Of a DNA stretch of 64,000 nucleotides, positions 1 through 64,000 are shown one piece after another. Numbering within the stretch: the stretch's first letter is position 1; each line of letters begins with the position of its first letter. The stretch spans positions 1 through 64,000 of the forward strand of contig QIFC01000077.1 of the NCBI GenBank assembly GCA_003228685.1. Reading direction: 5' to 3'. The position numbers and the translations under genes were made by a program. The notes beneath the pieces were generated by a model. The model had not been told where the DNA came from, searched no databases, and was given only the letters and a program-made list of their open reading frames with translations. The stretch is from Chloroflexota bacterium. GTDB taxonomy: Bacteria; Chloroflexota; Dehalococcoidia; DSTF01; RBG-16-68-14.

Positions 1-35
1 GCGCGATGCGCCGCTTAAAGCCGAACAGGCCGTAG

Positions 36-80
36 AGGACATTCTAGCTGCAACGTAAAGGAGGACATTCTACCTGCAAC
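36..80. repeat. Two 20-nt direct repeats, possible insertion-sequence end
   Basis: The 20-mer at 36-55 recurs at 61-80 with a single base change, a spacing of 25 nt. Closely spaced short repeats like this are often found at the ends of insertion sequences. A plus-strand reading frame is open from the left edge to a TAA at 56-58 and could be the last residues of a transposase cut by the window edge, but 18 codons are too few to tell. The repeats end 13 nt before the stop of the metalloprotease gene. Confidence 0.35.
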
Positions 81-92
81 CCAACAGGGCCT

Positions 93-1973
93 TTAGGCCC
101 GCACGCCAGCGGCCTCTACGCGCTCACGCCGCTCCGTGTTACGGTCGCCCTCGACGCACTCCGGCGGATTCCTGTCTGCCAGCGCGTCGCACGTCTCCTT
201 CCACGTTGGTGGCACGTTTGGGTTCGGGGCAACGCCGCCGTCCTCGATGTCGACGTTGCACTGCTGGAACGTCCGGATTTGGTTGTCGCCGGCCTGGTGG
301 TCAGTCTTCGTGATGCAGTAGAACAGCCCGGCGCCAGTGTTGACGCTGCCGGCGACGATGTCGCTCACGCCCGCCAAGCTACCGTCGTTGATCAGCTCTC
401 CGCAATCGTTCGGCTCGCAGGGGCCTGTCGACGGCGGAATGAAGCCCCAACCGACGGTGCTACCGTGAGTAGCGGCGCAGGTAACGGCGTCGATAAGGTT
501 GTGACCCTGCGTAGCGAGCTTGAAGGACGCGAACGAAGACGCGGGCATCGGGCCTACGGTGCCGACAGTGTTGGCGGGGATACACGAGCTGTCCGTTACG
601 GAAGGGCTAACGATTGTATCCCCGTCCCGAATATGAAGCTGCAAGGCCTTGGAGTTCGGATTGAAGTTGATGAACTGGAGGTTGATGTCTTCAAGGGAAC
701 GGTAGTACGTGAAGACGTAGTCCCAAGCGCCGCTGTCGAATAGCTCGCTGACGGTATACGCCGTACTCGGAGCGCTACAAACATGGGCGGCGGTGCAGGC
801 CACGACTCTGCGATAGACGGTCGTGAGATGGTCCGTAGGCAAGACGTCGTCATACTGGGTCCCCGTGATTGGTCCCGTGCAGCTCGTCGTGAAGAAGCCA
901 GACGGAAGGACGTCCGCCCGGATGATCTTATAGTGGTCCGCGCCGCTGACGGCTGGCCACACGAAGCGGTTGACCGTCGTTGACGGGAAGGAGGCGGCCA
1001 TACCGGACGGGGCGGGCAGGCTGGCCAATACGGTCACCGTGAGGTTCCGCGTTTCCCCCGCATATGGGGGGTCGTGCTGCGGGTCGGCGAAGGTCAGCGG
1101 GAGGATTGGAAACTCCTGCTGCCCACCTTGCAGGCCGGTCACCGGCATGCTGTCTTCGTTCTTGTCCACGGCCGTCAGCGGCTCCCATTGCCCGGTGCAG
1201 TTGTTCCGCCAGTTTATCAGGTACCCTCGTTCGTTGTGAATGTCGCTCCCATCCCAATTGAAGTCGACGGTATTATCTGCAACCGAATTCGCCCCGAAGC
1301 CGGCGACGGCGTCCGCGTGGTAGGCGTCGTGGTAGTTCATTTCGTCGAGCGGTTGCGGCGTTGTGTACCAGCAGTTTTCTGACGTGTCCATGAGCGTGGC
1401 CTGCCCGCCGGGACCACAGCCATTGTAGTCTGCATGGCCCAGGGCGTGCCCCAGCTCGTGGGTGATGTCTCGGGTGGTGTGGTCGCCGCCGTCCGTATGC
1501 GCTAGCCCTGGTCCAAAGAGGTTAGGGTCGGGGTTCATCCGGATATAGATCGGCAAGTCCAGACTGTAATCGCCAACGGCGTCCGTATCAACACAGGCAT
1601 GACTTCCCGGCTGGCAGCGCGAGAAAAGTGAGGTCGTTACGATGACGTCCGCGCCCGTGCAGTTGCTCTGATAGGCGAAGATGTCGATTACGTTTCCGCC
1701 GCCCGTTCCCGCAGTGTCTCTCCATCTGGTAGCGGCCTCCGCGGTGGACAACGGGAATTCTGAACTGCACAGGGTGGGCGTCGCACGCTCGAAGCCCCCT
1801 TCTACCTCGACTCCTTCTATGAGCTTCTTGAGCAGACCAGTCCCACCTGACGGCCAGACCTGCATATGCCCATCCGTATGGTTCGCGCGGATTACCGGGG
1901 CCTGGAATGTCTGAATGGAGCCAACCGCCAGTGCCAGAGAAAAAATGACCATCGCCAGGGCTCGTGATGGCAA
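93..1973 (-). CDS. Secreted metzincin-like zinc metalloprotease
   Basis: Predicted exported protease of about 626 residues. A signal peptide with one hydrophobic stretch opens the protein. The zinc site reads HELGHALGHAD, which fits HExxHxxGxxD with Asp as the third ligand, and is followed about 15 residues later by an ATLMD segment that could be the Met-turn. This is the metzincin signature, with the Asp ligand seen in snapalysin-type enzymes. The long region behind it holds fibronectin-like strands and paired cysteines, so it probably binds substrate or the cell surface. I chose the TTG at 1973 because it lies 1 nt after the stop of the preceding gene and gives an Arg-containing n-region. 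An ATG at 1952 and a TTG at 2012 are alternatives. The last residues are encoded by the tail repeat. The substrate is unknown. Confidence 0.72.
   Translation of the reverse strand: MPSRALAMVIFSLALAVGSIQTFQAPVIRANHTDGHMQVWPSGGTGLLKKLIEGVEVEGGFERATPTLCSSEFPLSTAEAATRWRDTAGTGGGNVIDIFAYQSNCTGADVIVTTSLFSRCQPGSHACVDTDAVGDYSLDLPIYIRMNPDPNLFGPGLAHTDGGDHTTRDITHELGHALGHADYNGCGPGGQATLMDTSENCWYTTPQPLDEMNYHDAYHADAVAGFGANSVADNTVDFNWDGSDIHNERGYLINWRNNCTGQWEPLTAVDKNEDSMPVTGLQGGQQEFPILPLTFADPQHDPPYAGETRNLTVTVLASLPAPSGMAASFPSTTVNRFVWPAVSGADHYKIIRADVLPSGFFTTSCTGPITGTQYDDVLPTDHLTTVYRRVVACTAAHVCSAPSTAYTVSELFDSGAWDYVFTYYRSLEDINLQFINFNPNSKALQLHIRDGDTIVSPSVTDSSCIPANTVGTVGPMPASSFASFKLATQGHNLIDAVTCAATHGSTVGWGFIPPSTGPCEPNDCGELINDGSLAGVSDIVAGSVNTGAGLFYCITKTDHQAGDNQIRTFQQCNVDIEDGGVAPNPNVPPTWKETCDALADRNPPECVEGDRNTERRERVEAAGVRA
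94..149 (-). repeat. Gene-tail repeat, copy 1 (end of the metalloprotease gene)
   Basis: This 56-nt stretch encodes the last 18 or so residues of the metalloprotease and recurs at 2656-2711 with five mismatches. The two copies are direct repeats enclosing the metalloprotease and the 201-residue membrane protein. Confidence 0.75.
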
Positions 1974-1974
1974 G

Positions 1975-2580
1975 CTAGCAGTCGCGGGAAATCGTCGCGG
2001 CGATCTGGTCAAATACGGGCCCTAGGCTGCCTTCCAGCACGGTTCTGCCTAGCTCTTGTGCCGTGTCTGAATCGAATACCACCGCGGACTCAGTTCCCAA
2101 CGACCCAAAGGCTATGCTCGTAACGCCGCCCGGGTCGTTCACGGCGGTGTGAATGTCGAAGGTGTAGCCGCCTGGAAGGTAGAAGGAGAGGCACTGCCCA
2201 TATGCGTACCATTGCCCGCCGTCGGCAGTCCCACGCGCCGCGCCCACCGGGTTCTCTGGGCGCGACGGCGGAGGCGGCAGCGCAGGCCACTTGGTCGGTT
2301 CGGCGGTCGCCGTCGGCGCGGGCGGCGCCTCCGTCGGCGGCAGCGCGGTGGGGGTGGGCGTGGGCTGGGGTGTCGGCGGCTCCGTGGTCGGAGTTGGCGT
2401 TGCCAGCGGGGCTGTTGGGCTCGCGGATACGGTCGCGCCTGCCGGGACGGATGTACCGTCGCCGCCGCCTGGGCCGGTCTGGTACGCGAAGTACGCCCCA
2501 GCGCTGAGGCCGCCGATCGAAACGGCAACCAGGCCAACTTTGGCCAGTCCCGCGAGGACTCCGGATGAGATCACGCCCAT
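1975..2580 (-). CDS. Membrane-anchored protein with Pro/Thr linker, unknown function
   Basis: About 201 residues. An N-terminal hydrophobic helix at residues 8-32 is followed by a Pro/Thr/Ala-rich low-complexity linker of about 70 residues, typical of a wall-spanning spacer. A compact C-terminal domain of about 90 residues begins after the SRPEN segment and contains two cysteines, one of them the last residue. The gene lies directly upstream of the metalloprotease and is probably co-transcribed, so the two may work together at the cell surface. I do not recognise the C-terminal domain; it resembles the small globular tails of other Pro/Thr-linker lipoprotein-like proteins. Its stop is 1 nt from the proposed protease start, which suggests translational coupling. 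Confidence 0.6.
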   Translation of the reverse strand: MGVISSGVLAGLAKVGLVAVSIGGLSAGAYFAYQTGPGGGDGTSVPAGATVSASPTAPLATPTPTTEPPTPQPTPTPTALPPTEAPPAPTATAEPTKWPALPPPPSRPENPVGAARGTADGGQWYAYGQCLSFYLPGGYTFDIHTAVNDPGGVTSIAFGSLGTESAVVFDSDTAQELGRTVLEGSLGPVFDQIAATISRDC

Positions 2581-2655
2581 ACTTACTCGCTCCGCCTCTT
2601 ACTCCGTGTGTGCCGCATACAATAGAGTCCGGAGCGCTGTCTGTCAAGAGCCATG

Positions 2656-2711
2656 TAGGCCCGTACGCCAGCAGCCTCTACGCGCTCGCGCCGCTCCATG
2701 CTACGGTCGCC
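2656..2711 (-). repeat. Gene-tail repeat, copy 2 (orphan)
   Basis: Matches 94-149 at 51 of 56 positions. In the minus-strand reading the same residues (ERRERVEAAGVRA) are encoded but the stop codon is replaced by a sense codon. No gene body precedes it, so it is an orphan tail. Confidence 0.75.
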
Positions 2712-2730
2712 ATGTCGCCCCGTGGGGCAG

Positions 2731-2773
2731 CCAGCAGAAGCGAAGCTTCTGCCAAGCTGACCGAAGGTCAGCC
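2731..2773 (-). repeat. Double-hairpin palindromic element, copy 1 (inverted)
   Basis: Read on the minus strand it has one stem with arms GCTGACC/GGTCAGC around TTC, followed by a second with arms GCAGAAGC/GCTTCTGC around TTC. It has the layout of the copies at 40271, 40366, 43266, 45211, 45290 and 45401, and lies just upstream of the promoter of the next plus-strand gene. Confidence 0.7.
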
Positions 2774-2776
2774 GTC

Positions 2777-2782
2777 TATAAT
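2777..2782 (+). promoter_or_regulatory. Promoter -10 box TATAAT
   Basis: A perfect TATAAT lies 16 nt before the ATG at 2799. A start at the ATG at 2781 would overlap this box, so the box argues for 2799 as the true start. No clear -35 is seen; the hairpin element occupies that place. Confidence 0.5.
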
Positions 2783-2798
2783 GAGTCGCTACACCGTC

Positions 2799-3428
2799 AT
2801 GAGCGACACCAACGAAACGCGTGAGATCGACATGCACCGGCGCGTGTGCGTGATAGGGCCAGACGTCATCGACTTCCGGCCCGCGCGCAGCGCCGCCGCC
2901 GCGCCCGCCATCGGCTTCGTGCTGGGCGTAATCGCCTTCGTGGCCGTGGTGCTCTGGCTGGAGGAGCTGCCCTTCACGCTCGCGCTGCTGCTGATGGGCG
3001 GCGCCATCCTCCTCGTGCCGTTCTCCGGCATGGGCTTCGTCTACTCGGTCTACGGCGCGAACGTCGTCGTCAACAGGGAGAAGCGCACGGCCGTCTGGCA
3101 GCAGGGCCTCTTCGGCATGGGCGTCGGCACCGAAGAGCTGGTGCCGTTCGAGAAGATCGAACAGATCGAGATCGAGGACGTCGGCGACTCCCTGGACGAG
3201 CACGGCAACCCCGACCTGGCCCAGTATGAGGTGCGGTTGCTCAAGAAGAGCGGCAAGCAGCTCCAACTCGGCCAGATCAACGTCCCCGGCGACATGCTGG
3301 AGGATGGCATCCGTCGCGCCCGCCTCGTCGGCGAGGCCGTCGCGGGCATGGTCGAGAAGCCGCTGAAGGAGATCGGCGTCGAACCGCGCAGACGCTATCG
3401 CAAGCGCGACGAATCGCCGGTCGCATAG
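2799..3428 (+). CDS. Membrane protein, possible PH-like domain
   Basis: About 209 residues. Two transmembrane helices at roughly residues 35-55 and 60-80 are separated by a very short turn and followed by a soluble domain rich in beta-strand-like segments (VVVNREKRTAVWQQG, then EKIEQIEIEDV), the pattern of bacterial PH-like domains. The start at 2799 is preferred over 2781 because of the overlapping -10 box. The gene lies 3 nt upstream of a glycosyltransferase and is probably co-transcribed with it, so a role in envelope assembly is possible. No catalytic motif is visible and the function is unassigned. Confidence 0.7.
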   Translation: MSDTNETREIDMHRRVCVIGPDVIDFRPARSAAAAPAIGFVLGVIAFVAVVLWLEELPFTLALLLMGGAILLVPFSGMGFVYSVYGANVVVNREKRTAVWQQGLFGMGVGTEELVPFEKIEQIEIEDVGDSLDEHGNPDLAQYEVRLLKKSGKQLQLGQINVPGDMLEDGIRRARLVGEAVAGMVEKPLKEIGVEPRRRYRKRDESPVA

Positions 3429-3431
3429 CGC

Positions 3432-4238
3432 ATGGCCACTGAAGACGCGCCCGCATCCCCGTCCACGTCAATGTCAATGCTTAGCCTGAGCTACGTCGTT
3501 CCCGCCTACAACGAGGAGGAGCGCCTGGGCGGCTCACTCGCGACGCTCATCGCCTATAGCACTGCGCAGTCTTATGCAGTCGAGATCATCATCGTCGATG
3601 ACGGCAGCGCCGACCGCACCGCCGAGATCGCCACGGCCGCGCTCGCGGATCTACCGGACGGCGTCTTCGCGAAGCTCATCCAGCACAAGGTCAACCGGGG
3701 CAAAGGCGCCGCCGTCCGCACCGGGGCGCTCGCCGCGTCCAACGATGTCGTGCTCTATCTGGACGCCGACCTCTCCACCCTGCCGGATCAGACCCCGAAG
3801 CTGCTCGCCGCGCTTGCTGCCGGGGCGCCCTTCGGCGCCACCGGCGCCGACATCGCCATCGGCAGCCGCATCCGGCCTGAGGGCGGCGATATGCGCGCCT
3901 CGCAGCCGGCCTGGCGTCGTGTCGGCGGCAGGCTGTTCGCCCTCCTCCGTCGCCGGCTGCTCCTCTCCGGCATCGAGGACACGCAGTGCGGGTTCAAAGC
4001 GTTCACCAGGCCCGCGGCGCAAGCCATCTTCTCACGCCAACAACTCGATGGCTGGGCGTTCGATGCGGAACTGCTCTATCTGGCGCATCGTCTGGGATAC
4101 AGCGTCGTCCAGGTGCCAATCGAGTGGCGCCACGTGGAGGGATCGCGATTCCAACTCGGCGCAGGCTCCGCCTATCGTGAGGTGCGCGACCTCGTGCGCG
4201 TGCGCTGGCTGCATCGGGGGCTAACCTCAGGCGACTAG
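3432..4238 (+). CDS. Family 2 glycosyltransferase (dolichol/polyprenyl-phosphate hexose synthase type)
   Basis: A 268-residue GT-A enzyme. The N-terminal Rossmann-like segment is YVVPAYNEEERLGGS, the nucleotide-binding region has DDGSADRT, and the metal-binding motif is DADLST. A later DTQCGFK motif is characteristic of the ALG5/DPM1-like branch, which moves a sugar from a nucleotide to a polyprenyl phosphate at the membrane. There is no transmembrane tail. It follows the membrane protein by 3 nt. A second member of the same branch lies at 12743-13468. The donor sugar cannot be read from the sequence. Confidence 0.85.
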   Translation: MATEDAPASPSTSMSMLSLSYVVPAYNEEERLGGSLATLIAYSTAQSYAVEIIIVDDGSADRTAEIATAALADLPDGVFAKLIQHKVNRGKGAAVRTGALAASNDVVLYLDADLSTLPDQTPKLLAALAAGAPFGATGADIAIGSRIRPEGGDMRASQPAWRRVGGRLFALLRRRLLLSGIEDTQCGFKAFTRPAAQAIFSRQQLDGWAFDAELLYLAHRLGYSVVQVPIEWRHVEGSRFQLGAGSAYREVRDLVRVRWLHRGLTSGD

Positions 4239-4254
4239 ATCAATCAGATAAACA

Positions 4255-4284
4255 TTGACAGTTGAGCAACTGTGCAAGTATAAT
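4255..4284 (+). promoter_or_regulatory. Strong sigma-70-type promoter of the zinc operon
   Basis: TTGACA (4255-4260) and TATAAT (4279-4284) are both perfect and separated by 18 nt. The -10 box ends 7 nt before the ATG at 4292, so transcription should begin at or next to the start codon and give a leaderless mRNA. Confidence 0.85.
4258..4273. promoter_or_regulatory. Operator palindrome ACAGTTG-AG-CAACTGT
   Basis: A perfect 7-bp inverted repeat with a 2-nt centre overlaps the last bases of the -35 box and fills part of the spacer. Dimeric ArsR/SmtB repressors bind such palindromes and block RNA polymerase. A second, weaker inverted pair (GCAAG at 4274, CTTGC at 4287) surrounds the -10 box. The likely ligand is the product of the adjacent gene. 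Confidence 0.7.
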
Positions 4285-4291
4285 TGCTTGC

Positions 4292-4657
4292 ATGGGAGCT
4301 AGTGCAACGGTCGCGGATCGATCCGGCGAAGCTCATAGCGAGAGCGTTGCCATGGTCCTCAGTTCGCTGATCGAGCGAACGACCGCAGCGGACGTGGCGA
4401 ACGTCTTCCGCGTCCTCTCTGATCCGACGCGCGTCTGCATCATCCATGCGCTATCGCTCGGCGAACTCTGCAACGGCGACCTCGCCGCGGTCCTGGCCAT
4501 CTCAGAATCGGCCGTGTCGCACCAGATGCGGGAGCTGCGGCTGATGAAGTTGGTCACCGCCGACAAGCGCGGCCGGCACGTCTACTACCGGCTCACCGAC
4601 GCGCACATCCAGCACATCTTCCAGGACACGCTGCGCCACGTGCAGGAGGACGCCTAG
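4292..4657 (+). CDS. Zinc-sensing ArsR/SmtB family repressor
   Basis: About 121 residues with a winged helix-turn-helix (SDPTRVCIIHAL, then SESAVSHQMRELRLMKLV). The C-terminal alpha-5 helix has the residue pattern D-x-H-x10-H-x2-E, the interfacial zinc site of SmtB/CzrA-type sensors. The alpha-3 region has only one cysteine (ELCNGDL), so the cadmium/lead-type alpha-3 site is missing. It should repress its own operon and release DNA when zinc is high. The next gene, 5 nt downstream, is a cation exporter, which supports this. The start at 4292 lies 7 nt after the -10 box, so an upstream start would not be transcribed. Confidence 0.9.
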   Translation: MGASATVADRSGEAHSESVAMVLSSLIERTTAADVANVFRVLSDPTRVCIIHALSLGELCNGDLAAVLAISESAVSHQMRELRLMKLVTADKRGRHVYYRLTDAHIQHIFQDTLRHVQEDA

Positions 4658-4662
4658 GTGCG

Positions 4663-5631
4663 ATGAGTAGGGACGTATCGGACGGCCTGAACGAAGCGCG
4701 CCTGTCGAACCGGCGCGCACTAACGATAGCGCTCGTCATTGCCTTCGTGTTCCTGATTGCTGAGGTCATCGGTGGCGTGCTCACGAACAGCCTGGCCCTC
4801 ATCGCTGACGCGGGCCACATGGCATCCGATGTGCTGGCGGTGTCGTTGGCGCTTGCCGCCATCTGGATGGCGAGCCGCCCAGCCAGCCCCCAGCAGACGT
4901 TCGGTTACCAGCGCGCGGAAGTTCTGGCGGCCGCCGCCAACGGCGCCATCCTGCTGCTGGTGGCAGCGTACGTCTTCTGGCAGGCAGCCCTGCGCCTGGG
5001 TGATCCACCTGAGGTAGAGAGCGGACTAATGCTCGCTGTCGGGGCCGCCGGTCTGGCTGCCAACGTGGCCAGCGCGTTCATCTTGCACGGCCAGCAGAGC
5101 GAGAGCCTCAACGTCCGCGGCGCGTTCTACCACGTGCTCGGCGACCTGGCGGGCTCGATCGGTGTGATGGTTGCGGGCATCATCATGCTGACCACCGGCT
5201 GGTTCCTGGCCGACCCGCTGGTCAGCGTCGTGATCGGGCTGCTGATCGTGCTCGGCGCTGTCCGCCTCTTGCGAGACTCACTGACCGTGCTGCTGGAGAC
5301 CGTGCCCAGCCACATCGATTCAGCGTCCGTAGAACGCGCGCTAACTGACACGGAAGGCGTGGTAGATCTGCACGACCTTCACATCTGGACCGTCACGTCG
5401 GGGCTTGTGGCGCTGAGTTGCCACTGCGAACTGACGGGCGATCGCGACTCGGATCAGGTGCTTGCGGAGCTGTGCGACATGCTCCACGAGCGGTTCGCGA
5501 TTCACCACGTGACGATCCAGCCGGAGGTCGAGAGGCTTCATGGTGGCACGGGCGATCACTCGCTGCCGCGCTGCACGAGCGACATTGGGCACGAGCACAG
5601 GCCAGCGGAGGTGGCGTCTACTGAACGCTAG
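4663..5631 (+). CDS. Cation diffusion facilitator, zinc exporter (CzcD/ZitB type)
   Basis: 322 residues with six transmembrane helices in the first 210 and a cytoplasmic C-terminal domain. The paired metal site of the family is present: HxxxD-type motifs ADAGHMASD in helix 2 and HVLGDLAGS in helix 5. The C-terminal HDLHIW segment and late histidines match the regulatory zinc sites of the family. It exchanges cytoplasmic zinc for protons and would lower intracellular zinc. It is co-transcribed with the repressor at 4292. Its 3' end overlaps the convergent gene by 14 nt, so there is no room for an intergenic terminator. Confidence 0.92.
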   Translation: MSRDVSDGLNEARLSNRRALTIALVIAFVFLIAEVIGGVLTNSLALIADAGHMASDVLAVSLALAAIWMASRPASPQQTFGYQRAEVLAAAANGAILLLVAAYVFWQAALRLGDPPEVESGLMLAVGAAGLAANVASAFILHGQQSESLNVRGAFYHVLGDLAGSIGVMVAGIIMLTTGWFLADPLVSVVIGLLIVLGAVRLLRDSLTVLLETVPSHIDSASVERALTDTEGVVDLHDLHIWTVTSGLVALSCHCELTGDRDSDQVLAELCDMLHERFAIHHVTIQPEVERLHGGTGDHSLPRCTSDIGHEHRPAEVASTER

Positions 5632-7414
5632 GACGCGAACGGGCGATCAGCACAATCCCCACGACGCCCGCCAGGACCAACGCCAGCACACCAGAGCCGA
5701 TCAGGAATCGCAGGAGCCCGTCCCGGTCAGCGCCGTCGATCTGAGACGTGGCGTCTCGCGCTAGCCGCTCTGACTTCGAGAACTCCGCGGCGGCGAAGGC
5801 GTCCGCGGCTTCTCCCAACGCCGCGTCCGGGTCCTTGCCGATCAGGCCGATGTCCGTCCAGAAGTCGCGCGGCTCGCGGATCCGTTCTCTAGCGTCTACG
5901 TAGGTCTGGAGCGCTCGTTCCGCAGCCGAGAGGAGGCTCTCCGCCTCGTCGAAGTCCCATTCAGCGATAAGCTGGCCGATGCGCGCTGGCAGACCAAAGC
6001 CGGCGCTTTGGGTGGCTGGCCGGAGCGCGTCGAGTCGATCCTGCAGGTCACGGCGCTGCTCTAGGGCCGGCCCGTACGATGCGGGGAAGACCGCGTCAAG
6101 GAAGAGCCCGTCCAGGCGCAGGCCGCTCGCCTCTTCCAGTAAACCCAGGTACGTTTCGCTGTCCACACCACCGCCGCGCGTTGTGGCCTCTGCGTTCGCG
6201 CCCTGCAGCGCATCCAGCCCGGCCGTCTCAGCGAGTTGCTCAATGAACGTTCGTGACTTGTAGTAGCCCGTCTCCTCGATCAGAAGCTCCTCCTGACCGG
6301 CGCCGATCAGGTGGCGGCTCCGTCCCCAATTATCCAGCTGAAGATCCACGATCACGGGAGGTGTCAGGGACTCGAATGGGTCCACGAGAGCCAGCAGCGA
6401 CTCTGCGGCGCGCTCTGACATGAACTCTGCCAGACCCTCGGCGATCCAACGGTCCTCGAACGGCTGCGTCCAGAGGTGCGCTAGTTCGTGTAGGGCCACG
6501 ACATCTCCTGCCAGCGGCGAGATACCGATTACGCAGCTATCAAAGAGGCAGCCGAACGTCCCCTCGTAGCCGGCGATCTCCTGGCGGCCCCGTTCCGCGA
6601 TCTCGAGTTCCGATGGTCCCTGATACACCGCGCCGAAGAGCTCTTCAAGGACGGGTAGCGCTGCCTCGGCCAGCTCGCGCATGTGGGTGGCCCACGCCTC
6701 TTCGCCGGGGAAGTGGCGGAGGGTGATGGTGACGTCGCCGGCAGCCAAGGGCACGGAAAAGCTGGAGCTGTTCAGCACCCCGGCCCGCGCGACCTCCACG
6801 AATGCGGCCACCTGCACGAACTCGGAGGCGCCGCAGGAGAAGACTCCGCCGGGCGTCAGCGGACAGTCGATCGCTTCGACAGTCACCTCCCAATTCGGGT
6901 CGGTGGTGGTGGTGATGCGCACCTCAGACGAATCGCCGCTCGCGATGGCGGGAAGGAAGACATAGCTGTCGCTAGCGAGCAGCGCGGTGTCACGCCCTTC
7001 AACGAGGTCGTACGTCAGCTCGAACGCATACGTCTCGTCGTAGTAGAGTCGCCGGTCGAACGTGACTTCCGCGATGTCGATCGGCCCTTCGCCGGAGCTA
7101 TCGATGTCGACGCTTAGCGCCACGCCCGCCGGGCCGGTCGCTTGGACCAACGTCGCGCCGCGCAGGATCGGCACGGTGAGACTCTCGTAGAAGGAGACGC
7201 TCCCGAAGTCGCTGCGGACAGTGTCAGGGTCGTTGTTGTCCAGCGAGACCTGCCACGACACGTGAACTGGACCCTGATCGGGTTGGACATCGTACGTCAC
7301 AAGGCTAGAGATGCGCAGCAGTTCGTCGGCGGACGCCGTAGGCACATCCGAACTGAGCCAGCCTGCGAGCAGGAGGGCTGACGTTGCCAGGGCTGCTACG
7401 GCATAGCGTATCAT
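5618..7414 (-). CDS. Secreted, membrane-anchored gluzincin-like peptidase
   Basis: 598 residues. A signal peptide covers residues 1-30, and a C-terminal helix (FLIGSGVLALVLAGVVG) followed by Arg-containing residues anchors the protein with its catalytic part outside. The motif HELAHLW, followed after about 17 residues by EGLAEF, gives the HExxH plus Glu zinc ligands of M1-like (peptidase MA) enzymes. The N-terminal 230 residues are strand-rich, like the beta domain before such catalytic domains. The segment between catalytic domain and anchor is helical, with many Glu and Arg. Substrate unknown. It is convergent with the zinc exporter and divergent from purF. Confidence 0.75.
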   Translation of the reverse strand: MIRYAVAALATSALLLAGWLSSDVPTASADELLRISSLVTYDVQPDQGPVHVSWQVSLDNNDPDTVRSDFGSVSFYESLTVPILRGATLVQATGPAGVALSVDIDSSGEGPIDIAEVTFDRRLYYDETYAFELTYDLVEGRDTALLASDSYVFLPAIASGDSSEVRITTTTDPNWEVTVEAIDCPLTPGGVFSCGASEFVQVAAFVEVARAGVLNSSSFSVPLAAGDVTITLRHFPGEEAWATHMRELAEAALPVLEELFGAVYQGPSELEIAERGRQEIAGYEGTFGCLFDSCVIGISPLAGDVVALHELAHLWTQPFEDRWIAEGLAEFMSERAAESLLALVDPFESLTPPVIVDLQLDNWGRSRHLIGAGQEELLIEETGYYKSRTFIEQLAETAGLDALQGANAEATTRGGGVDSETYLGLLEEASGLRLDGLFLDAVFPASYGPALEQRRDLQDRLDALRPATQSAGFGLPARIGQLIAEWDFDEAESLLSAAERALQTYVDARERIREPRDFWTDIGLIGKDPDAALGEAADAFAAAEFSKSERLARDATSQIDGADRDGLLRFLIGSGVLALVLAGVVGIVLIARSRPSVQ

Positions 7415-7550
7415 GCTCTTCCTATTATCGGTGACGCGTAAACGGTTGCGTCAATTCTATGCTGCTGATAGACTTGAAATCGCCGGCAGCAACCTCGCCG
7501 AGAATCAAGCCGGCGGACCGCACGGGCCCAGGCCCGGAGGTACGTTTGAG

Positions 7551-7571
7551 CCCGACTCTTCGTGAGTCGGG
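7551..7571. other. 8-bp hairpin with TTCGT loop across the purF start
   Basis: CCCGACTC at 7551-7558 and GAGTCGGG at 7564-7571 pair perfectly. The hairpin sits where codons for the N-terminal catalytic cysteine of PurF would be expected. It could impede sequencing or assembly, or could be an attenuator; no run of T follows. Confidence 0.6.
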
Positions 7572-8989
7572 TGTTTACACCTCATGAAGACGTCGCCAGG
7601 ATCGCCTTCTACGGTCTCTACGCGCTGCAGCATCGGGGGCAAGAGAGCGCGGGGATCGCCTCAGCTAACGACAGGCGCCTCTACGTCAAAACGGGCATGG
7701 GTCTAGTATCGCAAGTCTTCGACGAAGACGACCTCTCCTCTCTTCCCGGACACATGGCCATCGGCCATAACAGATACTCTACCACCGGCTCAAGCGGCGC
7801 GGAGAACGCGCAACCCTGCCAGATCGAGGTTGCCGGTAACACGCTCGCGCTCGGTCATAACGGCAATCTTGTCAATGCGGACGTCCTGCGCTCAGACCTA
7901 GAAGAGCAGGGCATTGAATTTACCACTGGAACCGACTCTGAGGTGATCGCTCAGATGCTCGCGACGGAGCCGGGAACCTGGGAGGAGCGCTGGTCGCACC
8001 TGATGCGTCGCCTCATCGGGGCGTACTCTCTCGTCGTGCTGACTACCAACGAGTTGATGGCCGCTCGCGACCCGATGGGCAACCGGCCACTCTGCCTGGG
8101 CAAGCTTGATGGTGGCTGGGTGGTTGCTTCGGAGACCTGCGCGCTCGACCACATCGGAGCTACGTTCGTTCGCGAACTTGAGCCGGGAGAAGTCGTGCGC
8201 ATCACAGAGGACGGCGTCGAAAGCTTTCAGGCTGCGGCGCCGAAGAGCGCGTTCTGCATCTTTGAGTACGTGTACTTTGCGCGGCCGGACAGCGTGATCG
8301 GTGGCAAGCTCGTCTATCCGGTGCGGATGGAGCTGGGCGCGGAGCTCGCGCGCGAGCACCCTGTGGACGCGGACATCGTCATCGGCGTGCCCGACTCCGC
8401 GACGGCCGCGGCAGTCGGCTACTCGCAGGAGTCTGGTATCCCCTTTGTCGAGGGGCTGGTGAAGAACCGCTATGTGGGCCGTACCTTCATTGAACCCGAC
8501 CAGCGTATCCGCGAGATGGGCGTCCAACTCAAGTACAACCCACTGCCGGAATTGCTCGAAGGTCGGCGCGTCGTCGTTGTGGACGACAGCATTGTGCGCG
8601 CTACGACAACGCCTCGCGTTGTGGCGATGCTGCGCAAGGCGGGCGCGAAGGAAGTGCACATGCGTATCACATACCCGCCGATCACCTCGCCGTGCTTTTT
8701 CGGTATCGACTTTGGGACCCGCTGGGAGCTGATCGCCGGACGCCTGAACGACGTCGACGAGATCCGCCAGCACATCGACGCTGATTCGCTCGGCTACCTC
8801 AGTCAGGACGGCCTGATCGAGGCCGTTGGCCAGCCCAAGGAAGGGTTCTGCCTCGCCTGCTTCACCGGCGACTATCCAGTGCCGGTACCGCTACAAATGG
8901 ACAAACTGGCTCTGGAGCCTGCGGGTGGCGGTGACGGCCACGAGGTCGAGTGGCTGGAAACCGTGCCTTCTGTCTCCCGTCGCCCGTGA
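7562..8989 (+). CDS. purF: Amidophosphoribosyltransferase, N-terminal cysteine missing
   Basis: First committed step of purine synthesis: PRPP plus glutamine to phosphoribosylamine. About 475 residues. The glutaminase domain (YGLYALQHRGQESAG, GHNRYSTTG, AHNGN-like GHNGN) and the PRTase domain (VVVDDSIVRATT as PRPP-binding loop) are intact. The family begins with a short leader and then Cys-Gly-Val-Phe-Gly, where Cys is the nucleophile. Here the frame opens with VSRVFTPHEDVAR and a TGA lies 4 codons upstream. The overlapping frame from the TTG at 7546 reads LRESGVYT, like the expected leader without its Cys. This looks like a small deletion with a frameshift, in the genome or in the assembly. 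The start given is only the longest possible one. It heads purF-purM-purH. Confidence 0.88.
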   Translation: MSRVFTPHEDVARIAFYGLYALQHRGQESAGIASANDRRLYVKTGMGLVSQVFDEDDLSSLPGHMAIGHNRYSTTGSSGAENAQPCQIEVAGNTLALGHNGNLVNADVLRSDLEEQGIEFTTGTDSEVIAQMLATEPGTWEERWSHLMRRLIGAYSLVVLTTNELMAARDPMGNRPLCLGKLDGGWVVASETCALDHIGATFVRELEPGEVVRITEDGVESFQAAAPKSAFCIFEYVYFARPDSVIGGKLVYPVRMELGAELAREHPVDADIVIGVPDSATAAAVGYSQESGIPFVEGLVKNRYVGRTFIEPDQRIREMGVQLKYNPLPELLEGRRVVVVDDSIVRATTTPRVVAMLRKAGAKEVHMRITYPPITSPCFFGIDFGTRWELIAGRLNDVDEIRQHIDADSLGYLSQDGLIEAVGQPKEGFCLACFTGDYPVPVPLQMDKLALEPAGGGDGHEVEWLETVPSVSRRP

Positions 8990-8996
8990 CAGCGTT

Positions 8997-10049
8997 GTGA
9001 CGGCCAAGAACGGCCGGCCGGCCCTGACCTACCTCGACGCAGGCGTCGACCTCGACGCGAGAGCCAAGTTCGTCGAACGCCTCGGACCGATCGCGAGAGC
9101 TACGCACGGGTCACAGGTGCTCTCGGGCATTGGGCCGTTCGGTGGCATGTACGCGCTCGGTGGCTACCAAGAACCCGTGCTCGTCTCGAGCACGGACAGC
9201 GTTGGCACAAAAGTCAAGATTGCATCGCTGCTCGGCCGCTTCGACTCGATCGGCATCGATCTCGTCAACCAGAGCGTCGACGACATCATCACAACGGGTG
9301 CAGACCCCCTCTTCTTCCTCGATTACATCGCGTCGTCGTCGCTCAGCCTTGATGAGAAGACAGCGCTGGTGCAGGGCGTCGCGACCGCCTGCGGCGACGC
9401 GGGCTGCGCGCTGATCGGCGGCGAAACGGCCGACATGCCCGACGTCTACGCGCGGGGCGACTTGGACTTCGTGGGCTTCGTCGTCGGCGCGGTCGAACGC
9501 AACGCCATCATCGACGGCTCCACGATCGAAGCGGGCGATGCGCTGGTCGCGCTGCCGTCGAGCGGCCTCCATACGAACGGCTACTCGCTGGTACGGCGCG
9601 TCTTCTCTGTGGGCATTGATGACGACGCCGCCGCTGAGCGCGCACGGCTGGAACTCCACGAGCCGGACCTCGGCACAACGCTCGGCGACGCACTCCTCAT
9701 CCCGCACCGGTCGTACGTCGCTGAGGTACGAACGGCCCGTGGGTACCTCAAAGGCATCACGCACATCACAGGAGGCGGACTGCTCGAGAACGTCCCGCGC
9801 ATGCTTCCCGATGACTTGGGCGCCCGGATCGACTCGACGGCGTGGGAACGGCCCGCGTTGTTCTCGTTGCTCCAACGGGAGGGCAACATCGCCGAGGAGG
9901 AGATGTACCGCACGTTCAACATGGGCATCGGCCTCGTTGTGGCGGTAGCGCCTTCGGACGTCGACACCGTCCGGGCGAAGCTGCCCGAAGCCATCGTGGC
10001 GGGCGAGGTCGTCAGCGTCAGTGGAGACGAGCGAGTGGTGATCTCCTAG
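8997..10049 (+). CDS. purM: Phosphoribosylformylglycinamidine cyclo-ligase
   Basis: AIR synthetase, which closes the imidazole ring of FGAM using ATP. 350 residues from a GTG at 8997, 7 nt after the purF stop. Family landmarks are STDSVGTKVKIA near residue 65, DDIITTGADPLFFLDY, GGETADMPD and ITGGGLLENVPR. The length is normal for the family. An upstream extension of this frame overlaps purF and is rejected because homology starts with the TYLDAGVD segment. The cytosolic enzyme acts two pathway steps before the carboxylation to CAIR. Confidence 0.95.
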   Translation: MTAKNGRPALTYLDAGVDLDARAKFVERLGPIARATHGSQVLSGIGPFGGMYALGGYQEPVLVSSTDSVGTKVKIASLLGRFDSIGIDLVNQSVDDIITTGADPLFFLDYIASSSLSLDEKTALVQGVATACGDAGCALIGGETADMPDVYARGDLDFVGFVVGAVERNAIIDGSTIEAGDALVALPSSGLHTNGYSLVRRVFSVGIDDDAAAERARLELHEPDLGTTLGDALLIPHRSYVAEVRTARGYLKGITHITGGGLLENVPRMLPDDLGARIDSTAWERPALFSLLQREGNIAEEEMYRTFNMGIGLVVAVAPSDVDTVRAKLPEAIVAGEVVSVSGDERVVIS

Positions 10050-10050
10050 C

Positions 10051-11598
10051 ATGCGCGCCATCATCGCACCCTACGACAAGACGGGCGCGGCCGACCTTGC
10101 GCGCGGCCTGATCGAATTGGGGTTCGAGATCTACGCTACCGGCGGCACGCACCGGCATCTGAGCGAGGCCGGCCTGGAGGTGCGAAGCATCTCCGAACTG
10201 AGTGGCTTCCCAGAGATACTGGATGGCCGTGTGAAGACGCTCCATCCGGCGGTCCACGGTGGCCTGCTGGCGCGGAGGGATGTCCCCGAACACATGGCCG
10301 AACTGGAGAAGCACGGCTTGGGCACGATCGATCTCGTGGCCGTCAACCTCTACCCGTTCGTCGAGACCGTCTCGCAGCCCGATGTGAAGATCGAAGACGC
10401 GCTGGAGCAAATCGACATCGGTGGCCCAACGATGCTGCGCGCCTCCGCGAAGAACTTTCCGCATGTGCTGTCGCTCGTCGACCCGGCCGACTACGCCGAA
10501 GTCCTCGAAGCGCTACGTGCGGGCGACGTGTCGCTCGAGCGCCGGCGCGCGCTGGCCGCGAAGGCGTTCCAGCACGTCGCGACGTACGATACGGCGATCG
10601 CGTCTTACCTGCGTGAAGAGGAACTGCCGGAGAACGTCACGGTCGCACTGACGAAGCTGCAGGAGTTGCGCTACGGGGAGAACCCCCATCAGCAGGCCGC
10701 GTTTTACGCGAACGCCGGCCTCCAGCGCCCTGCCGGCATTGCCGCCGCGGAGCAACTCCACGGCATCGCGCTGTCGTACGTCAATATCCTGGACGCGGAC
10801 GCCGCATGGAGCGCCGCCTGCGATTTCGATCAGCCGGCCGTGGCGATCATCAAGCACGCGACGCCCTGTGGCCTCGCCTCCAACGAGGACGTCATCCAGG
10901 CCTGGGAAGGCGCCTTCGCGGGCGACCCGCTCTCCGCGTTCGGCGGTATCGTCGGCATCAACCGGCTGGTGACGCGCGAGATCGCAAGGACGATCCGCGC
11001 CAGCAAGCACCCGACGAGCGGCCAGCGGCTGCTCCTCCACATCATCATCGCGCCCGAATACGATGATGGGGCGCTGGAGCTACTCCAAAAGAGCAAGGAC
11101 CTGCGTATTCTGCGGGCGCCCATCATCGATCGCGGCGAGCGTAGATACGAATTCCGGCAAGTTGTTGGGGGGATGCTGATGCAGTCTCGCGACGCGGTGC
11201 CCGATGATGACGTTGAGATGAACGTCGTCACGAAACGGAAGCCCGCGGAGGACGAAATGGCAAACCTACGGTTCGCTTGGAAGGCTGTGAAACACGTGAA
11301 GTCGAACGCTATCGTGCTCGCCAAGGACGGGGCCATGGTCGGCGCCGGCGCCGGCCAGCCGAACCGCGTCAACAGCGTTCACCTGGCGCTGCGGGCCGCG
11401 GGCGAGCGCGCTCCCGGCAGCGCTCTGGCATCCGACGCCTACTTTCCGTTCGCGGATAGCATTGAGATGGCGGCGGAGGGTGGCGTCCGCGCTGTCGTCC
11501 AGCCCGGGGGCTCGATGCGAGACCAGGAAGTCATCGACGCTTGCGACCGGCTTGACGTCGCGATGGCTATTACTGGCTATCGGCACTTTAGGCATTAG
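10051..11598 (+). CDS. purH: Bifunctional AICAR formyltransferase / IMP cyclohydrolase
   Basis: Last two steps of purine synthesis: AICAR to FAICAR with 10-formyl-THF, then ring closure to IMP. 515 residues. The N-terminal IMP cyclohydrolase domain begins IIAPYDKTGAADLARGL and holds GRVKTLHPAVHGG and NLYPF. The formyltransferase domain follows from about residue 195, with RYGENPHQ, the catalytic IIKHATPCG segment and SDAYFPFADS near the end. The start is 1 nt after the purM stop, so translation is coupled. No other pur gene is adjacent; a PurN-like protein is encoded at 48.7-49.5 kb. Confidence 0.95.
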   Translation: MRAIIAPYDKTGAADLARGLIELGFEIYATGGTHRHLSEAGLEVRSISELSGFPEILDGRVKTLHPAVHGGLLARRDVPEHMAELEKHGLGTIDLVAVNLYPFVETVSQPDVKIEDALEQIDIGGPTMLRASAKNFPHVLSLVDPADYAEVLEALRAGDVSLERRRALAAKAFQHVATYDTAIASYLREEELPENVTVALTKLQELRYGENPHQQAAFYANAGLQRPAGIAAAEQLHGIALSYVNILDADAAWSAACDFDQPAVAIIKHATPCGLASNEDVIQAWEGAFAGDPLSAFGGIVGINRLVTREIARTIRASKHPTSGQRLLLHIIIAPEYDDGALELLQKSKDLRILRAPIIDRGERRYEFRQVVGGMLMQSRDAVPDDDVEMNVVTKRKPAEDEMANLRFAWKAVKHVKSNAIVLAKDGAMVGAGAGQPNRVNSVHLALRAAGERAPGSALASDAYFPFADSIEMAAEGGVRAVVQPGGSMRDQEVIDACDRLDVAMAITGYRHFRH

Positions 11599-11636
11599 TA
11601 CGCTACCCTGCTCCGACGCGACGGAAAGGATCGATT

Positions 11637-12728
11637 ATGACGGTGGCTTCTGATCTCACGGTGATGCAACTCGATGAGATCGTCGAGGAGTTGGATGCAG
11701 ACGGCCGTCGCGCATTCGAGCGCGTGTTCCACGTGAGCGCGGCAGTGGGCGACCTCGTGCCGCCGGAGTCGATGCATGCGTGGATCAAGGAGCAGTTCGG
11801 CGATGTGGAGCGCATCCGCCGCCAGAAGATCGTCAAGGTAACCAACACGGTCACGCTGGAAGGCGTGCTCTTCAACTGGCTGAGGTCGTCGCGGCCGGTC
11901 TGGCGACAAGACTTCGATCTCGATGCGGAACTCGATCGCAGCAACAGCGAGCCGTTCGATAACCTCTACGACCTCACGCCCGAGGACACCTTCGGCCGCG
12001 TGGAAAGCGAGCACTGCGTGACGGCGAGCAATATCGCGAAGTTCGATGGCTATCACGGATTGGTGATCTTCAAAGAGAAGCACCCGCTGCGCTTCACGCG
12101 AGAGCAGATACACGACTACCTGAACACGGGCGAGCGCTGGGCCGGTCTGGCGCATCGGTCCGACCCCGCCGCGAAGTACTACTTCTTCCTTTGGAACTGC
12201 CTTTGGCGCGCTGGCGCCTCGTTGTTGCATGGCCATGCCCAGGTGTTGCTAGGGCGCGGCATGCATTACGCGGCCATCGAGGCGCTGCGGCGGGCAGCGC
12301 TCCTCTTCGAGGCCAATAATCGCCAGAACTACTTCGACGCGCTCTACACCGCCCACGAAGTGGTGGGAGCGGGCTTCGAGCGCGCCGGCGTGCGCATCGT
12401 CGCGAACCTCGCGCCGGTAAAGGAGCATGAGGTGATTCTGATAGCGAGCGAGATGAGCGACGAGCTGAAGGACCGCGTCTATGAGACGCTCGCTTGTTTC
12501 CGCGACCGCCTGGGCGTGAACTCGTTCAACCTCGTGCTCTATCGCGCGCCTCTAGCACCGACAGACGAGAGCTGGGACGGCTTCCCCGTTATGGTGCGCA
12601 TCGTCGACCGCGGCGACCCCACCACGCGCACGAACGATTTCGGCGGCATGGAGCTGTATGCCGCGAAGGTCGTCGCGAGCGATCCTTTGAAGCTCGCCCG
12701 AGAACTGCGCGACGCGCTGCCGGACTAG
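11637..12728 (+). CDS. GalT/HIT-like nucleotidyltransferase family protein
   Basis: 363 residues. The centre contains GASLLHGHAQV, a HxHxQ motif of the kind used by galactose-1-phosphate uridylyltransferase and Ap4A phosphorylase relatives, in which the central His becomes nucleotidylated. The preceding FDGYHGLVIFKEKHP segment and the later LVLYRAP segment match the repeated half-domains of that fold. The Cys-rich zinc site of classical GalT is not visible, so a distinct substrate is likely. It is followed 14 nt later by a glycosyltransferase, and both may be part of nucleotide-sugar or glycan metabolism. A reaction cannot be assigned. Confidence 0.65.
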   Translation: MTVASDLTVMQLDEIVEELDADGRRAFERVFHVSAAVGDLVPPESMHAWIKEQFGDVERIRRQKIVKVTNTVTLEGVLFNWLRSSRPVWRQDFDLDAELDRSNSEPFDNLYDLTPEDTFGRVESEHCVTASNIAKFDGYHGLVIFKEKHPLRFTREQIHDYLNTGERWAGLAHRSDPAAKYYFFLWNCLWRAGASLLHGHAQVLLGRGMHYAAIEALRRAALLFEANNRQNYFDALYTAHEVVGAGFERAGVRIVANLAPVKEHEVILIASEMSDELKDRVYETLACFRDRLGVNSFNLVLYRAPLAPTDESWDGFPVMVRIVDRGDPTTRTNDFGGMELYAAKVVASDPLKLARELRDALPD

Positions 12729-12742
12729 CTGAAAGGCTGGAC

Positions 12743-13468
12743 ATGCCGCAGCTCGACATCGTCCTGCCTGTCTACAACGAAGAGCACGTCCTTGCGGGAA
12801 GCGTGGAGAAGTTGCGCGCCTACCTTCAGGAGCACGACTTTCCCTATACCTGGCGCATCGTCATCGCGGACAACGCATCGACCGACGGGACGCTCGACGC
12901 CGCCTGCCGGCTCGAGGACACCTACTCCGACGTCAGCGTGATCCATCTACCTGAGAAGGGCCGCGGCCGGGCGCTCCGCAAGGCCTGGCTGGAGAGCGAT
13001 GCGGACGCGGCGTGCTTCATGGACATCGACCTGTCGACCGGCCTCGACGGCCTGCTGCCGCTCGCGAGAGCCGTGCTCGACGACGGCTACGATGTCGCGA
13101 CGGGCTCCCGCATGACACGCGGCTCGCAGATTGAGCGATCGATCGGCCGCGAGATCACGTCGCGCGGGTTCATCCTGCTCATCAAGCTTCTCTTCTTTGT
13201 CGGGCTCTCGGACACCCAGTGCGGATTCAAGGCGATCTCCCGCCCGACCGCGCATGAGCTGGTGCCGCGCATCGAGAACGAGGAGTGGTTCTTCGATACG
13301 GAGCTGCTGCTGCTTGCGGTGAAGGGCGGCTATCAGGTGAAAGACATCCCCATTCGTTGGGTGGAGGACACGGACACGCGGGTCAACGTCTTCAAGACGA
13401 TTCTGGAGGACCTCGCCGGGCTCCTGCGGATGCGCCTGAAGCGCATCCCCCAGCGCGAAGACCACTAA
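12743..13468 (+). CDS. Family 2 glycosyltransferase (polyprenyl-phosphate sugar synthase type)
   Basis: 241 residues from the ATG at 12743. Motifs are IVLPVYNEEHVL at the N-terminus, DNASTDGT, the metal-binding DIDLST and DTQCGFKAI. The last marks the same ALG5/DPM1-like branch as the gene at 3432-4238. There are no certain transmembrane helices; a hydrophobic LLIKLLFFVG segment could attach it to the membrane. It probably transfers a hexose to undecaprenyl or similar phosphate. It is co-directional with the GalT-like gene 14 nt upstream. Confidence 0.85.
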   Translation: MPQLDIVLPVYNEEHVLAGSVEKLRAYLQEHDFPYTWRIVIADNASTDGTLDAACRLEDTYSDVSVIHLPEKGRGRALRKAWLESDADAACFMDIDLSTGLDGLLPLARAVLDDGYDVATGSRMTRGSQIERSIGREITSRGFILLIKLLFFVGLSDTQCGFKAISRPTAHELVPRIENEEWFFDTELLLLAVKGGYQVKDIPIRWVEDTDTRVNVFKTILEDLAGLLRMRLKRIPQREDH

Positions 13469-13492
13469 GCCAAAAAGCGCATCTAGTTTGTC

Positions 13493-13521
13493 TTGACAGT
13501 ACGCCAACTCGATGCTAGCCT
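13493..13521 (+). promoter_or_regulatory. Promoter of the cytochrome b6 operon
   Basis: TTGACA (13493-13498), a 17-nt spacer and TAGCCT (13516-13521) form a good sigma-70-type promoter. Transcription should start near 13528, about 66 nt before the first small gene. Confidence 0.7.
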
Positions 13522-13593
13522 GCCTTGCGATTGGCTTCACAATCCTATGTGAAGTCAGTTCGCTCGATTCTGAGAAGCGTAGCGAGGTGACGT

Positions 13594-13719
13594 ATGCCTT
13601 GGGACGTCAGTGATGTCGGCTTTCTAGCGCCGGACTTCGTCGAATTCTTGGCTGCGTTCTTCGCGATGCTCGTAGCGTTCGCTATTATGATCGTGTTTGG
13701 CCGATGGTGGGCCAAGTAA
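13594..13719 (+). CDS. 41-residue single-helix membrane protein leading the bc operon
   Basis: An ATG at 13594 preceded by AGCGAGGTG opens a 41-residue protein that starts MPWDVSDVG and carries one clear transmembrane helix (residues about 17-36), ending with GRWWAK. It is the first gene after the promoter and lies 18 nt before cytochrome b6. Cytochrome b6f complexes contain several one-helix subunits of 30-40 residues (PetG, PetL, PetM, PetN), so a structural subunit of this complex is a natural guess. I see no specific match to any of them. Confidence 0.6.
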   Translation: MPWDVSDVGFLAPDFVEFLAAFFAMLVAFAIMIVFGRWWAK

Positions 13720-13737
13720 GGCGCGGCAGGGGTTTGC

Positions 13738-14493
13738 ATGGCTGTATCTGAGCAACCACCAGGCCCAGGAGTAGCGGGCTGGCTGTCCGATAAGCTCTTC
13801 AACAACTACATCTGGCGCTCCATCTTCCGTTCGGGTTACCCGAACACGCCGCGAAACCAGATGCTGGTGGTCGCGACCAACGTCTTCCTGCACTTGCATC
13901 CAACGCGGCTGCATAAGACGCACGTTCGCATCACGCACACGTACTGCCTGGGCGGCCTCACGTTTTTCTTTTTCTTGGTCCTGACCGTCACCGGCGTGAT
14001 GCTGATGTTCTATTACGTGCCGGCGGCGGACCGCGCGTTCCAGGACGTGGCCGCGCTGGAGACGAATATCCGCTTCGGCATGCTCATGCGGAATCTTCAT
14101 CGCTGGATGGCGCATGGGATGGTGATCTCGGTCTTCCTACACATGATGCGTGTGTTCTACACCGGCTCATACAAGCCGCCGCGAGAATTCAACTGGCTCG
14201 TCGGCGTCATTTTGCTGACGCTTACCCTGGCGTTGAGCTTCACTGGCTACCTCCTCCCATGGGACCAGCTCTCAATCTGGGCGGTCACCGTGGGAATGAA
14301 CATGGCGGGCACTGTCCCAGTCATGGGCGAGCAGTCCCGCTTCATACTCCTCGGAGGCTTTGAGGTAGGAGACGCCGCGCTCATTCGCTTCTATACGTTG
14401 CATGTAATCGGCCTGCCGCTGCTTGCCGCCATCTTCATGGCGGTTCACTTCTGGCGTATCAGGCGTGATGGTGGCCTCGCGCGGCCTTTGTAA
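13738..14493 (+). CDS. petB: Cytochrome b6-type subunit of a bc complex
   Basis: 251 residues, four core helices. Haem ligands are His121 and His135 (13 residues between) and a second His pair near the C-terminus (LHVIG then AVHFW) with 14 residues between, the b6-type spacing. Cys70 in YCLGG corresponds to the cysteine that holds the extra haem c(n) in b6 and Bacillus-type cytochromes. It forms the quinol-oxidising core with the next gene, which provides the C-terminal half of cytochrome b. The split-gene arrangement (b6 plus subunit IV) is the b6f/Bacillus type. The symbol is used by analogy; qcrB is the alternative name. Confidence 0.9.
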   Translation: MAVSEQPPGPGVAGWLSDKLFNNYIWRSIFRSGYPNTPRNQMLVVATNVFLHLHPTRLHKTHVRITHTYCLGGLTFFFFLVLTVTGVMLMFYYVPAADRAFQDVAALETNIRFGMLMRNLHRWMAHGMVISVFLHMMRVFYTGSYKPPREFNWLVGVILLTLTLALSFTGYLLPWDQLSIWAVTVGMNMAGTVPVMGEQSRFILLGGFEVGDAALIRFYTLHVIGLPLLAAIFMAVHFWRIRRDGGLARPL

Positions 14494-14496
14494 TCG

Positions 14497-15483
14497 ATGG
14501 CCGTAGACGCTCGGGCAGTCTCTAGCACACCGGCCGCCACCCGGCCACGCCGCGAACGAGACCAAGAACTCCTCGTTTGGCCAGACCTCGTATTCATCGA
14601 GTTCATCGCTGCGACGGTCTTCCTGCTCCTGTTCGTCATCCTCTCAACGCTTCTGGACGCGCCGCTGCTGAACCAGGCCAACCTAGACATCACGCCTAAC
14701 CCGTCTAAGGCCGCCTGGTATCTAGTTGCCCTTCAGGAGCTACTGCTGCACATGCACCCGGCGCTTGGTGGCGTGATCGCGCCGACGTTCGCGCTGATTA
14801 TCATTGGAGCCTTCCCCTATGTCGACCGTTCCAATGAAGGCCAAGGCGCTTGGTTCTCCACGGAAAACGCCATAAAGATTACGCTCTTCTCGGCCGCCTT
14901 CGCTTCGATTCTTACAGTCGCGCTTATCCTGTACGACCAGGGACGCCACGTTAATGTCGTGACGAGCATCGCCCAGGAGTTTGACAAAGACTGGCGGTGG
15001 CCGGGCAAGCTTTCGGCGTTCCAGAATGTGCGGGCTATCCAGACGGGTTGGGAGTGGAGCATCCCAGTGCCGGAATCGGCCCAGCTCGGCCCAGGGGAAC
15101 ATGACGGCGAGCTGAACTGGCCGGATGACTTCACGCACGTCCCCATGCCGTTTAACGGCACCAGCGGCCCGGATTGGATGCGCTGGGGCCCGCCGTCGTT
15201 CTTACCGGGCTGGCTGCAGGCGCTGTACTGGTATGATCTCAACATGAATACGCCGGCGTTTGTCGTCGAGCTGTTCATCCCGGTCGCCGTCATGGTGACA
15301 TTGCCCGTAATCATGATCCTCATGCTGATGAGGCTCGGCTGGGTGAAGAATATACGCGACGGATCGATCGGGATCTTCACCGGAATGATGACCGTCTATT
15401 TCATCCTCACGATTATCGGTGCTGGGTTTCGTGGGGCAGGGCAGGACCTCGTCTTGCCTTGGGACGTCCCGCACATCGACTAG
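14497..15483 (+). CDS. petD: Subunit IV-like C-terminal cytochrome b, enlarged
   Basis: 328 residues, twice the usual length of subunit IV. The first part has the helix following LVWPDLVFIEFIAATV. A loop of roughly 100 residues, rich in Trp and Pro, precedes two further helices (FVVELFIPVAVMVTLPVIM and GMMTVYFILTIIG). The PEWY-like motif of the quinol site is not obvious; a candidate region is KAAWYLVALQELLLHMHP, comparable to PEWYFLFAYEIL in other cytochromes. It starts 4 nt after petB. The long loop is probably extracytoplasmic and could dock the Rieske protein or cytochrome c domain encoded downstream. Confidence 0.8.
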   Translation: MAVDARAVSSTPAATRPRRERDQELLVWPDLVFIEFIAATVFLLLFVILSTLLDAPLLNQANLDITPNPSKAAWYLVALQELLLHMHPALGGVIAPTFALIIIGAFPYVDRSNEGQGAWFSTENAIKITLFSAAFASILTVALILYDQGRHVNVVTSIAQEFDKDWRWPGKLSAFQNVRAIQTGWEWSIPVPESAQLGPGEHDGELNWPDDFTHVPMPFNGTSGPDWMRWGPPSFLPGWLQALYWYDLNMNTPAFVVELFIPVAVMVTLPVIMILMLMRLGWVKNIRDGSIGIFTGMMTVYFILTIIGAGFRGAGQDLVLPWDVPHID

Positions 15484-15492
15484 GCCTAGGTG

Positions 15493-16218
15493 ATGACAGA
15501 ACAAGATAAGACAGACGAAACGCTGGACGAAAGCGCGGCCACGAAAGGCGAAGCAACAGAGCAGCCCGCCGCCAAGGCTGCCGAGGCTCCTAAGGTGGCC
15601 GCCAAGCCGGCTGCTAAGCCAGCCAAGAAAGAGAAGGAGCCAGCCCCGCCCGGTGGTCCACCAACCGCCGTCGTTGAGCAGAAAAGGGTACCTGGCTCCC
15701 CTGTCGTGTCACGGAGGCGCGTCCTGCAGATTGGCATCTGGGGCGGAATCGGCGCGGCCGTTGCGGCGATGGGTGCGAGCTTCGTGGACTTTGTCTACCC
15801 TCGCAACGTCTCCGGCTTCGGCGGCACTGTGTCTGTTGCCGCGGTCGCGGTCCCCTCGCCTGGACAAAAGGTACAGGTCCCCGCCGGCCGATTCTGGCTC
15901 GTCAACCTGACTGAGGAGCAGGGCGGGCCCGGCTTGCTCGCCCTCTGGTGGAAGTGTCCGCACCTGGGCTGCACCGTTCCCTGGAAGCCAAACTTTGTTT
16001 GGCCGGACCCGACGACGGGCGCAGACACGAAGGGCTGGTTCCGCTGCCCCTGTCACGGTTCGACCTACACACATGCCGGTGTGCGCGTCTTCGGCCCTGC
16101 GCCACGTCCATTGGACACCATGGATCTAAAGATCGGTTCTGATGGCCGCGTCACAGTCAATACAGGCGATGTGACACCAGGCGCTTCCGACAACCCTGAA
16201 CGTGCCGTACGGATATAG
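15493..16218 (+). CDS. Rieske iron-sulfur protein
   Basis: About 241 residues. A very long, Ala/Lys/Pro-rich cytoplasmic N-terminus of about 70 residues comes before a twin-arginine-like RRR and a single hydrophobic helix. The Rieske domain carries both boxes: CPHLGC near residue 155 and CPCHGS near residue 185, so the 2Fe-2S ligands (Cys, His, Cys, His) and the disulfide cysteines are all present. It takes one electron from quinol at the b6 subunit and passes it to the c-type domain encoded next. A GTG at 15490 is an equally possible start. Confidence 0.93.
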   Translation: MTEQDKTDETLDESAATKGEATEQPAAKAAEAPKVAAKPAAKPAKKEKEPAPPGGPPTAVVEQKRVPGSPVVSRRRVLQIGIWGGIGAAVAAMGASFVDFVYPRNVSGFGGTVSVAAVAVPSPGQKVQVPAGRFWLVNLTEEQGGPGLLALWWKCPHLGCTVPWKPNFVWPDPTTGADTKGWFRCPCHGSTYTHAGVRVFGPAPRPLDTMDLKIGSDGRVTVNTGDVTPGASDNPERAVRI

Positions 16219-16251
16219 GCGCCTCCGAATGGAAGCGTTGTAAGGAGAAGG

Positions 16252-18342
16252 ATGGACACCGGCAAGCAGATCAATGCCATGGTCGTTGTCCTGCTCCTGA
16301 CCGTCATTGCGGTCGGGTTCTATGCGTTGTTCGACCCCTTCCGGGCCGGCAAGGCCGAGGACGACCAGCTCGTGAAGTCAGCCGAGCGCGGCGCCAACTC
16401 GTTCGCGCTCAACTGTCGCATTTGCCACGGAGACCGCGGCCAAGGCGGCGTCGCAGGAGGCCGGCTGCCGGCCGCGGTTGCGCTGGACCGCCCAGGGCTG
16501 CGCGGCATTGAAAACGGATCCTTCAGCACTGCGGCATTCAACGAAGACTTCCTCATGATTATGAATACCATCACGTGTGGCCGGGCGGGTACCGCGATGC
16601 CTACCTGGGGTCGTGTGCATGGTGGAACGCTTAGCCAGGAGCAGATCCGCCAGGTCGCCGTGGTGATTACGGGTGGCGACGTGGGCGCCGATCCCCTGCG
16701 GGAAGGCGGCTTTTGGGATGAAGCCCAAGATCACGCCGATGAGCTGGATGCCGAGACGACATTACATTCAACGCTCCAGATGCCTGGAGGCGCGCTGAAC
16801 TCCACGGAGATTGAACTAACCGTGAGCAACGCCGCGCCGATGGCTGAGGATCAGTACCTCCGCATTGACGAAGAGCGCATGCAGATCGTTGAGATTCCGT
16901 CGACCGGACAGCGTCTGGTCCGCAGTGTTGGCCGTGTGCCGGACGAGTTCTACGTCAGCGGCGCCGCTGGTATCGCGATCGGTGAAATCATTCGCATTGA
17001 TTCAGAGCTGCTCGAAGTTACCGGCCTGCGTGCGGATGGCGACCTCTCGATCGCGTTGGACACGTCGGTCGGGTCATCAGACGTCGTGATCTCAGTCGAT
17101 AACCCAGCTTTCTTCACGGCCGGCGATGTCGTTCACGCCGGCAGCGAACAGATTGAGATCGAGGGCGCAGTCGATACCGGCCAGGTGCTCGCAATCGCCA
17201 CGGGCCGCGCTCAGACGACGATCTCCGTCAGCGGCTCAGCCGGCATTGAGGTGGGCGCTCGCATTCGCATGGGCGAAGAGCTGCTCGAAGTCCTCAGCAT
17301 CGAGCCGGCGACAGCAACGCTCGAACGCGGAGCGGACGACCTTGATGGCAACGGGACGAACGCGGCCGCACACACCTCCGGCGCGCAGATTCTTAAGCTC
17401 GTCGAGGAACCGGACGAGGACGCGGATGTTGAACCGGAGGACCCGGACACCGGCCAGACTCTGCTCGAGACGCTGAGCGCTGATGCCACAACGGCGGTCG
17501 TAAGCGGCACCACCGGAATCTCAGCTGGCGAAACGTACCAGATCGGCAGCGAGTTGGTGCGCGTAACGGATACCCAGCCCGCGGTGCTGCGCGTGGAACG
17601 TGGCGTTGGCGGCACTGAGCGCGCGGCGCACTCGCGGCGCGTGGCTATTTTCGATGACAACTTCCTCTCCGTCGAGCGAGGTGTCCTTGGCACGGCAGCA
17701 ACGGCGCACGATGCCGGCACAGACCTGCTCTTCGACGTGATTGAAGTAGAGCGCGAAGTGCTGGGCACGAAGGTTGAGGACCACACCAAGAACGCTGAGT
17801 TGTTCCTGGGCAGCGTCATCATCGTGGAGCGAGGGGTGCTCAACTCGGAGCCTGCCGAGCACGAGAACGGCACACTTGTGATGGACTTCCCGGCCCCGCT
17901 GGACCCAGACACGGTCATTACCACCGGCCCAACCTGCGGCCAGAACCCACCTCTCATCGCGGATGCGACGGAGGGTCCTTCCGCGACGCCACGGGAGGGT
18001 GCTACGCAGGTCAGGATATTGCTGACCGAGTGGGGGGCCCTGGCAGATCCCAGCTCGGTTCCCGAAGGACCTGTCGATTTCACAGTGGTCAACGACGGCG
18101 CAGTCGTCCACAACTTCCGCATCGTCGCTACCGATCTGGCGCCGGACGCGCTCCCGGTCGATGGCCCGGTGATGGATGAAAGCCGGGTCGACGTTGTGGG
18201 AGGCTTTACGGGCGCGCTGGTCGGCGGTGATGAAAGGTTCGTCAGCGCCGACCTACCTCCTGGCAACTACGTGCTCTTGTGCAACGTGCCCACCCACTAC
18301 AGCCTGGGCATGGTCACCAGCTTCGAGGTGACAGGCCCGTAG
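16252..18342 (+). CDS. Cytochrome c / beta-repeat / cupredoxin fusion protein
   Basis: 696 residues with an unusual domain order. A membrane anchor covers residues 8-28. A class I cytochrome c domain follows, with CRICH at 55-59 as haem site and Met116 (GTAMPTWG) as probable sixth ligand. Residues about 150-565 hold four or five degenerate beta-repeats of the form ERGVLGTxAxxHxxG, a motif otherwise familiar from phage tail and surface proteins. The C-terminal domain looks like a type 1 copper protein: His620, then Cys677, His682 and Met687 in LLCNVPTHYSLGM. It probably accepts electrons from the Rieske protein and hands them to copper and then to an oxidase. The last gene of the core bc operon. 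Confidence 0.85.
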   Translation: MDTGKQINAMVVVLLLTVIAVGFYALFDPFRAGKAEDDQLVKSAERGANSFALNCRICHGDRGQGGVAGGRLPAAVALDRPGLRGIENGSFSTAAFNEDFLMIMNTITCGRAGTAMPTWGRVHGGTLSQEQIRQVAVVITGGDVGADPLREGGFWDEAQDHADELDAETTLHSTLQMPGGALNSTEIELTVSNAAPMAEDQYLRIDEERMQIVEIPSTGQRLVRSVGRVPDEFYVSGAAGIAIGEIIRIDSELLEVTGLRADGDLSIALDTSVGSSDVVISVDNPAFFTAGDVVHAGSEQIEIEGAVDTGQVLAIATGRAQTTISVSGSAGIEVGARIRMGEELLEVLSIEPATATLERGADDLDGNGTNAAAHTSGAQILKLVEEPDEDADVEPEDPDTGQTLLETLSADATTAVVSGTTGISAGETYQIGSELVRVTDTQPAVLRVERGVGGTERAAHSRRVAIFDDNFLSVERGVLGTAATAHDAGTDLLFDVIEVEREVLGTKVEDHTKNAELFLGSVIIVERGVLNSEPAEHENGTLVMDFPAPLDPDTVITTGPTCGQNPPLIADATEGPSATPREGATQVRILLTEWGALADPSSVPEGPVDFTVVNDGAVVHNFRIVATDLAPDALPVDGPVMDESRVDVVGGFTGALVGGDERFVSADLPPGNYVLLCNVPTHYSLGMVTSFEVTGP

Positions 18343-18461
18343 ACTGGCTGCACCAGTACGGATTCAGCTTGACCCTTCTCAGGGCTCTTAGCTAGACTCA
18401 GACACCAGACAAGCTTTATGGCATGTAACGAAAACGAATCCTACTACTAGGGAGTGAGATC

Positions 18462-18581
18462 GTGGCGAACCAGGCAGGCAAGCGATACCAGTGCAACAAG
18501 TGCAACACGGAGATGATCGTCACTAAAGGTGGCGACGGAGAGCTATCATGCTGCGGCCAGACCATGGAGCAGAAGAAGTAG
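18462..18581 (+). CDS. Small CxxC/CC zinc-ribbon or desulforedoxin-like protein A
   Basis: 39 residues from a GTG, with GGAGTGAG as ribosome site. Cysteines are arranged CNKC, then CC 16 residues later, as in desulforedoxin and the N-terminal domain of desulfoferrodoxin, where four Cys bind one iron. A zinc ribbon is the other possibility. It is a paralogue of the next gene (shared start VANQxGKRxQC). Located downstream of the cytochrome c/cupredoxin gene, it may be redox-related. Confidence 0.75.
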   Translation: MANQAGKRYQCNKCNTEMIVTKGGDGELSCCGQTMEQKK

Positions 18582-18596
18582 CACAGGGGTGACGAT

Positions 18597-18740
18597 GTGG
18601 CTAATCAGCTAGGTAAGCGGTTTCAGTGCGAGAAGTGCAGTTCGGAAGTGCTCTGCATCAAGCCAGGTGATGGCGAGGTCGAGTGCTGCGGCGTTGCGAT
18701 GCAGCTGATGCAGCCCAAGGTGCTGCCCTCCGCGGACTAG
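18597..18740 (+). CDS. Small CxxC/CC zinc-ribbon or desulforedoxin-like protein B
   Basis: 47 residues from a GTG, 15 nt after its paralogue. Cysteines are CEKC and CC with the same spacing, plus an extra Cys at about residue 20. The two proteins share their first residues and the overall layout, so the pair arose by tandem duplication. A C-terminal extension of about 8 residues is specific to this copy. The function is unknown; iron or zinc binding is expected from the cysteine pattern. Confidence 0.75.
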   Translation: MANQLGKRFQCEKCSSEVLCIKPGDGEVECCGVAMQLMQPKVLPSAD

Positions 18741-18798
18741 GGGCCTTCCTGCGAAAGGCCTGCGCGGACGCTTTGCGTTCGCAGCTAGGTGTGATTGA

Positions 18799-18825
18799 GC
18801 GGCCGTCCCACATGGGACCGGCCGC
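18799..18825. terminator. GC-rich hairpin, probable terminator
   Basis: GCGGCCG-TCCCA and TGGGA-C-CGGCCGC form a 12-bp stem with a 2-nt loop and one bulge, followed by TTGTGGTTT. It lies between the zinc-ribbon pair and the amidohydrolase start. The T-run is poor, so termination efficiency is uncertain. Confidence 0.5.
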
Positions 18826-18836
18826 TTGTGGTTTAG

Positions 18837-20366
18837 ATGACTTCTCTGCTGTTGCACAACTCCAACGTCGTAACCATGGCCGGCGACGGCTTGGAAGCGG
18901 ACGCCGTAGCCATTCGCGACGGAGCGATCGTCGCCGTTGGCAGCGCTGGAGAAGCAGCCTCCGCGCTGGGCTCGGACACCGCTCGCGTCGACTGCGAACG
19001 TGGCGTACTGCTGCCAGCGTTCATTGACGCGCATTGCCACCTGCTCTCCTATGCGGCGAGCCTGCTCGCGGTCGATTGCAGTGCTGCGCGTTCGATCGCG
19101 GAGATCCAGGACGCAATCAGGCAACGCGCCAGGCGGACGCCGGCGGGAAGCTGGATTCGCGCTTTCGGCTACGAGGAAACGCAGCTCGTGGAGGCGCGAC
19201 ATCCCACCGCGACGGACCTCGACGACGCTACGTCGGATCACCCTGTCCGCCTGGTCCATAACAGCGGTCACGTGCGCGTGCTTAACAGCCTCGCCCTGCG
19301 TCTGACGGGGATAGATGGCAGGACCGAAGAGCCTCCCGGTGGCGTCATTGAGCGCGACCTTGAGACGGGCGAGCCGAACGGTGTGCTGATCGGTATGGAA
19401 CGCCTCGTCGATCAGGCTGTTCCCGACCTCGCCTACGAAGAGCTTTCGGATGCCGTGCGAGAAGCCTCCCGACGCTTTCTTAGCGTTGGCATTACTGCCA
19501 TCCAGGATGCGACACATACCAACGGCCTATCAGAATGGACGCTGTTTCAGCGGCTCATGGGCGACGGCTCGCTGACACTAGACGTCATCATGATGGAAGG
19601 TTCGGAACACTTCGGAGAGCTTCCGCGGAGCGCGCTTGATGGTCAGCTCGTTCGAGGTCCCGTGAAGGTCATGCTGCACGAACTGGAGAACGCCGGACCC
19701 GATGCCGACGAGGTGGTCTCCATGGCAAGGGTCGCCAGCGCTGCTCAGGCAGCAGGACGCCAGATGGCCATCCACGCCATCGGAGAGCAGGCCGTTCTGC
19801 GTGCTGTCGAGGCGCTAGAGGCTGCGCTGCGGAAATCGCCTCGAGACGATCATAGGCATCGCATCGAGCACTGCAGTGTGTTGCCGGATGGGATGGCGGC
19901 CCGCATAGCCGAGTTGGGCGTCGCCGTCGTGAGCCAGCCGGCGTTCATTCGCAAGCGGGGAGATCGCTATCTGCAACTTCTGGCCGATACTCAGCTTGAG
20001 CGGCTCTATGCGTTCCGGGCGTTATCTGAAGCGGGCGTGCTCCTCGCCGCGGGCTCCGATGCGCCGGTGTCCCCGCCGGATCCGCTGGCCTCCGCCGCTG
20101 CGGCCGTAGACCGCGCGACGGCCTCTGGCGCGGCGATCGGGAGCAGTCAGGCAGTCGATACGCTCGAGGCGCTGCGCTGGTGGACATGGGGCGCCGCGCA
20201 CGCTGCGTTCCTGGAGGCGACGCGCGGGTCACTGCGGCCTGGCGCGGTCGCCGACCTCGTGCTGTTGCCCAAGGGCACAATGTCGGCGTCGCCGGAGGAA
20301 CTGCGAACCTACGCCCCTATGTGTGTCTGGCGTCGTGGGGAGCAGGTCGTCCCAGACTCAAGATGA
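18837..20366 (+). CDS. Amidohydrolase family protein (YtcJ-like)
   Basis: 509 residues. The metal-binding motif HCH lies in FIDAHCHLL near residue 64, and later residues include HAIGEQAV, HRIEHC and the terminal GSDAPV with the catalytic Asp. This set is that of the amidohydrolase_3 branch, which contains YtcJ and N-substituted formamide deformylases. Members are often annotated as hydrolysing amides or related bonds, and the true substrate is not readable. The gene is monocistronic, bounded by a hairpin upstream and by the tRNA/tuf promoter downstream. Confidence 0.85.
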   Translation: MTSLLLHNSNVVTMAGDGLEADAVAIRDGAIVAVGSAGEAASALGSDTARVDCERGVLLPAFIDAHCHLLSYAASLLAVDCSAARSIAEIQDAIRQRARRTPAGSWIRAFGYEETQLVEARHPTATDLDDATSDHPVRLVHNSGHVRVLNSLALRLTGIDGRTEEPPGGVIERDLETGEPNGVLIGMERLVDQAVPDLAYEELSDAVREASRRFLSVGITAIQDATHTNGLSEWTLFQRLMGDGSLTLDVIMMEGSEHFGELPRSALDGQLVRGPVKVMLHELENAGPDADEVVSMARVASAAQAAGRQMAIHAIGEQAVLRAVEALEAALRKSPRDDHRHRIEHCSVLPDGMAARIAELGVAVVSQPAFIRKRGDRYLQLLADTQLERLYAFRALSEAGVLLAAGSDAPVSPPDPLASAAAAVDRATASGAAIGSSQAVDTLEALRWWTWGAAHAAFLEATRGSLRPGAVADLVLLPKGTMSASPEELRTYAPMCVWRRGEQVVPDSR

Positions 20367-20403
20367 AGCTAGTCGCGAGTGGGCGTAGCCTCACTCGCCG
20401 TTC

Positions 20404-20432
20404 TTGACTAGGGAGAAATTGGCACATATACT
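20404..20432 (+). promoter_or_regulatory. Promoter of the tRNA-tuf-ribosomal protein operon
   Basis: TTGACT (20404-20409), 17-nt spacer, TATACT (20427-20432). This near-consensus promoter precedes the tRNA cluster. A small hairpin of CCCCGAC and GTCGGGG follows at 20442-20457 within the leader. Confidence 0.75.
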
Positions 20433-20492
20433 TCTAGTAAGCCCCGACGTGTCGGGGGCGTACTTTTGTTAGGCTCAAGACACGGGATGCGG

Positions 20493-20565
20493 GCCCGCGT
20501 GGCGCAATGGTAGCGCAGTCGATTTGTAATCGACAGGTTAGTGGGTTCGAATCCCCACCCAAGCG
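20493..20565 (+). tRNA. tRNA-Thr (anticodon TGT), acceptor stem disrupted
   Basis: D-stem GCGC/GCGC, anticodon arm GTCGA-TTTGTAA-TCGAC and T-arm around TTCGAAT are clear. The 5' acceptor strand GCCCGCG has no partner: the 3' side reads CCAAGCG and the T-loop has one extra C. This may be a sequence error or a decayed gene. Confidence 0.7.
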
Positions 20566-20570
20566 TTTTA

Positions 20571-20658
20571 GGAGGGGTGGGTGAGTGGCTAAAACCGACG
20601 GTCTGTAAAATCGTTGCCCTGACGGGCTACGCAGGTTCGAATCCTGCCCCCTCCACCA
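20571..20658 (+). tRNA. tRNA-Tyr (anticodon GTA)
   Basis: A class II tRNA with acceptor GGAGGGG paired to CCCCTCC, discriminator A and encoded CCA. Anticodon arm ACGGT-CTGTAAA-ATCGT, long variable arm with GCCC/GGGC, T-arm GCAGG/CCTGC. All stems pair. Confidence 0.93.
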
Positions 20659-20710
20659 GCGAGAATTGACGCCAGAAGCTGGAAGGGCCAAAATCTAGAG
20701 GAAGCGGCGT

Positions 20711-20785
20711 CTGGCTCTGGCGCATTGGTAGAGCACGCCCTTGGTAAGGGCGAGGTCTCCGGTTCAAGTCCGGATGTGGGCTCCA
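20711..20785 (+). tRNA. tRNA-Thr (anticodon GGT), 5' acceptor strand disrupted
   Basis: Anticodon arm CGCCC-TTGGTAA-GGGCG and T-arm TCCGG/CCGGA are perfect, and the 3' end TGTGGGC-T-CCA is typical of tRNA-Thr. The 5' strand expected to pair (GCCCACA) is absent: the sequence at 20711-20717 is CTGGCTC. The D-stem has one mismatch. The 5' boundary is therefore approximate. Confidence 0.7.
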
Positions 20786-20850
20786 GATGACAAGGCAGCG
20801 CGGGATAGGCAAAGCCCGGAAACGCCTGCAGTAGCGGAGGAAGGAACAGA

Positions 20851-22050
20851 ATGGCAAAGCAGAAGTTTGAGCGAACCAAGCCACACGTCAACGTAGGTAC
20901 CATTGGCCACGTTGATCATGGTAAGACCACGCTTACCTCGGCTATCACGAAGGTGCTCTCTTTGAAGGGCTGGGCAGAAAATCGTGAATTCGGCAGCATC
21001 GATAGGGCGCCGGAGGAGCGCGATCGGGGCATCACGATCGCTATCGCTCACGTGGAGTACGAGACGGCAAACCGCCACTACGCGCACGTGGACTGCCCGG
21101 GCCACGCTGACTACATCAAGAACATGATCACGGGCGCCGCCCAGATGGACGGCGCCATCCTGGTCGTTGCCGCGCCTGACGGCCCGATGCCCCAGACGCG
21201 CGAGCACGTTCTGCTGGCCAAGCAGGTGGAGGTGCCGAGCATGGTCGTCTTCCTCAACAAAGTGGACATGATGGACGACCCGGAGCTGCTCGACTTGGTC
21301 GAATTAGAGCTGCAAGAGTTGCTCACCAAGTACGAGTTCGACGGCGACAACATCCCGATCATCCGTGGCAGCGCCTTGAAGGCGTTGGAGTCCGAGAGTG
21401 ATGACCCAGACCACGAAGACTACAAATGCATTTGGGAGTTGATGGAGGCGCTCGATTCGTACATTCCTCAGCCGGAGCGCGCCAAGGACCAGCCGTTCCT
21501 GATGCCAGTGGAGGACGTCTTCGGTATCAAGGGTCGCGGCACGGTGGTCACCGGCCGCATTGAGCGAGGCGTGATAAACGTTGGCGAAGAGATTGAGATC
21601 GTCGGTCTCAAGGACACGAGCAAGACGGTCGTTACCGGCGTAGAGATGTTCAAGAAGTTGCTGGACCAAGGCGAAGCCGGCGACAACGTTGGTTGCCTGC
21701 TACGCGGCATCGAGCGGGAAGAGATTCAGCGCGGCCAAGTGCTATCGGCACCCGGTAGTATCACGCCGCACACCACCTGTGAGGCCGAGGTCTACGTCCT
21801 TTCGAAGGACGAAGGCGGACGGCACACGCCGTTCTTTAAGGGCTACCGGCCGCAATTCTACATCCGCACCACCGACGTGACCGGCGAAATCCAGCTCGAA
21901 GAGGGCGTCGAGATGGTGATGCCAGGCGACAACACCAAGATGCAGATCAAGCTGATCCAGCCCGTCGCGATGGAGGAAGGGCTGCGATTCGCCATCCGCG
22001 AAGGCAGCCGCACCGTTGGCGCCGGCGTCTTCACGAAGATCCTGGAGTAG
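20851..22050 (+). CDS. tuf: Elongation factor Tu
   Basis: GTPase that brings aminoacyl-tRNA to the ribosome. 399 residues. G-motifs are GHVDHGKTT (P-loop), DRGITI (switch I), DCPGH, NKVDM and a GSALKAL segment. Domains 2 and 3 follow at about 210 and 305. Switch I reads [11 protein letters not shown] where most bacteria have GITINTAHVEY, a small local variation. GAGGAAGGAACAG before the ATG is a good ribosome site. It follows the tRNA cluster in the classic tRNA-tuf arrangement and is followed by rpmG 3 nt later. Confidence 0.98.
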
Positions 22051-22053
22051 CAC

Positions 22054-22218
22054 GTGGCTCGGAAAGACGATCGCATCGTTGTCAACCTCGCCTGCTCTGA
22101 ATGCAAGGAGCGGTCGTACACGACCACGAAGAACCGGCGCAACGACCCGGATCGCTTGGAGCTGAACAAGTACTGCCCTCGCTGCCGGAAGCACTATCTT
22201 CACCGAGAGGTAAGATAA
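22054..22218 (+). CDS. rpmG: Ribosomal protein L33 (zinc-binding form)
   Basis: 54 residues from a GTG. Two CxxC pairs (CSEC near residue 14 and CPRC near residue 42) make the C+ zinc-binding version of L33. The segment [10 protein letters not shown] and the C-terminal HYLHREVR are typical. It is too short to show up among long reading frames but sits exactly between tuf and secE in the conserved order tuf-rpmG-secE-nusG. Confidence 0.95.
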
Positions 22219-22221
22219 GGT

Positions 22222-22542
22222 ATGAGCAGAGCGCTTCGTCGGCATCCGCAGGGTTCCAAGCGCAACCGGCGGCAACGCGCCGCCAAGCCGCAGGGGATCT
22301 CGCCGAGCACGCGGCCTCAAGGCCAGCGTGAGAGTTCGTCAGGCCGAGGAGGCCTTACGGCGCTCCGGGCCACCTGGGCGTTGGACATCATCACCGAACT
22401 GCAGAAGGTGACCTGGCCCAGCGCGGCGGACACACGCTACCTGACGATGGTCGTTATTATCGTCGGGGCAGCCTTCGGCGTCTTCCTAGGCGGCGTCGAT
22501 ATGTTCTTCAACTGGTTCATCGAAAACACGCTACTCCGCTAG
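22222..22542 (+). CDS. secE: Preprotein translocase subunit SecE
   Basis: 106 residues. The N-terminal half is a basic, Arg/Gln-rich extension of about 45 residues; the core has ITELQKVTWPSAADTRYLTMVVI, the SecE signature (amphipathic helix with KVTWP) followed by one transmembrane helix. It clamps SecY in the translocon. It starts 3 nt after rpmG. Confidence 0.95.
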   Translation: MSRALRRHPQGSKRNRRQRAAKPQGISPSTRPQGQRESSSGRGGLTALRATWALDIITELQKVTWPSAADTRYLTMVVIIVGAAFGVFLGGVDMFFNWFIENTLLR

Positions 22543-22555
22543 GTCACTGCTTGCC

Positions 22556-23257
22556 ATGGTTACATCACCAGAAGACACCGAAGCTACCGCGCTCGAAGAA
22601 GTAAAGGCGACGCCCGCGAAAGCGTCTAAAGCTGCGAAGGCTGCCGCAAAGGACGATGCCGGCGAAAAATCACCGCGCCGCGATGTGCCCACTGAGGCCG
22701 AGGCGTTCGTCGAGGGGCAGGTCTGGTACATCATCCACACCTACTCCGGCCACGAGAACAAGGTCAAGACCAACCTCGAGCACCGCATTCCGTCAATGGA
22801 CGCGCAAGACCTGATCTATCGCGTGGTGGTGCCCACGGAGGACGAGATCGAGATCCGCGATGGCCAGCGGCGCACGGTTTCAAGGAAGATCTTCCCTGGA
22901 TACATTCTGGTTCAGATGGTCGAGCTTCTGGAAGACGATCCAAGGTCGACGCAGGCCTGGTTCGTTGTCCGCAACACGCCAGGCGTGACGGGTTTCGTTG
23001 GCTCCGGCACGAGGCCGGTGCCGTTGGAAGAAGAGGAAGTACGGCGCATCCTGGGCCAGATGCGAGTCGAAGAGCCGAAGATCAAAGTTGGATTCGAGAT
23101 GGGCGAGAGCGTCCGCATCGTCGATGGTCCGTTCCAGGACTTCGTCGGCCAGGTGGACGACCTCAACCTGGAGAAGGGCAAGGTCAAGGTCTTGGTCTCG
23201 TTCTTCGGGCGTGAAACACCTGTTGAACTCGATTTCCTACAAGTAGAGAAACTCTAG
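22556..23257 (+). CDS. nusG: Transcription termination/antitermination factor NusG
   Basis: 233 residues. An Ala/Lys/Glu-rich extension of about 55 residues comes before the NGN domain (VWYIIHTYSGHENKVKTNLE, FPGYILVQM, FVRNTPGVTGF-like VVRNTPGVTGF) and a C-terminal KOW domain (ESVRIVDGPFQDFVGQVDD). It binds RNA polymerase and couples transcription to Rho or the ribosome. The N-terminal extension is unusual in length and composition, like that of the Rieske protein here. Confidence 0.96.
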   Translation: MVTSPEDTEATALEEVKATPAKASKAAKAAAKDDAGEKSPRRDVPTEAEAFVEGQVWYIIHTYSGHENKVKTNLEHRIPSMDAQDLIYRVVVPTEDEIEIRDGQRRTVSRKIFPGYILVQMVELLEDDPRSTQAWFVVRNTPGVTGFVGSGTRPVPLEEEEVRRILGQMRVEEPKIKVGFEMGESVRIVDGPFQDFVGQVDDLNLEKGKVKVLVSFFGRETPVELDFLQVEKL

Positions 23258-23272
23258 AGGTCAGATAGAAAC

Positions 23273-23695
23273 ATGGCTAAGAAAGTACGAGCCGTCATCA
23301 AGCTGCAGATCGAGGCTGGCAAGGCAAATCCGGCCCCGCCCGTTGGTCCCGCGTTGGGCCAGCACGGCGTCAATATCATGGGCTTCTGCAAGGACTACAA
23401 CGAAAAGACGTCGTCGCAGGCCGGCTCGATTGTTCCTGTCGAGATCCTGGTCTTTGAAGACCGCTCCTTCACGTTTACGCTGAAGACGCCTCCCGCTTCT
23501 GACCTGCTCAAGAAGGCCGCAGGCGTTGAAAAAGGCAGCGGCGTGCAGCTGCGGGAGAAGGCCGGCGAAGTGACGCACGCCCAGATCCGCACGATCGCGG
23601 AGGCGAAGATGCGCGATCTCAACGCGAAAGATATTGAAGGCGCCATGCTCCAGATAGAGGGCACAGCCCGCAGCATGGGCATTGAGGTGGTCTGA
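23273..23695 (+). CDS. rplK: Ribosomal protein L11
   Basis: 140 residues, normal length. The N-terminal domain has [19 protein letters not shown] and the C-terminal rRNA-binding domain ends with [10 protein letters not shown]. It forms the GTPase-associated centre with 23S rRNA. The start has a fair ribosome site (AGAGGTC) 15 nt after nusG. It is followed by rplA 2 nt after its stop. Confidence 0.97.
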
Positions 23696-23697
23696 TC

Positions 23698-24408
23698 GTG
23701 AAGCGTGGCAAGAACTACAAAGAGCGAGCGGAGTTCGTCGACCCGGCGAAGACCTATTCGCCTGAAGAGGCTGTGAAGCTGGCGAAGGAGATCTCGTTCG
23801 CCAAGTTCGACGAGACCGTCGAGCTGCACATGCGCACGGGCCTGGACCCCAGGCACGCGGAGCAGCAGTTGCGCGGCACCGCGCTGCTGCCGCACGGTCT
23901 CGGCAAGAGCGTGCGGGTGCTCGTGTTCGCCGAGGGTGACGCGGCTCGCATGGCCGAAGAAGCAGGCGCTGAGCACGTTGGCGGCGACGACTTGATTTCG
24001 AAGGTCGAAGGTGGCTGGACTGACTTCGACGTGGCGCTGGCGCAGCGTGACCTGATGGGGAAAGTTGGCAAGTTGGGACGGGTGCTTGGCCCGCGTGGCC
24101 TCATGCCCAACCCGCGCGCAGGCACGGTCGTGGACAGCGATAGCATGTCAAAGGCGGTGCAGGACGCGATGCAGGGCAAGGTGGAGTTCCGCCTGGACAA
24201 GACGTCGATCCTCCACGCGCCGATTGGGAAGGCCAGCTTCGATGAGGAGAAGCTGCTTGAGAACTTGGCGACGCTGATGCAAGAGGTCGTTAAGGCCAAG
24301 CCTGAGCAGGTCAAAGGCGTGTTCGTGAAGAGCATCGTGCTCACCACGACGATGGGTCCCTCAATCAAGCTCGACCCCACGCCCACGCTTGCTCTGACCG
24401 CCAACTAG
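23698..24408 (+). CDS. rplA: Ribosomal protein L1
   Basis: 236 residues from a GTG. The segment [25 protein letters not shown], the [11 protein letters not shown] motif, [17 protein letters not shown] and the C-terminal [11 protein letters not shown] are all typical of L1, which forms the L1 stalk and, in many bacteria, represses its own operon. In most bacteria rplJ and rplL follow; here the next gene, 280 nt on, is an unrelated MaoC-type hydratase. Confidence 0.97.
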
Positions 24409-24688
24409 CCGGTCTGACAGCCCTCACTCCTAGAGTCTCCCACGTGTAGAGGGAAGCGGCGAAAGTCTAGGCGGATCAGCGTCCTTTGAAGCGTTCTTCT
24501 TAGCGCTCCCGGTGACTTGGCTTGAGAAGGCCTTTCTTGCATTCGGCTCGCCCTTCACCTTGTTCCTCTTCGGTACGTTCGTGAGCCTCCGCCTCGCACG
24601 GCTAGTACCGCGAACACCCACTACTATCACGCCGCGCTGCTTGCTAGAATCCGTAGGCACACAAGAGGAAGCTGAGGAGGAACAGTTC
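24409..24688. other. Intergenic region after rplA
   Basis: About 280 nt without a convincing gene. A frame on the minus strand is rich in Ser, Arg and Lys, has no recognisable domain and is probably spurious. A TAGAAT at 24645 could be the -10 box for the following gene. No L10-type leader structure was recognised. Confidence 0.4.
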
Positions 24689-25525
24689 ATGGCTATCGAC
24701 GCTTCTGCCGTCGGCAAGGAACTTCCCGACACCACGTTCGAGTACACCGACCGCGACGTCATGCTTTACGCCCTCGGCGTCGGCGCGACGGCGCAGGACT
24801 TGAACTTCGTCTACGAAAAGAACCTCCAGACGCTGCCGACGTTCGGCGTGGTTCCCGCGTTCCCGGCGCTGGGCGGCATCGGCAAGTACATGGAGTTCAA
24901 TCCGATGATGCTCCTCCACGGCGAGCAGAGCATCACGCTGAATGGCCCCATCCCGACCAGCGGAAAGCTGACGACCGGGGGCACGATCACGGGCATCTAC
25001 GACAAGGGCTCCGGCGCGCTCGTTAGCATCTCCGTGGATACGAAGGACGAAAGCGGCAACGTGCTGTTCACCAACACGTCTGGCATCTTCCTCCGCGGGG
25101 AGGGTGGCTTCGGCGGCGATCGCGGACCGAGCGTCTCTAAGAAGAACGTTCCGCCGGAGCGCGCGCCCAACCACACCGTCGAATACAAAACGTCGCCGGA
25201 CCAGGCCGCCATCTATCGGCTCTCCGGCGACCGCAACCCACTGCACATCGACCCCGAATTCGCGAAGATGGGTGGCTTCGACAAGCCGATCATCCACGGA
25301 CTCTGTACGTTCGGCCATGTCGGCCGTGCCGTACTGGAGGTCGTCTGCGACGGCGACCCTGCCAAGCTGAAGGCGTTCGAAGTTCGCTTTTCAGGCGTAG
25401 CCTTCCCGGGCGAGACGATCGTCACGCAGATCTGGGATGATGCGGACGGCAAGGTGCTCATTCAGGCGACGACCGCCGAGCGAGGCGAGCCGGTGATTTC
25501 CAACGCCTCCGCGACGATTGGCTAA
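24689..25525 (+). CDS. MaoC-like enoyl-CoA hydratase (2-enoyl-CoA hydratase 2 type)
   Basis: 278 residues built of two hot-dog halves, as in the hydratase domain of peroxisomal multifunctional enzyme 2. The C-terminal half carries the hydratase-2 motif, YRLSGDRNPLHIDPEFA (catalytic Asp and His), followed by PIIHGLCTFG. It should hydrate trans-2-enoyl-CoA to (R)-3-hydroxyacyl-CoA. The start at 24689 is preceded by GAGGAGG; an upstream extension of the frame has no homology and is dropped. It is followed by an epoxide-hydrolase-like gene 18 nt away. Confidence 0.9.
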   Translation: MAIDASAVGKELPDTTFEYTDRDVMLYALGVGATAQDLNFVYEKNLQTLPTFGVVPAFPALGGIGKYMEFNPMMLLHGEQSITLNGPIPTSGKLTTGGTITGIYDKGSGALVSISVDTKDESGNVLFTNTSGIFLRGEGGFGGDRGPSVSKKNVPPERAPNHTVEYKTSPDQAAIYRLSGDRNPLHIDPEFAKMGGFDKPIIHGLCTFGHVGRAVLEVVCDGDPAKLKAFEVRFSGVAFPGETIVTQIWDDADGKVLIQATTAERGEPVISNASATIG

Positions 25526-25543
25526 CGTGACAGGAGTGTCACG

Positions 25544-25915
25544 ATGAGCGAGGCTGAGAACATCGACCTCATTAAGCGCTTCTGCGCGACCTGGAGAGAC
25601 TTCGATATCCCAGCGATATTGGAGTTCTTCACCGAAGACGCGGTGTACCACAACATGCCCATCCAGCCCGTGCAAGGGAAGGACGCGATCAAGGGCATGA
25701 TCGAGCAGTTCTCGACGCCGTTCGAGGGTGGAGACTGGGAGATCAAGAACATCGCCGCGGCTGGGGACGTGGTGCTCACGGAGCGAGTGGACAAGTTCGT
25801 CGGCGCCAAGTCCATCAGCCTGCAGGTGATGGGCACGTTCGAGATCAAGGATGGAAAGATTTCCGCGTGGCGCGATTATTTCGACTTGGCGGAGTGGACG
25901 AACCAGATGTCCTGA
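25544..25915 (+). CDS. Limonene-1,2-epoxide hydrolase-like / SnoaL-fold protein
   Basis: 123 residues, a single cone-shaped alpha+beta fold of the NTF2/SnoaL type. Segments ERVDKF and ISAWRDYFDL place an Arg-Asp and an Arg-Asp pair where limonene epoxide hydrolase has its Asp-Arg-Asp catalytic triad, so an epoxide-opening reaction is plausible. Steroid isomerase-like relatives are the alternative. CAGGAG precedes the ATG. It lies between a hydratase and an LLM oxidoreductase, which fits a role in lipid or terpenoid breakdown. Confidence 0.8.
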   Translation: MSEAENIDLIKRFCATWRDFDIPAILEFFTEDAVYHNMPIQPVQGKDAIKGMIEQFSTPFEGGDWEIKNIAAAGDVVLTERVDKFVGAKSISLQVMGTFEIKDGKISAWRDYFDLAEWTNQMS

Positions 25916-25973
25916 GGCCCCACCGCGATGTCGCGCCTGCGCAGCGGCATCGCTCGCTAGAGGAGGCGAAACA

Positions 25974-26927
25974 TTGACAGCTAAGGTTCGCATCGGCATT
26001 CAGACCGGCCAGGACGGCCAAGCGTGGCCGGACCTGCTTGAGTTCTGGCGCTTCGTCGACACGGAAACGGCGTTCGATAGCGTCTGGACAATCGACCATT
26101 ACGTACCGCCTACCCCGGGCCAGGACCCCAACGGCCCCTGCTTGGAAGGCTGGACCGCGCTCGCGGCGGGCGCTCAGGCAACCGAACGGCTGCGTCTCGG
26201 CTGCCTCGTCACCGGCGTCACGTACCGGCATCCGTCAGTGCTCGCCAAGATGGCCGCGACCGTCGATCACATCTCGAATGGCAGGCTGGAGTTTGGGCTC
26301 GGTGCCGCCTGGCATGAGATGGAGCATCGCGTCTACGGCATTCCGTTCCACACCATGAAGGAGCGCCAAGACCGGCTCGAGGAGGCAGCCGAGCTAATCA
26401 GACTATTGTTCGACACCGAAGGGCCAGTCGATTTCGAAGGCGCGTACTACCAACTCAAGCAAGCGCCGTTTTCGCCTCGCTGTGTCCAGCAGCCCCACCC
26501 GCCGATCATCATCGGCGGCGGTGGTGAGAAGCGCACGTTGCGCACCGCGGCGCGCTTTGCGGACGGGATCAACGTGATCGGATCGGTGGACGTGGCTAAG
26601 CATAAAATCGACGTGCTGGAGCGCCACTGCGCCGACGTCGGGCGCGATCCAGGCGAGATTACGAAGTCTGTCTTCGGCCCGCTGTTCCTGACAGACGACG
26701 AGCAGCGCGCGGAGCAGATGCGCAAAGCGATGGCGCCGGGCATGGCCGGCGGCGACGAGGAAAGCGCCGCCCGCGGCCTCGCTATCGGCAATGCAGAGCA
26801 CATCCAAGGCGTGTTGGAGCGCTTCGCTGACGTTGGTGTCAGCTCCTTCATCATGATGAGCCGTCCGCCATACAAGCAGGAGCTGTACAAGCAAATCTCG
26901 GAGGAGATCGCGGTCCCCTTGAGCTAG
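25974..26927 (+). CDS. LLM-class flavin/F420-dependent oxidoreductase
   Basis: 317 residues from a TTG with the strong ribosome site AGAGGAGG 8 nt upstream. It is a TIM-barrel of the bacterial luciferase family: VRIGIQTGQDGQAWPDL at the N-terminus, then RLRLGCLVTGVTYRHPSVLAKMA and PIIIGGGGEKRTLRTAARFAD. Many relatives use coenzyme F420 and are common in Chloroflexota and Actinobacteria. The substrate is not predictable. A longer frame upstream overlaps the epoxide-hydrolase gene and has no homology. The next gene, 2 nt away, is a 40-residue protein. Confidence 0.9.
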   Translation: MTAKVRIGIQTGQDGQAWPDLLEFWRFVDTETAFDSVWTIDHYVPPTPGQDPNGPCLEGWTALAAGAQATERLRLGCLVTGVTYRHPSVLAKMAATVDHISNGRLEFGLGAAWHEMEHRVYGIPFHTMKERQDRLEEAAELIRLLFDTEGPVDFEGAYYQLKQAPFSPRCVQQPHPPIIIGGGGEKRTLRTAARFADGINVIGSVDVAKHKIDVLERHCADVGRDPGEITKSVFGPLFLTDDEQRAEQMRKAMAPGMAGGDEESAARGLAIGNAEHIQGVLERFADVGVSSFIMMSRPPYKQELYKQISEEIAVPLS

Positions 26928-26929
26928 CT

Positions 26930-27052
26930 ATGGGCGCTATCGCCAAGTTCTTCCGTGATCTCATGAACCTGCACATTGGCCAACGCGGCGTGCACCGCTG
27001 GCAGAAGTGGCGTGACCGCGAGTGGTGTGGCTACTGCGGCAAGGAGACGTAA
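26930..27052 (+). CDS. 40-residue basic protein with CxxC
   Basis: A short frame that starts MGAIAKFFRDLMNL and ends WCGYCGKET. It is basic and Trp-rich with a single CxxC pair, perhaps half of a zinc knuckle that would be completed by dimerisation. The start codon follows the LLM oxidoreductase stop by 2 nt, which points to translational coupling. No homologue is known to me; conservation next to LLM genes would confirm it. Confidence 0.5.
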   Translation: MGAIAKFFRDLMNLHIGQRGVHRWQKWRDREWCGYCGKET

Positions 27053-27146
27053 CCGCACCTCATGTTGAGCAGGCTCGATATACTAGCTGGGGCTTCGTGG
27101 CCAGATGTCACAGGACTCGCCGGCAAGACGCCGTAGGAGGACAGGA

Positions 27147-30100
27147 ATGCCGGATCCCAAGTACGTGTACCGATTCCCGGAGGGCGATAAGGACCAGAAG
27201 GACCTATTGGGAGGCAAGGGCGCGAACCTCGCCGAGATGACGAACCTCGGCTTGCCGGTGCCGCCCGGTTTCACCATTACAACCGAGGCTTGTAACGACT
27301 ACATCCGGGCGGGCAATTCGCTGCCTGGCGGGCTGCTCGATCAGGTCCGCAGCGCGCTCCGGCAGGTAGAGGAAGAGACCGGCAAGGGCTTCGGCGACGC
27401 CAACAACCCGCTGCTCGTGTCCGTGCGCTCCGGTGCCAAGTTCTCCATGCCAGGCATGATGGACACCATCCTGGACCTTGGCCTCAACGACGAGACCTTC
27501 AACGGACTGATCGCCAAGACCGGCGACCCCCGTTTCGGCTACGACTCACTGAGGCGCTTCATCATGATGTTCGGTGACGTTGTCCTCGGCATCGACCGAG
27601 GAAAGTTCGACGCGATCTTCGACGAAGCGAAGGAGAAGGCAGGCGTCGACTCGGACGCTGATGTCCCGGCCGATGCCCTCCGCGACGTGGTGGCGCGGTC
27701 GCGCGCCTTAGTGAAGGCGGAGACCGGCTCCGAGTTCCCGGACGAGCCGGTGCAGCAGTTGGAGCTGGCGATCCGCGCCGTCTTCGACTCTTGGAACAAC
27801 GAACGCGCGGTTCACTATCGCCGCATCGAGAAGATCCCCGACGACCTCGGAACGGCCGTCAGCGTGCAGACGATGGTCTTCGGCAACATGGGGGAGGACT
27901 CCGGCTCAGGCGTTGCCTTCACGCGCGACCCGGTAACCGGAGAGCCGGAGATCTGGGGCGAGTATCTGATGAACGCGCAGGGCGAGGACGTCGTCGCGGG
28001 CACCCGGACGCCGCTGCCCATCGCCACGCTGAAGGAAGAGAACGAGGCGCTCTACGATGAGTTCGCCGCCATCGCGCTGAAGCTCGATCAGCACTATCGG
28101 GACGCCATGGACATCGAGTTCACGATTGAGCAGGGGCAGCTCTACATGCTCCAGTGCCGCGTCGGCAAGCGCACGACGCGCTCAGCCGTCACGATCGCCG
28201 TCGACCTGGTGCACGAGGGCGTGATCACCAAGGAGGAGGCCATCCTGCGCGTTGCTCCGAGCCGGCTCGATGAGCTGCTCCATCCGCAGCTAGATCCGCG
28301 CATCAAGACGGTATCGCTGACCGAAATCGGTGCGCAGGCCGCCAAGGCGGCGCAGGGCAAGGCCGAGATGATCTTCGCACTGTCGCAGGCAGGCGTCGAC
28401 CGGCTACGAAAGACGGGCGCACTGCCTTCCACGGCGCTGCTCAGCTTCTCCGGCGAGACTGCCATCGGCACGCTCCGCATCGCGGAGTGGAACACGATGA
28501 AGGATGTTGATCAAGCCGCGATACTGGAGGAGGCGCGCTTCCTGGAGATGGCGAGCGGACTTGCCGCGTCGCCCGGCGCCGCCGCCGGGTCGGCGGTGTT
28601 CGACCCGGACACGGCAGCCAAGCTTGGCCATGAGGGACGGGACGTGATCCTCGTCCGGCAGGAGACCTCGCCGGATGATATCCACGGCATGCAGGCGGCG
28701 CGCGGCGTGCTCACACAGCGCGGCGGCATGTCGAGCCACGCCGCACTCGTCGCCCGTGGCTTCGGGATCCCGTGCGTCAGCGGCTGCGAAGCGATCGACA
28801 TCGACGAAGGCGCGCACACGATGAGCGTTGGTGGGCTCACGCTCGGCGAGGACCAGATCATTACCATTGACGGCTCCACGGGCACAGTCCTGCTCGGCTT
28901 GATCCCGTCCGTGGAGGCAGAGCTGTTTCCGAAGCTCACAGAGTTCCTCTCCTGGGCCGACGATGTCCGCCGTCTCGCCGTCCGTACGAACGCGGACACG
29001 CCGCAGGACGCTGCTAAGGCGGTCGAATTTGGCGCGGAAGGCATCGGCCTCTGCCGCACGGAGCACATGTTCTTTCAAAAAGAGCGCTTGCCCGTCGTCC
29101 AGGAGATGATCCTGGCCGCCGCCGAAGCGAAGGCGCTTGAAGCCGAGGTCATGGCCGTAGAATCTGAGAAGGCCGGCGCCGAAGGCGGCCAGCGCCGCGC
29201 GTTGGAGGAGCGTCTCTCCGACCTGCGGGGCCAGCTCGAAGGCCCCATGGGCAAGTACCGTGGCTCGCTGGAGCGGCTCTTGCCGATGCAACAGGGCGAC
29301 TTCGAGGGCATCTTCCGCGTCATGGGCGAGCGTCCGGTCACGATCCGGCTGATCGACCCGCCAATGCACGAGTTCCTGCCCGATTATGCGGAGCTTCTCG
29401 AGTCGGTGACCCGCCAGCGCGCCACCGCGCCCCAGTCCCCGGAACTCGTCGAGATGGAGCGGATGCTCCATCAAGTGGAGATGCTGCGTGAAACGAACCC
29501 AATGCTCGGCCTGCGAGGCTGCCGGCTCGGCATCCTCTATCCAGAAGTCAACGAGATGCAGGTGCGCGCCATCTTCAGAGCGGCAGCCATCGTCGCCAAG
29601 GACGGCGTCGACGTTCATCCTGAGATCATGGTCCCGCTCGTGGGTTTCGAGAGCGAGCTGAAGCAGTTACGCGGGCTGCTGGAGCGCGTCGCGGATGAGA
29701 CGATGCGGGAGGCCGGCGTCGAGGTGCCGTACATGTTCGGCACCATGATCGAGCTGCCGCGGGCCGCCCTGACGGCCGGCGAGATTGCGGCCCAAGCCGA
29801 GTTCTTCTCGTTCGGCACGAACGACCTGACGCAGACGACGCTGGGTCTCAGTCGCGATGACGCAGAGGCGAGTTTTCTCACGCACTACTTGGACAAGGGC
29901 ATTCTCAGCGACAATCCGTTCGAGACGATCGACCAAGCGGGTGTCGGCGTTCTTGTACAGCGTGCCGTTGCCGCCGGGCGCGAGGCACGGCCGGATATCA
30001 AGCTCGGCATCTGCGGTGAGCATGGCGGCGACCCGCGATCCGTCGAGTTCTTCCACAACGCCGGCCTCGACTACGTGAGCTGCTCGCCCTTCCGCGTGCC

Positions 30101-30149
30101 GATTGCGCGCCTCGCCGCCGCCCATGCGGCGCTGGCCGGCGGCGCCTAG
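27147..30149 (+). CDS. ppdK: Pyruvate, phosphate dikinase, extended form
   Basis: Interconverts pyruvate + ATP + Pi and phosphoenolpyruvate + AMP + PPi. 1000 residues against the usual 880 or so. The N-terminal ATP-grasp domain has GGKGANLAEM and SVRSGAKFSMPGMMDT; the swivelling domain has the phosphorylated His in GGMSSHAA; the C-terminal TIM barrel has GLCRTEHMFF and SFGTNDLTQTT, ending with ICGEHGGDP. Two insertions stand out: about 85 residues near 385-470 and a Glu/Ala/Lys helical stretch near 656-705 that looks like a coiled coil. The start after TAGGAGGACAGGA is preferred over a start 14 codons upstream. A gluconeogenic or anaplerotic role is likely. Confidence 0.95.
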   Translation: MPDPKYVYRFPEGDKDQKDLLGGKGANLAEMTNLGLPVPPGFTITTEACNDYIRAGNSLPGGLLDQVRSALRQVEEETGKGFGDANNPLLVSVRSGAKFSMPGMMDTILDLGLNDETFNGLIAKTGDPRFGYDSLRRFIMMFGDVVLGIDRGKFDAIFDEAKEKAGVDSDADVPADALRDVVARSRALVKAETGSEFPDEPVQQLELAIRAVFDSWNNERAVHYRRIEKIPDDLGTAVSVQTMVFGNMGEDSGSGVAFTRDPVTGEPEIWGEYLMNAQGEDVVAGTRTPLPIATLKEENEALYDEFAAIALKLDQHYRDAMDIEFTIEQGQLYMLQCRVGKRTTRSAVTIAVDLVHEGVITKEEAILRVAPSRLDELLHPQLDPRIKTVSLTEIGAQAAKAAQGKAEMIFALSQAGVDRLRKTGALPSTALLSFSGETAIGTLRIAEWNTMKDVDQAAILEEARFLEMASGLAASPGAAAGSAVFDPDTAAKLGHEGRDVILVRQETSPDDIHGMQAARGVLTQRGGMSSHAALVARGFGIPCVSGCEAIDIDEGAHTMSVGGLTLGEDQIITIDGSTGTVLLGLIPSVEAELFPKLTEFLSWADDVRRLAVRTNADTPQDAAKAVEFGAEGIGLCRTEHMFFQKERLPVVQEMILAAAEAKALEAEVMAVESEKAGAEGGQRRALEERLSDLRGQLEGPMGKYRGSLERLLPMQQGDFEGIFRVMGERPVTIRLIDPPMHEFLPDYAELLESVTRQRATAPQSPELVEMERMLHQVEMLRETNPMLGLRGCRLGILYPEVNEMQVRAIFRAAAIVAKDGVDVHPEIMVPLVGFESELKQLRGLLERVADETMREAGVEVPYMFGTMIELPRAALTAGEIAAQAEFFSFGTNDLTQTTLGLSRDDAEASFLTHYLDKGILSDNPFETIDQAGVGVLVQRAVAAGREARPDIKLGICGEHGGDPRSVEFFHNAGLDYVSCSPFRVPIARLAAAHAALAGGA

Positions 30150-30163
30150 CGTCACATTTACCC

Positions 30164-30991
30164 ATGAGCGTTCCTGAACTCACCAAGATCGCCGAGGGGC
30201 GCGAGGCGGAAATCTTCGAGTGGGAGGATGGCACCGTCCTCCGCCTCATGCGCGAATCCTATGGCTTGGAATCGGTCGAGCTGCAGGCGCGTGCTCTGAA
30301 GGCCGCCCATGCTGCGGGCGTCGCGGTTCCCGCGCCCGGCGGCCTGACGATCGTGGACGGACGCCACGGCCTCATCATGGAACGCCTGGACGGGATCGAT
30401 CTGCTGACGCTGATGGGGCGAAAGCCCTGGCAGATCTGGTCGGGTGGGACAACAACAGGCCGTCTTCACGCCGAGGTGCATGAAGTCATGGCGCCCGAGG
30501 GCCTTCCAAGCCTGAAAGAAAGACTTGAGGGGAACATCAGGCGGCACGTCGAGAATCCGGATCGCGTGCCGCCGCAGATGGCTAGGTTCGCGCTCGACAT
30601 CCTGGTTGAGCTGACGGACGGAGACCGCCTCTGCCATGGCGACTTCCACCCGGGGAACATCATCAAGACCGCTGACCGGCACGTGATCATCGATTGGAGC
30701 AACGTCGCGAAGGGAGAGCCGGCTGCGGACTATGCGCGCAGCCAGCTCATGCTGCAGCTCGGTGAGCCACCTCCCGGCTCTTCGTTCCTGCTCCGGACGC
30801 TGGCTGGTGTTGGTGCGGGCGTTGTCTTGAGCGCGTACCGCCGCGGATATCGCGGCCAGAGCGCCCTCGACGAAGAGCTGGTCCGGCGCTGGGAGGCGCC
30901 GGTCATGGTGAACCGGCTCACTGAAGGCATCGCGGAGGAACGTACGAAGCTGCTCAAGCTGCTGGAAGCACGGCTTCGAGAGCGCAACTAG
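30164..30991 (+). CDS. Aminoglycoside phosphotransferase-family kinase
   Basis: 275 residues with a protein-kinase-like fold. HGDFHPGNI is the catalytic loop (Asp as base) and VIIDWSNV provides the metal-binding Asp. The nucleotide-binding N-terminal lobe includes EGREAEIFEWEDGTVLRLMR. Such proteins phosphorylate small molecules including aminoglycosides, choline, homoserine or macrolides, and most are not resistance proteins. It sits 14 nt after ppdK and 12 nt before an enoyl-CoA hydratase, so all three may share one transcript. Confidence 0.85.
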   Translation: MSVPELTKIAEGREAEIFEWEDGTVLRLMRESYGLESVELQARALKAAHAAGVAVPAPGGLTIVDGRHGLIMERLDGIDLLTLMGRKPWQIWSGGTTTGRLHAEVHEVMAPEGLPSLKERLEGNIRRHVENPDRVPPQMARFALDILVELTDGDRLCHGDFHPGNIIKTADRHVIIDWSNVAKGEPAADYARSQLMLQLGEPPPGSSFLLRTLAGVGAGVVLSAYRRGYRGQSALDEELVRRWEAPVMVNRLTEGIAEERTKLLKLLEARLRERN

Positions 30992-31003
30992 GAGGAGAGC
31001 ACC

Positions 31004-31813
31004 ATGGCAGACGTCCTGCTGTACGAGAAGCAAGGCCAGATCGTTCACATCACGCTGAACCGGCCGGAAAAGCGCAACGCCATCGACCCGGAGATGATGG
31101 TCAAGCTGGGCCAGGCCTGGATCGACTTCGAGAAGGACGACGGCCTCCGCGTCGCGATCGTCACCGGCGCCGGCGACAAGTCGTTCTGCGCCGGGGCTGA
31201 CTTGGCACGATTGATCCCGCTCATGACCGGCGCCCGTCAGCCCGAGGACGAGTGGGACAATCGCCTCCGCAGTGAGCCGAACCTGGCCAGGGCGGCGTTA
31301 CTGCGCGACTTCCCCCTCTACAAGCCTGTGATCAGCGCGATCAACGGCTACTGTCTGGCCGCGGGCACGGAGTTGGTGCAGGGGACGGACATTCGCATCG
31401 CCTCGGAGAACGCCACGATTGGTCTGACGGAGGTCAAGCGCGGAATCGCTCCCGCCGGCGGCGGTATCGCCCGCATGCCGCGCCAGGTGCCGTTCGCGAA
31501 AGCGATGGAGATCCTGCTCGTCGGCGACGCCATCCCTGCGGAGGAGGCGCGCCTGATCGGCCTGGTAAACTACGTGGTGCCGCAATCGGAGCTGATGGCG
31601 AAGGCCGAGGAGTTTGCGGCGAAGATCGCCGAGAACGGTCCCCTCGCCGTCCGCAAGATCAAGGAGGCCGTCATTCGCGGCCTGGGCCTGCCCATGGAAG
31701 ACGCTTACAAGATCGAAGGGCAGTCCGTCGCGCAGGTGATGGCCAGCGAAGACGCCCGCGAAGGCCCACTGGCCTTCATGGAGGGCCGCCCACCGAACTT
31801 CAAAGGTCGGTAG
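31004..31813 (+). CDS. Enoyl-CoA hydratase/isomerase family protein
   Basis: 269 residues, crotonase fold. The N-terminus IVHITLNRPEKRNAIDPEM, the oxyanion segment FCAGADLARL and the second one AINGYCLAAGTELV are characteristic. A Glu at LTEVKRG is in the position of the first catalytic glutamate. It would hydrate 2-enoyl-CoA or isomerise a related acyl-CoA. AGGAGAG precedes the ATG. Its last 70 nt recur twice downstream, beyond each of the two ATC-hydrolase-like genes. Confidence 0.9.
   Translation: MADVLLYEKQGQIVHITLNRPEKRNAIDPEMMVKLGQAWIDFEKDDGLRVAIVTGAGDKSFCAGADLARLIPLMTGARQPEDEWDNRLRSEPNLARAALLRDFPLYKPVISAINGYCLAAGTELVQGTDIRIASENATIGLTEVKRGIAPAGGGIARMPRQVPFAKAMEILLVGDAIPAEEARLIGLVNYVVPQSELMAKAEEFAAKIAENGPLAVRKIKEAVIRGLGLPMEDAYKIEGQSVAQVMASEDAREGPLAFMEGRPPNFKGR
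31746..31813 (+). repeat. Enoyl-CoA hydratase tail, copy 1 (native)
   Basis: The native 3' end of the hydratase gene. Copies at 32583-32650 and 33417-33489 encode the same residues (FMEGRPPNFKGR and its variants). Confidence 0.85.
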
Positions 31814-31842
31814 GGTATGATTGTGCCGGAGGGAGATACACG

Positions 31843-32562
31843 ATGAGCGACAACCAGGATTCATCCAAGCACCGGCGACGTGGCCTAATGCTCGCGCTGG
31901 CTGCGGCGCTGCTGGGCGGCCTTGTCGTCGCGCGTCGAGTCGCCGCGCCGCAGCGCATGCCGTTTGCCGGGCTCTGGCAGCGCGCCCTCGCGGAGAAACG
32001 TGGAACTGCCGAGGCACAGCGCCTGATTGCCGCCGCGGAGGACCGCTACCGCGAGTTGTACGACGGGCGGCCGCGCCCCGCTAGCCGAGTGCTCCGCTTT
32101 CACGTTGAGCGCATCACGCTGCCCGGCTTGGCGCTGTACCAGACCTTGTTGGAAGCGGGCGACGACCAAGAGACGGCTCTAACCATGATGGACGCGCTCT
32201 GCGCCGAGACGGTGACCGGCTTCAGAAGGCTGATGGCGTTCTTGAGCCACCTGCCTAGAACGTTCGCTATGTTACGCCGAATAGGGCCATGGGTCGTGCG
32301 ATTCGGATTTCCCGCGCAAGGCTGGGAGATGGAACTCCTGGAGAGTAGCGAAGACTGCGCCGGGTTCAACATGCACCGCTGCTTCTACCTGGACACCCTC
32401 ACATCGTATGGCGCGCCGGAGTTGACGCGGTCCATCTGCGGCGGCGATGACGTGGTGTTCCCGGCGCTGGCACCCGCGATCATCTTTGAGCGCACCACCA
32501 CCATGGGCCGGGGTGGCGACCGCTGCGATTTCCGCTGGCGTCCCGGCGCGCCTCAGCGATAG
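31843..32562 (+). CDS. ATC-hydrolase-like protein, copy A
   Basis: 239 residues. A Lys/Arg-containing start and one hydrophobic helix (LMLALAAALLGGLVVARR) suggest a membrane anchor. The conserved C-terminal part has NMHRCFYLDTLTSYG, LTRSICGGDDVV and an ending with CDFRW, the order of Cys, Asp and Cys residues seen in L-2-amino-thiazoline-4-carboxylate hydrolase-type proteins. A related function in cysteine-type metabolism is possible but unproven. It starts 29 nt after the enoyl-CoA hydratase, with ribosome site GGAGGG. It is the first of two tandem copies and is closely similar to the copy at 32680. Confidence 0.75.
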   Translation: MSDNQDSSKHRRRGLMLALAAALLGGLVVARRVAAPQRMPFAGLWQRALAEKRGTAEAQRLIAAAEDRYRELYDGRPRPASRVLRFHVERITLPGLALYQTLLEAGDDQETALTMMDALCAETVTGFRRLMAFLSHLPRTFAMLRRIGPWVVRFGFPAQGWEMELLESSEDCAGFNMHRCFYLDTLTSYGAPELTRSICGGDDVVFPALAPAIIFERTTTMGRGGDRCDFRWRPGAPQR

Positions 32563-32582
32563 CCAGTCGTGCGCGAGGCCTA

Positions 32583-32650
32583 GCGAAGACGCCCGCGAAG
32601 GCCCACTCGCCTTCATGGAGCGCCGCCCACCGGACTTCAAAGGTCGGTAG
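32583..32650 (+). repeat. Enoyl-CoA hydratase tail, copy 2
   Basis: Near-perfect copy of the hydratase 3' end (31746-31813) at a distance of 837 nt, including its TAG stop and the 28-nt leader before the next ATG. Confidence 0.85.
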
Positions 32651-32679
32651 GGTATGATCGTGCCGGAGGGAGATACACG

Positions 32680-33417
32680 ATGAGCGATAACCAGGATTCA
32701 TCCAAGCACCGGCGTAATGGACGGCGCGGCCTTGCGCTTGCATTAACTGCGGCGCTGCTGGCCGGACTTGTCGTCGTGCGCCGCGTCGCCACGCCGCAGC
32801 GCATGCCGTTTGCCGGGCTTTGGCGTCGCGCCCTGGCGGAGAAGCGCGGAGTCGCGGAGGCAGAGCGTTTGATCGCCGCTGCGGAGGCCCGCTACCGCGA
32901 GCTATATGCGGACCGGCCGCGCCCGGCTAGGAGAGCCCTTCGCATTCATCTCCAACGCAGCATGCTGCCCGGCTTGGCGCTCTACCAGGCCTTGCTCAAG
33001 GAGGGCGACGAGCGAGAGCGGGCGTTGGCCGAGATGGAACACCTGATGGCCGTGACCGTGGATCCTCTCCGGCGGCTCATGTCGCTCCTGGCTCGGCTTC
33101 CTGATCCGTTCGCGCTCTTCCGCCGGGTCGAACCGTGGGTGGTGAGGCTCGGGTTCCCGCCGGAGGGTTGGGAGATGGAGCCGGTGGAGGAGAGCGAGGA
33201 CCGCATCGCGTTCAACGTGCACCGCTGCTTCTACGTGGACACCTTCACCTCGTACGGCGCGCCGGAACTGACGCGGGTCTTCTGCGGCGGCGACGACGTG
33301 ATGTTCCTGGCGCTGGAGCCGTCGATCACGTGGGAGCGCCCGATGACGCTGGGCCGCGGCGACGACCGCTGCGAATTCCGCTGGAGCCGCGGCGCGCCCG
33401 AGCGACGAAAGGCGTAG
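32680..33417 (+). CDS. ATC-hydrolase-like protein, copy B
   Basis: 245 residues, with the same layout as copy A: an anchor helix after RRGLALALTAALL, then a conserved domain with FNVHRCFYVDTFTSYG, CGGDDVMF and CEFRW. Start and leader are almost identical to those of copy A, and identity drops inside the gene, so the duplication is not recent or the copies have been under different selection. The 3' end runs directly into the third tail copy. Function as for copy A. Confidence 0.75.
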   Translation: MSDNQDSSKHRRNGRRGLALALTAALLAGLVVVRRVATPQRMPFAGLWRRALAEKRGVAEAERLIAAAEARYRELYADRPRPARRALRIHLQRSMLPGLALYQALLKEGDERERALAEMEHLMAVTVDPLRRLMSLLARLPDPFALFRRVEPWVVRLGFPPEGWEMEPVEESEDRIAFNVHRCFYVDTFTSYGAPELTRVFCGGDDVMFLALEPSITWERPMTLGRGDDRCEFRWSRGAPERRKA

Positions 33418-33489
33418 CGAGGACCTCCGCAAAGGGCCATGCGCCTTCATGGAGCGGCGTTACCCGGACTTCATGGGCTGGTTAGGGCG
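33417..33489 (+). repeat. Enoyl-CoA hydratase tail, copy 3 (degenerate)
   Basis: About 70 nt recognisably derived from the hydratase 3' end (CTTCATGGAG, CGGACTTCAT, GGTTAGGG landmarks) at 834 nt from copy 2. More diverged than copy 2, and the gene that would follow is missing. Confidence 0.75.
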
Positions 33490-33719
33490 GTTCTTAGTCT
33501 ATGGCGCCCGTGTATCTCGCGGTCGCTAGTGCTAGCTCCCACGTCACCCTGAGCGACGCGAAGGGTCTAGCCTGTCGCCGAGACGCCAGATTCTTCGCTT
33601 CGCTCAGAATGACACTCGCTAGGCGTCACCCCACTTCCCAGCCCTCTCCCTCTCGTGAAAGAAACCGTGCCCCGCCGGTCTCCCAGTGGGCGCGGTTAGT
33701 CATTGGCCAGAGGAGCAGC
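33490..33719. other. Intergenic region with repeat-type sequence
   Basis: About 230 nt with no gene. It contains an ATTCTTCGCTTCGCTCAGAA palindromic stretch and a CCCTCTCCCTCTCG stretch, both of which resemble dispersed intergenic repeats. A related CCTCTCC stretch is at 40560. Confidence 0.4.
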
Positions 33720-33785
33720 TTACTCCACGGTGTAAGCGTCCTTGCCAGGTTGCGCGGCTGGTTCACGCCGCAGCGTGTTGTAGCG
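33720..33785 (-). repeat. Degenerate copy of the glmS 3' end
   Basis: Aligns with the end of glmS (34782 onward): a 17-nt identical core CCAGGTTGCGCGGCTGG with matching flanks and stop-side TTACTCCAC. In the right frame it encodes CGVNQPRNLARTLT, compared with CDVDQPRNLAKTVT in GlmS. Small indels break the frame near the end. Confidence 0.75.
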
Positions 33786-34724
33786 TTAGGTACCATCGTT
33801 CGGGGCTCTCGCAAGCTGTACTAGGTCTCGCACAGCATCGACTACCAACGCAGGCTGGTCGATCTGGACGAAGTGACCGCTCCTATCGGCGATGACATGC
33901 TTGCTATGGGACGAGAGGCCCGCCAGCTCACGCTGTGCCTCCATCCAGACCTTTCCCATCTGCTCGCCGGACTGGGTTCCGCTGTCCCAGGTTGCCGGAG
34001 AAGAGAGTACGGCCAGTGGGAGGTCTCCGATCTGGCGTTGCGCTGTTCGTAGCTGCGCTGTGCTCTCTGCTATCGACTCAGCCTCGTCGAGCGCTGCGCC
34101 GTACGCCTTCGCCCGGACGCCTAGGGCGAGCGCCATCCGTTGCTCAGCAGGAGGTAGATCGGTTGCGGCGAGCGGCCTCCTGAGCAATCGCGGGATGCCG
34201 AAGGGCGCCAGCATCCGCCCGAATCGCAACAGTCGCCGTCCCGCCTTGGTCGCATCGTGAAACTCCGGCGGGAAGCGCGAGAATACATCCTCATGCACCG
34301 CGTCAACTAGCACTATCCCAACGACTTCGTCAGGGTATCTGCTGGCGAACAGGCGCACGTTGAGCCCCCCGAGGGAATGCCCCACCAGCACGTATGGGGC
34401 CTCGATTCCGGCGTTGTGCAGCAGAGTGTGCAGCTCCTCGACGATTCGCAGACTGGTGCGCGGTTTTGGGCCGGAATCGCTCCATCCGAAACCGGCCCGG
34501 TCGTACGCGCAGACGCGGGTGAACCTAGCAATCTCGGGCTGGACGCAGCTCCAGTCGAGAGAAGAACCGCCTGCGCCTGCTTCCATCACCACTATTGGTC
34601 TGCCCTCGCCTGCGCAGGAGATGTGCAGCCGGTGGCCACCTACGTCTACGCGGGTGCCTGGGGGAGGGTATCTTGCGTTGTCGATGGCGGTCGCGATGGC
34701 CTGGTAGAGCACCCCGGCCAACAC
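33786..34724 (-). CDS. Alpha/beta hydrolase, N-terminally membrane-anchored
   Basis: 312 residues from the GTG at 34724. GHSLGG is the nucleophile elbow, EAGAGGSSLDW the oxyanion-side motif, and the DRSGHFVQID segment supplies the catalytic His. In-frame codons upstream add a hydrophobic helix (WIAVGFGLVVLIVLAGVLY), which is usual in this subfamily. The likely true start is then 34769, where AAGGAGAG stands 5 nt before an ATA codon, either a rare start or a miscalled ATG. It follows glmS on the minus strand after 12 nt. It is flanked by the native glmS tail and its degenerate copy, so the gene seems to have been inserted. Confidence 0.85.
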   Translation of the reverse strand: MLAGVLYQAIATAIDNARYPPPGTRVDVGGHRLHISCAGEGRPIVVMEAGAGGSSLDWSCVQPEIARFTRVCAYDRAGFGWSDSGPKPRTSLRIVEELHTLLHNAGIEAPYVLVGHSLGGLNVRLFASRYPDEVVGIVLVDAVHEDVFSRFPPEFHDATKAGRRLLRFGRMLAPFGIPRLLRRPLAATDLPPAEQRMALALGVRAKAYGAALDEAESIAESTAQLRTAQRQIGDLPLAVLSSPATWDSGTQSGEQMGKVWMEAQRELAGLSSHSKHVIADRSGHFVQIDQPALVVDAVRDLVQLARAPNDGT

Positions 34725-34781
34725 GATAAGAACGACCAGGCCAAAGCCAACCGCGATCCAGGTTAGTATTTCGCTCTCTCC

Positions 34782-36626
34782 TTACTCCACCGTCACCGTC
34801 TTCGCCAGGTTGCGCGGCTGGTCCACGTCACAGCCGCGCCAGACCGCGATGTAGTAGGCGAGGAGTTGCAGCGGCAGCACGGTGAGCAGCGGCAGCAGGA
34901 GCGGCGTTGTCTCCGGCACTTCGATGACGTGGTCAGCCTTGCGCGCCATCTCCGCGTCGCCCTCGTTCACGAGGGCGATCACCGTGCCGTCGCGCGCCCG
35001 CACCTGCTCGATATTCGAGCGCATCTTGTCGCGCATGCCGTCCCGCACCGCGATCGCAATAGTCGGCATCTGCTCGTCGATCAGCGCGATCGGGCCGTGC
35101 TTCATTTCGCCGGCGGGGTAGCCCTCGGCGTGGATGTAGCTCAGCTCCTTCAGCTTCAGCGCGCCCTCCATCGCCACTGGGTGCTGGAGCCCGCGGGCGA
35201 GGAAGAGGAAGTGGTGGTAGCTCTGGAACTTGTGGGCCAGCTTTTCAATTGCGGGCGCATCGTGGAGCACGCGCCCCATCAGGTCAGGCAGGTGGGCCAG
35301 CGGCTCCGTCAGCTCCTCCAGCTTGGCCTCATCGAGACGTCCGCGCACACGGCCGATGTGGCAGGCGAGCAGGTAGAGCGCGACCATGGAGGCCGTCAGC
35401 GTCTTGCTGCTCGCGACGCTGATCTCCGGCCCGCAGCGTGTATACACCGTCGCGTCCGCGACGCGCGTGGACTGAGCACCCGGCGTATTGCAGATAGTGA
35501 TCTGCGGGGAGCCGGCCCGTTGCGCCTCCTGCATCGCTTCCAACGTATCAACCGTCTCGCCGGACTGTGCAACGCTAACGACGAGCGTCTTCGGCCCGAC
35601 GATTGCGCTGCGGTAACGGAACTCCGACGCGTAGTCGACCTCCGCCGGTATGCCGGCCAGCTCCTCGAGGTAGCGCCGGCCCACCATTGCGGCGTGCTGG
35701 CTCGTGCCCATCGCGACGAGCACGATGCGGTCGATCGAGCGGAGCGTGTCGTCTGCGATGTCGAAGTCGTCGAGTTGTACGCTCGACGGATCGAACAGTA
35801 CGCGGCCTCGGAAGGTATCAAGCACGCACTGTGGCTGTTCGACGATCTCCTTCAGCATGAAGTGCTTGTAGGCGCCCTTCGCCGCGGCAACAGGATCGAG
35901 TGGGACCGTCTGCGGCTCCTTGGCTATTGGGTTGCCTTCGGCGTCCCAGTAGCGCACGGACTCGCCTGTCACCTCGGCCAGCTCACCGTCACCGAGGAAG
36001 ACAACACGGCGCGTTTCCGGCAGCAGCGCAGGCAAGTCGCTCGCGATGAAGTGCTCGTTCTCGCCGTACCCGATCACGACGCCGCCCGCGTTGCCGACGC
36101 GAGCCGCCACGAGCCGGTCAGGCTCGTTCTTGCTGAACGCGACAATCGCGTGCGAGCCATCGATGCGAGCGATCGTGTTTCGTAACGCCTCGTGTAGCTC
36201 ATCTCCGTTATTGAGGTTCGTTTCAATGAGGTGGGCCAGCACCTCGGTGTCGGTCTCAGAGGTGAGGCCATGGCCCTCTGCCATCAGCTCCTGACCGAGG
36301 TCCAGGTAGTTCTCGACGATGCCGTTGTGGACCACGGCGACCTCCTCGCCACAGTCCTGTTGCGGGTGCGCGTTCTCGTCCGAGGGCTTCCCGTGTGTGG
36401 CCCAGCGCGTGTGCGCCAGACCGATCGTGCCGGGAGGATGAACCCCCTCCAGGCTGGCCGTCAGTTTCGCGATCTTGCCTTGCTGCTTCTTGAGGTGTAG
36501 CCGGCCGTCGCTGTCCAGAACAGCGATACCGGCGCTGTCGTATCCGCGGTACTCAAGGCGCTGGAGGCCCTCCACCAGTAGAGGACTGGCCTCCCGTGTG
36601 CCCGCGTACGCAATAATGCCGCACAT
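34782..36626 (-). CDS. glmS: Glutamine:fructose-6-phosphate amidotransferase
   Basis: Makes glucosamine-6-phosphate, the first step towards UDP-GlcNAc and peptidoglycan. 614 residues. The mature enzyme begins MCGIIAYAG with Cys2 as nucleophile; the glutaminase domain continues with GLAHTRWATHG and VVHNGIVENY, and the two SIS isomerase domains follow, with MGTSQHAAMVGRRYLEE and a C-terminal NLAKTVTVE. The start at 36626 is fixed by Cys2 and by GAAGGGAG upstream, so the longer upstream frame is rejected. It is controlled by a ribozyme in the leader. Confidence 0.97.
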   Translation of the reverse strand: MCGIIAYAGTREASPLLVEGLQRLEYRGYDSAGIAVLDSDGRLHLKKQQGKIAKLTASLEGVHPPGTIGLAHTRWATHGKPSDENAHPQQDCGEEVAVVHNGIVENYLDLGQELMAEGHGLTSETDTEVLAHLIETNLNNGDELHEALRNTIARIDGSHAIVAFSKNEPDRLVAARVGNAGGVVIGYGENEHFIASDLPALLPETRRVVFLGDGELAEVTGESVRYWDAEGNPIAKEPQTVPLDPVAAAKGAYKHFMLKEIVEQPQCVLDTFRGRVLFDPSSVQLDDFDIADDTLRSIDRIVLVAMGTSQHAAMVGRRYLEELAGIPAEVDYASEFRYRSAIVGPKTLVVSVAQSGETVDTLEAMQEAQRAGSPQITICNTPGAQSTRVADATVYTRCGPEISVASSKTLTASMVALYLLACHIGRVRGRLDEAKLEELTEPLAHLPDLMGRVLHDAPAIEKLAHKFQSYHHFLFLARGLQHPVAMEGALKLKELSYIHAEGYPAGEMKHGPIALIDEQMPTIAIAVRDGMRDKMRSNIEQVRARDGTVIALVNEGDAEMARKADHVIEVPETTPLLLPLLTVLPLQLLAYYIAVWRGCDVDQPRNLAKTVTVE

Positions 36627-36756
36627 GCAGCACTCCCTTCGATCTTCGCCACCAGCGCACCGCGAACAGCGTCGCGGCGCGATCGGCGTGGATTGTGCCT
36701 TTGGTGTTGCGTGTCTGTTGGCTCGCGCGGGTTGCGTGGGGCAGGGGTTGCAGTAT

Positions 36757-36906
36757 CCCCCGGTACGTTGGACGGACTTTGTCAGGGACTCGCATCCCTG
36801 GTTTGTACCGGCCATGACGGCTGTACAAGCCGGGAGGCCATCCGCCGAATGATTCGATAGACCTCCTCCTCGTCATCCCGACCCGGCCGGTCGGGACCTG
36901 GCGCTT
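36757..36906 (-). promoter_or_regulatory. glmS ribozyme (glucosamine-6-phosphate riboswitch)
   Basis: The leader on the minus strand contains AAGCGCC at the cleavage site (between 36905 and 36904), a P1-type stem of GTCCCGACC with GGTCGGGA, then TGACGAGG, TATCGAA, TTCGGCGGATGGCCTCCCGG and ACCAGGGA...TCCCTGACAAA. These are the conserved blocks of the glmS ribozyme core in the right order and spacing. It should cleave its own mRNA when glucosamine-6-phosphate is high and so lower GlmS production. The 3' boundary is estimated from a GGTAC/GTACC pairing. Confidence 0.93.
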
Positions 36907-37042
36907 ACTCTACCTTGACTGGCGTCGCTCCGCGCGCTCTGCCGTACCACCTCCTTTGTTCCGACCCGGCGTCCGCCTGGCGAACGTCAAGGCCTTGTAG
37001 CTATGACCCGTAGTCGGCAGCAGCCGCCTGCAAGGGCTAGCT

Positions 37043-37909
37043 TCAGCTAGCCCCATTATCGCTCAGTTCTCTCAGACGCGCTACCACCGCGTCGATCGCG
37101 GAGTCTGGTGTCGATGCGCCGGCCGTCACGCCGACTCGTTCGTGGCCTTCCAGCCACGCAGTCTGGATGTCGTCGGCCGACTCTACCTGGTATGCGGTCG
37201 TGCCCTCCTCGCGCGCAACTTCGGCCAGGTGGCGTGTATTGGCACTTTCGCTCCCGCCGATGACGATCATCATGTCTACCTTGTGCGCCAGCTCCTGTGC
37301 GGCTGCCTGCTGGCTCGTCGTTGCGTTGCAGAGCGTGTTGATCACGCGGAGTTCGCTGATCACATCCATGCGCTGCTCCAACAGCGCGCGCACAAAGTCC
37401 GCGAAGTGGCTCTCCGTCTCGGTCGTCTGAGAGAGCACGCCGATGCGCGTCGGCAGCTCGGCCGGCAGTGATCGGATATCGTCGATGCTAGGGACGGCGT
37501 AGGCGTTGCCCTCCGCCCACCCGAGCACGCCTCGCGTCTCCTTATGGCTGGGGTCGCCGAACACGATGACCGCGAAGCCTTCCTCGGTGAGGCGTTTAGC
37601 CCACTGCTGCGAGCGCGTGACGATCGGACAGGTCGTATCGAGGACCGGGACGCCTTTGTTCTCTAGCTCCTGCACGACAGCTTCGCTTACGCCGTGCGCG
37701 GTGATAGCGACCGGTTGGTTGCTGACGTCCTCCAGCGATGAGATGACATCGAGTCCGCGCTCTTTGAGCTGGGCGACGACCTGCGGGTTATGCACGACTG
37801 AGCCCAGGCTCACGATTTGAGCGGTCTCTTCCGTGGCCTCTTCCATCAGGTCTACGGCGCGACGAACGCCGAAGCAGAAGCCCATCTCCTTGGCCAGGAG
37901 GATTTCCAT
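37043..37909 (-). CDS. ispH: 4-hydroxy-3-methylbut-2-enyl diphosphate reductase
   Basis: Last step of the MEP isoprenoid pathway: HMBPP to IPP and DMAPP with a 4Fe-4S cluster. 288 residues. The three cluster cysteines are in GFCFGVRRAV near residue 12, TTCPIVT near 95 and TLCNATT near 190. HGVSE and the EGTTAYQVES segment are also typical. The length is normal. It is transcribed away from plsC-cmk, with a 40-nt gap between its start and the plsC stop. Confidence 0.95.
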   Translation of the reverse strand: MEILLAKEMGFCFGVRRAVDLMEEATEETAQIVSLGSVVHNPQVVAQLKERGLDVISSLEDVSNQPVAITAHGVSEAVVQELENKGVPVLDTTCPIVTRSQQWAKRLTEEGFAVIVFGDPSHKETRGVLGWAEGNAYAVPSIDDIRSLPAELPTRIGVLSQTTETESHFADFVRALLEQRMDVISELRVINTLCNATTSQQAAAQELAHKVDMMIVIGGSESANTRHLAEVAREEGTTAYQVESADDIQTAWLEGHERVGVTAGASTPDSAIDAVVARLRELSDNGAS

Positions 37910-37949
37910 AGTAGGTTCAGTATATATCTCGATGGCGGAACGACGGAAA

Positions 37950-38633
37950 CTAGGCTTCGACAGATGTTGCGACCGGCTCCTCCACCGTCTCGGCGTAGAC
38001 TCCGCGATACTTAGCCGGCAGCAGTTCCGCGATCTTGCGCATGATCAGTTTCGTCGCCTCCGAGGTGGCTGCGCTGTCGATCTTTTCGACCGGCGGCAGC
38101 GTGAACGGCTTGCCGAGCGTGACCGTTATGTGTTTGATCGAACGTGGCTTGATGAATACCCACGGCCAGGTGATATCCTCTGTGCCCGTGACAGCAACGG
38201 GGACGATCGGCGCACCTGTGCGCAGGGCGATGAGCGCCGTGCCCGGATGGCCCTTCGTCAGTCCCCCTGTGCGGCTGCGCGTGCCCTCAGGGAACATCAC
38301 CAGCATCTTGCCTTCGGTTACGATTTCGGTCGCCGCGCGAATGGCGGAGAGGTCCGCCCCTCCTCTGCGGACGGGAAACGCGCCGAACGCGCGGAAGGCG
38401 GGTCCCAGAATGGGCCAGCCGATCATCTCCCGCTTCGCCATGAACATGGGGTAGCGGGGGAGAGCCAGCGAGATCACGGGCGGGTCTCCGTTGTTGAGGT
38501 GGTTGCTCGCGACGATGAGCGGGCCCTCGACGGGCGCGTTCTCCCGTCCGACGACTTCGAACTTGCGGGCGTAGACCAAGAAGCAGAGCTTGTCGAAGAG
38601 GATGATGGCGCGTCGATAGGCCCTTAGGAGCAT
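37950..38633 (-). CDS. plsC: 1-acyl-sn-glycerol-3-phosphate acyltransferase
   Basis: 227 residues. The catalytic HxxxxD is in SNHLNNGDPPV, and the later motif FPEGTRSRTGG binds the phosphate of the acceptor. It makes phosphatidate from lysophosphatidate at the membrane. The short hydrophobic stretch at the N-terminus is weak. It overlaps cmk by 10 nt, which implies translational coupling. The cmk-plsC pair is a common neighbourhood. Confidence 0.92.
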   Translation of the reverse strand: MLLRAYRRAIILFDKLCFLVYARKFEVVGRENAPVEGPLIVASNHLNNGDPPVISLALPRYPMFMAKREMIGWPILGPAFRAFGAFPVRRGGADLSAIRAATEIVTEGKMLVMFPEGTRSRTGGLTKGHPGTALIALRTGAPIVPVAVTGTEDITWPWVFIKPRSIKHITVTLGKPFTLPPVEKIDSAATSEATKLIMRKIAELLPAKYRGVYAETVEEPVATSVEA

Positions 38634-39346
38634 GACATCGCCTCCAGGATAGCGTCAACGACCTGCTGGATCGTCATCTTGTCGGTGTCGATGACGAGCG
38701 CATCATGGGCAGGCCGCAGCGGCGAGGCGTCTCGCTTGCTGTCGATGTCGTCGCGCATGGCCAATTCGGCGCCGACGACTTCAAGCGTCTCGGTGCGGCC
38801 GGCCGCCTGCAGCTCGGCGTGACGGCGCCGGGCGCGCTCCGCGGCAGAGGCGTCTAGATACGCTTTCAGCGGCGCGTCGGGCAACACGACGGTGCCGATA
38901 TCGCGTCCGACCATCACGACGCGTCCCTCGTTCGCGATCTCGCGCTGGATGGCGACCATGGCGCGGCGCACGCCGGGTACGCGAGAGACGAGCGAGACGG
39001 CCTCGCCCACCTCCGGCGAGCGCAGGCGTCCCGTGACGTCGCTGCCGTTCACGAGCACGCGAGCGGCATCGGGGTCGCCGGCTGGGCCGGGCTTGATGTC
39101 GATGTTGGCTGTGGCGCCTAGGGCCTCGAGCGCGGCTTCATCGTGCAGATCGGTGCCCTCGTCGAGGGCGAGACAGGTGATGGCTCGGTACATCATGCCG
39201 GTGTCGACCAGTCGATAGCCGAGGTGGCGGGCCAGCCGGCTGCCGACGGCGCTCTTGCCGGAAGCAACGGGGCCATCGATTGCGATGCTGGCCGCATCGC
39301 TGCTTGGGCGTTCTGGTGCTGCGCCGGCTTCGTTCTCGATGGTCAA
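38624..39346 (-). CDS. cmk: Cytidylate kinase
   Basis: 240 residues from a TTG at 39346 with AAGAAGGGACG just before it. The P-loop is GPVASGKSAVG, and VDTGMMYRA, GRDIGTVVLPDA and RRRHAELQ are family segments. It phosphorylates CMP and dCMP to the diphosphates. A much longer open frame upstream (to 40030) is not part of the gene: it lacks homology and overlaps the gene at 39589. The N-terminus before the P-loop (about 20 residues) is of ordinary length. Confidence 0.93.
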   Translation of the reverse strand: MTIENEAGAAPERPSSDAASIAIDGPVASGKSAVGSRLARHLGYRLVDTGMMYRAITCLALDEGTDLHDEAALEALGATANIDIKPGPAGDPDAARVLVNGSDVTGRLRSPEVGEAVSLVSRVPGVRRAMVAIQREIANEGRVVMVGRDIGTVVLPDAPLKAYLDASAAERARRRHAELQAAGRTETLEVVGAELAMRDDIDSKRDASPLRPAHDALVIDTDKMTIQQVVDAILEAMSCS

Positions 39347-39588
39347 GCGTCCCTTCTTGCGTGTGGTCTTGCGAAGTATAACAGTCCTTTGATTGCTTGA
39401 TTGGATTCGCGAAAACGCACGCCGGTCGCTTCTGCAAGTGCCCGAAAAGGGGGTCGAACTGTTGATTGAATCGAGGCAGGGCCAAGGGTCTGGGGTCGCG
39501 GGCCAGGGATGTTCGAGATCCTGTGTTCGAGACCTGGCATGGTGTCCTCCAATCGAATGTGATCGGGAGATCGTACGACGGCGGGGCG

Positions 39589-40365
39589 CTAGGCGTTTGC
39601 CGTCTGTGTCGTAGCCGCCGAATGCTTGGCGGGGTCGAAATTCTCGAAGAAGGCGCGGCCGATGGCGAAGATGCCGCGCTGGGGGATCATGAAGTCGCCG
39701 AGGGAGGCTTGTTCGGGCGTCGGCCCGACGGGCCCGAGGTCGACGCCGTTGACGGTCGCTGTGCTCTCGGGAATGGACCAGATGCGCAGGGGGTTCGCGA
39801 TGAAGTCCTGCCCGTTCGGCGCTTTGCCGGTCATGTTCAGGGTGCCGGCCTGGAGGAGCGGGCCCGCGACGGCGCCCATCAGTTTGAGGACGGCCGGGCT
39901 GCGCCACATGGCGTCCGGCATGAGGTTGCCGATGGTGTTCATGACGCCGATGGCGGGCGATGTGCTCATGGTGACGTCCCATGTGATTTCGTCGCCCATC
40001 TTGATGGAGAGGGATGACGGCCCGGTCCACTCCATCGCGATCTCGCGCTGGGCGGCCTCGGTGAGCGCGCTGCCGAAGAAGCGCGGGCAGGCCTGGCGGG
40101 CCTCGCCGGTCTGGTACATGGCCCAGCGGCCCTCGGGGTCGCGGTGCCAGACGGACGTGTAGCCGGGGCCGACGGACGTGACGGGGAAGCGTCGCATGGC
40201 CAGCGCATGGCCGCTTGCGAACGGCAGGCCCATGACGCCGTAGCCGTTGAAGCGCTCGTCCGTGCCGGACGGCTCACCTGACGGTGAGCTATGCAGAATC
40301 GAGGATTCTGCGGGCAGCTCCACGCCGGCCTCGATCTCCGCGATCAGTTCTCTCACGTTAGGCAT
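39589..40365 (-). CDS. Conserved-type protein of unknown function with palindrome insert
   Basis: 258 residues. It looks globular, with Gly/Pro/Trp-rich segments (RFPVTSVGPGYTSVWHRD, MGDEITWDVTMSTSP, PNGQDFIANPLRIWSIPEST) and no signal peptide or helix. I do not recognise the family; the order of blocks loosely recalls acetoacetate decarboxylase-like folds, without an active-site match. Residues about 17-32 are encoded by a double-hairpin palindrome, so this part is probably an insert outside the fold. The ribosome site GGAGG lies in a hairpin upstream. Nothing adjacent is co-directional and close. Confidence 0.6.
   Translation of the reverse strand: MPNVRELIAEIEAGVELPAESSILHSSPSGEPSGTDERFNGYGVMGLPFASGHALAMRRFPVTSVGPGYTSVWHRDPEGRWAMYQTGEARQACPRFFGSALTEAAQREIAMEWTGPSSLSIKMGDEITWDVTMSTSPAIGVMNTIGNLMPDAMWRSPAVLKLMGAVAGPLLQAGTLNMTGKAPNGQDFIANPLRIWSIPESTATVNGVDLGPVGPTPEQASLGDFMIPQRGIFAIGRAFFENFDPAKHSAATTQTANA
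40271..40313. repeat. Double-hairpin palindromic element, copy 2 (inside a gene)
   Basis: GCTCACC/GGTGAGC around TGA, then GCAGAATC/GATTCTGC around GAG. It lies inside the 5' part of the reading frame at 39589-40365 and stays in frame. Confidence 0.75.
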
Positions 40366-40407
40366 GGCTGACCTCCGGTCAGCTTAGCAGTTACGAAGTA
40401 ACTGCGG
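40366..40407. repeat. Double-hairpin palindromic element, copy 3 (at a start codon)
   Basis: GCTGACC-TCC-GGTCAGC followed by GCAGTTAC-GAA-GTAACTGC. On the minus strand the first hairpin carries GGAGG, 5 nt before the ATG at 40365, so it supplies the ribosome site. Confidence 0.75.
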
Positions 40408-40679
40408 CTTCCTGCTGGCAATCGACGGACCTCCTTCACCCCTAACCTAACTGTCCACCTGACCGAAGGTCAGATGGACAACTCCGGCCTGCCGGTAGCG
40501 GGCGAGGCTACACGCAGCTGTGGTTGAACTGCAGGATCACTGATCTCCCTCACCCCCGGTCCCTCTCCAATGGTGGGAGAGGGGAGCTGCCACGCCCCCT
40601 CCAACGGCGCGGCGTGTCGTTCCGCGCGGGCCTGAGGCGCTTGTTGCATCGCTCGCGGCGCTGTTAAGCTCCACGGGCG
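40408..40679. other. Intergenic region before the rhamnosidase gene
   Basis: No gene is seen. It includes a hairpin at 40452-40480 (TGTCCAC and TGGACA arms with CTGACC/GGTCAG inside) and a CCCTCTCC...GGAGAGGGG inverted pair at 40558-40584. No good promoter box before 40680 was recognised. Confidence 0.4.
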
Positions 40680-43271
40680 ATGACTACGCGCGTGGTAGGC
40701 CTCCGCTGCGAGCATCTGGTGGACCCGATCGGTCTCGGGGTCGCGAGCCTGCGGCTCTCGTGGAGGACCGAGACCGAAATCGGGGGTTGGAAGCAGTCCG
40801 CGTATCAGATCGAGGTCCGCGAACGGCTCGACGGCGCCGTCCTGTGGGACTCCGGGCGGGTCGCGTCCGGCGAGTCCGTCCTGATCCCATATGAGGGACC
40901 GCCTCTGACATCACGCCAGCAGTGCGAGTGGCGCGTCCGGGTCTGGGGCAACGATGGCGGCGAGAGCGACTGGAACGATCCGGCGCGCTTCGAGATCGGG
41001 TTGCTCGATCCGGACGACTGGTCCGCGCAATTCATCACTCCCGACTGGGAGGAGGACGCGGCAGAATCGCCGCCCTGCCCGTATCTGCGCAGGGAGTTCG
41101 AGATCGGCGGCGAGGTCGCAGGCGCGCGATTGTTCGCGACCGCCATGGGTGTGTACGAGGCGGAGATCAACGGCGTGCGCGTTGGCGACCACGTCCTCGC
41201 GCCCGGCTGGACGAGTTACCATCATCGACTGCGGTACCAGACTTATGACGTCACATCGCTGCTGCGGAGCGGCCCCAACGCCATCGGGGCGATCATCGGC
41301 GACGGCTGGGCGCGAGGCTACTTCGGCATTCCCGCGAAGCGCCAGCGCTACACGGAGAAGGTCGCGCTGCTTGCTCAGCTCGAGGTTACGCTGACGAACG
41401 GCGACAAGGTAATCGTGGCGACCGACGAGTCATGGCGGGCGACGACGGGACCGATCGTCGCTTCTGATCTGTACAACGGTGATTCGTACGACGCCCGGCT
41501 TGAGCTGCCCGGCTGGTCAGAAGCGAGATACGACGGCAGTGCGTGGGCCGGCGTCCGGCTCTACGAAGGCGACGTTGGCGCGCTCGTGGCCGCGTCTGGC
41601 CCACCCGTGCGACGAATCGAGGAGGTGCGGCCTGTCGAGGTCACGACTTCGCCCTCTGGCAAGACAGTCGTGGACTTTGGGCAGAACTTGGCCGGGCGTG
41701 TGAGGCTGCGCGTTTCGGGCGCCGCAGGAACGGTGATCACGATCCGGCACGCGGAAGTGCTGGAGGACGGCGAAATCTTCACCCGGGCGCTGAACTCGGC
41801 GCGGGCGACCGATAGCTACACACTGAAGGGTGGGGGCGTCGAGGAGTACGAGCCTCGGTTCACGTTCCACGGGTTCCGCTACGCGGAGGTGAGCGGCTGG
41901 CCGGGCACGCTGACGCCCGACGACCTCGTCGCGGTGGTCTGTCACTCGGACCTGGAACGGACGGGCTGGTTCGAGTGCTCCGACCCCGACCTGAACCGGC
42001 TGCACGAGAACATCGTCTGGTCGCAGCGAGGCAACTTCTTGGACGTGCCGACCGACTGCCCGCAGCGCTCCGAGCGGCTGGGCTGGACGGGCGATATCCA
42101 GACGTTTGCCCCGACAGCGAGCCTGCTCTACGACGTCGCCGGGTTCCTGACGTCGTGGCTCGCGGACCTCGCGGCCGAGCAACTGCCCGATGGCGGCGTC
42201 CCTTGGGTCGTGCCGGACGTGCTCGCAGAGGACATGCCCCGCGCGTCGTCGTCGGCCGGCTGGAGTGATGCGGCCGTCATCGTGCCGTGGGTCCTCTATC
42301 GCTACTATGGCGACCGCGGGATCCTCGCCACGCAGTACGAGAGCATGAAGGGGTGGGTTGAGCATGTGGTCCGGCGCGCCGGAGACGATCTGATCTGGGA
42401 CAACGGCTTCCAGTTCGGCGATTGGCTCGACCCGGCGGCGCCACCGAACGAGCCGGCCAATGCGCGCGCGGACCGCTACTTTGTCTGCACTGCCTACTTC
42501 GCGCACTCGACGCAGCTGCTTGCGCAAGCGGCGGCCGTGCTCGACAAGGGCGAAGACGCCGACCATTACGCAGCACTCGCCGCCAGAACTAGGGAGGCGT
42601 TCCGCGAGCGGTACGCTCCAGACGGCCTGCGTGGTTCCACAGCGCAGACGGAGCTGGTGCTGGCCTTGGCGTTCGACCTGCTGCCTGAGGGGCAGCGAGG
42701 CGGTGCCGCGGCACGGCTCGCGCACCTTGTCGCGGAGGAAGGCGGGCACCTCGGCACGGGCTTCCTGGGAACGCCGGACTTGTGCGCTGCTCTCACCGGC
42801 CATGGGTTTGTAGATGTCGCCTACGAACTGCTGCTGCAACGCACCTGCCCTTCATGGCTCTACCCGGTCACGCAGGGCGCAACGACGATCTGGGAACGAT
42901 GGGACGCGATCCAGCCGGATGGCTCGATCAATCCGGGTGAGATGCTCTCATTCAACCATTACGCGTTCGGCGCGATCGGTGCGTGGCTCTACGAGAGCGT
43001 TGCGGGTATCAGGCTGGATGAAGAGCAGCCGGGCTGGCGACGTTTCCGGATCCAGCCACGTCCCGGCGGTGGCCTAACGTACGTGCGAGCCAGGATCCTC
43101 ACTCGCTACGGCCCCATTGAGAGCGCATGGGAACTCGATCATGGCCGGTTCTCGATGTCTGTAGAGGTCCCCCCGAACACGTCCGCGCGTGTGCTGCTGC
43201 CCGGCGATGGTGGCGGTCCAATCGAAGTTGGCTCCGGCCGTCACTCCTGGGAGTTCGCGGCACCCGGCTGA
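40680..43271 (+). CDS. Alpha-L-rhamnosidase, glycoside hydrolase family 78
   Basis: 863 residues with the layout of bacterial GH78 enzymes. An N-terminal Fn3-like part (YQIEVRERLDGAVLWDSG, WRVRVWG) and a galactose-binding-like part (GWTSYHHRLRYQTYDVTS) come before the (alpha/alpha)6 barrel. DVPTDCPQRSERLGWTGD contains the acidic residues of the catalytic centre, and IWERWD supplies another conserved Glu. The C-terminal beta domain begins near residue 780. It removes terminal rhamnose from glycans or flavonoid glycosides. No signal peptide is visible, so it may act inside the cell on imported oligosaccharides. The stop codon lies inside a hairpin of a palindromic element. Confidence 0.92.
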   Translation: MTTRVVGLRCEHLVDPIGLGVASLRLSWRTETEIGGWKQSAYQIEVRERLDGAVLWDSGRVASGESVLIPYEGPPLTSRQQCEWRVRVWGNDGGESDWNDPARFEIGLLDPDDWSAQFITPDWEEDAAESPPCPYLRREFEIGGEVAGARLFATAMGVYEAEINGVRVGDHVLAPGWTSYHHRLRYQTYDVTSLLRSGPNAIGAIIGDGWARGYFGIPAKRQRYTEKVALLAQLEVTLTNGDKVIVATDESWRATTGPIVASDLYNGDSYDARLELPGWSEARYDGSAWAGVRLYEGDVGALVAASGPPVRRIEEVRPVEVTTSPSGKTVVDFGQNLAGRVRLRVSGAAGTVITIRHAEVLEDGEIFTRALNSARATDSYTLKGGGVEEYEPRFTFHGFRYAEVSGWPGTLTPDDLVAVVCHSDLERTGWFECSDPDLNRLHENIVWSQRGNFLDVPTDCPQRSERLGWTGDIQTFAPTASLLYDVAGFLTSWLADLAAEQLPDGGVPWVVPDVLAEDMPRASSSAGWSDAAVIVPWVLYRYYGDRGILATQYESMKGWVEHVVRRAGDDLIWDNGFQFGDWLDPAAPPNEPANARADRYFVCTAYFAHSTQLLAQAAAVLDKGEDADHYAALAARTREAFRERYAPDGLRGSTAQTELVLALAFDLLPEGQRGGAAARLAHLVAEEGGHLGTGFLGTPDLCAALTGHGFVDVAYELLLQRTCPSWLYPVTQGATTIWERWDAIQPDGSINPGEMLSFNHYAFGAIGAWLYESVAGIRLDEEQPGWRRFRIQPRPGGGLTYVRARILTRYGPIESAWELDHGRFSMSVEVPPNTSARVLLPGDGGGPIEVGSGRHSWEFAAPG

Positions 43272-43307
43272 CCTTCGGTCAGCTTCGAGTTTCTGCGCAA
43301 CTCGCGG
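43266..43307. repeat. Double-hairpin palindromic element, copy 4 (at a stop codon)
   Basis: First arm GCTGACC-TTC-GGTCAGC is perfect; its left arm contains the TGA stop of the rhamnosidase. The second hairpin (CGAGTT and AACTCG) is less exact. Confidence 0.65.
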
Positions 43308-43396
43308 TTGGCCCTTCGCAAGATCGGAGGTTCTTCGCGAGCGATCGAGGGCCATTCGCTGCCCTCCAACCTGAGCGCTTGCTAAGCTTCGGATTA

Positions 43397-44398
43397 ATGG
43401 CTGAGCAGCCCATGATCGAGGTCGAGCAACTCGTCCGGCGCTTTGGCGAGTTCGAGGCGGTGCGTGGCGTGTCGTTCGAGGTCGGCGAGGGCGAGATCTT
43501 CGGCTTCCTGGGGCCCAACGGCGCGGGCAAGACGACGACGATCAATATGCTGGTAACGGTGCTCCGCCCAAGCGCCGGCGAGGCGCGGGTGGCCGGCTAC
43601 TCGGTGCGCGAGGACCCGCGCAGCGTCCGCGAGTCGATCGGGATCGTGTTCCAAGACACCACGCTGGACGACTCGCTCACGGGCTGGGAAAACTTGCGCT
43701 TCCACGCCGATGTCTACGACATTCCGATGAAGCTGTTCCGGGAGCGCGCCAAGGAGGTGCTCCAGACCGTGGAGCTGGAAGGGCGCCGCGATGACCTGGT
43801 ACGCAACTACTCAGGAGGCATGAAGCGGCGGCTGGAGATCGCGCGCGGGCTGCTCCACTATCCCAAGGTGCTCTTTCTGGACGAGCCGACGCTGGGACTC
43901 GACCCGCAGAGCCGCGTCGCGCTGTGGGACTACATCCGCGGGATCCAGCAGCGCGAGAAGATCACGGTCTTCCTCACGACGCACTACATGGCGGAGGCCG
44001 AGTACTGCGGCCGCATCGCCATCATCGACAACGGCGACATCGTCGCGCTCGATACGCCGGCCAGGCTCAAGGAGAGCGTGGGAGGCGATGTCGTCACGCT
44101 CAGGACGAACGACAACCTGCGGGCCGGGCTGGAGTTGGAGGAGCTGCGCCTCGAACCGCGCATCGAGGACAGACTGATCCGATTCGAGGCGCCGGAGGGC
44201 GCGGCGACCGTGGCGAACGTCTTCCGGCAGCTCACGCCCGATATCCTGTCGGTCGATCTCCACAAGCCATCGCTGGAGGACGTCTTCATCAAGCTCACTG
44301 GCCGCGAAATCCGCGATGACGGGGCGTCTGAGGCCGACAAAATGCGGTCGCAGATGCGTTCGGGCGGCATGATGTCGCCGGGCGGGAGGCGCATGTGA
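43397..44398 (+). CDS. ABC transporter ATP-binding protein (DrrA-type)
   Basis: 333 residues from the ATG at 43397. Walker A GPNGAGKTT, Q-loop VFQDTTLDDSLTG, signature YSGGMKRRLEIARG, Walker B VLFLDEPTLGLDP and a switch His in TTHYMAEAE are all present. The C-terminal tail of about 100 residues follows the DrrA pattern seen in daunorubicin/polyketide and lipid exporters. It overlaps the permease gene by 4 nt (GTGA). A longer frame reaching back into the rhamnosidase is rejected. Confidence 0.95.
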   Translation: MAEQPMIEVEQLVRRFGEFEAVRGVSFEVGEGEIFGFLGPNGAGKTTTINMLVTVLRPSAGEARVAGYSVREDPRSVRESIGIVFQDTTLDDSLTGWENLRFHADVYDIPMKLFRERAKEVLQTVELEGRRDDLVRNYSGGMKRRLEIARGLLHYPKVLFLDEPTLGLDPQSRVALWDYIRGIQQREKITVFLTTHYMAEAEYCGRIAIIDNGDIVALDTPARLKESVGGDVVTLRTNDNLRAGLELEELRLEPRIEDRLIRFEAPEGAATVANVFRQLTPDILSVDLHKPSLEDVFIKLTGREIRDDGASEADKMRSQMRSGGMMSPGGRRM

Positions 44399-45210
44399 CG
44401 GCGGGAAGCTTGGGTCTGCGTCGCGAGGTACGGGCGGGATGGAGCCTCTTCCGTCGCGACATGCTGAAGTTTCAGCGGGAGCGCGCGCGGATTGTCAGCT
44501 CGCTGCTGCAGCCGATCCTGTTCCTGGGTATCTTCGGTCTGGGACTGAAGAACGTGCTGGGCGGGACGGGGCCGTTCCAGGACATCGACTACATTCAGTA
44601 CATCTTCCCTGGCGTGATCGGCATTAACGTGTTGGGGATCAGCATGTCGACAGGCGTGACGATTGTGGCCGACCGCGAGTTCGGCTTCCTACGCGAGGTG
44701 CTCGTCGCGCCGATCTCGCGGTTGACGATCGCGCTCGGAAAGGTTGCGTCCGGCGTCGCGACGGCGATGTTCCAGGTGGCAATCCTGCTCCTGCTCAGCC
44801 CGCTGCTTGGCCTGACGCCCGGCGTCATCCAGATCGTGCTGCTGCTGGCGGCCGTCGCGCTGCTGGCGACCGCGACGAGTGCGCTGGGGGTGCTGATGGC
44901 CAGCCGCATCCGCTCGGTGGAGACGTTCCAGTACGTCTTCCAGTTCGCGCTCTTCCCGCTCTTCTTCCTCTCGGGCGCGTTCTTCGTGCTGGACCGCGTC
45001 CCGCCATGGATCGCCGTGATCGCCAAGCTTAACCCGCTCACGTACGCGATCGATCTCTTCCGCCACATCCTCTATGCCGACATCGAGCTGGGGGAACTCA
45101 CCCGTGAACTGCTACTTGTGAACAGCGCCGCTTACGATGTGCTGCTGATTGCCGTGATCAGCGTGGTCCTGCTGACACTGTCCTTCGTCAGCTTCGCGCG
45201 TATGGAGTAG
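44395..45210 (+). CDS. ABC-2 type transporter permease
   Basis: 271 residues from a GTG that overlaps the ATPase stop. Six transmembrane helices in the ABC-2 arrangement: an N-terminal amphipathic part (FRRDMLKFQRERARI), the SSLLQPILFLGIFGLGL helix, then MSTGVTIVADREFGFLREVLVAPIS before helix 3. It forms the channel of the exporter with the preceding ATPase, probably as a dimer of each. The substrate is unknown; drugs, lipids or polyketides are usual for the DrrB family. A cluster of palindromic elements follows. Confidence 0.94.
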   Translation: MTAGSLGLRREVRAGWSLFRRDMLKFQRERARIVSSLLQPILFLGIFGLGLKNVLGGTGPFQDIDYIQYIFPGVIGINVLGISMSTGVTIVADREFGFLREVLVAPISRLTIALGKVASGVATAMFQVAILLLLSPLLGLTPGVIQIVLLLAAVALLATATSALGVLMASRIRSVETFQYVFQFALFPLFFLSGAFFVLDRVPPWIAVIAKLNPLTYAIDLFRHILYADIELGELTRELLLVNSAAYDVLLIAVISVVLLTLSFVSFARME

Positions 45211-45252
45211 GGCTCGCCTTTGGCGAGCTATGCAGTTGCTTCGCAACTGCGG
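45211..45252. repeat. Double-hairpin palindromic element, copy 5
   Basis: GCTCGCC-TTT-GGCGAGC, then GCAGTTGC-TTC-GCAACTGC. All bases of both stems pair. It starts at the end of the permease gene. Confidence 0.8.
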
Positions 45253-45289
45253 CTGTCCCGTCGCGCGGGTTAGCTTGGAGTTGCTGCGC

Positions 45290-45332
45290 ACGTAGCTCAC
45301 CTTCGGTGAGCTACGCAACAGCTTCGCTTCTG
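45290..45332. repeat. Double-hairpin palindromic element, copy 6
   Basis: CGTAGCTCACC-TTC-GGTGAGCTACG forms an 11-bp perfect stem. The second hairpin (around CAGCTTCGCTTCTG) is imperfect. Its spacing matches the other copies. Confidence 0.7.
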
Positions 45333-45400
45333 CTGCCTGCTAGTGACAGACCTGCGGCTCAACCTTCAACTGCAGCCAGCCGCCGCTGTGCGAGGTAGCT

Positions 45401-45443
45401 GGCTGAGCTGCGGCTCAGCTATGCAGAAGCTACGCTTCTGCGG
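45401..45443. repeat. Double-hairpin palindromic element, copy 7
   Basis: GCTGAGC-TGCG-GCTCAGC, then GCAGAAGC-TAC-GCTTCTGC. Third copy in the 267-nt gap between the permease and the following minus-strand gene; no gene lies in this gap. Confidence 0.75.
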
Positions 45444-45477
45444 CCCTGCTAGAAGCGGCTGTCTATGGCGAGCGTCC

Positions 45478-47859
45478 CTATTCGTCCCGCTGCCGGCGCT
45501 GCGCCATGTAGCTCATCAGTGCAACCACACCCGCGCCGGTGGCGCCGCCGAAGAGGGCCCATGGCCAGAGCGGGCCGTCGTTTGTAGACGATGGCGGTTC
45601 GGGTGTGCGCAGCGAGTGCCGGCGGATGACGGGCGGTGGCATCGGCGCGCGGCTTGGTTGCGGCCGCGTGACCGAGAGCGGTTCGCTAACGGCAGGCGAC
45701 GACGCTCGCGAGCTGGAAGCCGCGCGAGGCGCCGCGGACTGCTCGATGCCTTGCCGCGCGGGCGTGAAGGCCGGTTCAGCCACCCGCCGGAACGACGCGT
45801 CGTCGATGTAGATCAGCGCGCTCGTCCCGTCGCGCGGCCGCATCATGATGCGCAGCTTCGCCGAGCGCGCGCTTGGCGGCGCCTGCACGGGGCCTGTCGA
45901 GAGCAGGCGATACGCAGGCTCCGGCGTCGTGAGCAGCGCAGTGGAATCGACGCTCGCGAGGGCGCTGCCGCTTCCGTCGCCGCTCGCGTACCAGGAGACG
46001 CGCAGGAACGCCGACTTGACCCAGGCGTGGTCGTGGTAGACGAAGCTGTCGAACTGGTACCAGTTCGTCGCGTCCACGGCGACCGTTTGGAAGACCCACT
46101 TCGTGCTGCTACTGGAACTGTAGAACGCGCCCGCCGCGCTGCCGGTTCGCGCCGGCGAGAGCGCCTGCGTCAGCAGCCCGCCGTACGTCCGCCAGCCGGC
46201 CAGCGCCCCGTCGGACGCCTCCTCGAAGCCAGCGTTCGCCAGCGCACGAGGCGCTTCTAGGTCTGGCTCAGCGATCGTGGCGACAGCAGCCGGTGTGAGC
46301 GTGGCGGGCGGCGTCGCCGTCGCCGCCGTTGGGGGCCCTGACGTGGCAGTGCTGGCGGGGGTGATCGACGGTCGTAGTGGAGTGCCCGTCGCGGCGATTG
46401 GTGTGGCAGCGGCTGGCGTCGCCTGCGTGATCGCGGTCGCCGTGGCCGGTGGCGGCGCGGGCGCGGCAGCCTTCGCGAACGAGACGTCGTCGATGTAGAT
46501 CACGGCGTTCGTCTCGTCTTGCGGCCGCATTAGTATGCGCAGTCTCGCCGAATGGGCACCCGGCGGCGCCATCACGGCGCCCGTGCTCAGCGGCCGAAAC
46601 TCCGGCCGCGGAGCCGAGAGCGCTGCCTTGGAGTCGATCGTGGAGAGCGCGCTGCCGCTGCCGTCCGCGCTGGAGTACCAGGAGATGCGCAGGAACGCCG
46701 ACTCGACCCAGGGATCGTCGTGGTAGACGAAGGCGTCGAACTGGTACCAGTTCGCGGGCTCGACGGCCACGGTCTGGTACGCCCACTTCGTGCTGGCGGT
46801 CGAACTGAAGAACGCGCCGGACCAAGAGCCGCTACGGGCAGGCGTTCCCGCCTGCATGAGCAGCCCGCCCACCGTTTGCCAGGTGCCGGGCCGGCCATCG
46901 TCGCCCTCCTCGAAGCCGCCGTTTCTGAACTCGAGGTCGAGGGCAACCGGGCCGACGACTTCCGGCGTTGGTGTTCGGGTGCTGGTCGGGTCCGCAACGG
47001 GTGGTGCGGTCGCGGTCGGCAGCGCCTGGCGTGTCGCCGTTGGGGAGGGCGTTGGTGGGTCTGTTGGCGATGGCGACGGCGTAGCGGTCGACGTGGATGT
47101 GCTGCTGGGCGTGGGTGTTCGAGTGAGCGTTGCCGCCGGCGTGCCTGTGCTTGTACTGGAGGTGGTTGGCGTGGCTGAGGGCGTCAGCGTGCCCGTTGGC
47201 ACTGACGTGGGCGTTGGCGTGGGCGTAGAGGATGAACTCGGTGTGGGCGTGGGAGTCCGTGTAGGTGAGGGCGATGGCGTCGCGCACGGTTCCGACACAG
47301 AACCCTGCTTCAGGATGAGGTCGTCGACGAACGCGGTGGAGCCGATCGGACCCCTCACGAGCACACGAAAGTTCCCCTGGACCGCACCGCACGGCGCGTG
47401 GACCGACCCTTGCCAGTTCGACGGAGGCCCGTGCGATGGGAGGTTCAGCGCGGAGACAAGAGACTCGTCGTTTTCGTCGAACAGTTCGATCTGCAGGCGG
47501 AACCATTCGACATCGCCGGTCTGGGAAACGTACTCGCCGCCGAACGTGTAGCTAAAGCCGGGCGCGATCGTCACGTCACGTCGGAAGCTGGCCGTCAACG
47601 GGGCCGAGCCCGTTCCATCCAGGGGCGCGACCGTGATCGCGACAGTATTGCCGTCCTCGACCGCAGCAATGTCGAAGGTCGCGTTCTGGGCAGTCCAGCC
47701 TTCAAGGGCGTCCTCGCCTTCGAAGTCCCAGACCGGGAGAGAGTCGTCTGCGCCTAGCGGGACGTGGAGGGCGGCGAGAAGCAGCGCTGCCGCCAACACC
47801 GCCAGGGATATCGATCCCCATGCCACGCGCACGGTCATGCTCGCCATCGCCGTCGCCAT
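45478..47859 (-). CDS. Large secreted cell-surface protein with two carbohydrate-binding-like modules
   Basis: 793 residues. A signal peptide (residues about 10-37) and a C-terminal anchor (PWALFGGATGAGVVALMSY, followed by basic QRRQRDE) tie it to the membrane with the body outside. A first module (residues about 40-190) precedes a Ser/Thr/Pro-rich linker of about 100 residues. Two further modules of about 155 residues are near-duplicates; each starts with NGGFEE or NAGFEE, contains WYQFDxFVYHD and ends with IYIDDxSF. Such beta-sandwich modules are typical of carbohydrate binding. No catalytic site is seen. It probably attaches cells to a glycan, matching the rhamnosidase and glycosyl enzymes near it. 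An ATG at 47844 or 47838 is an alternative start. Confidence 0.75.
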   Translation of the reverse strand: MATAMASMTVRVAWGSISLAVLAAALLLAALHVPLGADDSLPVWDFEGEDALEGWTAQNATFDIAAVEDGNTVAITVAPLDGTGSAPLTASFRRDVTIAPGFSYTFGGEYVSQTGDVEWFRLQIELFDENDESLVSALNLPSHGPPSNWQGSVHAPCGAVQGNFRVLVRGPIGSTAFVDDLILKQGSVSEPCATPSPSPTRTPTPTPSSSSTPTPTPTSVPTGTLTPSATPTTSSTSTGTPAATLTRTPTPSSTSTSTATPSPSPTDPPTPSPTATRQALPTATAPPVADPTSTRTPTPEVVGPVALDLEFRNGGFEEGDDGRPGTWQTVGGLLMQAGTPARSGSWSGAFFSSTASTKWAYQTVAVEPANWYQFDAFVYHDDPWVESAFLRISWYSSADGSGSALSTIDSKAALSAPRPEFRPLSTGAVMAPPGAHSARLRILMRPQDETNAVIYIDDVSFAKAAAPAPPPATATAITQATPAAATPIAATGTPLRPSITPASTATSGPPTAATATPPATLTPAAVATIAEPDLEAPRALANAGFEEASDGALAGWRTYGGLLTQALSPARTGSAAGAFYSSSSSTKWVFQTVAVDATNWYQFDSFVYHDHAWVKSAFLRVSWYASGDGSGSALASVDSTALLTTPEPAYRLLSTGPVQAPPSARSAKLRIMMRPRDGTSALIYIDDASFRRVAEPAFTPARQGIEQSAAPRAASSSRASSPAVSEPLSVTRPQPSRAPMPPPVIRRHSLRTPEPPSSTNDGPLWPWALFGGATGAGVVALMSYMAQRRQRDE

Positions 47860-47976
47860 GCAGACGCTCCGACCGCGTCCGCTACGCCTTCCTCGCGAGT
47901 CGGGTGAAGGGCGTCCTGCCCTGGTGGGAGGTGGTCAGCCCGGCGACTCCCGTTCGCCGAACAGCGCTAGCCGCGT

Positions 47977-48369
47977 CTAACGGCGGAAGTGGATTGTACG
48001 GGTGAGGAACGTTTCCCTCACGACAGCCTCGCGTGCGGGCGCTTCTTCGTTGGGGACGATCTCAGCGTCGCTCGTGGTAGTGGGTAGGTGTTCAGACTTG
48101 CCGTTTCGGCGGAAGATGTTGCGCACCATGCGTCTCGCCACGATTTCCGCGATCTTGGTCGCCGCGACGACCGCCGCGCCTCGTACGACGACGGCCTGCA
48201 CCGATGGCTTTCTGATCATTGGTAGCGCATTGGGCCGGACGGATGGGAGCTGAGCGTCATCGTGCAGCGAAGTTCCACACTGGCGGCAGAAGTTGTCGCC
48301 TACCGCGCATGCGGCGTCACAGCGGCTGCAAGCGGCCGGTTCCAGCGGGGTGGGGCCTTCCTCGTTCAC
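47977..48369 (-). CDS. Zinc-ribbon protein of unknown function
   Basis: 130 residues. The N-terminus has CSRC and, after about 12 residues, CRQCG, a zinc ribbon. A hydrophobic, Ala/Val-rich helix (AVVVRGAAVVAATKIAEIVA) follows, then a basic RRMVRNIFRRNG stretch and a polar tail. The helix may be a membrane segment or an amphipathic dimerisation helix. No known family was recognised. It is probably monocistronic, starting near a TTGACA-type box on the minus strand around 48425. Confidence 0.6.
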   Translation of the reverse strand: MNEEGPTPLEPAACSRCDAACAVGDNFCRQCGTSLHDDAQLPSVRPNALPMIRKPSVQAVVVRGAAVVAATKIAEIVARRMVRNIFRRNGKSEHLPTTTSDAEIVPNEEAPAREAVVRETFLTRTIHFRR

Positions 48370-48685
48370 GGCTCGGCAATTATAGCCGGTTGGCTATCGC
48401 TACTCAACCGTTTATGAGTGTCAACTGTTGCACATACAAGACAGATTACTTACTATAGGTAGCGCAGGGATGCAGAACTCTTAAGGAAAAGGACCTCCTA
48501 CCGAGTACTGAAACCTGCTGGCCCGTGCCAGATCCTCGCCACCAGTCACTGGCACGGGCCTCAAACTGAGATAACGCGCCAAGATGGCGCCGTACCTGCG
48601 GGGTACGCCCGAGCGTCGGGCGCGACGCCAAGAAGAGTTTCCGAATCCGAGTTCGGCTCGCCTATTCCGCTGTCCGCCGCGATCT
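48370..48685. other. Intergenic region with strong hairpin
   Basis: About 316 nt with no gene seen. It contains the 12-bp hairpin at 48520-48560 and, on the plus strand, TTGCAC (48424-48429) with TACTAT 17 nt later, a promoter-like pair that could drive a short RNA. No reading frame with a domain is visible. Confidence 0.45.
48520..48560. terminator. 12-bp hairpin, possible terminator
   Basis: GGCCCGTGCCAG (48520-48531) and CTGGCACGGGCC (48549-48560) pair perfectly across a 17-nt loop. There is no T-run on either side. It follows the stop of the minus-strand formyltransferase by about 125 nt. Confidence 0.45.
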
Positions 48686-49510
48686 TCACGCGATCGCTGC
48701 CTCAACCTCAGCTGTGAGGTCGAGGCCACCGGGCAGCGCGTTACCAAGCGCGTCGACAACCTGCTGGTCCTCCACGAGCAAGCGGCCTCGAGCGAACGCC
48801 TGCAACGTCGCGATCACGACGGGCAGTTCGCGTGCCGCTCCAGTGCGCCGGATCTCTTGGAAGAGTGGGTGATCTTCTCCGGCGTTCTCGCGTAGCTCAT
48901 CAGCGGACGACTCGCCGATGCCGTCCCAGAGCGGGTCCAACGCCTCACCATGCAACGAATATGTGCAGTAGGACACGACAGGCCCGCGGTCGAGTTCGTC
49001 GGTTGCCAGATGGATCATGACGCCGCTGTGCTTGGTCCGGGCGTCGATGAGTTCCCAGATCACCTGCTGCCAGGTGCCTACGGGCCCACCCGGCTGTGCC
49101 GGATGCAGATTGATGAACGGGTATCGCGCCGCCATCTCCGGCGTGAAGATCAGCATGTAGCCGATCAGCACGCCGACGTCGAACGGACGCTCTGCAATGA
49201 GCTTGGCTACCTCCGCGTCGTATTCGGCGCGCCATGGCGGCAGGGGCTGGCCGGGCTGGGACAGCGCTCCCCCTCGATCGCGGCGGAACTGTCGCGAGGA
49301 GAATGTGATGCAGGGGATGCCGTATGATTCGGCGAGCTTCAGGAAGCTGTCCGTCGCGTCCTGCTCGCCACGTTCGCGATTGCAGAAGACGAACGCGATC
49401 TCCGCGTCCATCTCGCCTCGCCGGATCAGCTCCACCGTCGCAGTCAGCAGGCGTTGACGCTGCGAGCCTTCGCCGCCGCCGGTCGAGAACCAGCCCAGAC
49501 GCAGCGTCAT
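48686..49510 (-). CDS. Formyltransferase family protein, PurN-like
   Basis: 274 residues. The formyl_transf fold shows as LGWFSTGGGEGSQRQRLL at the N-terminus, a FDVGVLIGYMLIFTPEM strand, and the active-site region INLHPAQPGGPVGTW with a later HLATDELDRGP segment (His and Asp). In glycinamide ribonucleotide formyltransferase the corresponding motifs are HPSLLP and an Asp in DSG(P). This protein is longer and lacks the HPSLLP form, so its acceptor may differ. It follows a DinB-family gene with a 1-nt gap. Confidence 0.8.
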   Translation of the reverse strand: MTLRLGWFSTGGGEGSQRQRLLTATVELIRRGEMDAEIAFVFCNRERGEQDATDSFLKLAESYGIPCITFSSRQFRRDRGGALSQPGQPLPPWRAEYDAEVAKLIAERPFDVGVLIGYMLIFTPEMAARYPFINLHPAQPGGPVGTWQQVIWELIDARTKHSGVMIHLATDELDRGPVVSYCTYSLHGEALDPLWDGIGESSADELRENAGEDHPLFQEIRRTGAARELPVVIATLQAFARGRLLVEDQQVVDALGNALPGGLDLTAEVEAAIA

Positions 49511-49511
49511 A

Positions 49512-50015
49512 TCACCCGCTCGACGGCCATGCCCACTTGTCGTTGCCCTGCTTGAGAGCGCGGATGTGGTTGATCTCGCCGCCGTGGTAGAGGTCGTGTT
49601 GGATCATCACGTTGATCAGCCAACGCGTCTCGTACTCCTCGCCCCAGTTTGCCTTACGTGGCGCGAGCAGTTCGGCGTCGTTCTCCAGGGCCAAGACGTG
49701 GTCGAGCAGGAGACGCTGGCCTGCTTTGAGCCACGCCGCCGCCTCTGCGGGCGTCGTCTTGTCATCGACCGTGGGATAGGAGCCGGGGCGGTCCCAGCGC
49801 ATGGAGCCGTCGCCGAAGGCGTGGCTGTCGTAGATGTACTTGCACTCGCCGATGTGCTGGACGATGTCAAAGATCGAGCGGCCGCCGTTAGCGGGGACCC
49901 AGCGCCATTCGTCATCTCTGACCGACCGCAGGTTGGCGAGCAACGAGTGCTCGTCTTGGTCTGAGAACGCCTCGTTGAGCAGATAGAGCATCTGCCGGAC
50001 AGCTACGTTACCCAT
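49512..50015 (-). CDS. DinB family protein
   Basis: 167 residues, a four-helix bundle typical of DinB/YfiT-like proteins. Probable metal-binding histidines are in the IVQHIGECK segment and in MIQHDLYHGGEINHI, in the order expected. DinB proteins are often thiol-dependent S-transferases using mycothiol or bacillithiol. The stop is 1 nt before the start of the formyltransferase gene, so they are probably co-translated. Confidence 0.8.
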   Translation of the reverse strand: MGNVAVRQMLYLLNEAFSDQDEHSLLANLRSVRDDEWRWVPANGGRSIFDIVQHIGECKYIYDSHAFGDGSMRWDRPGSYPTVDDKTTPAEAAAWLKAGQRLLLDHVLALENDAELLAPRKANWGEEYETRWLINVMIQHDLYHGGEINHIRALKQGNDKWAWPSSG

Positions 50016-50027
50016 GATGATCGCACC

Positions 50028-50693
50028 CTACTGCGCGATGCGCCGGCCCAAGTGGAATCTCCACTTGATCTTGGCCCACGTGCTGATGAAGTGGACGCCG
50101 AAAAACGCGCGCTTCCCGACGATCTTGCTCTTGCCGATCGATTCGAGGAAGCCTGCCGGGCCATCGAAGTCGGGCAGTTCAGTATAGGCGAGGCCGATCT
50201 CCCACGGCGTGTGCGCATCCGAAGCGGCGCTCATCGGCTTGCCGTGCTCCTCCGCGATCCTGCGCCCTTTGTTGTCGTCGGCCTGGAACGTCGTGCGCGC
50301 GTTGAATACTTCGATCACGTCGACGTCGGGCATGATGCGCAGCAGCGCCTCCTCTCGCAGCGGCGAGCCGCGCAGCCTGTCGTACGGGTGCGGGATCAGC
50401 ACGAGGCCGTTCTGCTCGCGGATGGCGCGCACGGTGTCTTCGGGCGAGAGCCCCTTGCGGACGGTCTCTTGGAGGAAGAGGCCGATGATCTCGCCCTCGG
50501 TCGACTTGATCTCCTCCGCGATAATCACGCGGAAGGGCGCGATGCCGTTGACGGCGAGCGCACCGTCCACGTTGTTGTGGTCGCTGACGGCTACGCAGTC
50601 GATGCCCGCCTGCTCGTAGCGCTTCGCGAACGTCTCGATGGACGTGACGGCGTCGCGGGAGAAGTGGGTGTGGGCGTGCAGGTCGGCTTTCAT
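50028..50693 (-). CDS. PHP-domain phosphoesterase
   Basis: 221 residues. The metal-binding PHP motif is DLHAHTHFSRDA at the N-terminus, with VAVSDHNNVDG, LIPHPYDRLRG and SDAHTPWEIG further on. PHP proteins hydrolyse phosphate esters such as histidinol phosphate or nucleotide derivatives, and several act on RNA or DNA ends. The substrate is unknown. Its start overlaps the stop of the PIN-domain gene by 3 nt (ATGA). Confidence 0.9.
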   Translation of the reverse strand: MKADLHAHTHFSRDAVTSIETFAKRYEQAGIDCVAVSDHNNVDGALAVNGIAPFRVIIAEEIKSTEGEIIGLFLQETVRKGLSPEDTVRAIREQNGLVLIPHPYDRLRGSPLREEALLRIMPDVDVIEVFNARTTFQADDNKGRRIAEEHGKPMSAASDAHTPWEIGLAYTELPDFDGPAGFLESIGKSKIVGKRAFFGVHFISTWAKIKWRFHLGRRIAQ

Positions 50694-51163
50694 TGAACGT
50701 GCTCGTAGGCTTCAAAATCCGCGATCCAGACAACGTAGTCGAGTTCTTCCCGGACTCGCCGATACAGCTTGCGATCAGCCGTAATGAATGGGATGCCCAG
50801 GACCTCGGCAACGACCAAGTAGAGCGCGTCGTAGACGTGACAGTTCAGCTGTGTAGCCCGCGCGTATGCGGATTGAATGAGTTCAGGCAAACTGTCCTCG
50901 GTGCCGAGTGTGCGCAGTTGCAAGTTGAAGAAGTGCCCAATCGCGAGCTGGGCATCGTGCAGCGCGAGCCGTCTTCGACGGACCGCTCGATGAATCGCGC
51001 TAGGTATTTCGTAGAGGATGAACTGCGGGGCTACTAGCTCCAGTCGGCCGTCGGTATGCCGCCGAACAATCGTTTTGGCTAGGTCCGTGAACTGTTCGTC
51101 CTCGTCGACGATGTAAAGCTGCGCTAGCACGGAGGCATCGATGACCCATGAGTCGCCGTACAT
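50690..51163 (-). CDS. PIN-domain toxin (VapC-like)
   Basis: 157 residues. The four acidic residues of PIN ribonucleases are present: Asp in WVIDASV (residue 9), Glu in LYEIPSA, Asp in VYDALYL and Asp in FITADRK. VapC toxins cleave tRNA or rRNA. The preceding 64-residue gene, 3 nt upstream, has the size of a VapB antitoxin. This gives a VapBC-like pair with a PHP gene coupled behind it. Confidence 0.88.
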   Translation of the reverse strand: MYGDSWVIDASVLAQLYIVDEDEQFTDLAKTIVRRHTDGRLELVAPQFILYEIPSAIHRAVRRRRLALHDAQLAIGHFFNLQLRTLGTEDSLPELIQSAYARATQLNCHVYDALYLVVAEVLGIPFITADRKLYRRVREELDYVVWIADFEAYEHVQ

Positions 51164-51166
51164 TCA

Positions 51167-51361
51167 TTACCGCTGATCGCGCATGGAACGGATGATGTCG
51201 ACGATTCTTAGCGGCCGGATGTCCAGGCGCTGTCGAACCCGTAGGGCGCCACGCAATGCGTTCTTGCGAGCTCTCAACTCGGCACTCGTAGGGGGCCTGC
51301 GTGACTCCAAGAACTCCTGGGCCCAAAGAGGGAACTCTTCCCTGGCTGGTTTAGTCACCAT
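51167..51361 (-). CDS. Putative antitoxin of the PIN-domain pair
   Basis: 64 residues, basic, with WAQEFLESRRPPTSAELRAR and a C-terminal RIVDIIRSMRDQR segment. The second part resembles the C-terminal toxin-binding tail of VapB/Phd-type antitoxins; a DNA-binding fold at the N-terminus is not clear. It is inferred mainly from its position 3 nt before the PIN gene and its size. It is the first gene of the pair in the transcript. Confidence 0.65.
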   Translation of the reverse strand: MVTKPAREEFPLWAQEFLESRRPPTSAELRARKNALRGALRVRQRLDIRPLRIVDIIRSMRDQR

Positions 51362-51386
51362 GCGATCTCTCCGTGTTCATTGTACG

Positions 51387-51641
51387 CTACTCCTCCTCCA
51401 GGAGCGGCGCTTCTTCGGGTTCGGTGTCTTCGGTTGGCTGCGTGAAGGATTCCCGGAGCTTGGTGATGCGCTGCTCGGCGCCGTCCAGGATGCCCTGGCA
51501 CTGCTTGGCCAGTGTCATCCCTTCTTCGTAGAGCGCGATCGATTGCTCCAGAGAGAGACCCCCCTTCTCAAGCTTCTCTACCGTCTCCTCCAGCTTCTTG
51601 TACAGCTCCTCGAATGGAGGTTCGCTCTTCTTGGCCGTCAC
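51387..51641 (-). CDS. xseB: Exodeoxyribonuclease VII small subunit
   Basis: 84 residues, mostly helical. PFEELYKKLEETVEKLEKGGLSLEQSIALYEEGMTLAKQC is the signature segment. It binds the XseA large subunit and helps degrade single-stranded DNA from either end to oligonucleotides. It starts 19 nt after the xseA stop, with AGGAGGCG as ribosome site. Confidence 0.95.
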   Translation of the reverse strand: MTAKKSEPPFEELYKKLEETVEKLEKGGLSLEQSIALYEEGMTLAKQCQGILDGAEQRITKLRESFTQPTEDTEPEEAPLLEEE

Positions 51642-51659
51642 GTCATCACGCCTCCTGTA

Positions 51660-52913
51660 CTACGCGTCCAGATGGAAGAGTGGCGCCTGCTCCTGGGCTA
51701 TCTTCGTACGACGCCGTCGTTTCTGGTCCGGCACGGGGCTCGCGGTATCGACGCGCACCGGGAAGTCGCCGTCGCGGACGCGCACGCTCAGGCGCTCGCC
51801 GACCTTCGTGTCGTCGACGGTGTCGACGACGTGGCCGTCGCGCTGGACCAGCGCATAGCCACGCTGGAGCGTCGCGTATGGGTCGAGCGAGCGCAGCGCG
51901 AGCCGGAAGCCGTGCAGCCCTTTCTGGAAGCCGCGCACGCTTTCGTCCACAGTCGCCTGCATCGTTCTCGTCAGGTCGTCGGTGCGCTGGCGCTCTCTGT
52001 TGACGTCGGGCGTCGCGCGCTCGATTGTGGTAACCGCTTGGCGGACGCCGGCATGTCCGCTCTCGACGTGGCGTTGCACTTCTGAGAGCAGCGTGCCTGC
52101 CGCGATGCTCAGGCGCACCGAGACCTCAGTGCGGTCCGGCGCCACTAGCTCCGCCGCCGCCGATGGCGTCGGCGCGCGCAGGTCCGCGACGAAGTCGGCG
52201 ATCGTGGTGTCGGTCTCGTGGCCGACGCCGGAGACGGTCGGGACGGTACTGCCGAAGATGGCCCGGGCGACCGGCTCTTCGTTGAAGGCCCATAAGTCCT
52301 CCAGAGAGCCGCCTCCGCGCGCGACGATGATCACGTCGATGTCCGGCGTCTGATTGAGTGTGGTTATTGCATTGACGATGCGAGGCGCGGCGTCCGGCCC
52401 CTGCACGGCCGTCGGCGCGAGGACGATCTCTGCTTGCGGCCAGCGCCGCTCCAGGACGTGGCAGACGTCGTGGAAGACGGCGCCCGCCTCGGACGTGGCG
52501 ACGCCGATGCGCTGGGGGAAGCGCGGCAGCGGTCGCTTGCGTCCTTCGTCGAAGAGGCCCTCTTCCTGGAGCCGCGCCTTCAGCCGCTCGAACTCGGCCT
52601 GGAGCGCGCCGACGCCCTCCGGCTGCACGAAATCGACGATGAACTGCAGGTCGCCGCGCACTTCGTAGAAGGAGACGCGGCCGTGCGCGACGACGGCGTC
52701 TCCGTCCTTGAAGTCGAAGCCCTTGTTGTCGCTCTTGAAGAGCACGCAGGTCAGGGCGGCGTCGGCCTCCTTGAGGCTGAAGTAGACGTGGCCGGACGGG
52801 TAGCTGCGGAAGTTCGAGACCTCGCCCGCGATCCAGAGGTCGCTAAGGAAGAGGTCGCTTTCGACCAGCTCTCGCAGGTGGGTCGCGACCTGGCGGACTG
52901 CGTAGACCTGCAT
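51660..52913 (-). CDS. xseA: Exodeoxyribonuclease VII large subunit
   Basis: 417 residues. The N-terminal OB-fold reads YAVRQVATHLRELVE and YPSGHVYFSLKEADAALTCVLF; the catalytic domain has RIGVATSEAGAVFHDV, RGGGSLEDLWAFNEEPVARAI and SGVGHETDTTIADFVADLRAPTPSAAAE, all family hallmarks. The C-terminal part is long-helical. It processively removes bases from ssDNA in repair. The start at 52913 avoids an upstream, non-homologous frame. Confidence 0.96.
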   Translation of the reverse strand: MQVYAVRQVATHLRELVESDLFLSDLWIAGEVSNFRSYPSGHVYFSLKEADAALTCVLFKSDNKGFDFKDGDAVVAHGRVSFYEVRGDLQFIVDFVQPEGVGALQAEFERLKARLQEEGLFDEGRKRPLPRFPQRIGVATSEAGAVFHDVCHVLERRWPQAEIVLAPTAVQGPDAAPRIVNAITTLNQTPDIDVIIVARGGGSLEDLWAFNEEPVARAIFGSTVPTVSGVGHETDTTIADFVADLRAPTPSAAAELVAPDRTEVSVRLSIAAGTLLSEVQRHVESGHAGVRQAVTTIERATPDVNRERQRTDDLTRTMQATVDESVRGFQKGLHGFRLALRSLDPYATLQRGYALVQRDGHVVDTVDDTKVGERLSVRVRDGDFPVRVDTASPVPDQKRRRRTKIAQEQAPLFHLDA

Positions 52914-53030
52914 CGGCTCCAGTATCGCGCTAGGAGTGTTGGGGGTGCAAGTGGAGGCGAGCTGAGGACGGCTCCCGGCACACTGCCAAGACCAGGAAAG
53001 CATAATTACACAGCAAGTGTGCAAATGGTA

Positions 53031-53059
53031 TTGACAAGATTCAAGATAGCAGCTATCCT
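53031..53059 (+). promoter_or_regulatory. Promoter and operator of the HigBA operon
   Basis: TTGACA (53031-53036), a 17-nt spacer and TATCCT (53054-53059). The palindrome GATAGC-A-GCTATC at 53045-53057 overlaps the -10 box and is a likely operator for the antitoxin's own repression. Confidence 0.75.
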
Positions 53060-53072
53060 TTCTGTGCATGGC

Positions 53073-53375
53073 ATGGATGTCCAATACGGTGATGAAAATC
53101 TCGAGCGATTGGTGTTCGACCCTCGATTTGGAGGGAAGCTACCGCCGGAAGTCGTTACGCGGTACCGAAGAGTTGTCGCTTTCATCAGACGGGCAGCGGA
53201 CGAACGAGACCTGCGGGCATGGCCAGCGCTGCATTTTGAGAAGCTCAAGGTAATGATGGCCGGACAGTACTCGATGAGACTTAACAGACAGTGGAGAGTA
53301 CTGGCGGACATAGAAGGGACGGCTGGGAACAAGAGGGTGGTCATTCGAAAGATAGAGAACCACTACAGCGACTGA
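53073..53375 (+). CDS. HigB/RelE-like toxin
   Basis: 100 residues from the ATG at 53073. Segments RRVVAFIRRAADERDLRAWPALHFEKLK, SMRLNRQWRVLADI and KRVVIRKIENHY are the core of HigB-like mRNA interferases, where the basic RLNxxWR and Arg/Lys residues handle ribosome-bound mRNA. The longer upstream frame overlaps xseA. Its stop overlaps the start of the antitoxin gene (TGATG), the normal HigBA order with toxin first. Confidence 0.9.
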   Translation: MDVQYGDENLERLVFDPRFGGKLPPEVVTRYRRVVAFIRRAADERDLRAWPALHFEKLKVMMAGQYSMRLNRQWRVLADIEGTAGNKRVVIRKIENHYSD

Positions 53376-54544
53376 TGGCAGAGGTGATGGGTATGCCTGA
53401 ACAATTGGCCGCGGAAGAGTTCCCACCAGGGGATTACCTCAAGGAGTTCATCGACGGTCGCGGCTGGACCCAGGAGGACTTGGCGGCGATCCTAGGTCGG
53501 CCCCTACAACTCGTGAATGAGGTCGTGCTCGGCAAGCGGCGCATCACGCCAGAGACCGCGCGAGGATTCGCTGAAGCGTTCGGAACCAGCGCGGAGTTGT
53601 GGTTGAACCTTGATTCTGCGTGGCAGCTCTATAAGTCCAGAGATGCAGTAGCTGATCCATCGATCCCGCTGCGTGCCCGGATCTATTCAAAAGGACCGAT
53701 CAAGGAGATGGTCAAGCGTGGCTGGATCGAGTACTCAAGCAATCCTGAGGTCCTTGAACAGAGAGTGCTGGACTTCTATAACATCAAGGACCTGAACGAT
53801 ACTCCGCCAGTATTACCTGTTGCGGCACGCAAATCTGACTCATACGAGTCACTCACGCCATCTCAGCAATCCTGGATGTGCCGGGCCCTGCAGTTGGGGA
53901 AACTGGTTTCCGTCTCCGCCAAGTTCGACTCCAAGAAGGTAGATAAGCTCCTGGCCACGTTACGCGCCTACCTTCGCTATGCCGAAGAGGTCCGCCACGT
54001 ACCGGAGGTTCTTGCGGACGCGGGAGTTCGCCTCGTGGTGGTTGAGCATCTGGCAAAGACGAAAATCGACGGGGCTTGTCTCTGGCTGGACGAAACGTCT
54101 CCAGTAGTCGCACTCTCCCTGCGCTATGACAGAATCGACTATATCTGGTTCACACTCATGCACGAGTTGGCACATGCTGCGCGGGGTGATGGGCTGAAAA
54201 ATGGCTTTCCTGCATTGGATGTTTGCCTTGTGGGCGAGCAGCTAGTAGCAGAGGAGGAGAAGCCGGAGTATGAGATTCGAGCCGACCAGTTCGCCGGACA
54301 GGCGTTAGTGCCTCAAGACAAGCTCGACGACTTCATTGCCCGAAAGCAACCGTTGTTCTCAGAGAGGGATGTCCTAGCGTTCGCCAGCTTACACGAGGTG
54401 CATCCTGGCATCGTGGCCGGCCAGTTGCAGCATCGGGAGGGGAAGTACACCAAGTTCAGGCGTTTGCTGGAGAAGATGCGAGGCCAGCTAACCGCCACGG
54501 CACTTACTGATGGTTGGGGCCACGTGGTCCCGGCTGGGACATAG
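53375..54544 (+). CDS. HigA-type antitoxin fused to an ImmA/IrrE-like domain
   Basis: 389 residues. The N-terminal XRE/HigA domain contains LKEFIDGRGWTQEDLAAILGR and TPETARGFAEAFGTSAELWLNL. Residues about 230-330 form an ImmA/IrrE-like metalloprotease domain with YIWFTLMHELAHAARGDG (HExxH) and a Glu-containing EKPEYEIRADQFAG segment. In relatives of this type the antitoxin part binds the toxin and the operator, and the protease-like part may sense a signal or degrade a partner. The start overlaps the toxin stop. The rest of the operon continues 10 nt later. Confidence 0.85.
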   Translation: MAEVMGMPEQLAAEEFPPGDYLKEFIDGRGWTQEDLAAILGRPLQLVNEVVLGKRRITPETARGFAEAFGTSAELWLNLDSAWQLYKSRDAVADPSIPLRARIYSKGPIKEMVKRGWIEYSSNPEVLEQRVLDFYNIKDLNDTPPVLPVAARKSDSYESLTPSQQSWMCRALQLGKLVSVSAKFDSKKVDKLLATLRAYLRYAEEVRHVPEVLADAGVRLVVVEHLAKTKIDGACLWLDETSPVVALSLRYDRIDYIWFTLMHELAHAARGDGLKNGFPALDVCLVGEQLVAEEEKPEYEIRADQFAGQALVPQDKLDDFIARKQPLFSERDVLAFASLHEVHPGIVAGQLQHREGKYTKFRRLLEKMRGQLTATALTDGWGHVVPAGT

Positions 54545-54554
54545 GAGGACTTGG

Positions 54555-54830
54555 ATGGCAACGTACAACGAACAACTGCAGCAGATTGTCACGAAGTACA
54601 TCGAAGTTGGTGAAGATTGGCCGGCAACGTCTCGGCAGATCGCTGCTTGGGGAGTACGCGAAAGGCTTTGGCAGCCCCACCCGTCTTCGGTTGTCAGCCA
54701 GTGTGCGGAAGCGCTGTCGAACGCGAGGCGAGACGAACACATTGTCGATCCACAAGGTCGCACTGTACGAGCGAAACATGCAGCACGGATCAAGCAAGAG
54801 GTTCTCTGGGCTGATATTCGGACTGCGTAG
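54555..54830 (+). CDS. Unknown protein of the HigBA operon, first half of a gene split by TAG
   Basis: 91 residues with AGGAGG 6 nt before the ATG. The sequence is helical and charged (QIAAWGVRERLWQPHPSS, RTVRAKHAARIKQEVLWADIRTA) with no known domain. It ends at TAG (54828-54830), and the same frame continues as a further 60-residue segment after CGT CAG CAC. From memory, longer homologues seem to have an uninterrupted WADIRTAP-REHM-type junction, which would make this a nonsense mutation; that recollection could not be checked. It follows the HigA-type gene by 10 nt. Confidence 0.6.
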   Translation: MATYNEQLQQIVTKYIEVGEDWPATSRQIAAWGVRERLWQPHPSSVVSQCAEALSNARRDEHIVDPQGRTVRAKHAARIKQEVLWADIRTA

Positions 54831-54839
54831 CGTCAGCAC

Positions 54840-55022
54840 ATGGACGTTGCTTTCAAACAGCGGCGACGCGCGATTTTGGGCGATTGCCGTCAGTTGAACC
54901 TAGACGTTGACTCGTTCAATGAGAACCGAGTTCCAGACGATCCGATTCAGCTGATATTCGATTTCACCAATGACCTGCTGGAACTGAACGCGCTGGAGAA
55001 GGCCGCGGCTAACGCTGCGTAA
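54840..55022 (+). CDS. Unknown protein of the HigBA operon, second half
   Basis: 60 residues, from an ATG in the same frame as the preceding gene and 9 nt after its stop. It holds VAFKQRRRAILGDCRQLNLD and ends in an acidic, helical LLELNALEKAAANAA. There is no ribosome site before the ATG, which suggests it is not independently translated but is the other half of the upstream gene. It may be expressed by readthrough of TAG or not at all. Confidence 0.5.
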   Translation: MDVAFKQRRRAILGDCRQLNLDVDSFNENRVPDDPIQLIFDFTNDLLELNALEKAAANAA

Positions 55023-55159
55023 CTAGCCAACGGCACGTGGTCTCCGAACCTCAGAGGCCGCCTACCACCATGGCGTTAGGCCCGCGGCCTTGGCGGTAGC
55101 GGCCCATAACCTAACCGTTCGCTAGAATAGTGTCACGATCCCAAACCTGAGGAGGAACG

Positions 55160-55450
55160 ATGTCACTATTCGTCGCGCAACACGTGCATGAGGCGGAGAA
55201 ATGCCCGGCCGGAGACCCGGAGATGGGCCCGATGCTGCTCAAGATTCTGGCGGATCAGAACGCCGCGAGCTACGGCGTCACGATCAAAAGCGAAGCGGTC
55301 CTGGACGGGCGGCACACGCTCTACGTGATCGCTGAAGCCGAGGACGAGGGCAAGCTCAAAGAGTTCATGGCCCCATTCGCGCATATGGGCAGTGTGGAGG
55401 TCTGGCCCGCCAGCTCCTGCGAGCGCGTGGTCGAGCGCAAGGAGTGCTGA
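55160..55450 (+). CDS. Small ferredoxin-like-fold protein, unknown function
   Basis: 96 residues with the ribosome site GAGGAGGAACG. A predicted beta-alpha-beta pattern (HTLYVIAEAEDEGKLKEFMAPFAHMGSVEVWPA) is typical of dimeric alpha-beta barrel or DUF-type proteins. There are cysteines near positions 15, 88 and 96; the last two flank SCERVVERKEC. No catalytic motif is apparent. A TAGAAT box at 55123 may be its -10. Confidence 0.6.
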   Translation: MSLFVAQHVHEAEKCPAGDPEMGPMLLKILADQNAASYGVTIKSEAVLDGRHTLYVIAEAEDEGKLKEFMAPFAHMGSVEVWPASSCERVVERKEC

Positions 55451-55561
55451 GGCGGGCTATGCTCACGAGCGCCTACTCCGCGCCCGCGGGATCTCTCACA
55501 TGTCCTGACACACTACAGGAAGGGTGCAAGTAAGCTTGACAAATTGGCCAACTGAGTTACA

Positions 55562-56007
55562 CTAGGCCTCGAACCAGGGCGTCTCTTCCGTGTAGTCCCA
55601 GCTCGCAAAGCGCTCCGGCGTGACGACGATGGCCACCGCCGGCCCCATCTCGATCGTGCTCTGCGCCGCCTGCTTATAGCCGATCGCTCCGATGAAGCCC
55701 AGATAGTGCCGTGGCGTGTCCCCGGCGAGCCACCGGGGTCGTCCTGGACGGCCGCCGTGCCGTGGACGATCACGGCCTTGTACGGCAGCCGCTCTTCCTG
55801 CACGCAGACCGACACGTGCGAGTCGCGCCGCACGTTCGCGACCTTCGCTGAGGCCGCCTCCGTGCGGAAGTAGAGGAGACCGTCGCGGCAGAGGTACCAG
55901 ATGGGCGTGGGGACCGGCCGGCCTTCGCTGTCGGTGGTGACGAGGACGGCGACGTGACGGCCCGCGAGGAAGCGGTCGCGCTCCTGGGGGCTCATACGGC
56001 TGGGCAT
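55562..56007 (-). pseudogene. Pyridoxamine-phosphate-oxidase-like flavin enzyme, frameshifted
   Basis: The reading frame from 56007 (MSPQERDRFLAGRHVAVLVT, then PVPTPIWYL, then AASAKVANVRRDSHVSVCV) is a split-barrel flavin protein of the PPOX class, often using F420 in Actinobacteria and Chloroflexota. It shifts frame at about 55731-55738, in a short C/G run, and continues in another frame with LAGDTPRHYLGFIGAIGYKQ to a stop at 55562. Both halves together have the normal length of about 145 residues. A one-nucleotide indel explains it and could be a sequence error. The ribosome site GGAGG lies in a small hairpin 6 nt before the start. It lies just downstream of efp on the same strand. Confidence 0.75.
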
Positions 56008-56033
56008 GGCTCGCCTCCGGCGAACTGGGCTCC

Positions 56034-56591
56034 CTACGCGCGTTCTAGGTATTCGCCACTGGTGGTGTTGATCTTCAGCTTGTCGCCCACGTTGATGAAG
56101 AGCGGCACGTTGACGAGCAGGCCGGATTCCACCTTCGCCTGCTTCGTCCCGCCGGTCGCCGTATCGCCCTTGTGGCCCGGCTCCGTCTCCGCGACGGTCA
56201 GCACGACGGCGGCCGGCACTTCGAGGCCGATCGGCTCCGTGCCGTACATCAGCAGGTCGCACGGCGCGTTTTCACTTAGGTACTGACCGGCCTCGCCGAC
56301 CTGAGCGTCGTTGAGCGGCGTCTGTTCGAACGTCTCCTTGTCCATGAAGTACCAGAGGTCGCCGTCGTGATAGCTGTACTCCACCTTCAGCCGCTCGATG
56401 CGGGCACGCGGGAGCTTCGCGTTGTTCTGGAACGTCTTCTCGATGATGTGCCCGCCCCGGACGTCCTTCAGCTTCAGCCGAACCGTGGCCGAGCCGCGCG
56501 CCATCTTGATGTGCTCGTAGTCCAGCACCTGGTACAGCTCGTTGTCGAGCTCGACCGTGATGCCTTTGCGCGCTTCAGTTACGTTGATCAT
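56034..56591 (-). CDS. efp: Translation elongation factor P
   Basis: 185 residues, the normal three-domain form. Domain I begins VTEARKGITVELDNELYQVLDYEHIKMARG; the tip loop reads HIKMARGSATV where E. coli has the modified Lys in PGKG, so the tip residue here is Arg in a different context. It frees ribosomes stalled at polyproline, relevant for the many Pro-rich linkers in this genome. It belongs to the minus-strand series aroQ-pepQ-efp, a common arrangement. Confidence 0.95.
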   Translation of the reverse strand: MINVTEARKGITVELDNELYQVLDYEHIKMARGSATVRLKLKDVRGGHIIEKTFQNNAKLPRARIERLKVEYSYHDGDLWYFMDKETFEQTPLNDAQVGEAGQYLSENAPCDLLMYGTEPIGLEVPAAVVLTVAETEPGHKGDTATGGTKQAKVESGLLVNVPLFINVGDKLKINTTSGEYLERA

Positions 56592-56619
56592 GGATCCCCC
56601 TAGTTAGCCTAGTTCTCGC

Positions 56620-56645
56620 CATCCTTCGACAAGCTCAGGATGGAT
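56620..56645. repeat. Short intergenic repeat CCTTCGACAAGCTCAGGATG
   Basis: This sequence is a very common dispersed repeat in many environmental bacterial genomes. Only one copy is seen in the window. Confidence 0.35.
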
Positions 56646-56653
56646 GACTGTGC

Positions 56654-57760
56654 TCATACGTCCGCTGTGGTTAGTTTCGGCGCGTGGCTCATCACCCGCG
56701 CCTTGCCGTTCTCCATGACGACGAGGTCTTCGATGCGCACGCCGCCCCACTCCGTGAGGTAAATGCCGGGTTCGATGCTGAAGACCATGCCGTCTTGCAG
56801 CTTATCCTTCGATGTCTTTGCCACGCGCGGCCCCTCATGCACCTGCAGGCCAATACCGTGTCCGAGCCCGTGGCCGAAGTTGTCGCCGTAGCCCGCTTCT
56901 TCGATCACGTTGTGCGCCAGCATGTGCGCGTCCTCGCCCGTCATGCCCTCTTCGACGAGTTCGATCGCTGTCTGCTGCGCGGCGAAGACGATGTCGTAGA
57001 CCTGCTTGAACGTATCGTCCGGCTCGCCAAGGAAGATCGTGCGCGTGAGGTCGGAATTGTATCCATCCAGCGCGACACCCATGTCGATCACGACGCCTTC
57101 GCCCTGCTTGAGCGCCTTGTCGCGCGGGAAGGCGTGCGCCATCGCGCCCCATGGGCCGCCTCCAACAATTGTGGGGAACGAGATGGCATCGCCGCCGTGC
57201 TCGCGGACGTACTTTTCGATCTCCCAGGCGACCTGCTTCTCCGTCCAGCCGGGCTCGATGCGCTCGGCCACGGCGGCGAAGGCCGCGTCGCCGATGTCTA
57301 TTGCTGCCTGGATGGCGGCGATCTCTTCGGGCTCCTTGATCAGGCGCAGCCCCTCGACAAGGTTCAGCGTGGCAGACAGCTTCGGACGCTCGCTCTCGGG
57401 TAGCTTCTGGATCTCTTTGCGCACCGCGCGATGCGTTTGGTACGTAATATGCGCCGCCTCAAACGCGACGCGTTTGCCACCCTGGCCCGCGAGCAATTCC
57501 GGCAGCCACTTGTCGAAGCCGCCGATCGCGCGCAGGACGCGGCATTCTGTCGCTTGGCGCTCCGCCTGCTCCCAGTAGCGGGAGTCGGTCGCGATGACGG
57601 CGTCGTCCATCGTGATCAGCAGGTAGGCGGACGTGCCCGTGAAACCGGAGAGGTAGCGCCGGTTAGTGGGGCTCGCAGTCTCCGGGCTGATGACGAAGAG
57701 CGCGTCCAGCTTGCGCTCGACGAGCTTCTTGCGTAGACGTTCGATTCTCTGCGCTGTCAT
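56654..57760 (-). CDS. pepQ: Xaa-Pro aminopeptidase / Xaa-Pro dipeptidase family
   Basis: 368 residues in the M24 (pita-bread) fold. The two Asp, one His and two Glu metal ligands are in VIDMGVALDGYNSDLTRT, GHGLGHGIGLQVHEGP, SIEPGIY and VRIEDLVV. It cleaves peptide bonds next to proline. The start at 57760 follows from the usual M24 N-terminus (RIERLRKKLVERKLDALFV). It lies between aroQ and efp. Confidence 0.93.
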   Translation of the reverse strand: MTAQRIERLRKKLVERKLDALFVISPETASPTNRRYLSGFTGTSAYLLITMDDAVIATDSRYWEQAERQATECRVLRAIGGFDKWLPELLAGQGGKRVAFEAAHITYQTHRAVRKEIQKLPESERPKLSATLNLVEGLRLIKEPEEIAAIQAAIDIGDAAFAAVAERIEPGWTEKQVAWEIEKYVREHGGDAISFPTIVGGGPWGAMAHAFPRDKALKQGEGVVIDMGVALDGYNSDLTRTIFLGEPDDTFKQVYDIVFAAQQTAIELVEEGMTGEDAHMLAHNVIEEAGYGDNFGHGLGHGIGLQVHEGPRVAKTSKDKLQDGMVFSIEPGIYLTEWGGVRIEDLVVMENGKARVMSHAPKLTTADV

Positions 57761-57786
57761 GACCTGTGGTTGTGTGAGCCGCGCCG

Positions 57787-58230
57787 CTAGGCGTCGGGCA
57801 TTGGCTTCAGGGCGACGAGCGCCTCCAGCGCGGCGATGTACCCGAACCAGCCCAGCCCGGTGATTACGCCGTGGCTGACCTGTGCCGTGACCGAACGCCG
57901 CCGGAACTGTTCGCGCGTGTGGATGTTGGAGATGTGCACCTCGATCACGGGCGCTTCGACCCATGCCAGGGTGTCGCGCAGCGCGATGCTGTAGTGCGTC
58001 AAGGCGCCGGGATTGATAATGATGCCGTCCGCCTTGGGCGCCTCCTCCTGCAGGTAGTCGATGATCGCGCCCTCGTGGTTGGATTGGAACGTCGCCAGCT
58101 CCGCGTCCAATGCCTTCGCCCGCTCGGTGACTCGCGCCTCTATTGTGTCGAGCGTGAGGTTGCCGTACACCTCTGGCTCGCGGTCGCCCAGCAGGTTCAG
58201 ATTCGGGCCGTTGATCAGCAGGATCCGCAT
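57787..58230 (-). CDS. aroQ: 3-dehydroquinate dehydratase, type II
   Basis: 147 residues, dodecameric form. [50 protein letters not shown] and [17 protein letters not shown] carry the catalytic Tyr, His and Arg residues of the type II family. It dehydrates 3-dehydroquinate in the shikimate pathway. The length is normal. It is the first gene of the aroQ-pepQ-efp series. Confidence 0.96.
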
Positions 58231-58292
58231 TGCTTGCAGCGTACAAGAAATGCGGAAGGCGGTCGAGGCAGGGAGCCTCGCGAGGGCATCGC

Positions 58293-58298
58293 TATACT
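58293..58298 (+). promoter_or_regulatory. -10 box TATACT, 9 nt before a GTG start
   Basis: The distance to the GTG at 58308 leaves almost no 5' untranslated region. No clear -35 box is visible, and no ribosome site precedes the start. Confidence 0.5.
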
Positions 58299-58307
58299 GA
58301 ACGTACT

Positions 58308-59555
58308 GTGTCTAGATTCGCACTTCTGGTACCTGTGATCGCTGTCGTAGGCGCGCTGGCGTTCGCCTTGGCGCAGCAGTTCTCTGCGACCGCCACCGAA
58401 ACGGCCACAGTCATGAAGCTGCAGGTCTCCGGCAAGGCGGCCGACTGCGATTCTTTCGAGCAGCCCGCGAAGTGCAGCATTCAGGGCGGCCAGGAGTTCA
58501 CGATCGCGGTCGCCGTCGAGAGCCTGCCCGCCGGCGCGAGCGGCTACATCGGCTTCCAGACGCTCCTCTACTATGGCGAGCTGCGCTACAACCCCAACGC
58601 GGTCATCGCCAACGAGATTGTCTGGCCGGACAGCGCGCTCCCCGTCCGTTCTCCGGGCAACCCCGGTGGTGAGGAGGGCGTCGTTGGGCACGGCGCCCTC
58701 AGCTCGCAGACGCCGCCGCTGGTGGTGAGCGACTACACGGGCAACGTCATGCAGTTGCGCGCGACGTGCACGGAGACGGCGGCGACGTTCCCGCTGGCGC
58801 TGATCGCCTACGACGCCGCCGAGCAGCCGCTTGGCACCGGCTTTCGGTTGAGCGAGGACGAGGGCGGCCAGACAGTACCCGCGAAGTCCACGGGCCAGGC
58901 TGTACTCGACCTGGACGGCAATCCCGAGACGGACGCGCAGACCGTCGACGTCGCCAGCACGGTCGAGATCAATTGCGCCGGACCCACGAGCACGCCGATA
59001 CCGGAGGCGCCGGACCTGGTGGTGCGGAGCATGCAGGTCACGCTTGAAACGGGCGGCGCGTGCGATTTCACGTCGACGACGCTCGGCATCCGCATCTCCG
59101 TAGAGAACGTTGGCCCCATTGACGCCGGTCCGTTCGTGGTCGACGTCAACAGCGACCAGCAGACGGTCGATGGGGGCCTCGAATCTGGCAGGAAGGCGTC
59201 GCTGTGGTTCAGCGGCTTCCTTAGCGGTGAGAACAGCGCGACCGTCGACGTGACGGACCAGGTCAGCGAAATGGACGAGGCGAACAACAGCGTCACGCAG
59301 ATCCTCCCGATACCTACGCTCCCGCTCCCCTGCACGCCAACGCCCACCCCGGTCGGCATTTCGGGCGACGTCGATTGCAGCGGCACCGTCACGAGCATCG
59401 ATGCGGCGCTGATCCTGCAGCTCGTCGCGGCCCTGACTAGCACCCTGCCCTGCGAGAACCTAGCGGACGTCAACTCCAATGGCTCCGCCGACGCCATCGA
59501 CGCGACGCTGGTACTACAGTTCGTGGCGGGCCTGCTCGACTCGCTTGGCAGCTAG
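58308..59555 (+). CDS. Secreted protein with cohesin-like and dockerin-like parts
   Basis: 415 residues from a GTG. A signal peptide covers residues about 1-25 ([20 protein letters not shown]). The first 200 residues form beta-sandwich-like segments, followed by a CARDB-like part ([15 protein letters not shown] to NNSVTQ), a Thr/Pro linker and a C-terminal dockerin-type segment: [19 protein letters not shown] and [20 protein letters not shown], two calcium-binding loop-helix repeats. It may be part of an extracellular protein assembly or may only bind calcium. The -10 box TATACT at 58293 is 9 nt before the GTG, so a leaderless mRNA is expected. Confidence 0.8.
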
Positions 59556-59584
59556 CCAGCGCGCTCCCAACTAGGGGACGCTGG

Positions 59585-59590
59585 TATACT
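59585..59590 (+). promoter_or_regulatory. -10 box TATACT, 6 nt before the proB start
   Basis: The box ends 6 nt before the ATG at 59597. Transcription would start at the start codon itself. No ribosome site is visible. Confidence 0.5.
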
Positions 59591-59596
59591 CATCGC

Positions 59597-60736
59597 ATGG
59601 CTGGTTCAGATACGAAGCGCGCCCGTGACTACAGACGTATCGTCGCCAAGTTCGGCACGAGTCTGCTCACGGCGGGCACGGACCAGCTCGACATCGAGGC
59701 GATGTCGGCGCTCGTCGGGCAGGTCGCCCGGCTGCGTAAGCGCGGCCACGAGGTCATCGTCGTCACGTCCGGCTCGATCGCCGCCGGCCGCCACCGATTG
59801 AACGCTAAGGATGCGGGCAAGGAAGGACCGTCGCGGCAGGTGCTCGCGTCGGTGGGCCAGAGCCACCTCATGCACACGTACGACGGCCTCTTCGCCGAGC
59901 ACGGCCTCGTCACGGCGCAGGCGCTGCTGACACGCAGGGCGCTGGCCGACCGCGAGGGCTATCTGAACGCGCGCAACACGCTGCTTGCGCTGCTCGACCT
60001 TGGCGCGGTGCCCGTCGTGAACGAGAACGACGTCGTCGCCGTCGAGGAGATTGAGGGCATCCTGATCGGCGACAACGACAACCTATCGGCGCTGGTCACG
60101 AACCTCGTCGACGCCGACCTGCTTGTGATGCTGACGGACACCGGCGGGCTTCATACCGCCGACCCGCGCCGCGATCCCGGCGCGGAGCTGATCGACCGCG
60201 TCGAGCGCATCACGCCCGAGATCGAAGCGCTCGCCGACGATGCCGCGACGCCCCACGGCGTGGGCGGCATGATCACGAAGCTGGAGGCCGCAAAGCTCGC
60301 GACCGCTGGAGGCGCGGACGTCGTGATCGCCAACGGCCACCACGAGGGTGTGCTGGAGCGGCTGGTGGCCGGCGAGGTGGGAGGCACCGCGTTTCCCGCG
60401 ACGGCCGACCGCATGGAGAGCCGCAAACGCTGGATGCTCTCCGGTCTCTCGACGCGCGGAAAGATCGTGATCGACGCAGGCGCGGCGAAGGCCGTCGTCT
60501 CGCAAGGGAGGAGCCTGCTGCCGGCCGGCGTGCGCGAAGTCGCCGGCCCGTTCGATCGTGGGGACAGCGTCTCGATCTGTTCGGACGATGGCCGCGAGCT
60601 AGCTATCGGCGTCACGAACTACGGGCACGAAGACGCGGCCGCCATCTGTGGCCTGCGCTCCGACAAGATTGAGGAGACGCTCGGCCATGAGTACGGCGCC
60701 GAATTAGTGCATCGCAACAACCTGGTGCTGCTCTGA
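59597..60736 (+). CDS. proB: Glutamate 5-kinase with PUA domain
   Basis: First step of proline synthesis: glutamate + ATP to gamma-glutamyl phosphate. 379 residues. The kinase domain has YRRIVAKFGTSLLT, VVTSGSIAAG, PVVNENDVVAVEE and GDNDNLSALV, and the DTGGLHTADPR segment shared by amino acid kinases. A C-terminal PUA domain (residues about 285-375) includes RGKIVIDAGAAKAVVS. Proline usually inhibits it. It overlaps the next gene by 1 nt (TGATG). proA is not in the window. Confidence 0.96.
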   Translation: MAGSDTKRARDYRRIVAKFGTSLLTAGTDQLDIEAMSALVGQVARLRKRGHEVIVVTSGSIAAGRHRLNAKDAGKEGPSRQVLASVGQSHLMHTYDGLFAEHGLVTAQALLTRRALADREGYLNARNTLLALLDLGAVPVVNENDVVAVEEIEGILIGDNDNLSALVTNLVDADLLVMLTDTGGLHTADPRRDPGAELIDRVERITPEIEALADDAATPHGVGGMITKLEAAKLATAGGADVVIANGHHEGVLERLVAGEVGGTAFPATADRMESRKRWMLSGLSTRGKIVIDAGAAKAVVSQGRSLLPAGVREVAGPFDRGDSVSICSDDGRELAIGVTNYGHEDAAAICGLRSDKIEETLGHEYGAELVHRNNLVLL

Positions 60737-61020
60737 TGCGCTGGCTGAAGAGGTTCTTCAGCAGCGATGACCCGATCGTGAAACTTCTGAGCGCCCTCAA
60801 CGAGACGGAGGCCCGGATGCGCCGCGAACTCCTGGAGCGTGAAGGCCTGCCAGCGATGGTGAGGAACGTGGCGGGTGACACGTCCGCGTACGGGGCGGCC
60901 CCACTCTACGGGTTCGCGCTGTTCGTGAAGCAGAGCGACGCCGAGCGCGCGGCGGAGATCCTCGGCCCGCTGATGGACACCTCGCAGGCCGAAGCCGGAC
61001 CGTCTGGGGGCGAGGGCTGA
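60736..61020 (+). CDS. DUF2007-like small protein A
   Basis: 94 residues, overlapping proB by 1 nt. It starts MRWLKRFFSSDDPIVKL and has a ferredoxin-like pattern: LLEREGLPAMVRNVAGDTSAYG, then FALFVKQSDAERAAEILGPL. Such proteins in the DUF2007 group are labelled putative signal transducers and often resemble a small regulatory domain. It is a paralogue of the next gene, with the same start and end residues. Translation is coupled to proB. Confidence 0.7.
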   Translation: MRWLKRFFSSDDPIVKLLSALNETEARMRRELLEREGLPAMVRNVAGDTSAYGAAPLYGFALFVKQSDAERAAEILGPLMDTSQAEAGPSGGEG

Positions 61021-61325
61021 TGCGCTGGCTGAAGGGGCTGCTCGCCAGTGACGACCCGATCGTGAAACTTGTCGCGGCGCTCTCGGAACCGGAGGCCCAG
61101 ATGCGCAGGGAGTTGCTGGAGAACAACGGCGTGCCCGCGATGGTGAAGGATGTGGGCATTGGGTTGTCCGCGTATGGGGCTAGTCCGCCCTTCGGGTTCG
61201 ACCTGTTCGTGAAGAAGAGCGATGCCGAGCGCGCGGCGGAGATCCTGGGCCCGCTGATGGACGCATCGCCGCCTGACGGCGACTCTTCCGAGGGCAACGG
61301 CTCGGGCGACGGCTACGCAAGGTAG
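61020..61325 (+). CDS. DUF2007-like small protein B
   Basis: 101 residues, overlapping the previous gene by 1 nt (TGATG). It shares MRWLK, DDPIVKL, RRELLEx-NGVPAMVKDVGIG and FDLFVKKSDAERAAEILGPLMD with the neighbouring paralogue. The C-terminus is acidic and Ser/Gly-rich. The two genes stand in tandem with a period of 284 nt, the product of a local duplication. Function unknown. Confidence 0.7.
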   Translation: MRWLKGLLASDDPIVKLVAALSEPEAQMRRELLENNGVPAMVKDVGIGLSAYGASPPFGFDLFVKKSDAERAAEILGPLMDASPPDGDSSEGNGSGDGYAR

Positions 61326-61358
61326 CCGCACTCGGCCTCCAGGAGGATCACTCCACCC

Positions 61359-61595
61359 ATGTCGTGTGAGCAAGCAGAGAAGGAACATGCGGACGCGCTG
61401 AGCGCTCGCGTAGCCGCCGCGAATGAGCTGAAGGCGTACGAGGATGCCTTGTTCGGCAGCCAGTCGCCACCACCTATTCTCCTCAGCGATGCCGATCTGG
61501 AGGCTCTGACGCGTTTGGGGGCAGCCGCGCGCGATGCGGAGCGCGTCGTGAAGGAGAAGCTGGGCGCCTACGAAGAGGCAAAGGGCCGGCATTAG
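61359..61595 (+). CDS. Short helical protein, unknown function
   Basis: 78 residues, with AGGAGG upstream of the ATG. The sequence is mostly charged helix (QAEKEHADALSARVAAANELKAYEDALF, then RDAERVVKEKLGAYEEAKGRH), probably a coiled coil. There is one cysteine at residue 3. No homologue was recognised. It may be co-transcribed with the DUF2007-like genes. Confidence 0.5.
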   Translation: MSCEQAEKEHADALSARVAAANELKAYEDALFGSQSPPPILLSDADLEALTRLGAAARDAERVVKEKLGAYEEAKGRH

Positions 61596-61812
61596 CTTGC
61601 AGTTGCGGCTCCGGCGGCCGAACGCGGTAGGGACCGAGAGCCAGACCGCGCATTGAAGGCATGGTAACATCTCGACCTGAAGGCCAGGTCATGCTGCATG
61701 GCTCGCCTGCCAAGTGTGACGCGCTTCATAGTGGCGGACGCGCTAGGGGGCTAGGCTAAGCGACACAGATGCAGCGGCCGAGGCGACGGCTGCGGCAGGG
61801 GAGGAGCCCGAG

Positions 61813-62169
61813 ATGTTAATACGAGACCTCGTACAGGCAACTATCGATGAGCGCGAGCTGGAGATCGAACGGCTCCGGCTCGAACGCGAGGCCCGACCTC
61901 GTGGTGAAGCAGGCGCTCAGGTCCAGTTCCTCACGAACGCCGCGCGCGTGCTCACCATGGTCGCACGAGAGCCCGGCGCCACGATCCGCGAAATCGCGAG
62001 CAGGGTAGGCGAGACGGAGCGGGCGGTTTGGGGGCACCTACGACAGCTTGAGGGCGCCGGCCTCCTCAGTCGCGAGCGGACCGGCAGGCGCAATCGCTAC
62101 CAAGTCGACCAGTCCGCGGTCGAACGACAGCTACTCACCGAAGGATCGGCGCTGCTCGGCTCCGGGTAG
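61813..62169 (+). CDS. Winged-helix transcriptional regulator with N-terminal coiled coil
   Basis: 118 residues. Residues 1-35 are a charged helix (IDERELEIERLRLEREA), probably for dimerisation. Residues about 40-110 form a winged helix: VLTMVAREPGATIREIASRVGETERAVWGHLRQLEGAGLLSRERTGRRNRY, the pattern of MarR/ArsR-like regulators. AGGAG precedes the ATG. No obvious effector site is visible. The divergent neighbour on the minus strand, a DinB-family gene, could be its target. Confidence 0.75.
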   Translation: MLIRDLVQATIDERELEIERLRLEREARPRGEAGAQVQFLTNAARVLTMVAREPGATIREIASRVGETERAVWGHLRQLEGAGLLSRERTGRRNRYQVDQSAVERQLLTEGSALLGSG

Positions 62170-62309
62170 CCGCTGCCAAGTACTCGCGCTGGGCCTGCGG
62201 GCGCGCTGTCAGTCGCCCAGAACTCCGTGATCGCACCGCTGTCAAACGCCGGGCCGTCCGCGAATGCGCGCGACTTCCCCTCCTCGTTCACGCCGGTCAC
62301 GATGCGCCG

Positions 62310-62768
62310 TCATGCTGCGTCGTTCTGTTCGTCGAGCAGGTCCTTGATGATATTGAAGTGGTAGAGCAGGTGATCTAGGTGGTCCTGAACATCCTTCGGC
62401 GTCGCTTCCGTGCTGTCGATGACGGCATCAATGATCAATCTGTGGATGGTGTCCCACTCCCTGATCACTTCCGCAGCATCGTCGGTCGGTTCGGTTCCGA
62501 CATCGGCGAACTCGTCCCAGTCCTTCGCAAAATCCGGCACCAGGCCCAGCTTGCTCCAGTCGACATCTTCCGGAAGAAACTTGCCGAGGTGGAGCTGTTC
62601 GGCGAACAGCAGGTGCCGGACGTTCTCGACTACTGACCACTCGCCGGAAGGTGGCCGGGTGGCGTACGAGGCGTGGCCTCCGGCTTCAAGAAGCCCGGTC
62701 AGGCCTCGGCGCACGCCATCGACACGATCGAGAAGCGTGACAACGTCCGGACTCTCGGTATCGTTCAT
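62310..62768 (-). CDS. DinB-family (DinB_2) protein
   Basis: 152 residues, helical bundle. Segments PSGEWSVVENVRHLLFAEQLHLGKF and DVQDHLDHLLYHFNIIKDLL contain the histidines expected for metal binding in DinB_2 proteins (His in RHLLFAEQ and in the last pair). A thiol-dependent transferase or similar role is possible. It starts 18 nt after the end of the cyclase gene at 62787 on the same strand. Confidence 0.8.
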   Translation of the reverse strand: MNDTESPDVVTLLDRVDGVRRGLTGLLEAGGHASYATRPPSGEWSVVENVRHLLFAEQLHLGKFLPEDVDWSKLGLVPDFAKDWDEFADVGTEPTDDAAEVIREWDTIHRLIIDAVIDSTEATPKDVQDHLDHLLYHFNIIKDLLDEQNDAA

Positions 62769-62786
62769 GATTCCTGCTCCTGTCTC

Positions 62787-64000
62787 TTAAGATGACCCTT
62801 CGGCCCGCACCGCGAACAGTCGCTGCGGCTCGTCGATCCCCTTGAGGACGTGCTCGCCGCGGTCCTCGAACGCGGCGCCGGCCGACGTTCGGGCGAGGCC
62901 GCGCACGATGTCCGAAACCAAGATCTCGCCCGGAGCGGCAGCGCCTTGCACTCGCGCCGCTAGCTGCACCGCGCCGCCGTGTACATTGTTGCCTTCACGC
63001 ACGACGTCGCCAGCGTGGATGCCGAGGTGGAGCGGCAGGCCAGCCTCATTCCCGAGGTCGCGGCAGTGCTGGGCCGCATCGATCGCCTGTCGTGCCAAAG
63101 TGAACACTGCCATGATGCCGTCGCCCAGCACCTTGCCTTCGACCGGCGTGCCTCCGGCTTCGGTAATCGCGCTCCGCAAGGACGCGTCCAACTCGCGCTC
63201 TTTCTCGCGGTAGGCGGCGTCACCCAGCTTCGTCGTGAGTTCCATAGACCCAGCGATGTCAAGAAAGAGGATGATGGCGGTGCCGGAAGGAAGCGACTGG
63301 TCGGCGGGCGGCGTGGGCCCGTCGGGCGCTTCGAGGCCTAAGAATTGCGCGACGGTGCGGACTACGTCGCCGACGCTGCCGAAGAACGGCGCGCCGCCTC
63401 CTCCTTCGAGTAGAACCAGACGAGCGTCCTTGATTCCGGCTGCGAGGCTCGTGACCCCTTCAAGGCTGGCGTGCGGGTTGAGGCGCCGGTGAATGACTAG
63501 CGTTGACACGCTGACCTGAGCAAGGAGATCGGTCACGTCGATCTGGTCGAACGCGTTCCACATCGCCACCGTGGTCTCCCCCGACGTACTCTCCCGCCGC
63601 AACTCGGCGAACCGCCGCGATTGATCTCCCCCCGACCACCCAAAGGCGGCGTGCGCCCAGGTTTCCGTAAACAGCTTCCAGTCCTTGTCCGCGAGTATTC
63701 GCGTCGTACGAACGCTGCCGGCCGGGCCATGATCGCCGCCCGCCACGGTGCTCCAGAGGAGCAGGTGCGAGACTCGCTCTGGATTCTTGACCGCATACGT
63801 GATTGCGGCCGGTCCTGTGTTTGCCTGCCCCAGTATCGCGACCTTGTCGAAGCCTGACTCATCGATCACGGCTTCCAGGTCGCTCACGAGGCTCGCTAGC
63901 GAGAATTCGCGGACGTCGCGTTGCGACAGGCCCATCCCTCTGCTGTCGTAGCGGGCAAGCGTGGTCTGTTCTGCCAGCGCCTCATAGAGCGCACGGGTCT
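62787..64000 (-). CDS. Alpha/beta-hydrolase-like domain fused to class III adenylate cyclase (partial)
   Basis: Open from the window edge; the N-terminus is missing. At least 404 residues are visible. The first 220 or so follow an alpha/beta hydrolase fold (TTLARYDSRGMGLSQRD, FDKVAILGQANTG, IDVTDLLAQVSVSTLVIHRR), but the nucleophile elbow is GQANTG with Ala in place of Ser, so it may be a sensor. Residues of the C-terminal domain are those of a class III nucleotide cyclase: ILFLDIAGSMELT, KVLGDGIMAVF and LHLGIHAGDVVREG. It makes cAMP or cGMP in response to an unknown ligand. Confidence 0.8.
   Translation of the reverse strand, partial: TRALYEALAEQTTLARYDSRGMGLSQRDVREFSLASLVSDLEAVIDESGFDKVAILGQANTGPAAITYAVKNPERVSHLLLWSTVAGGDHGPAGSVRTTRILADKDWKLFTETWAHAAFGWSGGDQSRRFAELRRESTSGETTVAMWNAFDQIDVTDLLAQVSVSTLVIHRRLNPHASLEGVTSLAAGIKDARLVLLEGGGGAPFFGSVGDVVRTVAQFLGLEAPDGPTPPADQSLPSGTAIILFLDIAGSMELTTKLGDAAYREKERELDASLRSAITEAGGTPVEGKVLGDGIMAVFTLARQAIDAAQHCRDLGNEAGLPLHLGIHAGDVVREGNNVHGGAVQLAARVQGAAAPGEILVSDIVRGLARTSAGAAFEDRGEHVLKGIDEPQRLFAVRAEGSS

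Follow-up and report, generated by a model that had tools for sequence, protein, structure and literature searches.

A probable promoter-side spacer repeat and, at a contig edge of a Chloroflexota genome, an insertion sequence whose copies lie before TTGAC

Why should the final codons of a metalloprotease-like gene recur, in the same orientation, upstream of the two-gene block to which that gene belongs? The question arises at the start of a 64,000-nt window (the whole stretch of Chloroflexota DNA analyzed here), where two 56-nt direct repeats on the minus strand, copy 1 at 94–149 and copy 2 at 2656–2711, match at 51 of 56 positions (91%). A sequence-only reading had described this pair, with its five mismatches, as flanking two genes, and our alignments agreed on both counts. 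The flanked minus-strand genes encode a 201-aa membrane protein (1975–2580), first in the block, and a 639-aa metalloprotease-like protein (93–2012) with an HELGHALGHAD motif. Copy 1 encodes the end of the protease frame (...ERRERVEAAGVRA), with the stop codon at 93–95. Copy 2, earlier called an orphan with a mutated stop, indeed has TAC in place of TAA and is preceded by no gene body. Chance is ruled out as the source of the pair: a 23-nt core of the repeat, allowing up to three mismatches, matched exactly twice in the window and not once in 100 shuffles. A diversity-generating retroelement was rejected, as all five mismatches are transitions and the template/variable pattern is absent. Neither gene matched a Pfam family, and positions 1–6000 gave no Rfam match at the gathering score.

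Searches of the genome revealed nine clear copies of the 56-mer, two each on contigs C10 (the window's own) and C99 and one each on C63, C92, C82, C26, and C96. BLAST located all but the C96 copy, which was added by scanning retrieved stretches. A profile built from ten copies (these nine and one from genome G001) returned the nine at E values of 6.6e-16 or better, with the next match in the same genome at 4.7e-4 (C83). As the profile was built from them, recovery of the nine copies follows by construction; its added value is that no further clear copies emerged, in a search that scored 150 of 6217 first-look candidates and may miss weaker ones. Whether the 56-mer is an ordinary dispersed repeat, as many unrelated copies would have implied, is thus answered halfway: clear copies are few, yet several (C92, C96, C82, and C26) are unrelated to the protease and membrane protein pair.

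The setting of these copies was more informative than their number. Most are intergenic and lie near promoters. Four of the nine (C10 at 2656, C63, C92, and C96) pass through TGGCTC or TGGCCC directly into a -35-like box, which is TTGAC at C10, C63, and C96 and TTGAT at C92. In the window, the 8-nt spacer CATGGCTC (2648–2655, minus strand) separates copy 2 from a promoter-like TTGACA-17-TATTGT (2619–2647, minus strand; 10 of 12 matches) ahead of the membrane protein gene. The last six bases of this spacer (TGGCTC) also occur at C63 and C92, with TGGCCC at C96. Because the sequences after the -35 box differ among C10, C92, and C96, the shared part ends at the promoter. Two further copies (C10 at 94 and C99 at 85) have an insertion sequence (IS) at the -35 spot instead. 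The remaining three have no abutting -35 box, although C26 and C99 at 3748 have a -35-like box further downstream. Behind the copy at C82:2590–2662, no promoter was seen in the stretch read.

A copy on contig C229 of G001 is orthologous to that on C26, lying upstream of the same gene. As promoter surroundings and the start of the downstream gene are shared, this copy is probably older than the split of the two species. Genome G002 gave a weak match only (4.5e-5), and among more distant relatives the profile found nothing better than E 0.0017. REP and BIME elements are dispersed intergenic repeats with an imperfect hairpin. The 56-mer resembles them in being dispersed and intergenic, in having an imperfect hairpin, and in lying beside other short hairpin repeats. 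In contrast to REP, it has only nine clear copies, a promoter-side bias, and weak hairpin support (the core is a weak predicted hairpin, and 2 of 11 pairs have a sequence changed on both sides). Assignment as a REP element by high copy number accordingly failed. Two short hairpin repeats precede copy 2 (2729–2775; GGCTGACC..GGTCAGC and GCAGAAGC..GCTTCTGC) and have dozens of partial copies in the genome. These were also seen on C51, C32, C7, C59, and other contigs, often clustered between genes.

The 56-mer looks like a low-copy, promoter-side spacer rather than a protease tail, and it would belong to the promoter-side intergenic spacers of this genus as a dispersed repeat. The earlier label of "metalloprotease tail" has the relationship the wrong way round, since the copies are mostly intergenic and near promoters and the protease paralogs end differently. 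Part of the C-terminal half-sequence aside, no search was needed to see that the protease has kin: a C-terminal region of it was found again at 12 further places in the genome. Paralogs on C99 and C110, where the continuation was read, proceed beyond a conserved PEC motif with other sequence. The window protease, which is shorter than its paralogs, enters the repeat a few residues after PEC and then stops, ending inside copy 1. As the frame runs into a second spacer, ERRERVEAAGVRA would represent spacer read-through and not a protease domain. The gene has probably lost its original 3' part, perhaps by a deletion that joined it to the spacer. The two copies here would then reflect two promoters that are or once were present, one at 2647–2619 driving the two-gene block and a putative second beyond position 86. 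As the sequence of the window starts at position 1, this second promoter lies outside the data.

The same arrangement had been interpreted as the scar of a cassette boundary, in which the block moved in by recombination between 56-mers and left them as its borders. Bracketing is real, both for the window block and for a paralogous two-gene block on C99 (copies at C99:85–168 and 3748–3819). The block is also absent at this position from stretches of G002 and G005, where the neighboring genes (2781–4238) are preceded by folP-folK-like genes, and tblastn at 1e-5 found neither block gene in ten stretches from G001–G005. However, none of the stretches from relatives showed an empty site with one repeat, copies exist without the block (C92, C96, C82, and C26), and simple copying of paralogous units along with their spacers would yield the same picture. 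We consider the cassette scar unlikely; the idea of a block boundary is partly right.

The membrane protein N-terminus recurs at C99, C103, C109, C63, and C110, and weakly at C41. All three units with an uncut upstream region (C10, C63, and C99) carry the 56-mer there, the C63 copy sitting after the end of a dockerin-type gene and before the next membrane protein gene starts. The C103 and C109 units are cut at their own -35 box by the IS, and C110 is cut by the start of its contig. Paralogous two-gene units were seen at 93–2580 and at loci L061, L094, L095, L096, and L064, several of them at contig ends. These pair a membrane protein bearing a proline/threonine-rich stretch with a large secreted-looking protein; the second genes differ, yet share a cysteine-containing region. 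Large proteins at L061:269–3145, L064, L234, and L239 carry C-terminal repeated DGVIDL.NDILGVI motifs, dockerin-like in look.

Next to copy 1, the window opens with the end of the IS. Position 1 is a contig end, the start of C10 in a 3.53-Mb draft of 128 contigs. End searches assigned 1–86 (plus strand) as an A end of the IS, with the terminus ...CTACCTGCAACCCAACA at 70–86. By eye, positions 2–58 read RDAPLKAEQAVEDILAAT*, the last 18 codons and stop of a transposase, close to the end of the fragment at L173. A 20-nt motif occurs twice within this end (35–54 and 61–80). The adjoining GGGCCT (87–92; AGGCCC on the minus strand) was assigned as a 6-bp target duplication by comparison of IS flanks, and no partner side was found for it with confidence.

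The 23-nt terminus taken from bases 64–86 (up to three mismatches) occurred at 31 places in the genome, none of them more than about 210 nt from a contig end. These are recent ends of one IS, 16 A and 15 B, which share the terminus CTACCTGCAACCCAACA (with a C/G variant at one base) as short terminal inverted repeats. Seven of the 16 A-side 6-mers match a B-side 6-mer, compared with a mean of 0.85 and a maximum of 5 in 20,000 column shuffles and with none in a shifted control. As a set, the target duplications are 6 bp, and once 7 bp. Two A ends showed individual changes: an internal 8-nt-like duplication shifts the transposase end at C7 (L105), and one of the two subterminal repeats is missing at C41 (L024). 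Searches of this assembly with the A end and the N-terminal part of the transposase did not find the IS body.

Reading outward from the B ends revealed a fixed landing position. In 14 of 15 B flanks, 6 nt are followed by TTGAC, and in the remaining one (C19) 7 nt are followed by TTGAC. A flanks had TTGAC at that distance in 1 of 16 cases. By eye this is C79, whose partner is C19; a 7-nt duplication within a near-palindromic site links the two (also by eye). Two decayed ends obey the same rule, at C53 and at C99 near 3690 (12 of 14 matches to the terminus). Because TTGAC lies 6 nt (once 7 nt) from every recent B end, we think it most likely that the IS chooses its sites by the -35 box, or by proteins bound to it, in one orientation. 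An IS with a strict position before TTGAC is a more surprising feature than the 56-mer repeat that led to it.

Among 60 genomes, the 194-nt A end matched its own genome, G003 (44 nt), and G038 (28 nt). The terminus was found in eight stretches of the genome_contigs collection, of which two (L148 and L150) look like IS ends and six like chance. L148 carries the same sequence as the G003 match and is a decayed A end, and is thus uninformative on the TTGAC rule. Elsewhere in the genome of L150 (G393:C232), the A end of a related IS lacks TTGAC at that distance, like the A ends here. The rule also holds in a Bacillota-labelled MAG (JAUYEF010000444.1), in which ACGGCC TTGACA comes after the end of a related IS. 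Ten stretches of viral contigs matched the terminus; by eye these are one conserved unrelated sequence, and none was followed by 6 nt and TTGAC.

Judged from their sequences, most IS sites look like sigma70 promoters, including those of comEA, rplU, and lexA. A -10-like hexamer was present at 15–19 nt in 12 of 17 sites (15 recent and 2 decayed), versus 8.2% of 497 TTGAC sites in 39 stretches of the same genome, a background sampled around hits, with most of the IS sites among it. By eye, the genes behind B ends include rplU (C73), a cysteine desulfurase (C95), lexA (C102), membrane protein units (C103 and C109), and comEA-comEC (C14). One specific possibility, to which we give slightly less than an even chance, is that the transposase finds the sigma70 -35 box, directly or through RNA polymerase, and inserts one way 6 bp upstream, leaving the host promoter intact. 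That the IS reads the word TTGAC alone is an evenly balanced proposition. The excess of promoters would then arise from selection against genic insertions and from the scarcity of TTGAC at 63% G+C. None of the 15 B ends lacks TTGAC, even though the -10 hexamer is weak at some sites, such as C14. In an exceptional copy (C7/C64), the TTGACG at C64 lies, by eye, inside a LuxR-type reading frame. The frequency of -10-like hexamers at IS sites argues for more than the word itself, although selection could yield the same excess.

The comEA site also provided a view of an uninserted promoter. In G001, the comEA promoter (TTGACATTCTGCC...CACAGTAGGCGCACGTAG) is free of the IS, and comEA in both G002 and G003 has the TTGAC box with the IS absent. 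The A flank at C13 matches the comEA region of G001 over 38 nt (95%) and has further genes in common with it, so C13 and C14 are probably neighbors. Their ends (L143 and L127) have unequal 6-mers, ACGGCC and AGGCCC, despite this synteny and without explanation. We rejected C10 and C14 as two sides of one insertion, suggested by their shared AGGCCC, as C13 carries the sequence and genes that precede comEA in G001 and G002. This assignment by synteny counts against our preferred reading of the window, since C14 is the sole B flank with AGGCCC. As GGCCC is frequent at the IS sites, C14 and the window may match by coincidence.

The shared landing position raised a further alternative, that the 56-mer is itself a decayed terminus, left by an older or non-autonomous element that followed the same rule (ACA, then 6 nt, then TTGAC). 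Aligned at the same offset, the 56-mer agrees with the IS terminus at 9 of 14 positions (C63) or 8 of 14 (C10 and C92). A score of at least 8 was reached at only 28 of 949 TTGA(C/T) sites, 16 of which are IS ends or decayed ends. However, unrelated sites reach equal scores, and the likeness of the right end of the 56-mer to the IS terminus is weak. The 6-mer also hardly varies from copy to copy, unlike what independent insertions would produce, and neither a second transposase site nor an opposite end was seen. We regard this origin as quite improbable and retain the spacer interpretation.

The transposase of the window IS is represented by fragments of related IS: an N-terminal fragment at L150, beginning beside a B end, and a C-terminal fragment at L173, ending at an A end. 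With the transposase starting at the B end, its gene is oriented away from the host promoter. At a guess, a transposase of roughly 410 aa would make the IS about 1.4 kb long. Domain matches of the fragments were to HTH, rve, and Mu-type C-terminal domains, and the models that scored highest were IS481 (NF033577) and ISNCY_2 (NF033594), with both fragments below the curated cut-offs (93.1 and 65.1 bits for the two fragments against 224 for IS481; 85.7 and 78.8 bits against 250 for ISNCY_2). We therefore describe the window-edge element as IS481/ISNCY-like. IS21, first suggested by the repeated ends and TG...CA termini, was rejected, as its model scored below IS481 and ISNCY_2 on both fragments. 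The N-terminal part of the transposase had matches in 3 of 393 genomes of the class (35–39% identity) and none in its own genome, and no relatives were found in plasmids or viral contigs. The N-terminal HTH also showed a weak match to sigma70 region 4 (E 0.008), under cut-off and behind generic HTH models, which we note as a lead only.

To our knowledge, strict -35 targeting is not a known trait of the IS481 or ISNCY_2 families. A search of the open-access literature found no description of an IS aimed at -35 boxes. The nearest described behavior is that of the ISAjo2 group of the IS1202 family, which inserts beside XerC sites. These elements have a single DDE transposase, a fixed orientation, TGT/ACA ends, a short duplication, and a constant 5-bp spacing to a site where protein binds, the XerC half of dif/pdif (PMC10132070). 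The window IS appears to share with this group a single DDE transposase, one orientation, a fixed distance, a short duplication, and TGT/ACA ends. The two differ in duplication length (5 bp there versus 6, once 7, here) and in target, which is dif-like for the ISAjo2 group and the TTGAC of -35 boxes here. Membership of the group was rejected on flank reading, as all 15 B flanks continue, after 6–7 nt and TTGAC, into promoter-like sequence or, at C64, into a coding region rather than a dif-like site.

Together, these data make a joint interpretation probable, in which the 56-mer is a promoter-side spacer repeat, the protease reads into such a spacer, and the IS inserted at the second spacer by selecting its -35 box. 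An IS481/ISNCY-like element would have entered there with a 6-bp duplication, window positions 1–86 being its end, and would recognize the -35 box or proteins on it in one orientation. Like the IS here, Ty3-type retrotransposons integrate within a short interval ahead of transcribed genes and spare the host. Ty3 is, however, a eukaryotic retrotransposon guided by RNA polymerase III factors, while the present element is a bacterial DNA transposon.

If the promoter-seeking reading is true, this IS would be a bacterial counterpart of promoter-seeking retrotransposons. Strict and nearly harmless landing sites are uncommon among bacterial transposons. Should the IS read the -35 box, it would offer a compact test of promoter choice by a lone transposase, and it may alter the expression of housekeeping genes (rplU, lexA, and comEA) through the replacement of all sequence that preceded their -35 boxes. 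The locus also carries a warning, in that repeats resembling gene tails close to the ends of contigs may be promoter spacers interrupted by elements of this kind.

Follow-up and report, generated by a model that had tools for sequence, protein, structure and literature searches.

A membrane-anchored cytochrome c with phage-tail-type repeats and a C-terminal cupredoxin closes a cytochrome bc operon in a Chloroflexota genome

Our analysis of a 64,000 nucleotide stretch of Chloroflexota DNA (the window; contig QIFC01000077.1) concerns a gene at positions 16252..18342, whose 696 amino acid product combines a cytochrome c domain, repeats of the phage tail type and a cupredoxin, as judged from its sequence, its orthologues and a structure model. 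All features located below by window coordinates lie on the + strand. The gene closes an operon that also contains a cytochrome b6 gene (13738..14493; Pfam Cytochrome_B, 2.1e-47) with the YCLGG cysteine that b6f-type (heme ci) cytochromes typically have, a subunit IV-like gene that corresponds to the C-terminal half of cytochrome b (14497..15483; Pfam Cytochrom_B_C, 1.1e-4, over the cut-off), and a Rieske iron-sulfur protein gene (15490..16218; Pfam Rieske, 3.9e-7; CPHLGC...CPCHGS). Beyond it lies a gap of about 495 bases before the next gene, in agreement with the preliminary description of this DNA, which called it the last core gene of a bc operon. A search for the same fusion in other genomes, which that description had proposed, found five full-length orthologues in separate MAGs (52–79% identity) with every domain in the same layout; since the whole architecture is kept in these genomes, the fusion is not an assembly artefact. 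The relatives that occur in named records are all from Chloroflexota MAGs, several of them labelled Dehalococcoidia. Scans of promoters and terminators gave no matches above chance level, and a search for anti-phage defence gave no match. The same genome encodes a second cytochrome b-like protein (G000:C31, L129:2831-3955), next to which no Rieske gene was recognised.

The N-terminal part of the protein has the properties by which a cytochrome c subunit of a bc/b6f-type complex is known: its gene lies with those for cytochrome b and the Rieske protein, and it carries a membrane anchor, a CxxCH motif and a conserved Met ligand. The anchor is a transmembrane helix (about AAs 8–28, 16273..16335) that is seen in the sequence and is a helix in the structure model, and the cytochrome c domain follows at 16369..16686, with CRICH at AAs 55–59 and Met116 as the likely axial ligand (C55, C58, H59 and M116 are invariant in the family alignment). 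Pfam Cytochrome_CBB3 matches the 696 AA protein with an E-value of 3.8e-5, at 24.4 bits slightly under the curated cut-off of 27, and in the genome search it gives 27 bits, which is at the cut-off. The anchored cytochrome c that had been read from the letters alone is thus borne out.

At the other end of the protein the structure prediction shows the fold of a cupredoxin. This domain (AAs 582–695, 17995..18336) is auracyanin/SoxE-like (Foldseek 1.0e-6); residues 581–695 of the AlphaFold model align with auracyanin 6kol at Z 12.3 (rmsd 3.2, 111 residues aligned), and rusticyanin matches as well. The preliminary description had proposed a type 1 copper domain and named a missing copper site as the result that should overturn it; the complete ligand set is present, with His620 (18109-18111) followed by Cys677, His682 and Met687 in the loop CNVPTHYSLGM (18280..18312), and all four ligands are kept in 6/6 family members. 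These conserved residues, together with those of the N-terminal domain, suggest that the protein holds one type 1 copper and a c-type heme. Pfam SoxE scores the fused cupredoxin at 14.3 bits, under its gathering cut-off of 21, whereas an oxidase-linked paralogue (L078:3855-4586) exceeds that cut-off with 24.1 bits. A cupredoxin tree whose deep branches are poorly resolved suggests, and no more, that this family's fused copies group together (support 88/90). Elsewhere (L004) a SoxE-like cupredoxin is fused to an apparent periplasmic amino-acid-binding protein and a dockerin-like stretch.

Between the two redox domains lies an array of tail-type beta repeats (AAs 171–550, 16762..17901). A complete unit consists of a beta half-unit and then an ERG..GT..H hairpin, and the array has two of these, together with three more half-units and three more hairpins. 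Complete unit 1 (AAs 320–380, 17209..17391) is matched by a repeat HMM at 1.8e-20 (2.7e-19 in the genome search) and complete unit 2 (AAs 411–466, 17482..17649) at 1.7e-21 (3.4e-20 in the genome search); the three additional hairpins (AAs 464–542, 17641..17877) are apparent in the sequence, and 2/3 of them reach the HMM threshold. There are therefore five hairpins, four of them close in sequence to the motif and one expanded (ERGADDLDGNGTNAAAH), in keeping with the "four or five ERGVxGTxAxxHxxG repeats" counted originally, and five half-units are interspersed among them (for example TTISVSGSAGIEVGARIRMGEELLEVL). The HMM recognises seven stretches of the protein in all (E-values from 1.7e-21 to 6.5e-3) and, when run across the whole genome, matches no other protein, so a repeat family dispersed through this genome is ruled out. 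Repeat dN/dS values of 0.17–0.35, for which some dS values are near saturation, indicate purifying selection.

The likeness of these repeats to phage tail proteins, which the preliminary description had noticed, is supported by matches to PHROG tail/virion families and to viral structural models. The array alone matches PHROG 4406 (4.5e-6). L029 (a member of another family in the same order) matches PHROG 1101 (3.6e-13), and tblastn with the L029 unit finds cyanophage tail proteins (2e-6). Comparison of these sequences thus supports a relationship between the repeats and phage tail/virion proteins. The AlphaFold model of the repeats alone is poor (pLDDT 48); it matches the phage JBD30 baseplate (Z 7.3, 75 residues aligned) and the lambda tail tip (Z 4.2), matches that are no more than consistent with a tail-type fold, and a PDB search with this same poor model gave no match at E 0.001. 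In L029 and in L030, of the same family, one complete repeat lies at AAs 100–155, inside the cytochrome domain, after CxxCH and before the Met ligand; the unit can therefore be inserted into a loop.

An alignment-based scan of genome contigs found relatives of the protein (a single-sequence scan gave no matches). In all, 83 distinct proteins were collected, nearly all of them homologues from the same class; 80 of these could be scored for cysteines. The Rieske gene directly precedes every class homologue for which there is enough upstream sequence, and b6 with the YCLGG motif lies upstream of every one with enough sequence. What sets these proteins apart is a pair of extra cysteines. In the window protein the first is Cys109 (16576..16578), seven residues before Met116 in the context TCGR..G..MP.W, and the second is Cys562 (17935..17937) in a CGQ motif; each is invariant and co-occurs with the other. 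Among the 80 scored proteins 70 have both, nine have neither and one (L094) ends at a contig edge. The nine are class members with extra heme domains, and the pair is present in 70/70 complete class homologues of the present type, sequences that share ancestry and so do not represent 70 independent events. Sixteen homologues from other Chloroflexota classes were read as well; both cysteines are absent from every one, and all are diheme except one with three cytochrome domains. The spacing between the two cysteines ranges from 65 to 511 AAs (CV 0.57), while the stretch between the second cysteine and the copper Cys stays within 96–137 AAs (CV 0.11), and the two spacings are uncorrelated (Spearman rho 0.06, 49 proteins). 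Because the cysteines co-occur while insert length varies and the distance to the copper holds steady, we infer that a C109–C562 disulfide clamps the terminal carrier to the cytochrome and that the inserts loop out; around both cysteines the full-length AlphaFold model is of low confidence (residues 112–122 and 556–577).

The slot between the cysteines is filled in very different ways. It holds a short linker, one to eight repeat stretches, three LysM domains (L028; Pfam 1.3e-26) or a helical-looking segment (L025), and the repeat HMM finds 0–8 stretches across the class; even among close relatives the count is not fixed, since L011 (757 AAs) has one extra unit. Long inserts between the cysteines are also present in the bc-operon cytochromes L104–L107 and L122, as in L028; Pfam identifies LysM in L028, and the inserts of the others may be of the same kind. 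The part that follows the second cysteine varies as well. It is a SoxE/auracyanin-type cupredoxin in the window protein's family, L024 and L051, a plastocyanin-type cupredoxin in L012 and L020, two cupredoxins in L026 and L027, and a second cytochrome c in place of the cupredoxin in 14 class members; seven others (L025, L054, L057, L064, L070, L071 and L108) keep the cysteine pair along with a long insert that looks helical, yet lack a second carrier. Because the subunit is diheme outside the class, the cupredoxin appears to have taken the place of the second heme within the class.

The genome encodes two A-type oxidases, with cupredoxins related to the fused domain about 1–2.5 kb from each, and in 5/5 family genomes searched a SoxE-like cupredoxin is on the same contig as oxidase subunit I, 1–9 kb apart. 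One oxidase subunit II of this genome (L079:7282-8343) itself has an extra C-terminal plastocyanin-type cupredoxin. Because related free cupredoxins adjoin aa3-type oxidases, the fused cupredoxin probably donates electrons to an oxidase of this type. A search with two Pfam families finds only three c-type domains in the genome, which is ~87% complete, so that a soluble cytochrome c could be absent from the assembly; the other two domains are in unrelated operons, one with NrfD-like and ferredoxin-like proteins and one in a long protein that adjoins a CopC-like gene. Circumstantially, these observations agree with a route on which copper proteins bring electrons to the oxidase. A long protein (812 AA open reading frame, L083:801-3236) has an N-terminus that looks CopC-like and, towards its C-terminus, a cytochrome c domain; it adjoins another CopC-like gene.

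The account that we favor, with moderate confidence, is that the 16252..18342 gene supplies a b6-type bc complex with its cytochrome c subunit, in which a cupredoxin is the second carrier. Electrons from quinol would travel from the Rieske center by way of the N-terminal heme, and next the type 1 copper, to CuA of an aa3-type oxidase, and the cupredoxin would do the job of the second heme in actinobacterial QcrC. The Cys109–Cys562 disulfide would fasten the cupredoxin at its base to the cytochrome. Because it would join both ends of the insert, the tail-type repeats should exit and re-enter at a single place, forming a looped-out side domain, and the distance that electrons must travel would be set by the linker of ~20 residues after Cys562 and not by the repeats. 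What the repeats do is the most speculative part of this account; by analogy with the LysM domains that occupy the same slot in relatives, our leading guess is that they may be in contact with the cell envelope or with a partner complex.

A different arrangement was proposed in the preliminary description: a wired arm that may take electrons from the Rieske protein to an oxidase or outward, in which the repeats serve as a rigid, fixed-length spacer placed in series between the two carriers. Both the domain order of the chain and the good conservation of the array within the family (the low dN/dS values above) fit such an arm. On the other hand, the repeats number from 0 to 8, and LysM domains or a helical segment can stand in for them; C109 and C562 are retained together over 65–511 intervening residues, the distance from C562 to the copper is independent of insert length, and a cofactor-free array of ~380 residues would demand large motions for electron transfer. 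The fixed-length spacer is thus probably wrong, and we think the arm as a whole unlikely. The part of that proposal which survives is a probable path from the Rieske protein through heme and copper to an oxidase; a non-exhaustive search found no support for export of electrons to the cell exterior. A tentative possibility, which leaves the redox part of our favored account intact, is that the repeats serve as a module for envelope contact and anchor the bc complex at the cell wall, an S-layer or a glycan. LysM is a peptidoglycan-binding family, and the presence of three such domains in the L028 slot is what such a module should lead one to expect, as are homologous repeats in surface-exposed phage tail proteins; however, the phage matches are in structural proteins (such as a tail sheath stabiliser) that are not proven receptor-binding tips.

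Two further readings concern the cysteines and the copper. With C109 only seven residues from Met116, reduction of the pair could change heme ligation or free the cupredoxin, and the cysteines could then be a regulatory redox switch and not a structural clamp; but cysteine pairs of exported proteins that are so strictly conserved are usually structural, and we consider a switch improbable. Copper delivery proteins also occur near oxidase genes, as the relatives of the cupredoxin do, so the domain might be a copper store or a chaperone for CuA assembly. The full type 1 His-Cys-His-Met set in 6/6 family members speaks against such a role, as does the second cytochrome c, an electron carrier, that occupies the cupredoxin's place in relatives; we regard storage or delivery as very improbable and the reading of the protein as an electron carrier as probably right.

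The link between a bc complex and an oxidase is a core step of respiration, and here it appears to have been rebuilt within the same subunit, with a blue copper domain for the second heme, while repeats of the phage tail type are present within a respiratory protein. The cysteine clamp appears to let unrelated domains sit beside the electron path. It is conceivable, though we hold the idea only loosely, that the subunit is a modular chassis, in which a class-specific clamp admits foreign domains without lengthening the electron path, exits of heme and of two copper types are swapped, and the phage-type repeats tie the complex to the envelope or a partner. The relatives are in any case a natural set of variants (0–8 repeats, LysM or helical inserts, heme or copper exits) for probing electron-transfer distance and the gain of domains by respiratory subunits.

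Among the papers searched, none reports a fusion between a bc cytochrome and a cupredoxin. Several known systems share parts of the arrangement. In the actinobacterial bcc-aa3 supercomplex, electrons pass from the Rieske protein to the first and then the second heme of the diheme cytochrome cc QcrC and on to CuA without a soluble cytochrome c (PMC8361435). Like QcrC, the protein analysed here is a membrane-anchored bc subunit that would have two carriers; unlike QcrC, it has a single CxxCH with a cupredoxin as the probable second carrier, carries the extra cysteine pair and inserted modules, and belongs to a separate sequence family (the NCBIfam QcrC model gives 21.1 bits against a cut-off of 200). 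In other Chloroflexota classes, the diheme cytochrome c subunits of bc complexes are homologous to it in their N-terminal domain, but they have no cysteine pair and no comparable inserts, and their second domain is a cytochrome c. In the same phylum, cytochrome c and cupredoxin are also joined in some of the cytochrome–nitrite reductase fusions of Chloroflexi (PMC8756737), which are denitrification enzymes and not bc subunits. The best matches of the L029 unit, cyanophage tail proteins (gp15 tail sheath stabiliser and tail sheath), are ~34–38% identical to it over that one unit, but they are parts of virions that have no redox domain. Auracyanin and sulfocyanin (SoxE) have the same cupredoxin fold and ligands, and auracyanin, the closest solved structure, is also from Chloroflexota; these are separate proteins, whereas the present cupredoxin is fused to its cytochrome and falls under the SoxE cut-off.

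Follow-up and report, generated by a model that had tools for sequence, protein, structure and literature searches.

Tyrosine-integrase genomic islands at the 3' ends of genes restore the end of the interrupted gene, and a copy of that end lies at the far side of the element. In the displacement of the C-terminal part of Rhs genes (Jackson et al. 2009, PMC2935791), homologous recombination within the upstream gene adds a new 3' part together with a downstream gene; circular intermediates were proposed, the former 3' end moves downstream and stays there as a silent fragment, and the newest unit is the proximal one. At the T6SS effector-immunity loci of Vibrio cholerae (Kirchberger et al. 2017, PMC5361080), additive insertions are anchored in an upstream conserved stretch and resident 3' genes are displaced sequentially, for which homology-facilitated illegitimate recombination was invoked, with no integrase. 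A test of one-sided homology in E. coli (PMC3240628) yielded mostly partial duplications, comprising 109-950 bp of the end of the target gene and arising by single crossover where homology was truncated. Minimal mobile elements (Saunders & Snyder 2002), in the definition quoted in PMC3082526, are exchanged by flanking homologous recombination.

The window, a stretch of 64,000 nucleotides (bases 1-64000 of contig C10 in the 3.53 Mb, 128-contig draft assembly of genome G000), contains orphan copies of the 3' ends (tails) of three genes. The scheme of addition and displacement is the same as that of Rhs, but the displaced tips of Rhs are unlike the new ones, come with a core fragment of varying length and belong to one gene family, whereas here the conserved tails of ordinary metabolic genes are displaced as stubs of 30-105 nt. 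The displaced end does not differ in kind from the new end, old and new tails being homologous at 72-95% identity; a resident 3' end that lies downstream of a new gene and is continuous with the old flank was found at one locus (C4, see below). The anchored additive insertion of T6SS loci also resembles the scheme proposed here, although the units displaced in T6SS loci are complete, functional immunity genes believed to be maintained by selection, and those displaced here are dead tails around varied single genes. The partial duplications recovered in E. coli are the same kind of product as the displaced tails. Different whole-gene content between two conserved genes among relatives, as in minimal mobile elements, is found between two of the resident genes in G000, its congener G002 and the family member G005, although the quoted definition does not include a duplicated gene tail. 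The restored gene end and the far copy are shared with integrase islands, which differ from the present loci in that here the contig has no tyrosine integrase, the inserts are single genes, and the many targets are unrelated and have no common core. Integron gene cassettes would be marked by attC sites and IntI; the tails here are coding gene ends. Thus, the statement of the first-pass annotation that no described system matches was too strong, as Rhs and T6SS displacement use the same logic of anchor, addition and displaced 3' end. Anchored additive recombination has already been proposed for those systems, and the loci described here would represent a new form of it at ordinary genes.

The resident gene of the first locus encodes an enoyl-CoA hydratase/isomerase (ECH; 31004..31813, + strand; Pfam ECH_1, E=1.1e-60), whose counterpart in G002 (87% identical protein) is in a syntenic position adjoining glmS. 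Its coding tail, in place (T1, 31741..31813, +), is followed by a gene of the ATC_hydrolase family (X1, 31843..32562, +; 239 aa; PF14196, E=1.6e-20), an orphan tail about 95% identical to T1 with one indel (T2, 32577..32650, +), a second gene of the ATC_hydrolase family (X2, 32680..33417, +; 245 aa), and the oldest orphan tail, about 72-77% identical to that of ECH (T3, about 33410..33488, +). The order 3' of ECH is thus tail-X1-tail-X2-tail (T1-X1-T2-X2-T3), and the X1|T2 and X2|T3 junctions, as read from the sequence, have AGGCNTAGCGA in common. The newest copy is nearest the gene, consistent with the order that sequential displacement would produce. X1 and X2 encode proteins of 70% identity, and both look selected because dN/dS is 0.28 at dS 0.69. 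X1 had no match in 38 of 39 relatives (28% identity in the remaining one), no close relatives of X2 were found in the GTDB genome collection, and the family has a scattered occurrence across the class. When the T-X1 and T-X2 units are compared, identity is 93-95% over the tail and the leader, as far as the first codons of X, and about 55-90% over the X part. As T2 is non-coding, selection on the ECH protein cannot preserve it, and the split between X1 and X2, at dS 0.69, predates that between the tails. To judge from these identities, either homologous tail DNA brought in a diverged X gene, or later conversion may have affected the tail region. For ECH, no relative offered an empty site; G001, a congener, has no close ECH gene.

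The second resident gene is glmS (34782..36626, - strand; Pfam SIS and GATase), which is syntenic in G002, G005 and G003. Beyond its intact tail (34782-34834) lies an alpha/beta-hydrolase gene (33786..34724, -; Pfam Abhydrolase_1, E=7.8e-20), and beyond that an orphan copy of the last 53 nt of glmS (33720..33774, -; 82% identity), which is frame-shifted and altered at conserved C-terminal residues of GlmS. With loss of reading frame or conserved residues, this orphan and T3 look like dead DNA. The interval between ECH and glmS is 540 bp in G002 and 1053 bp in G005, each with a different ORF, and glmS of G003 has no ECH beside it and an interval of 76 bp. No empty site was found for glmS, the glmS contig of G001 lacking the 3' end of the gene. 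Identity to G002 was examined along ECH and glmS for a decrease toward the 3' end, such as a foreign gene end alone would cause; none was seen, so that neither gene has a visibly foreign 3' end.

The order is reversed at the third locus, a metalloprotease-like gene (93..1952, -) with an HExxH-type motif (HELGHALGH) in its translation and its tail at 94-149. A 56-nt orphan tail of 91% identity (2656..2711, -) lies upstream of the intact gene, separated from it by a gene of 201 aa (1975..2580, -), an order that insertion behind a gene does not give. A hairpin repeat (about 2734-2775) adjoins the orphan.

The tail copies in the window were compared by local alignment with 300 shuffles per tail pair; scores were 62 for T2, 20.5 for T3, 28 for glmS and 43.5 for the metalloprotease-like gene, against shuffle maxima of 15-16.5. 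A survey was then made of 881 kb of G000, 196 kb of G002 and 185 kb of G005, and further samples came from G011, related at the order level (400 kb), from G030, a distant member of the class (400 kb), and from E. coli K-12 (300 kb); each sample was about a quarter of a genome or less. Genes were predicted with a simple home-made caller and each was compared with its own 4-kb flanks, at thresholds set while looking. In the 1.26 Mb of family samples, 13 genes have an orphan tail downstream (7 in G000, 2 in G002 and 4 in G005, the loci inside the C54 island of G005 not being independent); a whole-gene GIY-YIG-like tandem at C4 25495 was left out of this count. Two such genes were found in the G011 sample, and none in those of G030 and E. 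coli K-12. Only one gene in the family samples has an orphan head upstream, at C4 16490, and this gene also has an orphan tail. No tail of 657 genes matched the flanks of other genes, and no tail match on the inverted strand reached the threshold. Tail copies in the sampled sequence thus clearly exceed the inverted, head, inner and mismatched controls, and chance as their cause is ruled out by the shuffles, the inverted strand and the mismatched flanks.

Among the orphan fragments in non-coding DNA, gene tails positioned downstream predominate. The stubs of the 13 family genes are 32-103 nt long, with the stop codon as the usual end point. At nine of these loci the copies are separated by 283-3596 nt, and at the other four (C16, L087, C19 and C24) by less than 130 nt: C16 (101 nt) and L087 (75 nt, three copies) are short tandem repeats of the plain kind, and at C19 and C24 a hairpin repeat lies between the copies. 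C20 and C10 78187 are short-spaced with a hairpin within the duplicated unit. Of the three loci for which the first-pass annotation described a resident tail, extra genes and a tail copy, those of ECH and glmS are confirmed, and the third has genuine copies with the orphan on the other side. The recurrence that it proposed is borne out by the 13 genes in the family and their lack of counterparts in the G030 and E. coli samples, and the scan that it suggested, run on samples, gave a clear excess over inverted, head, inner and mismatched controls. The displaced-tail pattern is real and recurrent, and probably does not call for a new mobile machine.

The relative age of the two copies can be read at C4, where the gene at 16490-17392 of G000 is also present in G001. 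The tail of the G001 gene leads directly into DNA that in G000 follows the orphan tail (G000 C4 17727-19986 corresponds to G001 L187 353-2636 at 88% identity). Because the G001 flank is continuous with the orphan in G000, the orphan is the displaced end of the resident gene; by this comparison, 335 bp plus a gene end came in at C4 of G000. An orphan head of the same gene lies 2 kb upstream (14510-14695, 186 nt, 92%). As three genes and a full allele are present between the orphan head and the orphan tail, the insert lies within the remains of the resident gene. At C13, the orphan has GACAGACGGGA in common with G002 and the intact tail has GACCGGCGGGA in common with G001. The orphan and intact tails of C4 and C13 look like two alleles by their affinity to relatives, at few sites. 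At C11, the gene beside the resident is its neighbour in G004 also, so the C11 insert is not new.

With a probability of roughly 0.55, the extra genes were added through recombination with DNA of related bacteria, anchored in the resident gene, and the displaced tails then decayed. Incoming DNA would consist of its own allele of the 3' part of the resident gene with a new gene behind it. Homologous pairing inside the resident gene would leave the latter whole, with the tail of the donor, presumably a relative. The far side would be closed by imprecise joining (homology-facilitated illegitimate recombination), or else the incoming molecule, circular or partial, would enter by a single crossover, and the resident's own tail would end up downstream of the new gene, to decay there as non-coding DNA. 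At ECH, the process repeated once with a diverged X gene would give T-X1-T-X2-T, with the newest unit nearest ECH. The genome contains genes for ComEC, DprA and Ku, which would make DNA uptake and joining possible without proving either. Also in favour of such recombination are the displaced resident tail at C4, the two-allele affinities at C4 and C13, the X1/X2 split being older than that of the tails, the differing content of the ECH-glmS interval among relatives, the signs of decay in repeats of G005 and G011, and the Rhs, T6SS and E. coli precedents.

The weakest point of this reading is the excess of tails over heads: orphan heads and tails should be equally frequent under additive recombination alone, yet there are 13 tails and 1 head. 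Selection against promoter displacement or truncated proteins may contribute to this excess, or gene ends may be targeted. The conserved neighbour at C11, the reversed third locus, and the lack of an empty site or a 3' identity drop at ECH and glmS also count against it. So does the length of the stubs, which do not exceed about 105 nt at long-spaced loci and require a postulated survivorship step, in which long repeats would presumably be lost by RecA excision or eroded until stubs of 30-105 nt remain. Searching the literature for repeat length and deletion rate gave no result. The flanking repeats of the C54 island in G005 become shorter as they diverge (814 nt at 94%, 191 at 92%, 188 at 85% and 103 at 78%), and the G011 C28 orphan is in two pieces with an internal gap; both are consistent with erosion of formerly longer copies.

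Local tandem duplication followed by differential loss is a possible but distinctly less probable explanation of the pattern as a whole, and it does explain part of the cases. A segment from within a gene tail to past the next gene would be doubled, after which the next gene would decay in one of the copies, leaving tail-gene-tail, or tail-gene-tail-gene if both copies survive. X1 and X2 are paralogous and their X|tail junctions are homologous, short-spaced cases (C16, L087, C19, C20 and C10 78187) are plain tandems, the C54 island of G005 resembles a nested duplication with reciprocal loss, and both the upstream orphan of the third locus and the conserved neighbour at C11 are accounted for. 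However, this process too predicts as many orphan heads as tails (1 and 13 were seen), as well as duplicated tail lengths spread across the whole gene. It also predicts equal divergence along the duplicated unit, as found at L087 and C16 but not between T-X1 and T-X2, where X1 and X2 are far older than T1 and T2 and later gene conversion would be needed; and at C4 the downstream flank in G001 directly follows the gene, with no trace of intervening DNA.

It is unlikely that, instead of chance recombination, a process peculiar to this family inserts short stretches of DNA at the 3' ends of many unrelated genes, with the gene end regenerated every time and a displaced tail of 30-105 nt left over, whether by a general integrase-free pathway targeted to gene ends or by an enzyme that works in trans. 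Likewise, a site-specific recombinase or transposase dedicated to small cassettes, acting in trans with gene 3' ends as attachment sites, appears quite improbable, even though the strong end bias, the narrow range of stub length (30-105 nt), the invariable restoration of the gene and the confinement of the excess to one lineage would suit it. None of the six tyrosine-integrase matches in the genome (PF00589, the tyrosine class being the one covered) is on contig C10. The mobile-cassette mechanism in trans that the first-pass annotation suggested is not supported by this location, nor by the inserts, which can be nothing at all, a hairpin repeat or as much as several genes, with no gene, end sequence or size in common, nor by the conserved neighbour at C11 and the additional 186-nt head scar at C4. 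The tails differ from gene to gene, and no common breakpoint motif was seen when sampled junctions were read side by side by eye. Staggered double-strand breaks with fill-in and Ku-type end joining to captured DNA, giving long target-site duplications tolerated only at gene ends, are the least probable source of the tails: a Ku gene is present, and variable inserts and a lack of motifs would be expected, but duplications should usually pass the stop codon, whereas homology at the older loci ends at or within a few bases of it, and C4 has two alleles rather than one doubled site.

Displaced tails may be scars from which additive gene acquisition can be read, recording where and in which order single genes came, in lineages without obvious mobile elements. 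Should the tail-to-head bias and the lineage restriction hold in full genomes, gene gain outside islands in uncultured bacteria would become directly testable, and displacement arrays would extend from toxin loci to housekeeping genes.

Two further candidates were considered for the ECH and glmS loci. Tn7 at glmS inserts beyond the stop codon with a 5-bp duplication, and the 53-nt copy is not expected from it. A diversity-generating retroelement at the ECH tails was rejected, the differences between T1 and T2, judged by eye, not being adenine-specific. About 230 nt of intergenic DNA separate T3 from the worn glmS tail, and the two point toward each other as the old ends of two convergent genes would.

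Genes of the ATC_hydrolase family (PF14196) are scattered in their distribution, being present in 52 of the 197 genomes of the class, and were not found in the nearest relatives searched. Thus, X, represented by the two members X1 and X2 behind the enoyl-CoA hydratase gene (31843-33417 of the window), looks like an accessory gene.

A hairpin repeat, exemplified by GCAGAAGCGAAGCTTCTGCCAAGCTGACCGAAGGTCAGCC, is dispersed 3' of genes in the window (2734-2775, 40367-40385, 43267-43285), in the rest of its contig, C10 (78105-78187), on contig C19 of the same genome (2450-2515), and on contig C24 of the congener G002 (51985-52056). At several sites, this repeat separates a gene tail (the last 50-100 nt) from a copy of the same tail. 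Many large proteins of both genomes have in common a dockerin-like C-terminal end (DGVIDLANDILGVILQFN..C), including those encoded on C19 (279-8196), C12 (5035-12782) and C10 (78187-80352) and on C24 of the congener (45595-56006), and the tails of their genes were found again in neighbouring genes and as orphans (worn, non-coding copies).

In another member of the family, G005, an island of about 6 kb with nested direct repeats (contig C54, 50960-57048; sampled stretches L034 and L035) precedes the gene for pyruvate phosphate dikinase on its upstream side, and one of the island's repeats (814 nt, 94%) includes the start of that gene. On contig C8 of G005, three tandem copies of the last 71 nt of one gene, spaced at 75 nt (stretch L087, 1340-1635), constitute a minisatellite built from a gene tail.

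In the genome under study, a small GIY-YIG-like gene on contig C4 (26113-26885; stretch L063) has recently been duplicated in tandem, with the dispersed hairpin repeat separating the copies. Repeated segments are also present elsewhere in the window (45790-46776 and 60733-61325), which contains a single long gene with an internal 300-nt repeat (77%) and a pair of small paralogous genes side by side (75%).
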